Source: a virus. From it: DNA of 33,695 nt. Where the stretch lies: positions 1-33,695 of IMG/VR virus record IMGVR_UViG_3300047316_000734. The stretch is one strand, 5' to 3'. The notes beneath the pieces were generated by a model. The model saw only the letters and a program-made list of their open reading frames with translations. It had not been told where the DNA came from and did not search any database. The position numbers were made by a program, and so were the translations under genes. Shown in pieces: positions 1 to 33,695 of this stretch (position 1 is its first letter; each line of letters starts with the position of its first letter).

Positions 1-261
1 TCATCGCGCGGCGGGCTCCGGCGATCCCTTGGTAAACACACCCGTCTTGTTGAAAGTTGCCACGACTCCGTCGATCAGGCTTGTGATCAATTGAACGTGC
101 GATTCCGGTACAGTCTCGCCGGCGATCTGCGAGACCGTCTGGATGGTGTTCAAGGCGACTTGCGCCTTGGTTTGCCCAGGCGCGTGGACAGACTGTTCGA
201 CGGCTGCGACCGTGCCCATCACGAGCGACAGGTACTTTGCGATTAACAGGAACGTTTTCAT
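1..261 (-). CDS. Small phage protein with hydrophobic N-terminus (86 aa)
   Basis: The start chosen is the ATG at 261 because GGGAG lies upstream of it; an open frame continues to 363 but has no better start. The first 20 or so residues (MKTFLLIAKYLSLVMGTVAA) form one hydrophobic segment after a lysine, compatible with a membrane anchor or signal peptide. The rest is polar, with a Gln/Thr-rich middle and the ending FNKTGVFTKGSPEPAAR. It is the last gene seen of the tail-fibre operon, where lysis or holin-type genes often sit. One short membrane segment is not enough to call a holin, so function is unknown. The stop codon is at the window edge (bases 1-3), so the gene is complete. Confidence 0.6.
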   Translation of the reverse strand: MKTFLLIAKYLSLVMGTVAAVEQSVHAPGQTKAQVALNTIQTVSQIAGETVPESHVQLITSLIDGVVATFNKTGVFTKGSPEPAAR

Positions 262-278
262 TTTTGGTTCTCCCTTTT

Positions 279-629
279 TCATTGCTGCGGTTGGGCCGAG
301 AACAGCGTCTCGACGAGTGGTTGGAGCCAGCGCCGGTCGGCATTGGCCCCGTACGAGTCCCACGTCTCGATGGCCGCCTTGATTCGGGCGACCTCCGGGT
401 CGGAGAACTCAAAATTCTTGGCCGCGAGGGAGAGCGCCGGGTTCCATACCAGACGCTCCTGGCCCGCGGCCATCTCACGTTTCACTTCGACCGCCTTTTC
501 CTCGTCGGCGTCGAGTGCGATGCGGTCTTGAACGGACCAGATCGCGCGAATAGAACCCACGTCTGCCCGCTGCGCGCCCAAGAGCGCGTGCAGGTTCAGA
601 CGCTGGGTGTGATCCAGCGTCAATTTCAT
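279..629 (-). CDS. Hypothetical phage protein downstream of tail fibre (116 aa)
   Basis: A well-formed gene: AAAAGGA lies about 6 nt before the ATG, and it sits 11 bases after the tail-fibre stop in the same direction. The protein starts MKLTLDHTQRLNLHALLGAQ. It is soluble, Trp-containing and mostly helical in character, with no signal peptide or membrane segment. It looks like a small conserved phage protein of the kind found near tail fibres, but I do not recognise a characterised domain. A tail-fibre assembly or regulatory role would be a guess from position only. Confidence 0.6.
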   Translation of the reverse strand: MKLTLDHTQRLNLHALLGAQRADVGSIRAIWSVQDRIALDADEEKAVEVKREMAAGQERLVWNPALSLAAKNFEFSDPEVARIKAAIETWDSYGANADRRWLQPLVETLFSAQPQQ

Positions 630-640
630 TGGTTGTCCTT

Positions 641-3169
641 TTACGGGTTGGAGTAGAGCAGGATATAGCCCGCCGTGACTCCGGCGGGATTCTTCACTTT
701 GAGCACGTCAGACCATCCTGACGGGTTGCTCGCGCCCATCAGTTCGGCGAGCCGGTATCCGTTGCCGGTGCTGCCCGCGATTATCAGTTCACCGCCGGCG
801 GTCACCTGCAGGAGCGTATGGTCCAAAAGATTCGAGCCAGGACCCGCCACCCGGAACGGCGACTCCGTGTTGTCCTTCGCCACAACCAGCAGCGCGCCGC
901 AGGCTACTCCGGCTGATACTGTCGAAGCCTGATAACCCCACGTCCTGGCATATGCTTTCTTCGAATCATTGCCCTGCTGAAGGCAACCGCCCCACGCATA
1001 GAACGACAGGCCGGAGGTCCAGCTGTCCGTGTAGTGACCGATTGCGACCCACAGCGCAGTTGCGCCGCCCGTCATCGTTCCCGCGATTTTGAACCGCTGC
1101 CAGGACGTCGTAAGCGTCACGGAGGTCGGACCCGCCAGCCACGTCGTCCATCCGTTATCGAGAACGCCCAGCGAGACTGTCATCGTTCCGCTGGCGACCC
1201 GCAGCCAGACGTAGAACGTATACTGGCCATTGGCCGCGAGGCCGGAGATGTTCTGCCGGATCAAGCCTGCCGCGCCGCTCGCTGTGACTGTGTCGGCGGT
1301 CTGGTTTCCATCGGGTGCCAGGACCGAATTTGCGGTCACCGTGCAGGTGCCCCCGTTCTTGTCCCAGGTGCTGACGCTGAAGTCTTCCGAGTACTTCAGC
1401 ATGTTCTCGTAGGGCGCGCCGACCGTCTGGAAAGCCCCGCACTCAACTGACTGGAGATGAGAGTCCGCATAGCCCCACAGGTTGTTGGCCGCGACGTAGC
1501 CGAAGTTCGCTCCCGCCGAGCCATCGCGCAGAACCACCGTGCTGGCGGTCGCGGCAGCGGTGGCGTCGGTGATCTGCGCGGATGTGTGGCTATGGACGCT
1601 CGCTGCCTTGCCGGCCAGATCGGTTACGAGGTTCGCGATGTCCGATTCGGCGTGGGTGTGCGCCGGAAGGTCCCCAGACAGCAGAGCGGCTACGGTGATC
1701 ACCGCGCCCGAACTCGCCTGCTTCAGGAAGCCTGGCCCTGTTGCCGCTAGCGTCGCCCCCGTGCCGCCACGTGCGACCGCCAGCAAGCCGGTGGTAAGTT
1801 TACTCGCGTCTAGGTTCGGAACGTCACCAGCCGCCAGTGCGGCCACTGTGACCGCCGCCCCCGTGGTCGCCTGTTTCAGGAAGCCGGGACCGGTCGCCGA
1901 CAGGTCGGCGGCGGCGCCACCACGCGCAAGAGCGAGTGTACCGGAGTTGATATCTCCTGCCGCATGGTTGTGGGTTGGGATGTCGCCGGCCGCGAGGGTG
2001 TCCCACGCAGGCAGCGCAGATATCGAGCCGTTCCCGGTCTGGCGCAGGAACTTCCTGGTGGTGGTTGTCTGGCCCGCCAGGCGCACCCAGGCTGGCGCGC
2101 TGGTGGCTGCGATCAGGTCACCCAGGACCGGCGCCGCCGCCACCGTGTCCGGATGCGTCGCTGACAGGAGGTTGTGGTTCGTCGGGCCTCCAGCCGCCGC
2201 GACAGTCACGTTCACGCGGTCGTTGCTTGCATCGTCTGCGACGGTGAGCGTCACATTTCCGCCTTCGATCAAGTTCACGGCACGGCGCGTCGCGATGGCA
2301 GCGCCGGCCTTCTGAATCATGAATGGCAGCGAACCCGAGACGATATCGGTGGCCACGTGGGTATGCGGCGGGATATCGCCGGCCACAAGCGACGCGCCAC
2401 CGGTCGCGCGGCCCTTTTGATCGACCGTGAGCTTGGTATAGGTGCCGGGGGTGACAGCGGTACTGGCGAGGCCAACCACTCCGGCAGCGACCACAAGGCC
2501 GCCGACTGAATCGATCTGAACAAGGCCCTTGGCAGTCGTCGTGGCGTCTGGATAAGAGAACGCGCCGAAGGTCTGGCCGGCCGCAAAGTCGATCACCGCG
2601 TCCATCGCGAGGTGGTTGCCGGCGTGCAATGCCAGCCCCAGGTCGCCCGAGTTGTCGGCCTTACGCCACTTGATGGCGCCAAGGTTGGGCAGGCGCAGGA
2701 GACCGGTGCTCGCGATGTTGCCAGTCCCAAACGCCGCGCCGTCCTGAAACGTCTTCACGCCCGTGATCGTCACCGCGCCGTTCTTCTGAACATAGTTCCG
2801 GGCGGCTGCGCTCCCCAGTTCCGTCTCGATCGCCACCACCGCGGACTGGACAGCGGTAATGAATCCGGCGACCATATTGGCCTGCACCGTCGCGCCGATA
2901 GCGTGGCTGGCTGCGACGGTGCCGAACGCGCCACGCTGACAACCGGTGAACTGTACACTGCTGCGTGCCGTGTAGATTACCAACTCGTCGTTGATCGACA
3001 AGACGCCATAGGCATCCGCAAAGCCGCCAGCGGTGGATGCCACGCTGATCGTTGAGTCGCCCACACCGATGGCAACCGTAGCGGTCGTTTCGAGCGGCTT
3101 TGTTGAGAACGCATCCACTGGCGAGTACAGCGTCGAAGCGCCGTCGATTGCTGCCGGGAAATTACTCAT
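641..3169 (-). CDS. Tail fibre protein with repeated shaft modules and a carbohydrate-binding-like domain (842 aa)
   Basis: This probable host-recognition fibre starts at ATG 3169, which has GAGG 7 nt upstream; the ATG at 3175 is too close to that GAGG. It overlaps the upstream tail gene by 8 bases. The N-terminal ~110 residues contain a module with INDELVIYTARS, typical of fibre attachment regions. The middle is Ala/Gly/Thr-rich with imperfect repeats carrying ARGG, ATGPGFLKQA and AGDIPTHNH/LPAHTHAESDI signatures (about 1630-2400). Residues ~590-735 (ENMLKYSEDFSVSTWDK onward) resemble a jelly-roll carbohydrate-binding module of phage fibres. The C-terminus is a short beta-rich tip. Trimeric fibre architecture is inferred from the repeats and gene order; the receptor is unknown. 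Confidence 0.8.
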   Translation of the reverse strand: MSNFPAAIDGASTLYSPVDAFSTKPLETTATVAIGVGDSTISVASTAGGFADAYGVLSINDELVIYTARSSVQFTGCQRGAFGTVAASHAIGATVQANMVAGFITAVQSAVVAIETELGSAAARNYVQKNGAVTITGVKTFQDGAAFGTGNIASTGLLRLPNLGAIKWRKADNSGDLGLALHAGNHLAMDAVIDFAAGQTFGAFSYPDATTTAKGLVQIDSVGGLVVAAGVVGLASTAVTPGTYTKLTVDQKGRATGGASLVAGDIPPHTHVATDIVSGSLPFMIQKAGAAIATRRAVNLIEGGNVTLTVADDASNDRVNVTVAAAGGPTNHNLLSATHPDTVAAAPVLGDLIAATSAPAWVRLAGQTTTTRKFLRQTGNGSISALPAWDTLAAGDIPTHNHAAGDINSGTLALARGGAAADLSATGPGFLKQATTGAAVTVAALAAGDVPNLDASKLTTGLLAVARGGTGATLAATGPGFLKQASSGAVITVAALLSGDLPAHTHAESDIANLVTDLAGKAASVHSHTSAQITDATAAATASTVVLRDGSAGANFGYVAANNLWGYADSHLQSVECGAFQTVGAPYENMLKYSEDFSVSTWDKNGGTCTVTANSVLAPDGNQTADTVTASGAAGLIRQNISGLAANGQYTFYVWLRVASGTMTVSLGVLDNGWTTWLAGPTSVTLTTSWQRFKIAGTMTGGATALWVAIGHYTDSWTSGLSFYAWGGCLQQGNDSKKAYARTWGYQASTVSAGVACGALLVVAKDNTESPFRVAGPGSNLLDHTLLQVTAGGELIIAGSTGNGYRLAELMGASNPSGWSDVLKVKNPAGVTAGYILLYSNP

Positions 3170-6100
3170 TGCCATGCCTCGTGTTGGCGCGGAACTGGTT
3201 CAACGCGCCGCCCGCCATCGGAACCATCGGTTGCAAAACCACCGTCTCAATGGCGCGCGCGGCGTTCGGCTTGAAGTACTGCGCGTTGCTCACTTGCAAC
3301 GATCCGGTCTGAAGGGGGACGGGCCGGGAGTTCAGGCAGAACTGGTCGAATGCCCAGAAACAGAACGAGTAGAGCTTCAGGCCTAGCCACATTCCGTAAG
3401 CCTGCGCCATGGGCGGATCCGGTGGACCGTACAGACCGGACAGGAACATGCACTCTGAAGCGGGACGCCCCAGCGTATCTTTGGCGAAGCCGATCACCTG
3501 GCGGATCAGCGGGGAGCTCTTCTGCCACACATCGTAGTCGAAGCCCTCCGACCGGAAATACTTAATCCCATAAGAGGAGTTCTTCCACTGGTTGGGCAGG
3601 TTCACGTAGAAGTTGAGCGCGCGAAATTTCGGGCTGGGCTTAGGCATCCCCTGGTTCGCATCGAGAGGCCACAGACACTCGAACACAGCGGTCGGATGGT
3701 ACGAGCGGACGTAGGTGATCACGTCCTGGCAATACGCCCAGATGCGGTCCCGCAAGAAGGCGGCGGTCTCGTTGGGGTGCGCCGGATCGCCGACCGGATC
3801 TTCAGTTGGCGCGCGGAATGGCCAAATCTGGTGGCCCTTCGCCGCGGCGAACTCACTGATCGTGTCCTGGTCATAGTAGGGCATCCCGCCGTGCGGGTCC
3901 GCTGCCGTGTTATCGAAGTACCACCACTGCGTCTCACCGAACTGGAGGATCACCGGCGCGCCCGCTGCCTCGATCTGGTCGGCGCACTCCTTGTACATCT
4001 GCCGGAGGTATGCCCGAACGCGTGTGCCGAAGTGCATTTGGTGCGAAGGAACGCCCAGGTCGACGTCCGCGCCTGGCGCAACGATGCCGCCGGTGTAGAA
4101 CAGATACTTTGCGCGCATCGCGGCCGGCGGCAGGTAGCACTCCATCGAGAACGCAAATGACGCTTTGATACCCGCCGCTTGGAACTGGCCGGCAAGGTCC
4201 TTGATCCACCGGCGCGCGCCTTCGGTCATGACCGGCGAGATACCGTCGATCATCTCCCAGGTTCCCTCCGTACCGGCGATGCCCATGTGATCGGAAAGCG
4301 TGAGCGTCACGGAGTTGGGCGCACTGACCGCGAGGCCGGTGAAGACCCACGACGGTGCCTTCGATTGGATGCGGAGCGTGGTGCTCGAACCGTAGTTGTC
4401 GTCGGCCCACACACCGGAGAACGTGCCGTTGATCGACGCCCGCACTTGGGCCACGATCTCCTTCAACGTTTCGCCATACCCGATGGCATGGGTGATTGTG
4501 GTCCCGCTGATTGCAATCGTCACGACGTCGCCGGCAGCAGGGGTGCCAGAGAAGGCTACCGTGGCGTACGGGTAGTTCGCGCCCACCCGACGCCGTTTGT
4601 TGTTCCAGAAGACACCCATGTACACATCGGCGTGGCCCTTGAAGCCGAGCTTCTGGAGTTGCCAGAGATGCCAGGCCGGAGGCTTCTTGTAGCCGTGGTC
4701 GGTGTCGAAGTCCAGAGCGAGTGAAACGTCCGAGTACACCTGGGGCGCGTCCGGGACGTCCTGCGGCACCAATGGCCAGAGGTAATCGAAATAGAAATAG
4801 TACCCCGTGCTGGCGGCGTTCTTGGTGAACGTGGCGGTGATCTGGACCACGTGCGTTCCGGCCGCGACGCCGCTTGCGAGCTTCACGCTCGCGTTGGTCC
4901 CGCCAAACTCATCCAGGTAGAGATCGAAAGGCGACCCGGGGAGCGCGAGGCCGTCAACGGACACCGCCACCATGCCGCAATCGACGTTCAAGAACGTACC
5001 GAGATAGAGGTCGTGCGTGGCATTCTGCGAATAGCGAAACGACGCCGTCCGGACATCCGTCAGGCTTGCCGGCGCAGTGCGCTTGCCGTGGCCGGTGCTC
5101 CACCACTGCGAGGGCCAGCCCGCCACGCCGTACTTATAGTCTTCCCAAAACCCGGTGTACTTGCACCGGGAGTCGCCTTCTTCGATCCTGTCCGCACCGC
5201 CGCCGACCTTCAGGCTGCCATCGCCAATGACAACGATGTTCGAGATCGTGCATCCCCATTCCACATCGCTGGAGAACCCGCTCACCGGCGAAAGCTTCTT
5301 CATGCGGACGCCCGCCGCCCAGGTGCCTGCCGTCGAAGACTGGTAGCCACGTTCGACGATGATCTGCGTGGGCGACGCCACCGACACGAGGCGCACTCGC
5401 TCCTCTGCGGTGGACGATCCGATGAAATAACGGTCGCCGGTGAGCTTCGAGGAATCGTCCACGCTCCACGCGGAAACGGCCGGCGTCACACCAGCGGTAA
5501 GGAAGCACCCGTCCTCCAGTTCGCCTTCGGCCTGCTCGAATCGAGGCGCGAAAACCATGTACATCTTCCGGCAATCGCTCATGGGAACAGCGACGCTGAA
5601 GCGATCAAGTATCGCTGCAGTGAAATCAAGCGTGATGTGGTACTTGGTGTCGTTGTCCCCGCCGGTGAACGGGATGCTCGTCCCGCTGCCGGCCGTCCAT
5701 TCAAAGCCCTGACCGGTGGTGACTGGCAGGCCAGCCAACGTGCGGCCGTGTACCACGAAGACGCGATCCTGGTTCCCGAGCTTTCCGTATCGCGCCGTCG
5801 CCCCACTCGCGGTGACGAAGGTGATCGTGATGCCGCCACTACTGGGCCCGCTGGCCCATGCGGTCGAGTGAATCACTCCGCTCTGGTCCGGACCGAACCG
5901 CCCGGCCACCGTCGCGCCTGCAGTGTTGATGATGTCAGCGAGCTTCCGAGCCACGTGCCACGCCTGCGTCTTGCGCGTCACGAACGAGCGGTTGCCGTGG
6001 CCCTCGGATACACTCGCGTGAAGCGTGCCGGTGCCTACGCCGATGACGGTAGTCTGCTCTTCGTTGGTGCCGGTTCGCTCAAGCCAGATGGTGTCCACCG

Positions 6101-6758
6101 CGGCGAAGCCCGCCGTGCTATCGACCGGCAGGCTTACAGCACCCGCGACCACGTCTGCCGTGAGTTGGGTTTCGACCCGGCAGTCCGAGGTCGCTACCGT
6201 GTAACGGGTGTCGCGGAAGTAGAGGTGCAGCCAATCGATGCCGCCGTCCATGTTCTCGTCGCCATCGAGATCGAGCACCACGCTGGCGGCGGTCTCGCCA
6301 CCGGAGACCACTGTTGCGTGGCCCAGCAACGGCACCTCGTGCACATCGCCCTTGCCGGTGACGAACGTCATGGCGTCCCAGGAGACGGACGGGTATTTGG
6401 CGGCGTCGAACCGCATGGAGCCGTCGAGCGCCTGGTCGTACTCGATATCGAATTCGAGTTTCAAGCCGGAGAGATCGGTCTTCGGCAGGTGGCGGCACCG
6501 CAGGTGGTTGTAGTAGTCGTAAGCATTCCACCAACCGAGCACTGCGAAATCTTCAGCCGCCTGGAAGATGCCGGAAATGGACACACCGGTCTCTGTGGCA
6601 TCGTGCATCGTGGTCGTCGCGGCGCGCCCGGTGAAACCTTGGGTCTGGAAGTTCCGCCGCGGATCGAAGATGTGAAGCGGTTCTAAAGACACAATTAATC
6701 GCTTGATCAGCCCACCAACGACGCTGGCATCGGTGGTCGAGAAGGATTCGAGTACCAA
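3162..6758 (-). CDS. Large tail protein with TIM-barrel (glycosidase-like) domain (1198 aa)
   Basis: A tail-tip or fibre-associated protein between the tail hub gene and the tail fibre gene. The N-terminal half is beta-rich and includes a jelly-roll-like segment around LPGSPFDLYLDEFGG. From about residue 660 a TIM-barrel-like region begins (LDFDTDHGYKKPP, WHLWQLQKLGFKG). It is interrupted by a beta insertion, then continues through RRWIKDLAGQFQAAGIKASF, VILQFGETQWWYF (Glu near residue 940), VFECLWPLDANQ and LYSFCFWAFDQFC. This resembles the TIM-barrel tail proteins of gene transfer agents and some siphoviruses. Glycan hydrolysis is possible, with the GET glutamate a candidate acid/base, but not shown. 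The start is TTG at 6758 with only a weak upstream GAGAG; an in-frame stop lies just upstream near 6795. Confidence 0.75.
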   Translation of the reverse strand: MVLESFSTTDASVVGGLIKRLIVSLEPLHIFDPRRNFQTQGFTGRAATTTMHDATETGVSISGIFQAAEDFAVLGWWNAYDYYNHLRCRHLPKTDLSGLKLEFDIEYDQALDGSMRFDAAKYPSVSWDAMTFVTGKGDVHEVPLLGHATVVSGGETAASVVLDLDGDENMDGGIDWLHLYFRDTRYTVATSDCRVETQLTADVVAGAVSLPVDSTAGFAAVDTIWLERTGTNEEQTTVIGVGTGTLHASVSEGHGNRSFVTRKTQAWHVARKLADIINTAGATVAGRFGPDQSGVIHSTAWASGPSSGGITITFVTASGATARYGKLGNQDRVFVVHGRTLAGLPVTTGQGFEWTAGSGTSIPFTGGDNDTKYHITLDFTAAILDRFSVAVPMSDCRKMYMVFAPRFEQAEGELEDGCFLTAGVTPAVSAWSVDDSSKLTGDRYFIGSSTAEERVRLVSVASPTQIIVERGYQSSTAGTWAAGVRMKKLSPVSGFSSDVEWGCTISNIVVIGDGSLKVGGGADRIEEGDSRCKYTGFWEDYKYGVAGWPSQWWSTGHGKRTAPASLTDVRTASFRYSQNATHDLYLGTFLNVDCGMVAVSVDGLALPGSPFDLYLDEFGGTNASVKLASGVAAGTHVVQITATFTKNAASTGYYFYFDYLWPLVPQDVPDAPQVYSDVSLALDFDTDHGYKKPPAWHLWQLQKLGFKGHADVYMGVFWNNKRRRVGANYPYATVAFSGTPAAGDVVTIAISGTTITHAIGYGETLKEIVAQVRASINGTFSGVWADDNYGSSTTLRIQSKAPSWVFTGLAVSAPNSVTLTLSDHMGIAGTEGTWEMIDGISPVMTEGARRWIKDLAGQFQAAGIKASFAFSMECYLPPAAMRAKYLFYTGGIVAPGADVDLGVPSHQMHFGTRVRAYLRQMYKECADQIEAAGAPVILQFGETQWWYFDNTAADPHGGMPYYDQDTISEFAAAKGHQIWPFRAPTEDPVGDPAHPNETAAFLRDRIWAYCQDVITYVRSYHPTAVFECLWPLDANQGMPKPSPKFRALNFYVNLPNQWKNSSYGIKYFRSEGFDYDVWQKSSPLIRQVIGFAKDTLGRPASECMFLSGLYGPPDPPMAQAYGMWLGLKLYSFCFWAFDQFCLNSRPVPLQTGSLQVSNAQYFKPNAARAIETVVLQPMVPMAGGALNQFRANTRHGNE

Positions 6759-6780
6759 GTACCCAAACCGAGCTCTCTTG

Positions 6781-6873
6781 GTTAGTCTTTGTTATTTTTT
6801 GTTGTGTACGTATGAAATCGTGTTAAGCTTTGTTTACGGCCATATAAAATAAAGGCCGACAAAGGACAACACC
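6781..6873 (+). promoter_or_regulatory. AT-rich leader and probable promoter of the plus-strand moron
   Basis: This short stretch is strikingly AT-rich against its GC-rich surroundings (runs such as GTTATTTTTTGTTG and CATATAAAATAAAGG). A TATAAA hexamer sits at 6843-6848, about 25 bases before the ATG at 6874, and AAAGGA lies 8 nt before that ATG. No convincing -35 hexamer is visible at 16-18 bp. The composition and position fit a private promoter for the inserted gene. Confidence 0.45.
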
Positions 6874-7521
6874 ATGAAACCAGTATGGAAACGACGGATT
6901 CCCGAGCATGGCACGAATTTTGACCTAGCCTTGGTAAATCCCGAGGACTTGGATCGGGAGCGCATGCACTACCTTCTTGAAGCAATCATGAAAGAAACCC
7001 ACCGGCGTCTGAGCTTGAGTGGTCGCGCATACCGGGAATTGAAAGCGTTTTTCGACAATCCGACCTCTCCTCTCAGGGCCTCTTCCTATGCACTCTTGAG
7101 CAACTGGTTCACGACCCGTGGCGGCGACAAGAACAGTACCGTCGCCAGTCGTTGCGAAGCGCTTTGGGACGAGATGTTTCCGTGCCGGCCGTTAGAAAGG
7201 CTCACCTCGCCAACGGCTGGGCAGAACCACATCGTTTTGCCGTCTGAATTTGCAAGCTTCTGGCCGCGCCTCTTGAAAGCGCAAGGCAACTCCGCTATGG
7301 CGACCTTTACCCATGACAGCGTGACGCTGAGCGCCGAGGCAGCGGACCCATCGCCAGTAGAGAATACGCGTCTCGCTGGCATACCTCCTTCTGGAGTGAC
7401 CGACGATAGCGGCGTCGTGCTTGCTGAAGGCGAGTCAATTCACGCAGTCATCACAAGAGATGGGATGCACATCGACGTAAAGGGAAGCCCCCAGGCAATC
7501 GCCAGTTTTCTAGATCACTGA
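6874..7521 (+). CDS. Uncharacterised plus-strand 'moron' inserted between two tail genes (215 aa)
   Basis: The only plus-strand gene within the whole tail region. It lies between the tail hub gene (ending 7684) and the TIM-barrel tail gene (starting 6758). AAAGGA is 8 nt before the ATG, and an AT-rich leader precedes it. Its codons are less GC-biased than its neighbours'. The protein opens MKPVWKRRIPEHGTNFDLAL, has a helical, Arg-rich N-terminal half, a Ser/Thr/Pro-rich middle and a beta-like C-terminus containing ESIHAVITRDGMHIDVKG. No signal peptide, membrane segment or recognised domain is seen. An autonomously expressed cargo gene of this layout often serves lysogenic conversion, superinfection exclusion or regulation, but no function can be assigned here. 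Confidence 0.65.
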   Translation: MKPVWKRRIPEHGTNFDLALVNPEDLDRERMHYLLEAIMKETHRRLSLSGRAYRELKAFFDNPTSPLRASSYALLSNWFTTRGGDKNSTVASRCEALWDEMFPCRPLERLTSPTAGQNHIVLPSEFASFWPRLLKAQGNSAMATFTHDSVTLSAEAADPSPVENTRLAGIPPSGVTDDSGVVLAEGESIHAVITRDGMHIDVKGSPQAIASFLDH

Positions 7522-7683
7522 CTAAAGAAGGTCGGCAGCTAACCGAAGCGATTCCAAAACATCGCAATCCTCGACCGTGAAGCCACAAGTGAGCAAGGGC
7601 CGTCGTTCATTCCGCGATATGGGTGACGGTCTTTGTGCTCGGGACGGATGGTGTTCTCGGAGAGTCCCGTGCGCTGTTCTCCG

Positions 7684-10600
7684 TCACGTTTGGATCACCA
7701 CGGTGAGGTCCGCGCCAGGATTCGGGGAGGCCACCGTTTTGATATCGAACGCCAGCACGTTTCCCTCGTTGAGAATCGGCGTCGGCCAGACGCACGGACG
7801 CAACCAGCACGCCGGATGGTTGTTCGTCACGATCGCGTCGAAAGTCTGGGCCGCGGCATCGACAGCCAGGATCTCTACGCACTCCTCGGTCGCACCGTTC
7901 AGGTCGAAGAAGACGAATCGGCCCACCTCGAGCCCGGTGGTCGAGGCATCATAAGACCCGGTGCTGATCGTCTGCACCGAACCGCTCCCCGTGATCGTGT
8001 TCAAACTCAGCAGGCCATAGTCCGCGTACGGCAGGCGGCGCGTCTCCGGCTTTCCATAACCCTGGTTGATCAGGAAATCGTAAGTGCTCTTGGCCCCGTC
8101 CGGAAGCATCTGCGCGATGCCCATCTTTTCGAGAATGTTCCAGGTCGCGCCCTCGTCGGTAGAGTACTTCACCACGTAAGAGGACTGCCCGTCCATCGTC
8201 ACCCCCTGCACGTAAGCGAACACACACCGGACGGAGGCCGCGTCGTGGATCTTCATCGGGATCGCAACGTTGTCCTGTGCGGAGAGCGCGCCCGCGATTT
8301 GGAACGTGTACGCGCCGCCAGAGCAAGTCCGGTCCCCTGGCATGAACGGTTCGTTATGGTGACCGCGCGCCCAGAACGTGAACGGCCCGTAGCCGAATTG
8401 GTTTGCCACGCCGACCGCCACGGAGACGACGCACACCGAAGGGATCTTCGCGTCGATCCTGGCTGGCAGTCCCGGCGTGCGGAAGAAGCCCTTCTTCACC
8501 GCCATGGTGAAGAGTTTCATGTCGAGCTTGTAGAAACGGACGTGCTCCAAGTGGGCGCACCGCATCGTTCCGAAGGTGGCTTGCCCTGCCGGCACACCCT
8601 GCCACGCGCGCGTGATCTCGAATGAGCCGGTCGGTACCACATCGCCGGTGGCTCCCGGACCCGTGATCTGGGCGCACTCATAGGAGCGCCGGCCCGGATT
8701 GTTCACGTCTTTGGCCTCGTCGTTAAAAACGATGAAGTCGCCGACCTTGAACACGCGCGCGGTGGCGGGGTTCACCGTGCAGTTCGCCGTAGCCGGATCG
8801 GTGGTGTCGTCGAGCGCGGCGTCAAGGCTTCCCCACAGATCAACGGCGAGCTCGTCCACGTAATACAGACCCATCGTGATCTCGGTCGCGCCCGTGATGT
8901 TCTCGTTGCCCGCCGCGTCGGCAAGCACCTCGATCTCGTCCACCACATATGACCCGTAATCCGTGAGTTTCGGCGTCCCGTTGACAATCCCAGGAACTCC
9001 CGTGTCATGGAAAACCTCCTCCGGCACCGGCGAGGCGTCGACATCGGCTGGCTTCGGCCCGTCGACGAGGTCGTACATTGAGTCCGTCGTGGTGCGGCCC
9101 TGAATATCGATCGAGTAATCCGGGTTGAGCTTCCAGCCGGTGACGCGGAACTCACCCAAGCCAGCAGGCATATCCGAATGGGTCATCGAGCAGACCATTC
9201 CCGGCTCTGTATTGAGCGCGAGGACGGTCGTCCGGAAGGAAAGCATGCGCGCGGCTTTCCACTCCGCGATGCTCGTTCCGCCCAATTCCTCGCGCAGCCG
9301 GGTGCTGATGATCCGCGCCGCCTGCGATTTCGAGAAGGTGCCAGAGAGGTTGACGTTCGACTTGAGGAACAGCGGTCCAGCCCCGCTGCCGATCTGAGAG
9401 GCGTAATCGATATCGTAGACGGTGACCGAGTTGTTGACGAAGGCATAATCCTCATCCGCGAAGTTGGCGGTCAGATGGTTGAACGCAGGTTTCAACGGTG
9501 ACAACTGAAGCGAGTTGAACAGGATGTTCCCGATGGTGAATGCTTCCACCGTGCTGCTGTTCTCGCGGATACCGATCTTCAGCCTGCCGAAGGCAAATGT
9601 GTAATAGCCCAGGCAGTTCATTAAGACTTCCTGTAGCCAGTCGCGAAGCGGCTTCTCCTCCTGGAGCACGCCGCGGAATTTGAACTGCGGCTCGCTGCCT
9701 GCGCCGACCATCTTCGTCACGCTGTCATTGCAGATCGCCGCCGCGTCGAGCGCGGCCTGCACGTCGAAGAACGTCTCTGCGAGATCCAACTGCGGAGTCG
9801 TGGCGGTCGCACCCAGCCGGAGGCCTCGCGCACGCAGCAGCATATTGACGGCGATCCACACCGGGTTCGTCAACGGCGGGCCAAAGGTCCGGACACCCAG
9901 GGAGGTCCAGACCCACCCGCTCATGCCCATCTGTACGTTGGCGACCATCGCGTGGTCGCCAGGCTTGGACAGTTGCAGGCCCTTCGCATCCGACCGGCGA
10001 ATGACCATGAACGCCGTTCCTGCCGCGAAGTTGTCCTTGTAGACCGACGATCCGGACAGCGCCTTCCGCCAGTCGCCGCCGGTGCTCTTGCCGGTTTGGT
10101 CGAGCGAGAAGAAATCTGTCGCACCTGCCGGATCCGCACCCAGGCACTGCCGCAGGCCGAACGAGTTGGTCGGGTAGCCGTGGTGCGCCTGCCCGTCAAG
10201 CGTGCTGCCAACGAATGTCTCGGCGTTTCCATCGCCGTCCAGGTCCTCGTAGTGCGGAGCGGTATAAGCGATGATCGGTCCTTCGCCGACGATGCCTAGC
10301 GCCTCGTAGAAATCGCTCTCGTCCCGGCCCGCCGCGACTTTGCAGTTCACCGGCATTTCGCTGTCGGTGTAAATCTCCGGAACGATCTGATCGTAGATCG
10401 AATCGGCCACCAGCGACGTGCTCGTGATCGTGGACCGCCCGAAGCCGAACACGCCGGTCGAGTTGTCCTTGATCGACACGCCCTGCGGCTCCGCGATCAG
10501 CCCGCCGTACGAGTGCTTCATGTGGTGCGCCAGGCAGCCGTTGGCGGTCTCGTATCCCTTGTCGCACTTCGAGGCGTCGGCGGACGGGAAGTGGACCAGA

Positions 10601-11538
10601 TCGAGAGATCCAGATGTGGAGTAAGGGCATGACTGCGAGTTGAAGACCTTCCAGCACGTGCGCGAGATCTTCCGGCATGGGTAGGGCAGGTTCAGTTCGT
10701 ACAGACCATCTGCGGCGGTGACTTTGAACTCCGGCCCGGAGTCGAACTGCCAATTGACGATATCGCCCTTCCACAGGTCGAGCTTGATCTTCGTGGCGAC
10801 GTGCAGGAGAGAGAACTCGATGGACGCGCGGAACAGATCCACATCGTTCGCGAGGTCCCGCATGACGCGGTCGGCGTTCCCGAAAGTGAACGTGGCGTCG
10901 TCGGCCTCGTTCCCCATGCTCTGCGAGATGCCATCGAAGGCCACAAGACGGGGAAGGTACAACTGCGCGCCGACAGTGCAGCGCCGGTCTGAGAGATAGA
11001 TCGCCGGGTAGCCTGCCTGAAGCGGCTTAAGCTTAATCAGTGGAATCATCTGCTGCACCTGCGGCAGCAGTGCGTCCTTGAGCGCTGCAGAAGGGAATCG
11101 GTTGAGGACCGTTACTGGCGTGTAAGTTGGGCTGGACGCCGGGATCTCGATCAGGGTAACTCCAATGCTACAGACCCAGTCGGCAACCATCTCCCAGGAC
11201 AGAGGCTCGTTAGCGAACCTGCAGGTGTACGCCGTCGTGCCGTTGCCATCGTCGTTTGGCGCATTGTAAGTGAACGCGCCGAACGGCCCGAACTTCGTTT
11301 CCCAGAAGTTCCGGAGGGCGATGCGCTGTGGGTCGTTCATCCACTGCCGGCGAATGGTGAATCGCTTCGCGCCGTCGCCCAGCATGAACCGCTGCTCGAT
11401 CTTCGCGTTGCCGGAACCGAACTGGTGGATGACCACGTCCGGATTGCTGGATCGTCCGAAAGGATAATCGGAAACGATAGGGAAGGTCCCGCTCGCGACG
11501 ATATCCGGAACGGTGATGTTGCCGATGAGATCAGACAT
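7684..11538 (-). CDS. Tail tip/hub protein: fused gpL-like and hub-like domains (1284 aa)
   Basis: A minor tail protein downstream of the tape measure, where tail-tip genes sit. Residues ~1-135 form a domain like small minor tail proteins (FWETKFGPFGAFTYNAP, ending VCSIGVTLIEIP). Residues ~150-345 resemble the DUF2163/BR0599-type or lambda gpL-type module. It includes a cysteine cluster at about 288, 295, 304, 325 and 335 (CRKISRTC, SQSCPY, KCDKGYETANGC) that could hold a metal or Fe-S centre as in gpL. The remainder (~430-1284) is a long beta-rich hub-like region ending in repeated fibronectin-like or distal modules. In lambda these jobs are split over several genes, so this looks like a fusion. 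Domain naming is from memory of the families; the metal site is inferred. Confidence 0.75.
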   Translation of the reverse strand: MSDLIGNITVPDIVASGTFPIVSDYPFGRSSNPDVVIHQFGSGNAKIEQRFMLGDGAKRFTIRRQWMNDPQRIALRNFWETKFGPFGAFTYNAPNDDGNGTTAYTCRFANEPLSWEMVADWVCSIGVTLIEIPASSPTYTPVTVLNRFPSAALKDALLPQVQQMIPLIKLKPLQAGYPAIYLSDRRCTVGAQLYLPRLVAFDGISQSMGNEADDATFTFGNADRVMRDLANDVDLFRASIEFSLLHVATKIKLDLWKGDIVNWQFDSGPEFKVTAADGLYELNLPYPCRKISRTCWKVFNSQSCPYSTSGSLDLVHFPSADASKCDKGYETANGCLAHHMKHSYGGLIAEPQGVSIKDNSTGVFGFGRSTITSTSLVADSIYDQIVPEIYTDSEMPVNCKVAAGRDESDFYEALGIVGEGPIIAYTAPHYEDLDGDGNAETFVGSTLDGQAHHGYPTNSFGLRQCLGADPAGATDFFSLDQTGKSTGGDWRKALSGSSVYKDNFAAGTAFMVIRRSDAKGLQLSKPGDHAMVANVQMGMSGWVWTSLGVRTFGPPLTNPVWIAVNMLLRARGLRLGATATTPQLDLAETFFDVQAALDAAAICNDSVTKMVGAGSEPQFKFRGVLQEEKPLRDWLQEVLMNCLGYYTFAFGRLKIGIRENSSTVEAFTIGNILFNSLQLSPLKPAFNHLTANFADEDYAFVNNSVTVYDIDYASQIGSGAGPLFLKSNVNLSGTFSKSQAARIISTRLREELGGTSIAEWKAARMLSFRTTVLALNTEPGMVCSMTHSDMPAGLGEFRVTGWKLNPDYSIDIQGRTTTDSMYDLVDGPKPADVDASPVPEEVFHDTGVPGIVNGTPKLTDYGSYVVDEIEVLADAAGNENITGATEITMGLYYVDELAVDLWGSLDAALDDTTDPATANCTVNPATARVFKVGDFIVFNDEAKDVNNPGRRSYECAQITGPGATGDVVPTGSFEITRAWQGVPAGQATFGTMRCAHLEHVRFYKLDMKLFTMAVKKGFFRTPGLPARIDAKIPSVCVVSVAVGVANQFGYGPFTFWARGHHNEPFMPGDRTCSGGAYTFQIAGALSAQDNVAIPMKIHDAASVRCVFAYVQGVTMDGQSSYVVKYSTDEGATWNILEKMGIAQMLPDGAKSTYDFLINQGYGKPETRRLPYADYGLLSLNTITGSGSVQTISTGSYDASTTGLEVGRFVFFDLNGATEECVEILAVDAAAQTFDAIVTNNHPACWLRPCVWPTPILNEGNVLAFDIKTVASPNPGADLTVVIQT

Positions 11539-11576
11539 GGCGCTATGCGGTGAGAGGAGCTTTGGGCTGGACGTGA

Positions 11577-11978
11577 TTACGCGAGTTCGATCAGTTCAAT
11601 CTGTGCGTCGGTCCTGCCGGGAGTGGCCGACTGCTCCCACGCGCCGTTGAACCGGACGATGTACCGGCCGACGGTGATCACGCCGGTGGGGTCGGACGAG
11701 AACTTCGGGCTGGTCTCATATGGGTCGTAGAAGAAGAACGCCTCGGACCCGCCGTGCCGTGCATCGTAAAAGTTCAGAAGGGTCTGAAGGAGCGTGGCCG
11801 GCAGACGTTTCGCCAGCCGCCACCGCTTCCGGCTGTTGGTTGCGAGCACCGAACGTTGCGACTCCCCGTTCTTGTACTCGTTCTCGATCATCGGGTACGC
11901 CCGCTCGTGCGCGAACGCCCGCGACAGGGATTGCGGCAGCACCGTGGCGGGCGCGGCGTTCTGAACGCTGCCTGGCAC
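11577..11978 (-). CDS. Minor tail protein, gpM/DUF2460-like (133 aa)
   Basis: The GTG start at 11978 shares one base with the tape-measure stop (TAGTG), so translation is likely coupled. The protein contains ERAYPMIENEYKNGESQRS, then LLNFYDARHGGSEAFFFYDP and VGRYIVRFNGAWEQ, and ends DAQIELIELA. This is the pattern of small beta-barrel minor tail proteins that connect the tube to the tip. The N-terminal domain of the next gene has the same organisation (FWETKFGPFGAFTY, YTCRFANEPLSW, GVTLIEIP), so the two may be paralogous ring proteins. The family assignment is moderate. Confidence 0.7.
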   Translation of the reverse strand: MPGSVQNAAPATVLPQSLSRAFAHERAYPMIENEYKNGESQRSVLATNSRKRWRLAKRLPATLLQTLLNFYDARHGGSEAFFFYDPYETSPKFSSDPTGVITVGRYIVRFNGAWEQSATPGRTDAQIELIELA

Positions 11979-14900
11979 TACGTCACCAAGGTCCCCGGGC
12001 TCAACTGGAGAGCGGTCATCTCCCGACGACCCGCGTTGCTCTTCATCGCGGAGAGCGCTCCCTGTGCCACCACGCGACCGTTTTGGATGACCACATTCCC
12101 GACTGCCTGCGAGTCAATGCTGAGCGGGATTACGATAGTGCCGCCCGCGTTCGACGCGGTGCCGCCGCCGACCGAATCGAGCGACGGCAGTCCCGCCAGG
12201 CCTGCGAGCGGAGTCCCGTTCTGGTACTGACTGGCTTGGAACAGCCCGCCACCCGTTTCAACCAGCGACAGTGGCGTCACGGCACTCGGCATGCCGGTGG
12301 GCTTTTGGCCGGTGGACATCGCGTACAACTGGATCAGGTCGCGAACTTGGGGGGAGCGGATCGCCAGGTCAAGGTTGCCGCCGAACGCGGATTTGGCGGT
12401 GTCCACGATTTGCTGGATCACTCCCTTGTCCGAGATATCGACGCCGTAGAGCGCCTTGACCTTGTCGCGCGCCTTCTCCGTTGCGCCCTTCACAAACAGG
12501 CGAACCATGCCTGCCAGGAATCCCACGCCTGCGCCGATGGCCGCGCCCAAGGGTCCGCCGAATTTTGCACCGATGAGCGCGCCGCCTCCGGTCGTCTCCG
12601 CGAGGCCAAGCTTGCCTCCGCGCCGGAGTCCGTCGAGAGCCAGCATCGCGCCCGCCGCCAGCATCGCGCCGCCTTTCATCCCGCCGATGCCTTTGGCGTC
12701 GGCGATCTTGGTCATATCGCCCGCCTCGTCCATCCTCCATCGCTCGGGTTTGAAGCCGATGTTGCCCAGTTGGGTGAGCACGCCCTTCCAGCCCGCAGCC
12801 ATTGCGCCGAAATTGAATAAGCCGCCAGCGGTGGCGCCCGACCCGCCACCAGCGGTCCCGGCGCCAGCCGCAACGCCGCCACCGCCACCACCACCCATTC
12901 CGGCAGCCGCCGCAGCGGAAAGAATCAGTGGGTTCCCTCCCATGGGTCCGGACATCGGGCCGCTGCTACCGCCGCCGCCCGTACCACCGAAGCCGCCCCC
13001 ACCGAAGATAGGGCTGGTACCGACGCCGAGAAGCCCGCCCAGGATGCCACCGCTGCCGCCGGCGCCAGCGCCGCCACCCGCGAACGACACCTTCTGCCCG
13101 GTGAACAGTTGCAGCAGCATGGCCGCGACGCGCGACGTCACTACATCCTTGATAGCGGTAAGGATCGCAGTCTTGAAGGAGTTCCCGATAGCCGCCCACA
13201 CCGACTGTGACTTCGTGACGAGAGCGTCGAAAACCCCGGCAGCCTGCTGCTTCAGTGAATCGAAGATGCTCTTGTAGTGATCGGTGACGAGCTTCCGAGT
13301 CTCGGCCGCGCCCTTCACCTGCGCGACATCGACCTCTGAGGCCGTCGCCTTCTGGAGCGCGTCCTTTTCCTGCTTGCCCAGATCCCGGACCTGGCTGGCC
13401 AGTTGATCGAGGTACGGTTGGTTGAAAATCCCCTGCGCCATCGCTGCCCGCTGCGCGGCAATCATCTGCCGTTCGGTGAGGAGATCGAGCTGTTCGATTT
13501 CGATCTTCGCCCGCTCCTTGATGGCGCGAACTTCGATATCGGTTTTCATCTGCTCGACGTGGACCTTGTCTTGCAGCGTGATCGCATCGATCTGCTCCAA
13601 TTGCGCCAATTCCAGGTTCTTGCGCTGCTCGACACCCTGGAGGCGCACGTTGAGGTTGCGGTCCTGCGCGGCCTCTCGCATCTGCTGGTCCTGTTGTTCC
13701 AGCCGCGTACGTTCCGCGATGGCGTCCTTCTCGATCGCGGTCTTCGCGCTTTCGATCTGGAGTTTCTGCTGCTCCGTGGTCGCGTTCAGCCCGGCGAGCG
13801 GAGCCAGTTGCGCTTTCCGGCGCTCTTCAACGGCTGCAACCATGGCGCCGCGGCTGTTCGGATCGACGACGTTGCCCTGCCACTGTGCCTGCTGTTCCCT
13901 GGTCGTGATCTCCGTCTCAAAGCGCCGCTGCGCCCGCGCCATCGCAGCCTGAAAAAGGGCGTCCAGCCGGCGACCCTCATCCTCATTCCACTTCTTGTCG
14001 AACGCCTCGATCTTGTCAGTGGTCGCCCGGTGCATGTCCGTGAGGGTCTTGTCGGTCAACGTGACGCGCCGAACCGCGCCGGTTTTGTCGTCGATACGCG
14101 TCCGCATCTTGTCGATCTCGCGCGTCTCCTCCTGCCGGAGTTTCAGTTCGCCGGCAGCCTGCGATTCGACCGCCAGCCGCTCTGCCCTCGTGGTTTCGAT
14201 GGTTGCCTGGGCCTCGCTGTTTGTGGCCGCGATGATCTTCATCGAGTCTTCCAGGCGCGCCCGTGCCAGATCCCTATCCGCGCCGGTGCGTTCCTCGGTC
14301 GCGCGCATGGCATAGTCGCTGGCTGTACGCTGGGCATCCAACGCTTGCTTCCGATCCGCAATCTGCGCCCGCAACTCGTCGTTGGTCGCCTCTTTCGGTT
14401 TCGGCTTATCGAGCCCGATCTTGAGTTTCCCGAAGCCCAGGTTCGAGAAGTCATCCCACTTCTGACCAGGTAGCATCCGCTTGCCGGAAACGATCTCCTT
14501 GATCTGGTCATCGCTGTAGCCCATCCTCTTCACGTCGTCGGCCTTGAGCTTGCCGGCGAACATCTGCTCTTGGATGCCCTTCCGCCGCATGTCCTCGTAG
14601 CCGCGCTCGAGGTTCGCCTGGGTATCGCTCCACTCCTTGTAGATGATCGCGCCGGCAGCCACCACGCCAGTGATCGCCAACGCCCAAGGGTTGAGCGCGA
14701 GCGCCAGGCTCAAACCCTCGACTGCCGTGGTGATCCCGATGATGGTCTCGGCGATCTGGTAGGTGACGAGCAGGCCGGCAGCGACACCGACCCCTTCCGC
14801 AAACCTGATCACGCCGTCCTTGTGCTCCTTCAACCACTTCACACCCTCGGTAAGCCAGTGGACCGTGTCCTTCAGCCAGACCACAAACTCTTTGCCGACC

Positions 14901-15673
14901 TCGTTCTTGAGCGATTCGATCTCACGAGAGAGCGCAGCCTCCTCGAACGCCAGACTGCCGGTCGCAGCAGCCGCCGACCCTTTGAGCTTTGCCGCCGCCT
15001 CGACGATGGCGTTGTACCGAACCTCCTTGACCTCGTTCTCATCGAGCGTCTTGCCGTGGAGTTGCGCCAGCAACTCCGCGTGCTCCGTGACCTTGTTCAG
15101 GTCGACGAAGATGTTCAGGCTTCGCAGGCCGCGCGACTGGCCGGTCTCGACAGCGCGGAGGATATCCTCCATCGCCTCGGCCGCTTTGACACCGGTCGTG
15201 CTGAAGGCCGCCGCGTCCTTGGCCATCTTCGCCAGACCCTGCGACTTCCCAAGTCCCAACTCCGAGACGATCAATTTCTGAACCGCGCCCTGCGCTTCCT
15301 CAGTGGTGTAGCCGATTTTCTTGATGGCCTCGACCGCGCCCAGCGCTGCCTCGTCGGCGATGCCAAAGGACTTCGCGACGGTCTTCGTGACCGCTTCCAT
15401 GCGCTCCAGGTTTGCCGCCGACCGGGCCGCTTCGATGGTCCACTCCTTGACCCACTCGACGACCTTCTTCAGCCCTTCCACCAGGAGCTCTCCGGCCGCC
15501 ACGCCCTTGGCCATGCTCCTCGTCATGGCGTCGATCCCACCGGACGCGCCGGCACCGGCCTTCACCGCTGCCTGCTCCATACCGGACGGACCCGAATTGA
15601 TGCTCTTGATAGAGGCGTTCGCCTTGTTGACGTCCACCTCCACGACCAATTCGAGCTTGTTGTTGTCAGCCAT
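11978..15673 (-). CDS. Tail tape measure protein (1231 aa)
   Basis: This sets tail length and is ejected during DNA entry. It is the longest uniformly helical protein after the tail chaperones, as expected for a tape measure. The N-terminal ~280 residues are Ala/Lys-rich (MADNNKLELVVEVDVNKANA and AANLERMEAVTKT). A hydrophobic stretch at about 294-344 (LNPWALAITGVVAAGAIIY) could insert into membrane. Residues ~430-800 are charged heptad-like coiled coil with many ERTRLEQQDQQM-type runs. At about 860-950 there is a very glycine-rich linker. Another hydrophobic Gly/Ala segment (GGPLGAAIGAGVGFLAGMV) follows. The start overlaps the GT-frame gene by 8 bases; it has only a weak GGGA before the ATG. 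Confidence 0.9.
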   Translation of the reverse strand: MADNNKLELVVEVDVNKANASIKSINSGPSGMEQAAVKAGAGASGGIDAMTRSMAKGVAAGELLVEGLKKVVEWVKEWTIEAARSAANLERMEAVTKTVAKSFGIADEAALGAVEAIKKIGYTTEEAQGAVQKLIVSELGLGKSQGLAKMAKDAAAFSTTGVKAAEAMEDILRAVETGQSRGLRSLNIFVDLNKVTEHAELLAQLHGKTLDENEVKEVRYNAIVEAAAKLKGSAAAATGSLAFEEAALSREIESLKNEVGKEFVVWLKDTVHWLTEGVKWLKEHKDGVIRFAEGVGVAAGLLVTYQIAETIIGITTAVEGLSLALALNPWALAITGVVAAGAIIYKEWSDTQANLERGYEDMRRKGIQEQMFAGKLKADDVKRMGYSDDQIKEIVSGKRMLPGQKWDDFSNLGFGKLKIGLDKPKPKEATNDELRAQIADRKQALDAQRTASDYAMRATEERTGADRDLARARLEDSMKIIAATNSEAQATIETTRAERLAVESQAAGELKLRQEETREIDKMRTRIDDKTGAVRRVTLTDKTLTDMHRATTDKIEAFDKKWNEDEGRRLDALFQAAMARAQRRFETEITTREQQAQWQGNVVDPNSRGAMVAAVEERRKAQLAPLAGLNATTEQQKLQIESAKTAIEKDAIAERTRLEQQDQQMREAAQDRNLNVRLQGVEQRKNLELAQLEQIDAITLQDKVHVEQMKTDIEVRAIKERAKIEIEQLDLLTERQMIAAQRAAMAQGIFNQPYLDQLASQVRDLGKQEKDALQKATASEVDVAQVKGAAETRKLVTDHYKSIFDSLKQQAAGVFDALVTKSQSVWAAIGNSFKTAILTAIKDVVTSRVAAMLLQLFTGQKVSFAGGGAGAGGSGGILGGLLGVGTSPIFGGGGFGGTGGGGSSGPMSGPMGGNPLILSAAAAAGMGGGGGGGVAAGAGTAGGGSGATAGGLFNFGAMAAGWKGVLTQLGNIGFKPERWRMDEAGDMTKIADAKGIGGMKGGAMLAAGAMLALDGLRRGGKLGLAETTGGGALIGAKFGGPLGAAIGAGVGFLAGMVRLFVKGATEKARDKVKALYGVDISDKGVIQQIVDTAKSAFGGNLDLAIRSPQVRDLIQLYAMSTGQKPTGMPSAVTPLSLVETGGGLFQASQYQNGTPLAGLAGLPSLDSVGGGTASNAGGTIVIPLSIDSQAVGNVVIQNGRVVAQGALSAMKSNAGRREMTALQLSPGTLVT

Positions 15674-16004
15674 GGTTTCCCGGCAGCTTCTCGCGTTCCA
15701 ACCGGTCCCGCTCCTCGGCGATGATCAACATTGCCTGGAACTCATCGGCGGCAATTTCAGTCAGAGAAATCGGAACTCCCAGCTTCAACGCGCACATCAG
15801 ATCCAACGCGCAACGGATGACCACTCCGCGTTCGGATGACTGGGCCTCGTCGATCCTATCGAGCGGGCAGTGGTCGCACCTGCCGCCACCCTCCGGCGAG
15901 TCCGGACAGAGGCTTTGGTCGCACAGGTCCTCGCGCCGCATCGCCCAATGCACGAGGAACCGGAACGACGGATTCTCCGGCCACTCGCCTAACTCGCCGG
16001 AGGA
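15666..16004 (-). CDS. Tail assembly chaperone T portion, probably made by -1 frameshift as a G-T fusion (112 aa of T)
   Basis: The frame downstream of the G-like chaperone has no convincing ribosome binding site (a GTG at 15953 lacks one) but is open back through the end of G. A -1 slip at the four T residues (16004-16007) would join it to G four codons before the G stop. The T part reads SGELGEWPENPSFRFLVHWA and then a cysteine cluster with spacing C-x4-C-x9-C-x2-C (DLCDQSLC, GGRCDHC), followed by a helical end. In lambda-like phages the GT fusion recruits the tape measure to the tube. The position directly before the tape measure fits. The Cys cluster is unusual and could bind zinc. Confidence 0.65.
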   Translation of the reverse strand, partial: SSGELGEWPENPSFRFLVHWAMRREDLCDQSLCPDSPEGGGRCDHCPLDRIDEAQSSERGVVIRCALDLMCALKLGVPISLTEIAADEFQAMLIIAEERDRLEREKLPGNHG

Positions 16005-16615
16005 AAACTTGCGTCGCGGTCCTCCGCAAACGCCGTGTCGATGGCATCGATAGCGGCGCGGACTGCGACCGCCTGATGGATGATCGGCGCGGCGCCGACA
16101 TACCCCTCGGTCGAGATCAAGAGCTTCTTGTACATGGTCCCGACCGGCGCGATGTTGACGGTGATCTCCTGCCGGCCATACTGAAGGTCAATCGCACGCG
16201 CAAAGCCGCGCCGGAAATCGAAGGTGTCCTTGGCCGACGGCATCTTCATCAGGTGCGTGGTCGTGGCTCCCAGAACCCGCATCGTGACCAGGAAGCCCTC
16301 GCCGGAAGGAACCACGTCGTCCACATCGCAGGTGGCCAACTCCTCAATCAGCTTCACCGCCTCGAACGCATCGGTTTCCGCCTCGTCGTGCTCCGTCCGA
16401 ATCTTGGAGAGCAGCATCGCGTCGGCGTCCTCGCGGTGCAGGATGGTCGTCTCGGACGCGCCGCGCCCTAATGACTTGGTCAGTAGTTTGCGGCGACGCT
16501 GGCGTTCAATCCATTCATCGTCGGTTGGGAACCGCACACGAATGGTGCGGCCGCCGTTGGGGCCGGGAAGGCGCAGTGCGATCGGCCTGCTCGCGTCAAA
16601 AACGGGGGTATCCAA
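15989..16615 (-). CDS. Tail assembly chaperone, gpG-like (208 aa)
   Basis: Lies between the tail tube gene and the tape measure gene, the fixed place for tail chaperones. The start chosen is TTG at 16615 because AAAGGAAG lies about 6-8 nt upstream; an ATG at 16657 would overlap the tube gene and lacks such a site. The protein is helical and charged, opening LDTPVFDASRPIALRLPGPN, with DDEWIERQRRRKLLTK near residue 30 and FDFRRGFARAIDLQYG in the second half. It is soluble with no catalytic motifs, as expected for a chaperone that coats the tape measure. Its 3' end holds the frameshift site for the longer GT form. Confidence 0.7.
   Translation of the reverse strand: MDTPVFDASRPIALRLPGPNGGRTIRVRFPTDDEWIERQRRRKLLTKSLGRGASETTILHREDADAMLLSKIRTEHDEAETDAFEAVKLIEELATCDVDDVVPSGEGFLVTMRVLGATTTHLMKMPSAKDTFDFRRGFARAIDLQYGRQEITVNIAPVGTMYKKLLISTEGYVGAAPIIHQAVAVRAAIDAIDTAFAEDRDASFPPAS
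16004..16010 (-). promoter_or_regulatory. Candidate -1 ribosomal frameshift site (AAGTTTT)
   Basis: On the coding strand the zero-frame codons are GCA AGT TTT CCT. The A-site TTT can re-pair perfectly one base back because of the four T run; the P-site AGT to AAG re-pairing is poor, so this is not a canonical X-XXY-YYZ heptamer. The G stop comes only four codons later, and the shifted frame stays open for 112 residues. Confidence 0.45.
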
Positions 16616-16629
16616 TGTTGGCTTCCTTT

Positions 16630-17673
16630 CTACTGGCAGATCGTGTCGACGTTGCACTTGGCGACAGCGGAGATGACGCCGTTGACGCTGTCATAGATCG
16701 GGGTGCATTCGACAGCGACGGTAAGGATCTGGTCCGTCTCCCCGATCTCGACCACGGCGAAGGCGAGCTTCTGCCACGTGATCTGGAGAGAGTTGTTGGT
16801 GTCGAAGGCGAGCGTGATGACGGCAGTGCCGGTGGTCTGCGCCTTGAGCTTCGCGTATTCCAGTGACGTGTTGTCGTAGCGCGCGACGAACTTCAGATTG
16901 CCGGCGCGGTTGCCGAACTCCAGCCTGCCGCGAATGGCGCCTGTGGAGCCGTCGCCCGGAGTCTGGAAGCCCGAACCAGGGAAGAAGCCGGCGTCCATGC
17001 GGATGTTGTTCTTCCAGCCGGTTTCGACCGAGACGATGTTCTTGTTCGTCACATAATCGACGCCGTTGATCGACAGCGTGAGCGAAGCCGACGGCAGAAG
17101 TTTCTCAACGGTCGCGGCGGGCATCGTGACGCCGGTCGCGGAGTCGATCATCTTGCCCGAGCCTGCAAACTCCACGCTGATCTTGCTGTTCGCGCGGCCA
17201 GGGCCGGACCCGACCGAAATCTGCCACGACTCAATGGCGCAACCGACCGCCTGGCGGTCAAGCACCACCCCGGCGCCTGGACGGATCTGTTCGACGAAGG
17301 AGAAGTAGGGCAACTCCGCGGCGTCGCCGTTCGCAGGGAATAGCGGCGTGCATGTGTAGATGAAGTTCGGCAGCGTGCCTGTCTTCACGACCTTGCCCAA
17401 GCCGAACGCCATCGCCCAGGCTCCCATCTCGGCAGACAGGTACTTCTCGAGCGTGCCGCCGACGTCCCACGCGGTCTTGTAGGTGGTCGTGGGAAACTCG
17501 TGACCCTTGCCATACTCCTCAGCGTCATTCTCGGTCGCCAGTTTTGGGTTCGCGAGCGCGGCGTTGAGCTTGTTGAACCGCCACATCGCAGCAGCGGCTT
17601 GCGCCGTGACGATATCGGTCTGCTTACCCTTACCGAAGCAGATCTGTACTTCCTGCAGCCTAGTCGTGGACAC
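16630..17673 (-). CDS. Phage tail tube protein (347 aa)
   Basis: Major tail protein that polymerises into the tube. GTG start at 17673 with AAGGAGG 9-10 nt upstream; overlaps the preceding 54-residue gene by 14 bases. The protein is beta-rich and soluble, starting MSTTRLQEVQICFGKGKQTD, with EFPTTTYKTAWDVGGTLEKY near residue 60, a mid region SISVGSGPG-like turn (ESWQISVGSGPGRANSKIS) and a second beta-sandwich half (GAIRGRLEFGNRAGNLKF). Its length and order resemble the two-domain tube proteins of the Phage_tube_2 type. It is preceded by terminator and completion proteins and followed by the chaperones, the conserved siphovirus order. Confidence 0.8.
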   Translation of the reverse strand: MSTTRLQEVQICFGKGKQTDIVTAQAAAAMWRFNKLNAALANPKLATENDAEEYGKGHEFPTTTYKTAWDVGGTLEKYLSAEMGAWAMAFGLGKVVKTGTLPNFIYTCTPLFPANGDAAELPYFSFVEQIRPGAGVVLDRQAVGCAIESWQISVGSGPGRANSKISVEFAGSGKMIDSATGVTMPAATVEKLLPSASLTLSINGVDYVTNKNIVSVETGWKNNIRMDAGFFPGSGFQTPGDGSTGAIRGRLEFGNRAGNLKFVARYDNTSLEYAKLKAQTTGTAVITLAFDTNNSLQITWQKLAFAVVEIGETDQILTVAVECTPIYDSVNGVISAVAKCNVDTICQ

Positions 17674-17824
17674 TGGTCTTTACCTCCTTGGCCTTGGCCG
17701 CAACCGGCGGCGCGCACTGGCTCCAGCCGGCGGTCATCAACGGAACCAACACCTCGGGGGTAGCATCGACTTCTTTCGGGTCGCCGTCGCCGAAAGGAGG
17801 CATCATCCAACACTTGTTGTCCAT
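17660..17824 (-). CDS. Small phage protein before tail tube (54 aa)
   Basis: Short gene between the tail terminator and tail tube genes. The start at 17824 has GGAG 8-9 nt upstream and begins 1 base after the preceding gene's stop. The protein begins MDNKCWMMPPFGDGDPKEVD and continues ATPEVLVPLMTAGWSQCAPP, a pattern of small conserved phage proteins (a few Met/Trp/Pro residues, then an Ala-rich end). No function is known. The reading frame extends further upstream but has no better start. Confidence 0.6.
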   Translation of the reverse strand: MDNKCWMMPPFGDGDPKEVDATPEVLVPLMTAGWSQCAPPVAAKAKEVKTSVHD

Positions 17825-17825
17825 A

Positions 17826-18293
17826 TCAGTCGTCTCCAATTTCCGTAAATGAAAGCGGAACTTCGAAGTAGTCCAACGCCTCCGCATCCGTCTGCCGTTG
17901 AATCTGCGGAAGGTCCATTGCATGGCAGGAGGGGTGGACCGTGGCGTTCTCCATGGCGATGCCGGCCGCAGCGGGAATGCCCTTGGTGATCAAGCGAAAC
18001 AGCCGGTAGTATGCGGTCCCCGCATTCGCTTCCGGCTTCGCGCGCAGGAACAAAGTGATCTGGTGCTTCCAGACGTCCACATTGCCGAACGACCCCGGCC
18101 CCGTCCCTTGCCAGGCGGCCATGATCGACGGCGCGGGCATGTTGTGGATCGCATGCACAAGGCTGATGTTCTTCGGGTAGGAGTCGTGGTATGGATAGAC
18201 GCGCGCCGGGTCGCCGCCCACTTCGGTCACAAGCGCCGGAATATCGCGCAGCATCGCGACGAGGTTGGTGACGATTTCCGAAGGGTCGATCAT
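17826..18293 (-). CDS. Putative tail terminator protein, gpU-like (155 aa)
   Basis: ATG at 18293 overlaps the stop of the preceding gene by 4 bases (ATGA). The protein opens MIDPSEIVTNLVAMLRDIPA, continues DPARVYPYHDSYPKNISLV and ends with a beta strand ALDYFEVPLSFTEIGDD. It is about the size of the alpha/beta tail-terminator proteins that cap the tube and join it to the head. Position between the completion protein and the tube gene supports this; sequence similarity to gpU is not obvious, so the call rests mainly on order and fold pattern. Confidence 0.6.
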   Translation of the reverse strand: MIDPSEIVTNLVAMLRDIPALVTEVGGDPARVYPYHDSYPKNISLVHAIHNMPAPSIMAAWQGTGPGSFGNVDVWKHQITLFLRAKPEANAGTAYYRLFRLITKGIPAAAGIAMENATVHPSCHAMDLPQIQRQTDAEALDYFEVPLSFTEIGDD

Positions 18294-18793
18294 AGCTGCT
18301 TGCCGCCCAGCGAGGTCTCCAGGACCATTCGCGACTTGCCTTCCTGCAAAATCTGATTTGCCGCCTTCGTCACGGCCTGTTTATTCCTCGGCGAGAAGAG
18401 CACCCAAGGTTCGATCTTGTTGGTGATCCACGCCTTGATCTTGTTCTCCGCGCCCACCGCCTTGCCGCGCTTGTTGGTGGTCGTCTTCGCGCTTCCACGA
18501 CCGGTAACGGAGGCCTTCGCCTTGTTCTCGCTGACCGTTCGGACCAGAAAGTTCCGCAGCATGTCGCCGGTAAGAGTCAGGTTGCGGCGATTGCCCTTCC
18601 CCTGTTTCGTCTTCCAGATCGCATACTGCTTCGTAAGCGGCTTGGCCGCAGAGTCGGTCGGGCCTTGCGACGCTGCCAACCGGTTCTTCACCGCCGCGAC
18701 GCCGACGTTGCCGATCTTGAACATCTGGTTCTGGCGGAAACTCAGCCGGTCCAATCGAATCTGTTTCTTCTGATAGATCCTAATAGACGGCAT
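18290..18793 (-). CDS. Putative tail completion / virion morphogenesis protein (167 aa)
   Basis: Start chosen at ATG 18793 (MPSIRIYQKKQIRLDRLSF), which has GAGG about 6 nt upstream; the frame extends to 18835 inside the preceding gene without a ribosome site. It is a basic protein with a typical signature: KPLTKQYAIWKTKQGKGNRR followed by LTLTGDMLRNFLVRTV, like phage proteins of the virion-morphogenesis/gpS or gp10 classes (an LTGxL turn after a basic segment). It is followed by a Lys/Thr-rich part. The role is inferred from this motif and from its place between the connector and the terminator. Confidence 0.55.
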   Translation of the reverse strand: MPSIRIYQKKQIRLDRLSFRQNQMFKIGNVGVAAVKNRLAASQGPTDSAAKPLTKQYAIWKTKQGKGNRRNLTLTGDMLRNFLVRTVSENKAKASVTGRGSAKTTTNKRGKAVGAENKIKAWITNKIEPWVLFSPRNKQAVTKAANQILQEGKSRMVLETSLGGKQL

Positions 18794-18800
18794 TGGGACC

Positions 18801-19097
18801 TCACGAGTGCTGGCGCAAACGTAACGAAGCCGCACCAGTGGGATCGACCGCGACCTCGTAGACGGTGTAGTTCACCCCGCCGATCACGACCTCGTCCCCG
18901 TGTTCCGGCCGCGCCGGGAAGTCGGCCAACCGGACGAATACACGTGCGTAGACCCCGTCCTGGTGGCGTTCCTCATCCGAGTCCTTCTGCAGTATCCCGG
19001 TGATCTGGAACGGGGAGTCCGTGCCCTGCTGGTATGTGACCTGGGCACCGAACGCCCTGAGGCTGGACCTGTTGAGCGCGTCGAACGAGTCGGCCAT
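18801..19097 (-). CDS. Head-tail joining protein, gpFII-like (98 aa)
   Basis: Small beta-rich protein: MADSFDALNRSSLRAFGAQV, FQITGILQKDSDEE in the middle and YARVFVRLADFP, ending with GVNYTVYEVAVDPTGAASLR. Size, the short helix at the N-terminus, and the strand pattern ending in 'xxTVYxVxxDxxGxxxLxL' match the lambda FII family that completes the neck and gives the tail its docking surface. Starts 4 bases from the previous stop in the same operon. Confidence 0.7.
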   Translation of the reverse strand: MADSFDALNRSSLRAFGAQVTYQQGTDSPFQITGILQKDSDEERHQDGVYARVFVRLADFPARPEHGDEVVIGGVNYTVYEVAVDPTGAASLRLRQHS

Positions 19098-19100
19098 AGC

Positions 19101-19580
19101 CTATCCCAGCGTGTGAACGCGATAGGCCACCTTCACGCGGAGCAACGCATCGTTAGCAGCGTTCCCCGCGATTTCGCCCGCGCCCAGGTTGTGCAGCACG
19201 AGCGGCTGGTTTTCGCAGACCGTCCGGGCGGTGATCGGATCGAGCTTCGCCAGTCCGTAGGTCACCTGATCGGCGGTCTGATCGATAAAGCCGGTCGTCT
19301 CGATCGTCTGCGAGACCTGGACACTGGCTCCATCCTTGTATCGGACTGCGAGGTTGGCAGTGGCTTCGGTGAGGACGTTGGTCCCTGCTTTCAGTTGCAG
19401 GACGGCCGATTGGAACTCCAGAACCTTACCTGCGCCTGGCGCGGGAACCAACGTCTTCGGCGTCGCGCGGAGAGCTTTGATGTCCGCGTTCGAAAGCAGC
19501 ACATCGACAAATCCGAGGGCCGCGCCGCCCTGCGAGAAGTTCGGTGCGATGAACTTGCCTTTAACTTTTTGCGCGCCCAT
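19101..19580 (-). CDS. Hypothetical head-region structural protein (159 aa)
   Basis: AAGGAG is 9 nt before the ATG at 19580. The gene overlaps the preceding small gene by 20 bases. The protein starts MGAQKVKGKFIAPNFSQGGA and is beta-rich, with PAPGAGKVLEFQSAVLQLKA, NLAVRYKDGASVQVSQTIE and LLRVKVAYRVHTLG. The middle pattern (PAPGxGKVLE, AxLxL, TEATANLAVRY) is that of a family of phage virion proteins of unknown role placed between capsid and connector. No catalytic residues are visible. A capsid decoration or connector role is a guess from order. Confidence 0.6.
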   Translation of the reverse strand: MGAQKVKGKFIAPNFSQGGAALGFVDVLLSNADIKALRATPKTLVPAPGAGKVLEFQSAVLQLKAGTNVLTEATANLAVRYKDGASVQVSQTIETTGFIDQTADQVTYGLAKLDPITARTVCENQPLVLHNLGAGEIAGNAANDALLRVKVAYRVHTLG

Positions 19581-19821
19581 GGATGGGTTTCTCCTTTTGA
19601 GATTTGATTGGTGGAATGGCGGGCGTCTCGATCATCGTGATCCGCCGCCGCTCATACATCTGCCGCAACTGCCGCACGTATACCCGGCGTGGTCCCGGTG
19701 AATCCGGAAGTGGTGGCATCGCCTCCCCCGGCTTCAGCGTTGCGCCGTTGAACACCGGCAGACGAGCGGTCACCAGGAACTGAGCCGATGGGTCGAACTT
19801 CGGCAAAGCGTGATAGGCCAT
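19561..19821 (-). CDS. Small head-region protein (86 aa)
   Basis: Follows the major capsid gene after 18 bases. Sequence opens MAYHALPKFDPSAQFLVTAR, has NGATLKPGEAMPPLP then RRVYVRQLRQMYERRRITM, and ends with a basic tail. The proline-rich centre and short Arg-rich helix resemble small capsid-adjacent phage proteins of unknown function. No membrane segment. Confidence 0.55.
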   Translation of the reverse strand: MAYHALPKFDPSAQFLVTARLPVFNGATLKPGEAMPPLPDSPGPRRVYVRQLRQMYERRRITMIETPAIPPIKSQKEKPIHGRAKS

Positions 19822-19839
19822 GAGTTTCCTCCCCTTCGC

Positions 19840-20718
19840 CTACGCAATCGCGCCGGAGAAGAAGTAGCCCAACTCCGAGGCGACTAGTTTGATGTCCATC
19901 GCCAACTCGATCTCGACGATGTCGGAAGCGATGATCTCCCAGCGGTACCGCTTCACTCGGTTGCCTTCGTTGCCCGCACCCAGGTATCCGGTCCACGCGA
20001 ACGTCTCGATGGCGCCCATCACGAGAATGCGGTCCAGCTCGAGGATGGCTGCGAGAGCCTCGCGGGTGATCCGGGCGGGCCCTCCGTTGGTCTGGCCATA
20101 CTTCACGCGGTCCACCAGATCCGGATGGTCGACGAGTTTCAGCCATACCGGTTCCGAGATCACGAGCGTGTTGGCCGGGTACCCGGTTGCCTGCTTGATC
20201 CCGAGCTTACCGGCGCGGATGTCCTCGATGGGGTTCGAAGCCGGATCGTTCCACTGCAGGAACTGGCCGGCGGCGGGGCCAGCGGCGACGCCGGTCATAT
20301 CGGTGCCCCACTTGCCAGCCGAAAAGAGGTTGCCGGCAAAGAGCTTCTCGCGACGGATCAACGCCTGCTGCGAGAGAAACTCGGTCGCGTCGCGGTCGAT
20401 GTTGAGGACCGCGTCGGCGTTGCCGCGGAGTTGGTCGGGAATCGGCTTGTTCTCGGCCCACACGTCGGCGAAGTACGTCGGCGTGTTGTCGAGCCGGTAT
20501 CCGCTGCTTGCGGCCGGAGTTCCCGGCGCGCGCTTCTGCATCTGGTCGCGGAAGAAGTCGCCGCGATTGTAGACGTAGTAGCGGTCGCTTTGCTTAGAGA
20601 CAGGAATCACCGGGCACACCTGCGCGGCCACGAACTGATCCTGGTCCTGGAGGTACGCGATGCTGATCTGGGTCAGCGGCGTATTTACGTGAACATCACC
20701 ATTGGTCGGGGTGAACAT
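19840..20718 (-). CDS. Major capsid protein (292 aa), apparently missing an internal segment
   Basis: Builds the icosahedral shell. It has recognisable segments: N-terminal LTQISIAYLQDQDQFVAAQV and VIPVSKQSDRYYVYNRGDFF, central PTYFADVWAENKPIPDQLRG, AVLNIDRDATEFLSQQALIR, and C-terminal WTGYLGAGNEGNRVKRYRWE to DLKLVASELGYFFSGAIA-like end (actual end LVASELGYFFSGAIA). After LDRILVMGAIE (residue ~238) the sequence jumps directly to TFAWTGYL, where I expect about 40 more residues of the 'ALLCYV' type in relatives. This may be an in-frame deletion. AAGGAG lies before the start, but a competing ATG at 2 nt spacing reads only 10 codons. It lies beside the capsid cement protein and scaffold. Confidence 0.8.
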   Translation of the reverse strand: MFTPTNGDVHVNTPLTQISIAYLQDQDQFVAAQVCPVIPVSKQSDRYYVYNRGDFFRDQMQKRAPGTPAASSGYRLDNTPTYFADVWAENKPIPDQLRGNADAVLNIDRDATEFLSQQALIRREKLFAGNLFSAGKWGTDMTGVAAGPAAGQFLQWNDPASNPIEDIRAGKLGIKQATGYPANTLVISEPVWLKLVDHPDLVDRVKYGQTNGGPARITREALAAILELDRILVMGAIETFAWTGYLGAGNEGNRVKRYRWEIIASDIVEIELAMDIKLVASELGYFFSGAIA

Positions 20719-20756
20719 GTTGTTTCATTGCTCCTTTTCGTGTGTTGCGTCGCGCT

Positions 20757-21122
20757 TTACCGCTGCAGGATCAGCAGCACCGGGACGACATCGCCCGCTG
20801 CCGTAGCCGCAGCCAGTGCTCTGGCGAGGATCTTTCCGGCAGCCTGAGTGACCGCCCTGCCGGTGGCATCGGCTTCGAGCAGTGCTCCGTTGGCGAACGC
20901 CGCGCCTGCCATCACGCGCGCGATTTGACCGGGCATGGTCTGCAACGCGCAAGGCCGCGCCTGCGCTGCCGGTTTGTCGCCGATCACCCCGTCTGCGGCC
21001 AGCGCCGCGCCCACTACCGCTACTTGCCCGCTTGCATTAATCGCGCCGAAATAGAACTGCTTCGTCGAGAGGTCAGCGCTGGCGGGCACCGATACGAATT
21101 GCGTTCCGACTTCATAAGCCAT
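20757..21122 (-). CDS. Capsid cement (head decoration) protein, DUF2190-like (121 aa)
   Basis: Small beta-rich, Ala/Gly/Val-rich protein starting MAYEVGTQFVSVPASADLST, with FGAINASGQVAVVGAALAAD, and ending AAATAAGDVVPVLLILQR. The pattern of alternating small and aliphatic residues fits DUF2190-type capsid cement proteins that bind the shell surface. The strong AAGGAG before the ATG and the location between scaffold and major capsid genes fit a highly expressed head gene. Confidence 0.75.
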   Translation of the reverse strand: MAYEVGTQFVSVPASADLSTKQFYFGAINASGQVAVVGAALAADGVIGDKPAAQARPCALQTMPGQIARVMAGAAFANGALLEADATGRAVTQAAGKILARALAAATAAGDVVPVLLILQR

Positions 21123-21161
21123 GTTGTGTTTGCTCCTTTCCGTGTGTTGGTGTCGCTCGCA

Positions 21162-21668
21162 TCAGGCCGGCAGAGGTGCCGACTTCTCAGCGAGGTACTG
21201 CTGGTAAAGCTTCGGATTCCTGGTCAACGCCTCCACGTAGGCCTTCGAGAAGGAGATGTTCCGGGTGACCGAGATCTGCGTGGCGGCAGCATTCAACTGC
21301 GCCTCGGCATTGGCGGGGCTTCCCTGGACGTGCGACTGAACCGCCGTGCGCTGGGTCTGCTCCGACCGCTGGGCCCACAGGTGGTCGCGGGCCTGTGCCA
21401 CGGTCCAGCGGTTCTTGATGGCCTCGCCCAGCACGTCCGGACGATTGCCGATCTCGCACAGCACCCGGATCTCGTCCTGTTCTGCGCGAAAACGCTCCTC
21501 GATCGCTGCCGCGTCCACTGCCGGGGGAACCGGCGCAGCGGCAGGAACGGGTTGAGTGATCGCGGAAGCGGAAGCGGCAGCAGCAGCCGGCACCTCCGCT
21601 GGTTTCTGTTGGGTAGCAGGCGCCACCGGCGCGCCGGTCGCGTCTGCCTGTTTCGTAAATTCGCTCAT
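21162..21668 (-). CDS. Nested scaffold protein, Nu3-like, translated from an internal start (168 aa)
   Basis: An internal in-frame ATG at 21668 (MSEFTKQADATGAPVAPATQ) is preceded by GAGG with a 5-6 nt spacer. It lies at the boundary where the protease domain ends and the Ala/Pro linker and helical scaffold begin. In lambda and relatives the scaffold is made exactly this way, as a separate product from the 3' third of the protease gene. Expression from this start is inferred, not seen. Confidence 0.55.
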   Translation of the reverse strand: MSEFTKQADATGAPVAPATQQKPAEVPAAAAASASAITQPVPAAAPVPPAVDAAAIEERFRAEQDEIRVLCEIGNRPDVLGEAIKNRWTVAQARDHLWAQRSEQTQRTAVQSHVQGSPANAEAQLNAAATQISVTRNISFSKAYVEALTRNPKLYQQYLAEKSAPLPA

Positions 21669-22616
21669 GGTTGCCTCACTTTCTGGAATCTGCGCTGCGG
21701 CAGACGCCGCCGCGCGAAACCGCTTCTTCCCTCGCGCCGCTTCTGTTACTGCGGCGAGGGCTTGGTCCCTGGTGCCCACCTCGTCTGCCAGGCCGGCGCT
21801 GATCGCCTTGGCACCATAGAACAGACCGGCCTCCGTGTTGCGCACCAGCGCCGCCTTCATCCCACGGTTTTGGCTGACCAGCCCGACGAACATGTCGTAG
21901 AGCGAGTCGATCTGCAATTGGAGCTCATCCTTCGCCGAGTTCGACAACGGCTCGTGCGGGTTGAAGTCGTTCTTCTTCGCGCCGGCAAAGACCGCCGTGT
22001 ATTTCCTGCCGACCTTCTCATCGAAGCTCGACTGGTCAACGTGGATCGCAATGACACCCACGCTGCCCACGCCGCCCGTGCTCGTGACGAACAGCCGCTC
22101 CGCACTCGACCCCAACGCATACGCCGCGGAGTAAGCGGCGTCGTTCGCGATAGCGTAAACCGGCTTCTCTTTGCGGGCAGCGAACATTTCGGCGGCCAGA
22201 TCGAACAGCCCCCCGACCTCACCGCCAGGCGAGTCGACGTCGAGCAGGATGCCGGAGATGCGGGGGTCCGCAACGGCGTCCAGAAACCCGGCACGGATCA
22301 TTTCATAGGATTGAAGGCCCGACCACGCATCCATCCAACTGGCCTTCTTGACCAGGGTGCCTGAGACGTCGATGATGGCGATGCCCTCCGGCGTTACCTC
22401 GTAAGGCTTGCCGGCGCGCATGTTGTCATCGAGCTCATCCGGGTCGTCTCCCTCGTCATCAATCGGCATCCGCGCCGCTATGGTTTCGACATCGACATCG
22501 GACAGGCCCAACCGTGGCCCGATAGCCTGCAGGATGACGTAGAGTTTCCGTGGCCGGATCAGCAACGGCTCGTCGAACACCCTTACCGCCAGTCGCGGCA
22601 GATAGTTCGTTTTCAC
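21162..22616 (-). CDS. Phage head maturation protease, S49 family (gpC-like) with C-terminal scaffold (484 aa)
   Basis: Cleaves head proteins during maturation. GTG start at 22616 overlaps the portal stop as GTGA, and AAGGAG lies 8 nt upstream. The N-terminal domain is the S49/SppA-type protease: GILLDVDSPGGEVGGLFDLA (128-132 DSPGG) and AAYSAAYALGSSAERLFV, with a probable nucleophile Ser163 and TGGVGSVGVI behind it. The likely base Lys lies in FAGAKKNDFNPHE (residues 214-215). From Met317 the sequence becomes a low-complexity, Ala/Pro-rich linker and then a helical Glu-rich segment, as in lambda C where the scaffold (Nu3) is the C-terminal part. Confidence in the family is high; the catalytic pairing is inferred. 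Confidence 0.85.
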   Translation of the reverse strand: MKTNYLPRLAVRVFDEPLLIRPRKLYVILQAIGPRLGLSDVDVETIAARMPIDDEGDDPDELDDNMRAGKPYEVTPEGIAIIDVSGTLVKKASWMDAWSGLQSYEMIRAGFLDAVADPRISGILLDVDSPGGEVGGLFDLAAEMFAARKEKPVYAIANDAAYSAAYALGSSAERLFVTSTGGVGSVGVIAIHVDQSSFDEKVGRKYTAVFAGAKKNDFNPHEPLSNSAKDELQLQIDSLYDMFVGLVSQNRGMKAALVRNTEAGLFYGAKAISAGLADEVGTRDQALAAVTEAARGKKRFRAAASAAAQIPESEATMSEFTKQADATGAPVAPATQQKPAEVPAAAAASASAITQPVPAAAPVPPAVDAAAIEERFRAEQDEIRVLCEIGNRPDVLGEAIKNRWTVAQARDHLWAQRSEQTQRTAVQSHVQGSPANAEAQLNAAATQISVTRNISFSKAYVEALTRNPKLYQQYLAEKSAPLPA

Positions 22617-24237
22617 TGAATCATCTCCTTGCGGCCCGGCTTCGATTTCGACTGCTTGCCGCCGCCAGCCGCGTCTCCCATTGCTGCCGGATCGTCGGCT
22701 TCAACCTTTTCGGCACCACGAGCATCGGTTCTGCGCGGATCGGAGTCGAATACCAGTCCCAACTCATCGGCGCGGGCATTGTCGGCGGCAATCTGGCGAT
22801 CCACCTCCTCCTCATCCATCCCGGCTTCGTTGATGGACATGGAACGGGGCTTCAGGCCGGCGCGAATTGCTTTGACTCGGCGCTCACGTCTTTGTCCGGA
22901 TCGACCCAAGCCCACTTCGGCGTGTGCCATTCAACCGCGAGGTACTGCTCCCGGTTGGCCTGATAGTCGCGCGCCTCGAGTTTGCCGGTCAGCGCCGCCT
23001 GCTCCAGGAACGCGATCCACACCGGGCGGCAGAACTGGTGAATGAAGACGCTGTACTGGATCTGCTCGCACAGCCTCCGGAATGACAGGATGCCCGCACG
23101 GATTGAGCTGTAGCTGGTCTGCGACAGGTCACCGGTCAGCATGTCGTAAGGCAAGCCCAGTCCTGCCGCAATCCGCAACAACTGGATGCGTTCGAACGCT
23201 TCGTAATTCCCGCCAACGTCGGCGGGTTCCGTGAACTTCACGTCCTCGCCCGGCTCCAACTCCTGCATCGTCCCCGCTTCCAGTTGAGCGACCTGGATGC
23301 CCTGCTGATCGCCATTCGGCACTGTGCCGTTCGGGTCGGCGTCGTTCGTCTCCTCGTCTTTGGCGTTGGGCAGAAACGGATCGTCTGGGTTGGTGCGGAC
23401 GATGAACGCCATCATCATCGCCGCGAACTTCTTCCTGAGCAGTTCGGCGTCGTCGTACTGGTCGAGTTCCCATAACCGGACGAGCGCGTTCGCCATCCAC
23501 GGGATACCGCGGAGTTGCCCTGGCCGGAGCGGCCGGAACAGGTGCATGATCTCTTCTGCGGGCACCCGCATCAACGCCTGGTCGGTGGCGTAAAAGAGTC
23601 GTTCGCCGGGGTGCTGCTTATAGAAGTAGTACGCGGTGCGCCGTCCTTTGGGATTGAATTCAATCGAGGCGCGGACCACGTTGCCGGACGGCGTCTCCGG
23701 CGTCGGCCGCGCGAGGTAGAACGGCAATTGCTCCGTCTCGATCAACTGAAGCTGAAGCGGCACCGCCAGCCCGTCTTCCTTCGCCATGATGTGCTTGCGC
23801 GCGAAGACCTCGCCGCCTTCCACCATGGACCGGAACGCAAGCGCCTGCAGACCATAAAAATCGGTGAGGCCGGAGGAGTCCGCTTCGAGCACGAACTGGG
23901 ACCAAAGGGCCTGGATCTTCTCTTTGGTCGCCGTCGTGGGATGGAGAGACTGCGGCTTGATGCCGTTGCCGACAGCGTTGCAGACCCACTCGTCGATAGC
24001 CTTTGACGCCCAGCCATCCTTGCGCGCGATGTCGCGCGAACGTGCCACCAACTGGTCGGCGCTTTGATACCAGACCGAGTTGATGGCGTCGCGAGTGGTG
24101 GCCCAGGATCCCAGTCGCCGGCCCTGCGTAGCGGCCTCGTACGGCGCCCCGCTCGCTTTTGCGGAGGGAGGTACAGGTGCAGACACACCCGTCCCTCCCC
24201 GCTTGAAGCGAGTGAGGAATGTGGCCAAGAAGTTCAC
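22613..24237 (-). CDS. Portal protein, lambda family, interrupted by a one-base frameshift
   Basis: Dodecameric portal. GTG start at 24237. The first frame (461 aa, to 22852) carries the family's regions: ATTRDAINSVWYQSADQLVA and SRDIARKDGWASKAIDEWV, LQLQLIETEQLPFYL, FRPLRPGQLRGIPWMANALV and LGLPYDMLTGDLSQTSYSSI. It then ends with WVDPDKDVSAESKQFAPA. A second frame from ~22872 reads VKAIRAGLKPRSMSINEAGM, DEEEVDRQIAADNARADELG and ends at 22613, exactly where the protease start overlaps it. That is the expected C-terminus, and the joined length (about 540) matches the ~530-residue lambda portal. A single missing base (AAGGCA to AAGCA) would explain the break. If real, the portal is truncated; a base-calling error is the alternative. 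Confidence 0.8.
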
Positions 24238-24243
24238 TGGAGT

Positions 24244-24453
24244 TTAGAAGCCCTTGCTCGAACTGAGACGGTACTGGCGAACCCGCCGTCCACCGGCGGC
24301 ACGGTTGGTATTGACCATGTGCTGCTTCGCTTTGACCAACTGATCCACGTCGCGCAGGGTTCGGCTGCGGCCCTCGAAGGTGTTCTGCTGCTCAGGCGTT
24401 GCGATGGCCTCATCGACCGTCTGAAGTTGTTCGTCGCTGAAAGGAGTTGCCAT
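24244..24453 (-). CDS. gpW-like head-tail connector (69 aa)
   Basis: Small protein between terminase and portal genes: MATPFSDEQLQTVDEAIATP then EGRSRTLRDVDQLVKAKQHM and a short basic tail. The two-helix plus beta-hairpin pattern and ~70-residue length match lambda gpW, which plugs the portal and provides the tail docking site. It starts a few bases after the terminase stop. Assigned on pattern and position. Confidence 0.7.
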   Translation of the reverse strand: MATPFSDEQLQTVDEAIATPEQQNTFEGRSRTLRDVDQLVKAKQHMVNTNRAAGGRRVRQYRLSSSKGF

Positions 24454-24456
24454 ATT

Positions 24457-26385
24457 TCACATCCGAAAACGTCCCACTACCCTCCGGCCCGAGCGCGGTC
24501 TGGCGGGCACTGAACCTGGCGGCGGTTTACTTTTCACATTCCCTTGTGACTGGTCCTCTAAACCCATGCGATCTTCCATCGCCCGCCAGTGTTTTTCGAG
24601 GTATCGGTCCAACCCGACACGCGCCGCCGCCGCTCGCGCATAGACTCTGCAATCCAGAGCCTCATTGCGGTCGCGCATCTTCTGCCATTCGAGGCGGCGA
24701 TAGCCTTTGATGAGCTTGGCGACCAACTGTTCAGCCGTGATCTGCCTGAAGTATTCCTCGCTGTAGCGGGGAATGTGGCAGTAACCGGGCGGGAATGGAA
24801 CTCCCCGTTCGAGTTCCTCATCGGTCGGCCGCTCAAGCCGGAGCCACCGGTACAACTCCTCTTTCGCCATTCCGGAGTTGACCGGCCAGACTCTTACGCC
24901 GCGTTTAAGCCTAACACCGAGAGGTCCGACTTCAATCGGCGAAGGCGTCCCGAGAACCGCCGCCGCGCGCACGTCGCCTTTGATTACGAGAACCCTGCCG
25001 CCCTGCCTGCGGGCCCACTCGTAAACTTCCATGGCTGCGTACCCGGAGTCCACCGCCATCTGGATAATCGGCATGTCCAGACCGCTGACGTTGGGGTACG
25101 TCTCGTTCAAAAGGGCAGTGAGCTTTTCCCAGACCGCCACGCGCGACGTGTCGCCCTCGAAAACGCGGTAATCGACGGACCACGACTCCTTGCCGCGACC
25201 CCACGCGACCACCTCCACTTCGATGCGGTCCTTTTGGACGTCGGCGCCGGCCGTCAGGAACACGCCGCCTCGAGGGACCGCGCCGACCTTGTATTGCTCG
25301 CGCCGGTCGTACAGCCGCTTCCAATCCGGCGCGTCGCCCAGCATCGTCCACGTATCGCCCAGTACCGTGTTCACAAATACCTGGAGCAACGACGGGTTCT
25401 TCTGCGCCTGCTCGAACTGCTTGGCGGCGTCTCCCCACGAGAACCAGCCGACTGGCGAGTAAAGGCTCGACAGGTGGAAGCCTGCGGTCTTGCCGTCCCA
25501 ATTCGTGCTCGGGTTCGCGCGCCACTGGCCGCGCGCCAGCATCCACTGCTTCTGGTGGTTCTGACTCTCCTGGCCGCAGTGCTCGCAAACGTAGACCGCC
25601 TTATCTGGATTACCCTTCGGCCACCGGATCTGCGCAAACTTGAGGACCTGATACTCGCGGCATACCGGACACGGCAACCAATACTGCCGGCGGTCGCTCT
25701 CCTCATACACCGCCTCGATCCGGCTGATGCCGGTGATCTTCGGCGTCGACACCATGAAGACCTTGCGGCGCGCGAACGTACGCGTGCGAGCCATCGCAAG
25801 GTTGATTGGGTCGCCCTCGCCGTCTACATCGCCCGGATAGCCATCGATCTCGTCGAGGAACAGGTACCGAGCCGCCATCGAGCGGAGGCCGACCGCGGAA
25901 TTCGCACCGGTCATCACGAGGACGCCGCCGGGAAATTCCTTCGACAACATCGTGTTGCCGGAGTCGCGCGACCTGGGGTCGCTCACCAGTGCGCGCAAGA
26001 CGTCCGACTCTTCGATCAGAGGATCGATGCGCTGCTTCGAGTTGCGCTTGGCCATCTCGACGGTCGGCTGGACCGCCATCATCGGGCCTTGGGCCTGGTG
26101 GATCACATACCCGATCCAGTTGTTGCCGCACTCGGTGCCGCCGATCTGCGCGCCTTTCATGAAGACCGTCCGCTCAATCGGCGAAGACGGCGACAGGCAG
26201 TCCATGATCTCGCGCAAATACGGCGTGCGATCGGTGCGCCACGGGCCGGGTTCCGCAGCCGCCCGCTGAGACAATGTCCGGTACTTATCCGCCCACTGGG
26301 AGATCGTGAGCAACGGGTCCGGACGCATTCCGGCCGCGGACGCCGCGGAATAGATCTCCTCAACTGTTGGCGTCGGCAAATTCAT
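24457..26385 (-). CDS. Terminase large subunit, gpA family (642 aa)
   Basis: ATPase and nuclease that packages and cuts phage DNA. The ATPase part has Walker A FMKGAQIGGTE (residues ~75-85) and Walker B FLDEID (~176-181). A zinc-ribbon-like pair of Cys pairs (CPVC at 239/242 and CEHC at 267/270) follows, as in GpA terminases. The nuclease part includes LTAGADVQKDRIEVEVVAWG (about 377-396) and MAVDSGYA (~443-450), with conserved acidic residues. It overlaps the small subunit by 26 bases. AGGAAG lies 8 nt before the ATG. Complete, no lesions seen. Confidence 0.92.
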   Translation of the reverse strand: MNLPTPTVEEIYSAASAAGMRPDPLLTISQWADKYRTLSQRAAAEPGPWRTDRTPYLREIMDCLSPSSPIERTVFMKGAQIGGTECGNNWIGYVIHQAQGPMMAVQPTVEMAKRNSKQRIDPLIEESDVLRALVSDPRSRDSGNTMLSKEFPGGVLVMTGANSAVGLRSMAARYLFLDEIDGYPGDVDGEGDPINLAMARTRTFARRKVFMVSTPKITGISRIEAVYEESDRRQYWLPCPVCREYQVLKFAQIRWPKGNPDKAVYVCEHCGQESQNHQKQWMLARGQWRANPSTNWDGKTAGFHLSSLYSPVGWFSWGDAAKQFEQAQKNPSLLQVFVNTVLGDTWTMLGDAPDWKRLYDRREQYKVGAVPRGGVFLTAGADVQKDRIEVEVVAWGRGKESWSVDYRVFEGDTSRVAVWEKLTALLNETYPNVSGLDMPIIQMAVDSGYAAMEVYEWARRQGGRVLVIKGDVRAAAVLGTPSPIEVGPLGVRLKRGVRVWPVNSGMAKEELYRWLRLERPTDEELERGVPFPPGYCHIPRYSEEYFRQITAEQLVAKLIKGYRRLEWQKMRDRNEALDCRVYARAAAARVGLDRYLEKHWRAMEDRMGLEDQSQGNVKSKPPPGSVPARPRSGRRVVGRFRM

Positions 26386-26848
26386 TCAGCGTCTTCCTGA
26401 TTTCGACGGCCAGGATCTCGTAGCATTTGGCTGCATCACTTTCGGCGGCGAGAATCGCAGCAAGACGATCCGGCAGGTTGAGCACGTGGTCGCGGTATCG
26501 CCGGAATAAATTGAAAGCCGCGACCTTTACGTCGTCGGCGGGGATTAACTTGGCGACCTTCTCCTCGTATTCGAGCTTGGCGAGGCGAGCCTGATAGTGC
26601 TCGCGCACCGCGCGCGCCTTGTTGTACTGGCTCGCGCCGAATGAATCAATCTCGTCCTCCTGCTGGCCGCGATTCGATCCCGGCGGCGCGGACTGCCGGG
26701 TGTTCCGCGCCCACTCTCCATCGGCTACGTCGGAGTCGACCTGGCCGTCCGGCAGGGTCGAGATACGTTTTGTGGCAATCGCCTCCTGGACGCTACTGAT
26801 TGCGCAACGACGATGGCGGGCATAGGCCCGCTGGCTCATTGCTGGCAT
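26360..26848 (-). CDS. Terminase small subunit (162 aa)
   Basis: DNA-recognition subunit, immediately upstream of the large subunit. N-terminal helix-turn-helix-like segment AYARHRRCAISSVQEAIATK, then a charged linker, then a helical region LAKLEYEEKVAKLIPADDVK and NLFRRYRDHVLNLPDRLAAI. This resembles the Nu1-type phage packaging small subunit. Two starts are possible: ATG 26848 and ATG 26836 (MSQRAYARHRR); neither has a strong ribosome site. The divergent spacer to the plus-strand genes begins just beyond. Confidence 0.75.
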   Translation of the reverse strand: MPAMSQRAYARHRRCAISSVQEAIATKRISTLPDGQVDSDVADGEWARNTRQSAPPGSNRGQQEDEIDSFGASQYNKARAVREHYQARLAKLEYEEKVAKLIPADDVKVAAFNLFRRYRDHVLNLPDRLAAILAAESDAAKCYEILAVEIRKTLNEFADANS

Positions 26849-26906
26849 GCGTTTAGGCCCCCAAAATAGTGCCGACTACCCGCAGATTCCGCTTGCCTTG
26901 CTGGAG

Positions 26907-26925
26907 GACCGGAGTGATCAATCGT
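26907..26925 (+). repeat. 19-bp repeat copy 1 (GACCGGAGTGATCAATCGT)
   Basis: An exact 19-bp sequence centred on the palindrome TGATCA, 40 nt before the DUF3489 gene start. The identical sequence occurs upstream of the next plus-strand gene at 27499. Both are also preceded by CCTTGC within 5-10 bases. Function unknown: operator, promoter part or recombination site are options. Confidence 0.75.
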
Positions 26926-26965
26926 CATGTACGAAGCAGCCAGAAAAAGGAAAACAGGAGCAAGT

Positions 26966-27418
26966 ATGAAAACCGAAACAGAAGCCACCGCCACCGAGAC
27001 CAAAGAGACCGCCGCCGTTGCGGAGCAGGGCGCGCCCACCGCGCCGAAGAAGACGTCCTCGAAGAAGGGCACCAGCAAGAATGCCGACGCGCCCAAGGCC
27101 AAGAAGGCCGCCAAGACCGCCGCCCCGAAGAAGGAAGCGAAGACCGCGCCAAAGAAAGTGGCCAAGAAGAAGGCCGAAACCAGCCAGAAAGCGCCGAAAT
27201 CCGCTGCGGTGCCGCGCGAATTCTCGAAAAAGAGCATCGTTATCGATCTCCTGCAACGCAAAGGCGGCGCGACGATGGTCGAGATCGCCAAGGCAACCGA
27301 CTGGCAGAAACACAGCATCCGGGGCTTCATTTCCGGCCAACTGACCAAGAAAATGGGCCTCACCGTCGAATCCAGCAAGAACGAAGCTGGCGAGCGGACC
27401 TACAAGTTGGCAAAGTAG
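26966..27418 (+). CDS. DUF3489 protein with Lys/Ala-rich histone-like N-terminus (150 aa)
   Basis: First plus-strand gene of the pair. AGGAG lies 5 nt before the ATG at 26966 (MKTETEATATETKETAAVAE). The N-terminal ~75 residues are a repeated Lys/Ala/Pro tail (SSKKGTSKNADAPKAKKAAK) similar to histone H1-like tails. Residues ~85-150 are a compact helix-turn-helix-like DUF3489 domain: SKKSIVIDLLQRKGGATMVE, IAKATDWQKHSIRGFISGQL, KKMGLTVESSKNEAGERTY. It is found next to DUF2924 and serine recombinases in mobile elements. DNA compaction or accessory recombination function is inferred. A second start at 26927 is less likely. Confidence 0.8.
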   Translation: MKTETEATATETKETAAVAEQGAPTAPKKTSSKKGTSKNADAPKAKKAAKTAAPKKEAKTAPKKVAKKKAETSQKAPKSAAVPREFSKKSIVIDLLQRKGGATMVEIAKATDWQKHSIRGFISGQLTKKMGLTVESSKNEAGERTYKLAK

Positions 27419-27431
27419 GTCCCACCCACCG

Positions 27432-27460
27432 CGCCGCCATTCCTGAGAGTGGCGGCGTTT
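27432..27460 (+). terminator. Intrinsic terminator after the DUF3489 gene
   Basis: An 8-bp perfect stem CGCCGCCA / TGGCGGCG (27432-27439 with 27450-27457), 10-nt loop, followed by TTT. It begins 13 bases after the stop codon of the DUF3489 gene and ends before the second repeat and gene. Confidence 0.7.
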
Positions 27461-27498
27461 CAGCATCTGGCCGCGCTTATTCCCTTGCATCGGGGGCC

Positions 27499-27517
27499 GA
27501 CCGGAGTGATCAATCGT
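27499..27517 (+). repeat. 19-bp repeat copy 2 (GACCGGAGTGATCAATCGT)
   Basis: Identical 19-bp copy of the repeat at 26907, located between the terminator of the first plus-strand gene and the start of the second (18 nt before the ATG at 27536). AAGGAG lies just after it. The spacing to the start differs from copy 1, so it is not simply part of the ribosome-binding region. Confidence 0.75.
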
Positions 27518-27535
27518 GATGCAAGGAGAACGAGC

Positions 27536-27844
27536 ATGAAAGCAGCCAGCAGGAAGCAACAGAGACCCACCACCCCAGGATTTGCCATCGTAATCAAGGA
27601 CGACACCGAATTGGGCCTCGCGACGCTGATCGCGGAATCCGAAGAAGGCCAGTATCAGCCCATCGGCGTAGTCATAAGCATCAACGAGGCGCGCGAGATC
27701 GCGCAAAGCGACCTCCGGATGCGGATGAAGGATCTCGAACGCGGTGGCGATCCTGGCATGTGCCCCTACTCCTACAAGGTCTGGGCGCAGGGACTCGAAG
27801 GAACCTACCGCGTCGCCGCCGAGATCCTGGCTACCAGCCTGTAG
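27536..27844 (+). CDS. Hypothetical protein of phage/mobile element type (102 aa)
   Basis: AAGGAG lies 7-8 nt before the ATG at 27536. Sequence begins MKAASRKQQRPTTPGFAIVI, with GVVISINEAREIAQSDLRMR and MCPYSYKVWAQGLEGTYRVA. It is a small alpha/beta protein with no membrane segment. The arrangement (INEAREIA then DLRMRMKDLERG then MCPxxYxVWAQG) looks like a conserved family of small accessory proteins of mobile elements; I know no function. It follows the DUF3489 gene with its own repeat and ends at its own terminator. Confidence 0.65.
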   Translation: MKAASRKQQRPTTPGFAIVIKDDTELGLATLIAESEEGQYQPIGVVISINEAREIAQSDLRMRMKDLERGGDPGMCPYSYKVWAQGLEGTYRVAAEILATSL

Positions 27845-27870
27845 GAACCACCTTGACCGCACCGCACCGC

Positions 27871-27901
27871 AGCCGCCAGCATCCATTTGCTGGCGGCTTT
27901 C
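27871..27901 (+). terminator. Strong intrinsic terminator after the second plus-strand gene
   Basis: An 11-bp perfect stem AGCCGCCAGCA / TGCTGGCGGCT (27871-27881 with 27888-27898), 6-nt loop, followed by TTCCC. It lies 27 bases after the stop codon, between two convergently read genes. Confidence 0.75.
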
Positions 27902-27902
27902 C

Positions 27903-28136
27903 CTATTTGGGGGCAGCGTCCGGAACGGGCGGCAGCAACGCCACCAGGAACTCCGCGATGCACGCCTTCCACGTGTTTCCCACGCACTCGTCCATCACAT
28001 CGAAGGGCGCGGTGGCCACATCGATACCCTGTTGGCGGGCGAGGTAGATCAACGCCGCGAACGACTGATCGGCCAAAGACTGCAGGTGCGGCGCGACGCG
28101 CCGATCGTCACAATGATCAGACCACTGGGATTCCAT
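27903..28136 (-). CDS. Small hypothetical protein (77 aa)
   Basis: Minus-strand gene overlapping the methyltransferase 3' end by 20 bases, with AGAGG about 6 nt before its ATG at 28136. The protein has LADQSFAALIYLARQQGIDV in a likely helical core and ends CIAEFLVALLPPVPDAAPK. No recognised family. Translation appears coupled to the upstream gene. It ends opposite the terminator of the plus-strand pair. Confidence 0.5.
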   Translation of the reverse strand: MESQWSDHCDDRRVAPHLQSLADQSFAALIYLARQQGIDVATAPFDVMDECVGNTWKACIAEFLVALLPPVPDAAPK

Positions 28137-29463
28137 CGACTGCCTCTTGCGACTGGCTCACCGGATGAGCCACCTGTTCGATTCCCGCCGCGATGTCATT
28201 GAACGCGCGGCCGGAGTCTGCGTGCCGCGCGGCGTCGCCCGTGTAATCCTGCCACCGACGGACGATCACGTCGCAATACCTCGGCTCCAGTTCAAGCAAC
28301 CGCGACTGCCGGCCGGTTTTCTCGCACGCGATCATAGTCGTTCCGGACCCACCGAACGGATCGAGGATTGTGTCGCGGGTCTTGCTGCTGTTCCGGAGAG
28401 CGCGTTCGACGAGCTCCACCGGCTTCATCGTCGGGTGTTCCAGGTTCGCCATGGGCCGCTTGATGAACCACACGTCGCCCTGGTTCCGGTCGCCGCACCA
28501 AAAGTGCTGCGTCCCGTCGCGCCAGCCGTACAGAATCGGCTCGTACATCCTCTGGTAGTCCGACCGGCCCAGCGTGAAGTGGTGCTTGGCCCAGATCACA
28601 AACGTGGACCAGTGGCCACCGGCGTCCGAGAACGCCTGAAACAGCGTATGTAACTCCGACGAGGACATGCACATGTAGATCGCGCCCTTGGTGACCGCCA
28701 GGATGTTGGTGCTGGCGTCCCGCAGAAACTCGTAGAACTTGCCGGCCAGAGCGTCGTTGCCGATCTTCAACTTTCTCGCGGTCTTGCCCACGTAATCGAC
28801 GTTGTACGGCGGGTCCGTGAAGACCATGTCGGCCAGCCCGCCAGCAAGCACCAACTGGATCGCGTCCAGGCTGGTGGCGTCGCCACATAGAAGCCGGTGC
28901 GCTCCCAGGAGCCAAAGGTCCCCGGGGACCGTAACGACCTTCTCCTGCTCGTCCGGAACGGCATCGTCGTCAGTCAATCCGTCGTTTGCCTGTTCGGGAT
29001 CGCGCAAGAACTCCTCCAACTCTTCGTTGGTGAAGCCTACGACGTCCAGGTCGAACGAGTCTTCTTTTAGCGCGGTCAATTCGAGGCGCAGCATCTCCTC
29101 ATCCCATCCGGCACTCATTGCCAGCCGGTTGTCCGCGAGGACCAGCGCGCGGCGTTGCGTCGGCGTCAAATGATCCAGAACGATCACCGGAATCTCGGTC
29201 ATGCCGAGTTTCCGTGCCGCAGCCAGGCGCGCGTGGCCGGCGATAATCACGCCGTCTCCGCTGACGAGGATCGGATTGGTCCACCCGAATTCGAGGATGC
29301 TGGCGGCAACCTGGGCCACCTGCTCATCAGTGTGCGTCCGCGCGTTGCGGGCGTACGGGATGAGTTTGTCAATCGGCCAGCGTTCAATAACGAGGTCGCG
29401 CAGAACGGGCTCTGGATTCGTGGTGCTGCCACGATCCGTTGCTTTGTTCTGCGCGATTCCCAT
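28117..29463 (-). CDS. ParB-domain plus DNA adenine/cytosine-N4 methyltransferase fusion (448 aa)
   Basis: N-terminal ParB-like domain (residues ~25-150, with GVIIAGHARLAAARKLGM around 71-88, the usual 'xIIxGHxRxxAAxxLG' box) fused to an N6/N4 methyltransferase. The methyltransferase carries DPPY (217-220) early and motif I-like DPFGGSGTTMIACEKTG (368-384) late, the order of the beta class. Target segments include WCGDRNQGDVWF and HPTMKPVELVERAL. Phages use such fusions for self-protection against restriction or for regulation. The substrate sequence cannot be deduced. The first 20 residues are poorly conserved, and there is only a weak GGGG upstream of the ATG. The 3' end is homologous to the tail of the adjacent recombinase gene (see that entry). 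Confidence 0.85.
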   Translation of the reverse strand: MGIAQNKATDRGSTTNPEPVLRDLVIERWPIDKLIPYARNARTHTDEQVAQVAASILEFGWTNPILVSGDGVIIAGHARLAAARKLGMTEIPVIVLDHLTPTQRRALVLADNRLAMSAGWDEEMLRLELTALKEDSFDLDVVGFTNEELEEFLRDPEQANDGLTDDDAVPDEQEKVVTVPGDLWLLGAHRLLCGDATSLDAIQLVLAGGLADMVFTDPPYNVDYVGKTARKLKIGNDALAGKFYEFLRDASTNILAVTKGAIYMCMSSSELHTLFQAFSDAGGHWSTFVIWAKHHFTLGRSDYQRMYEPILYGWRDGTQHFWCGDRNQGDVWFIKRPMANLEHPTMKPVELVERALRNSSKTRDTILDPFGGSGTTMIACEKTGRQSRLLELEPRYCDVIVRRWQDYTGDAARHADSGRAFNDIAAGIEQVAHPVSQSQEAVDGIPVV

Positions 29464-29480
29464 TGTGGTTATTCCCCGGC

Positions 29481-29804
29481 TTAGGCTGCCGGAGTGTTAG
29501 CGGTGATTGCGGAGGCGAGGCTGTCGGAGCTCGTCTTCAACTGGTCGGCGAGCGCCTGCAACGCCACCGGATCGTTCTTGATTTGGGCAATCTGTGCGGA
29601 AAGCCCGTTCAGCAACACGATAGCCGAAGCCTCGACATTCGTGTTCTGCTGGACCTGAGCGGTCAAAGTCGTCAAATCTGCCATGATGATTTTCTCCTGT
29701 TCGATCAGAGTTTTTACTGCGTCTAGAATTTGGTCGAGTTTGTGTTGCTCGACCAGGGAACCGTGCCAATAAACGTGGACATCCACGCTTACGTTGAGAG
29801 TCAC
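29481..29804 (-). CDS. Small phage protein, beta N-terminus and coiled C-terminus (107 aa), with possible internal start
   Basis: GTG start at 29804 with AAGGAGGTGAT 5 nt upstream; it overlaps the recombinase stop as GTGA. It reads TLNVSVDVHVYWHGSLVEQH then KLDQILDAVKTLIEQEKIIM and MADLTTLTAQVQQNTNVEA, ending with helical SDSLASAITANTPAA. An internal ATG at 29684 (MADLTTLTAQ) has its own AGGAG 8 nt upstream, so a 67-residue product is also likely. The coiled part is the type seen in many phages as a short separate gene. The function is unknown, perhaps tail or DNA accessory. Confidence 0.7.
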   Translation of the reverse strand: MTLNVSVDVHVYWHGSLVEQHKLDQILDAVKTLIEQEKIIMADLTTLTAQVQQNTNVEASAIVLLNGLSAQIAQIKNDPVALQALADQLKTSSDSLASAITANTPAA

Positions 29805-31114
29805 CGGAATATCACCTCCTTGAAATTCACCTCCCTTTGCTCGCTGTTGTGGCCCTCTCGGTTGCATGGCCTCACGAAGCTTTGCGCTTGGACCCGGTAG
29901 TGCGGGTTCGGGCCGTTGTGTTTGATGGCCCGCGAGTCCTGGGCTTTTGGATTCAAGACCTGATCGGCCGGCACGCCGCGCGACTCCGCGACGGCAGCGA
30001 ACGCCTCGCCGGTCGATTCGAGGACCGCATCGCCACCGGTGAGGTTCCTGATGCGATGAACGATCACGTCGCAGTAACCCGGCGAGAGTTCAGGGTTACG
30101 CTGGCTTGCCCGGAGGCAAACATAGTAGCGGTACCGGCGATCCTTGCTGGTTGAGTAGCTGGGCGACATCGCCGACCCGCAACACGTGCAGTAGAGCAGG
30201 CCCCGCAATAGAGACTCCAGCCTCGGCCGATGCTCTGTTCCGGGATTCCGCGTGTTCTCCTTCAACTTCTGCTGGACCAGGTCGAAGGTTTGGTCATCGA
30301 CCGCCGGCGCATGGTTGGCTTTGACAACTTCACCGTCGGCGCGGATTCGTGCCGCGTAGAGCGGGTTCGCCAGGATGTTGTATAGGTGGCACTTCCGCAT
30401 GGGGTGGCCGCCGTACAGCTTGCCGTCCTTGGTCGTCCACTGCTTGTTGTGCCAGCCCAGGTCCTCGCACTTCGCCACAATGCCGTAAACCGTCTGACCC
30501 TCCAGATACCACTCAAAGATCTGGCGCACGCGGTCGGCTTCCCCGGCGTTGACCACGAGGCAACTGCCTTCCAGGTCGTAGCCCAGGGGGACGTGGCCGC
30601 CGGTCCATTTACCACGCTTCCGCGCCAGCACCTGTTTGTCTCGCGTTCGCTCAGAGATGATCTCGCGTTCGAACTGTGCGAACGATAGCAGGATGTTTAG
30701 CGTGAGGCGGCCAAGGGACGTCGTCGTGTTGAACTGCTGCGTGACCGAGACAAACGTTGCACCGTGCTTGTCCAGAGTCTCCATGATCTTGGCAAAGTCG
30801 CGGATGGAGCGACTCAGCCGGTCTACCTTATAGACGACCACGCAGTCCACCTTCTTGGACTCAACATCGGCCAGCAGCCGGCGCATGGCGGGACGTTCCA
30901 TGTTGGCGCCGGTGTACCCGCCGTCATCGTATTGCTCTGGCAGCAGCGTCCATCCCTCGCTGGTCTGACTGCGGATGTATGCCTCGCCGGAATCACGCTG
31001 GGCATCCAGGGAGTTGAAGTCCTGGCCCAAGCCCTCTTCCGTCGATTTCCTGGTGTAGATGGCGCAGCGCACCGTCGTGCGATCCGTCGCCCCGTTTCCG
31101 TTATTCTTCGCCAC
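29801..31114 (-). CDS. Large serine recombinase with replaced C-terminus (437 aa)
   Basis: Site-specific recombinase. GTG start at 31114, AGGAG 6 nt upstream. N-terminal resolvase domain: CAIYTRKSTEEGLGQDFNSL (catalytic Ser24), VVYKVDRLSRSIRDF (Arg99/102), and SFAQFEREIISERTRDK. Then the recombinase domain (YDLEGSCLVVNAGEADRVRQ) and a zinc ribbon beginning LLYCTCCGSAM. The second zinc half is broken: after RYRYYVC (Cys333) the expected fourth Cys is absent. From residue ~340 the sequence is PELSPGYCDVIVHRI and then LTGGDAVLESTGEAFAAVAE. This matches the tail of a ParB-methyltransferase (ELEPRYCDVIVRR, TGDAARHADSGRAF). The remaining ~60 residues are unrelated to recombinases. The gene is therefore a chimera; activity is uncertain. 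Confidence 0.85.
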   Translation of the reverse strand: MAKNNGNGATDRTTVRCAIYTRKSTEEGLGQDFNSLDAQRDSGEAYIRSQTSEGWTLLPEQYDDGGYTGANMERPAMRRLLADVESKKVDCVVVYKVDRLSRSIRDFAKIMETLDKHGATFVSVTQQFNTTTSLGRLTLNILLSFAQFEREIISERTRDKQVLARKRGKWTGGHVPLGYDLEGSCLVVNAGEADRVRQIFEWYLEGQTVYGIVAKCEDLGWHNKQWTTKDGKLYGGHPMRKCHLYNILANPLYAARIRADGEVVKANHAPAVDDQTFDLVQQKLKENTRNPGTEHRPRLESLLRGLLYCTCCGSAMSPSYSTSKDRRYRYYVCLRASQRNPELSPGYCDVIVHRIRNLTGGDAVLESTGEAFAAVAESRGVPADQVLNPKAQDSRAIKHNGPNPHYRVQAQSFVRPCNREGHNSEQREVNFKEVIFR

Positions 31115-31637
31115 GCTTCACTCCTGGCCGGTGCCCGAGATTGTAGAAGGCGAAGCCGTTCCAGCGCGTGCCGGTGGCATCGGTTACGGCTCGACTGAGG
31201 GAATGGTAGATGCGGCCGGCGCACTCGAAGCCACCGTCAGCCCGGACATGGACGATAATGTCCTTCCCCTGATATCGGCGAATCAAAGGGGTGCCCGGCA
31301 AGGGCAGCCGCGGGTCGAGCGATGGTCTGAGGCGCGCTTCCACCGTGCGGCTTTCGTCCACGGGCTGCCTCAGGAAGTTCTTCGGAGCGCGGATGCGCAA
31401 GTCGGCGTCGTCCGCGATCTCGAGCGCACGGCTGCGCGCACGCTCCGAGAGTCCGCCCCACGCATTCGCCTGGATCCGCCAGGCGATGCGGCGGAACAGG
31501 AATTGCTTGTGATTGGATCGAGAGTCCTCGCCGAAGACCTCTCGGTATTTGTCCTTGAGTTGCGCGGTGGTAAGGCTGCGCAAGCCTTCGATCTCTTCTC
31601 TGATCCGTGATGGATCGACTGCGGTTTCGTTTTTCAT
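31101..31637 (-). CDS. DUF2924 protein (178 aa)
   Basis: Helical, basic protein in the same operon as the serine recombinase, overlapping its start by 14 bases. Motifs: RSLTTAQLKDKYREVFGEDS, SNHKQFLFRRIAWRIQANAW, and the end TGTRWNGFAFYNLGHRPGVK. The pattern fits DUF2924, which is regularly adjacent to serine recombinases and DUF3489 in mobile elements. The 'G..I.....Y.G..IIVHVRADGGFE..G' C-terminal block supports this. A DNA-binding accessory role is inferred only from neighbours. Start ATG 31637 overlaps the preceding 50-residue gene (ATGA). Confidence 0.8.
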   Translation of the reverse strand: MKNETAVDPSRIREEIEGLRSLTTAQLKDKYREVFGEDSRSNHKQFLFRRIAWRIQANAWGGLSERARSRALEIADDADLRIRAPKNFLRQPVDESRTVEARLRPSLDPRLPLPGTPLIRRYQGKDIIVHVRADGGFECAGRIYHSLSRAVTDATGTRWNGFAFYNLGHRPGVKRGEE

Positions 31638-31786
31638 TGTTGACCAGCAGTCACATGAGGGCTCTCTGTCTCCGGCAAGTCAACAGGCGGGCGGGGCTCC
31701 GGCAGGATCAGCCGGACGAGGGCATCGCCGAGAATGGCGGCGACTTCGTGAATGGCGGTGTCGAGTGCGGCGTCGCGATCGCGCAT
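31634..31786 (-). CDS. Small leader gene of recombinase operon (50 aa)
   Basis: ATG at 31786 with AAGGAG 7 nt upstream, ending in a 4-base ATGA overlap with the DUF2924 start. Sequence begins MRDRDAALDTAIHEVAAILG and ends with a proline-rich tail (EPRPPVDLPETESPH). A frame continues upstream to 32029 but lacks a comparable ribosome site and is atypical. Short helix-rich proteins often precede DUF2924; function unknown. Confidence 0.55.
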   Translation of the reverse strand: MRDRDAALDTAIHEVAAILGDALVRLILPEPRPPVDLPETESPHVTAGQQ

Positions 31787-31888
31787 GAGCGGTCTCCTTG
31801 GAAGACCACCCACGACGATCTCCGCTTGGCGGTCGACGCGTCGTCTGGTGGATGTGATCGACTCGGGCGTTGTGCCGAGATCGTTAAC

Positions 31889-31918
31889 TATATACGCCGC
31901 CCGGATTCGAGTTGTCCG
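31889..31918 (-). promoter_or_regulatory. Candidate promoter of the recombinase operon
   Basis: On the minus strand a CGGACA (31913-31918) and TATATA (31889-31894) are separated by 18 bases and lie about 100 bases upstream of the 50-residue gene. Near it are short inverted half-sites TGTCC / GGACA around 31913-31940. Sequence-only guess. Confidence 0.35.
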
Positions 31919-32144
31919 GGTTGAGTTGGACACGTTTGGCCAGCCGTTAACCGATTCCTGGTTTCCGGGTAGAGACGGGGAGAAACGGCCCGCGGTGAAC
32001 GCCACCGGCGCGCAAATCTGGCCAGCCATGGCGAACGTGGAGACAAACGGAGAGACGGAGAATGGGCGAAACGTCGGCCAGTTGGGAACTTGCGGAAGTG
32101 CCTATGGCGTCAACAAACTACGGGGAAATCGTTGCGGAGAATAG

Positions 32145-32197
<53 letters not shown>

Positions 32198-32335
32198 CGG
32201 CTTGTAGCCGCCTCGCTTTGCAAACACAAGAGTTAAGGAAGCAATAAACTCGTTTTGGGCGGAAATTGGGGGGACTCTGGGGGACAGTCGAAAGGGCGAG
32301 AGGAGGCGAACCGAACTATGAACCTGCCAAAGACC

Positions 32336-32353
32336 AGCCGTCTAAGGACGGCT
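32336..32353 (-). terminator. Hairpin overlapping the TPR gene stop
   Basis: A 7-bp stem AGCCGTC / GACGGCT with a 4-base loop around the stop codon of the TPR gene. No strong T run follows (GGTCTTTGG), so termination is uncertain. Confidence 0.3.
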
Positions 32354-33241
32354 TCTAGTGTCTGCGGTAACCAACGACAGTCCTTTTATAAGAGCATCGT
32401 CCGCAAGTACGGATGATCGCGGGCAGGCCCGGACAGCTGCCAGTTTTCCGTCTCGTTCAGTCACAACAAAACTGAATTCCTCGCCTTCTAGCCTCTCGAA
32501 TTCCGAGATACCCACCGGTGGAACGACATTGGAATAGTGAAGGAAAACGGCTGATCGGGTGTCATTGCCGAGGAAGCCATATCCCTTCCCGTTGATGACC
32601 CGGTACAGTATGGCGTGCGCCCGTCCTCTTTCGTAGTCCATTTCCAGACCATCGAGTTGCTTCACTTCCCATCCACGCGAGTATCTATGTGCCAGATCCA
32701 AGTACTTCCTTGAATCGCCTCGTCTCTCCGCGCGCAGAAGCTGGTCAGCAATGTACAGTGCGGCCGTAGTAGCCTTGCGCTTGTCGCTCTCACGGATTGG
32801 ACCCCAAGAAATTGACTCGCTGTAATAACGAATTGCTTCTGCCACATGCTCCTGGCGTTCGCGAAGTCTGGCAAGCGCAAACGCAATCTCCCTCAAAGTC
32901 GCTTGCGCCCGCGGCGACGAATCGGTCGAAGCCGCCTCCGTCATTATTTGGTAGCCTTGGTTCAAATAAGATGTCGCCATCTCAGTATCAGTGGTCATAA
33001 GCACCTCGGCCCATTTGCGGAGGTTGTCCGCCATCGCCGTCCGGGTGATGGCAAGATGCGATGTTTCATTCGAGGTTTCGAACTTTGCGAGAGCCCCTCG
33101 ATACAATGAATCAGCCGTAGAGTAATTTCCCCTTCGTTTCTCAATTTCTCCCAGCAGATTCAGCAACTGCGCATCATCGGGCTCGATCTGGAGGGCGTGT
33201 CCGACCTTGGCGACTGCCTCATCGTAATGCTGAGCCTTCAT
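32342..33241 (-). CDS. C-terminal remnant of a TPR protein with a cold-shock domain (about 299 aa)
   Basis: Start taken at ATG 33241 only because it is the first in-frame Met after the join; no ribosome site is seen, and the N-terminus probably lies outside (truncated). TPR-like helical hairpins: YDEAVAKVGHALQIEPDDAQ, LNLLGEIEKRRGNYSTADSL and AEAIRYYSESISWGPIRESD. The last third is a cold-shock/OB-like domain (AILYRVINGKGYGFLGND, AVFLHYSNVVPP, EGEEFSFVVTERDGKLAAV), with RNP-like KGYGF and VFLHYS. TPR arrays with a C-terminal cold-shock domain occur at the ends of large multi-domain (for example STAND-type) proteins, so this may be the tail of such a protein. The join to the integrase is at about 33244. 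Confidence 0.6.
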   Translation of the reverse strand: MKAQHYDEAVAKVGHALQIEPDDAQLLNLLGEIEKRRGNYSTADSLYRGALAKFETSNETSHLAITRTAMADNLRKWAEVLMTTDTEMATSYLNQGYQIMTEAASTDSSPRAQATLREIAFALARLRERQEHVAEAIRYYSESISWGPIRESDKRKATTAALYIADQLLRAERRGDSRKYLDLAHRYSRGWEVKQLDGLEMDYERGRAHAILYRVINGKGYGFLGNDTRSAVFLHYSNVVPPVGISEFERLEGEEFSFVVTERDGKLAAVRACPRSSVLADDALIKGLSLVTADTRSRP

Positions 33242-33242
33242 T

Positions 33243-33695
33243 TCAGCCGAGCAGAACGGCCAACATCGCACGGTCGCGCAAGCCCTTCGGTGTAGTAATG
33301 TCCGGCGCGTTGAGAAGTGCCTGGGCCCGCCGGAGGGACAGCCAATTCCCGACGCGAACGCCTTTTGACGCGACCCCTTTCACGCGCGCGATCCCGCTGG
33401 CGAGTTCCGGCGCCAGCAGCCCATTGTCCGCCGCCTCCACGGCCAGTTTCCGGACGGCCGTGATGCGCACGTTGATGGAGACTGAGCCGAGCCCGCGCGC
33501 TTCCAGAGCGACGCGCCACGCGCTCACGCTTGCCTTCGTGAAGCCGGGCCGTGGCTCCTGGCCGTACCAATCGAAGAACTCGTCCAACCCCAAGTTGTAA
33601 ACACGCTTTGTAATCGGGGAGGAGACGCTGTCGAGCACGAGCGCCTTGAGTCTCCGCCATTGGTTTGCTTGCGGAACGACAATCACATCAGTCAT
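33243..33695 (-). pseudogene. Truncated tyrosine recombinase/integrase (N-terminal 150 aa only)
   Basis: Carries the N-terminal SAM-like core-binding domain of phage-type integrases: LKALVLDSVSSPITKRVYN, FFDWYGQEPRPGFTKASVS and NVRITAVRKLAVEAADNGLL. It enters the catalytic domain at TPKGLRDRAMLAVLLG and stops. The expected continuation (CGLRR) and all catalytic residues (Arg, His, Tyr) are missing. The reading frame runs to the window edge at 33695, so the true start may lie further right. It overlaps the TPR fragment and is non-functional as it stands. Confidence 0.8.

Follow-up and report, generated by a model that had tools for sequence, protein, structure and literature searches.

Here, we identify the junction between two tail genes, J and N, as a variable cargo slot in phages of Acidobacteriota, and we propose that the window (the whole virus record analysed, 33,695 bp, which may be a fragment of a phage) contains one occupant of this slot. 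In this proposal, the segment at 6693-7683 (991 bp, low in GC) would be one of the exchangeable cargoes of temperate Acidobacteriota (Bryobacterales) phages, and its single gene, which encodes a 215-aa protein (6874-7521, plus strand, ATG start; based on the ORF listing and homologue alignment), would be a moron with its own leader, from which transcription runs opposite to the late operon. We suggest that this gene is active in the lysogen, when the late genes are off, that its product may be a small cytoplasmic protein acting as a single-gene defence of the lysogen against other phages, and that the cargo could be swapped by recombination between the conserved flanking genes. As a whole, we hold this explanation with moderate confidence.

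A variable junction in the tail operon

In the window, the slot is bounded upstream by J (7684-11538, minus strand; 1284 aa, phrog_31-like, central tail fibre J) and downstream by N (3162-6692, minus strand; phrog_6040 with a TIM-barrel region). A mechanical ORF call placed the start of N at a TTG at 6758. This start was rejected because synteny with relatives gives a GTG at 6690-6692; therefore, the foreign segment extends from the J stop to the N start, i.e., from 6693 to 7683, an interval of 0-5 bp in empty relatives.

For comparison, 96 loci were retrieved from viral contigs by scans with J and N, and 61 from named genome assemblies by J alignment. The assembly loci are almost all from Acidobacteriota (Bryobacterales, Solibacteraceae, Paludibaculum, Sulfopaludibacter), and the hosts are Acidobacteriota (Bryobacterales). 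Many loci sit in bacterial genome assemblies. Because an integrase above the cut-off is present in 10 of 20 relative records, we conclude that these phages are temperate, which supports the lysogen setting envisaged in an earlier reading of this DNA from its letters alone (hereafter, the sequence-only reading).

The main clade, with identical slots removed, comprises 73 measurable slots. Nineteen of these are empty, with the N start codon 0-5 bp after the J stop; the remaining 54, window included, hold 165-5615 bp (median 1.1 kb), and no slot lies between empty and 165 bp. The sequence-only reading had proposed to compare prophages with and without the insertion, and this split into abutting and occupied junctions is what it predicted; the same gene at this place in all relatives would have spoken against it, and no relative carries the cargo gene there. 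The cargo sorts into 43 groups by DNA similarity (blastn) and into 47 by protein comparison (ORFs of at least 90 aa). In 53 of the 54 inserts, the GC content is below that of the flanking J gene, with a mean difference of −7.3 points. Exchange appears at short evolutionary distances: the J genes of L016 (empty) and L025 (2143 bp of cargo) are 95.5% identical at the DNA level, those of L062 (empty) and L013 (2010 bp of cargo) are 93.1% identical, and cargo differs between contigs with 91-96% identical J genes. The slot is specific, because in these phages the N-P junction is invariably tight. J-N as the sole variable junction was rejected, because the g3-g4 and g4-J junctions vary too.

Occupants were identified with Pfam and PADLOC. 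Inside the tail operon, L068 carries a complete-looking two-gene CBASS (L068:7357-8907) with a Cap15-type 2TM effector (7e-70) and a CD-NTase cyclase (2e-123). Other occupants are a Lit/Peptidase_U49 protease (L007, 7e-58), GmrSD/HEC-06 (L083, 8e-103), a CAP12/Pycsar-type TIR protein, PDC-S35 (L030, 8e-74), a Schlafen-group-3 helicase, PDC-S41 (L105, 3e-188), and AIPR/AbiU (L050; AIPR 2e-24, AbiU 4e-16). The closest genome relative of the window (L098, 85% in J) has a TIR_2 protein in the slot, and among the closest relatives are also loci with HNH (L033), an NDT-like plus HTH-like pair (L002), and a kinase plus NDT-like protein (L036). The slot further holds AlbA_2 plus HATPase (L013), an HD/dGTPase-like protein with a partner (L041), DUF4238 (L023), NYN (L079), HicAB toxin-antitoxin (L153), and a CopG-type antitoxin on the opposite strand (L084). 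Cargo of other kinds comprises a MerR-type (metal-type) operon (L065), a LinB-like nucleotidyltransferase (L012), and a PadR-like plus permease pair named by inspection only (L099), and many occupants have no recognised identity. The commonest cargo by DNA similarity (L011, L073, L078, L082, L084, L089, L095) is probably a toxin-antitoxin pair and its remnants, because the L084 copy includes the CopG-type antitoxin.

The cargo is thus enriched in defence genes: ~6 occupants are strong cases, and roughly 13-15 carry some defence or toxin-antitoxin domain. In a control with ten other window genes, PADLOC matched only one, a DNA methyltransferase (28117-29463, minus strand; PADLOC MTase_II 9e-166, with the orphan MTase model also matching) upstream of the structural genes. 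Domain-bearing cargo lies on the opposite strand more often than on the same strand (16 to 6, p 0.05), which is suggestive of an orientation bias. J-N resembles a prophage antiviral hotspot in being a locus between two conserved phage genes that is empty in some phages and holds unrelated cargo with high turnover in others.

Variation was also seen elsewhere in the tail operon. The junction between g3 (11978-15673) and g4 (11577-11978) measures 2-15 bp in many contigs, but in others (L012, L017, L008, L035, L020) it contains cargo, making it a second cargo slot; its cargo consists of opposite-strand genes, and in L020 includes an 88-aa ORF that by eye resembles a BrnT toxin. The g4-J junction (11538-11577 in the window) is very variable in relatives, ranging from 0 to 5.1 kb, and contains repeated sets resembling modular virion genes together with occasional cargo. 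In the window, the g3-g4 junction is empty and the g4-J junction nearly so (about 40 bp). N itself is mosaic, in that many relatives (e.g., L065-L089) align best only over its first ~190-211 residues, at 45-50% identity, and others align over its full length. Further upstream, the gene at 26918-27886 (minus strand) has an unusually low GC3 of 0.557 versus about 0.8; it may have been acquired recently as well, or its frame may be called wrongly.

The cargo gene and its protein family

The sequence-only reading described a complete 215-residue gene with an AT-rich leader, inserted between tail genes on the opposite strand. This description is accurate: J and N are both on the minus strand, the cargo gene is on the plus strand, and its leader (6781-6873) has a GC content of 35.5% and a Shine-Dalgarno sequence, AAAGGA, at 6861-6866, 7 nt before the ATG. 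The gene lies between genes that are adjacent in relatives, and its composition is unlike that of its neighbours (GC 0.557; GC3 0.616, versus 0.77-0.85 in 12 of 13 other window genes tested), as the claim of an AT-richer gene had implied. The accompanying statement that it opposes more than 25 kb of structural genes fails for part of that stretch, which includes, e.g., the non-structural DNA methyltransferase. The weak ribosome site ascribed to N is correct by eye. As for the suggestion that the insertion disrupted the native leader of N, the insert does remove the direct J-N junction, and a plausible coupling would be broken with it: because the N start codon lies 0-5 nt past the J stop in insert-free relatives, translational coupling from J to N is plausible there.

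The leader probably contains the cargo gene's own promoter. No strict sigma-70 promoter consensus and no strict terminator were found for the cargo gene, and terminator-like sites are no more frequent than at shuffle level. A hairpin with an 18-bp stem lies at 7593-7636 (plus strand), where the 3' ends of the cargo gene and J face each other. It is not followed by a T run, the folding energy of the region is ordinary (z −1.34), and no copy is present in other loci; it is possibly a two-way terminator that would stop transcription from both sides. A common integration sequence in the leader or 3' region was rejected, as neither has copies elsewhere, and an Rfam search gave no match.

In agreement with the earlier view that the protein has no recognisable domain, searches of Pfam, PHROGs, NCBIfam, PADLOC and PDB gave nothing convincing for it, and no PADLOC or Pfam profile of a known defence protein family matches it. 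A PCNA-like identity from the PDB sequence search was rejected, as the matches are at chance level. Exact-peptide scans of viral and genome collections with the window protein, and tblastn of phage and plasmid collections, returned nothing; relatives came only from a six-frame search of Acidobacteriota genomes and then from a scan with the homologue found in this way. The six-frame search identified a homologue, G149 (49% identity, E 1.3e-57), that is solitary on an Acidobacteriota chromosome, where its neighbours are cation-efflux-like and HIT-like (names by inspection) and form no defence island. The scan with this homologue identified a third member, 58% identical to the G149 protein, in viral contig IMGVR_UViG_3300041409_000894 (L178), a phage of another type in which the gene lies between replication-like genes and the packaging module and has its own leader with TTGACA. 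The window protein thus has two distant homologues, at about 45-49%. Weak matches in other genomes (E 0.0004-0.3) are in many cases broken by stops, and the 1,478 genomes and records searched, all from Acidobacteriota, contained no further convincing member. Because one homologue is chromosomal and the other belongs to an unrelated phage, we conclude that this is a real, mobile single-gene family.

In the three-sequence alignment, a variable linker separates a conserved region of ~138 residues from a C-terminal GxHxxVxGS..A.A.FL motif; H43, C94, C104 and the N118-H119 pair are invariant. In low-confidence models, the conserved N-terminal region (~1-138) is predicted to be helical and the conserved C-terminal motif (~189-213) to form strand-strand-helix. 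Our guess is that this arrangement fits a sensor or effector pair. Two AlphaFold structure predictions have a mean pLDDT of 46 and 47, and because neither model is usable, the structure-based fold searches, which gave no match below E 0.4, carry no weight. The protein has no transmembrane or signal segment (top 19-residue hydropathy 0.68) of the kind expected of a membrane superinfection-exclusion protein; lacking a long hydrophobic stretch, it is therefore probably cytoplasmic.

Candidate functions of the cargo gene

Following established reasoning on morons, an opposite-strand gene with its own leader can be expressed in a lysogen independently of the late operon, which would be silent there. 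By its location, the cargo gene is most likely a lysogen-expressed anti-phage cargo. Defence is the most probable function because many recognised occupants of the slot are defence genes, and we regard defence of the lysogen as fairly probable. The sequence-only reading had guessed at defence, exclusion or regulation, and this guess gains support from the CBASS, Lit, GmrSD, TIR, Schlafen helicase, AIPR and HicAB genes in the same slot. Several observations count against defence: the 215-aa protein matches no defence family, the slot also takes non-defence cargo (L065, L099, L012) and several occupants without recognised identity, and the chromosomal homologue is solitary rather than in a defence island. 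The lack of a strict promoter or terminator and the untrustworthy predicted fold count against the explanation as a whole. More tentatively, the protein may found a single-gene anti-phage family with a mechanism unrelated to described systems, in an undescribed Acidobacteriota tail-operon hotspot; we rate this extended claim as possible.

The solitary chromosomal homologue, together with the metal-type and permease genes in other slots, would also fit a host gene caught in a permissive slot, whether of metabolic or stress-related benefit to the lysogen or of none. Such a non-defence passenger is unlikely, given that the family is very rare among hosts, with one clear match in the 1,478 Acidobacteriota genomes and records, that it occurs in two unrelated phages, and that the cargo gene is GC-poor, unlike a core host gene. 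Palindromes in the homologues' leaders raise the alternative of a DNA-binding regulator acting on its own leader or on immunity in related phages (superinfection immunity). In L163, upstream of 1504, a perfect, operator-like palindrome, ATTGATAA-TGC-TTATCAAT, lies just before the chromosomal homologue, and the leader of the L178 homologue contains ATGAC-N7-GTCAT (both by eye); the predicted helical N-terminal part would be compatible with this function. However, the two palindromes have no common sequence, Pfam, PHROGs and NCBIfam yielded no HTH or repressor match, and in L178 the gene lies apart from the integrase end, so that we consider a regulator quite unlikely.

Less probable again is a part in a toxin-antitoxin or addiction system by which the prophage would be stabilised: in relatives, this slot also takes HicAB and a CopG-type antitoxin, but neither the insert nor the surroundings of the chromosomal homologue contain an evident partner ORF for this single gene, and 215 aa is large for an antitoxin. 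Finally, the position in the tail operon might suggest a structural part of the virion, or the frame might not be translated at all, an outcome against which the sequence-only reading had asked to be judged. Shuffling single bases of the insert gave an equally long open frame in only 2 of 500 cases. The frame is kept in both homologues and third codon positions differ ~2x as often as first or second positions; therefore, it is translated and under selection. Moreover, none of the relatives that retain the tail genes has the cargo gene, and this gene lies on the opposite strand to the tail genes. Accordingly, we regard an untranslated frame or a virion component as highly improbable.

Relation to known morons and prophage hotspots

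In lambdoid and other temperate phages, morons are extra genes with deviating GC content and their own leader that lie between genes adjacent in relatives. The cargo gene resembles them in all three respects; it differs in that its protein family is undescribed and in that promoter, terminator and lysogen expression are here putative. Because many occupants of the slot are recognisable defence systems, the unrecognised ones, the cargo gene included, make up a short list of testable candidates, and soil phages can be mined for defence genes simply by reading the DNA between J and N.

Earlier surveys (PMC11924767, PMC5900883) covered prophages of Acidobacteriota, a Bryobacterales group among them. 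The phages described here share host order, temperate lifestyle and soil origin with the Bryobacterales proviruses, group (i) of the survey of Tunturi virus isolates (PMC11924767), and the lineages possibly overlap. The available portion of that survey describes no accessory hotspot in these proviruses, and the word "hotspot" is absent from it. Because the available portions of both surveys describe none, the J-N slot is, as far as checked, a new hotspot of the prophage-defence type, and the 215-aa protein is, to the same extent, an undescribed family within it.

Defence hotspots between conserved prophage genes have been described in P2/P4-like, Vibrio K139-like and Bacillus prophages (Rousset et al. 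2022, PMC9122126); the P2 and P4 hotspots adjoin cos, and the Vibrio hotspot lies between cI and the integrase gene (PMC9122126). The J-N slot shares with these hotspots a locus of 1-5 kb between two conserved genes of temperate phages, high turnover, and diverse anti-phage systems. In contrast to them, it separates two tail genes of Acidobacteriota prophages that otherwise abut and are probably translationally coupled, its cargo often runs opposite to the tail genes, and cargo also enters at least one further junction of the tail operon. J-N thereby extends prophage defence hotspots to a dominant soil phylum with hardly studied phages and to a site within the late tail operon.
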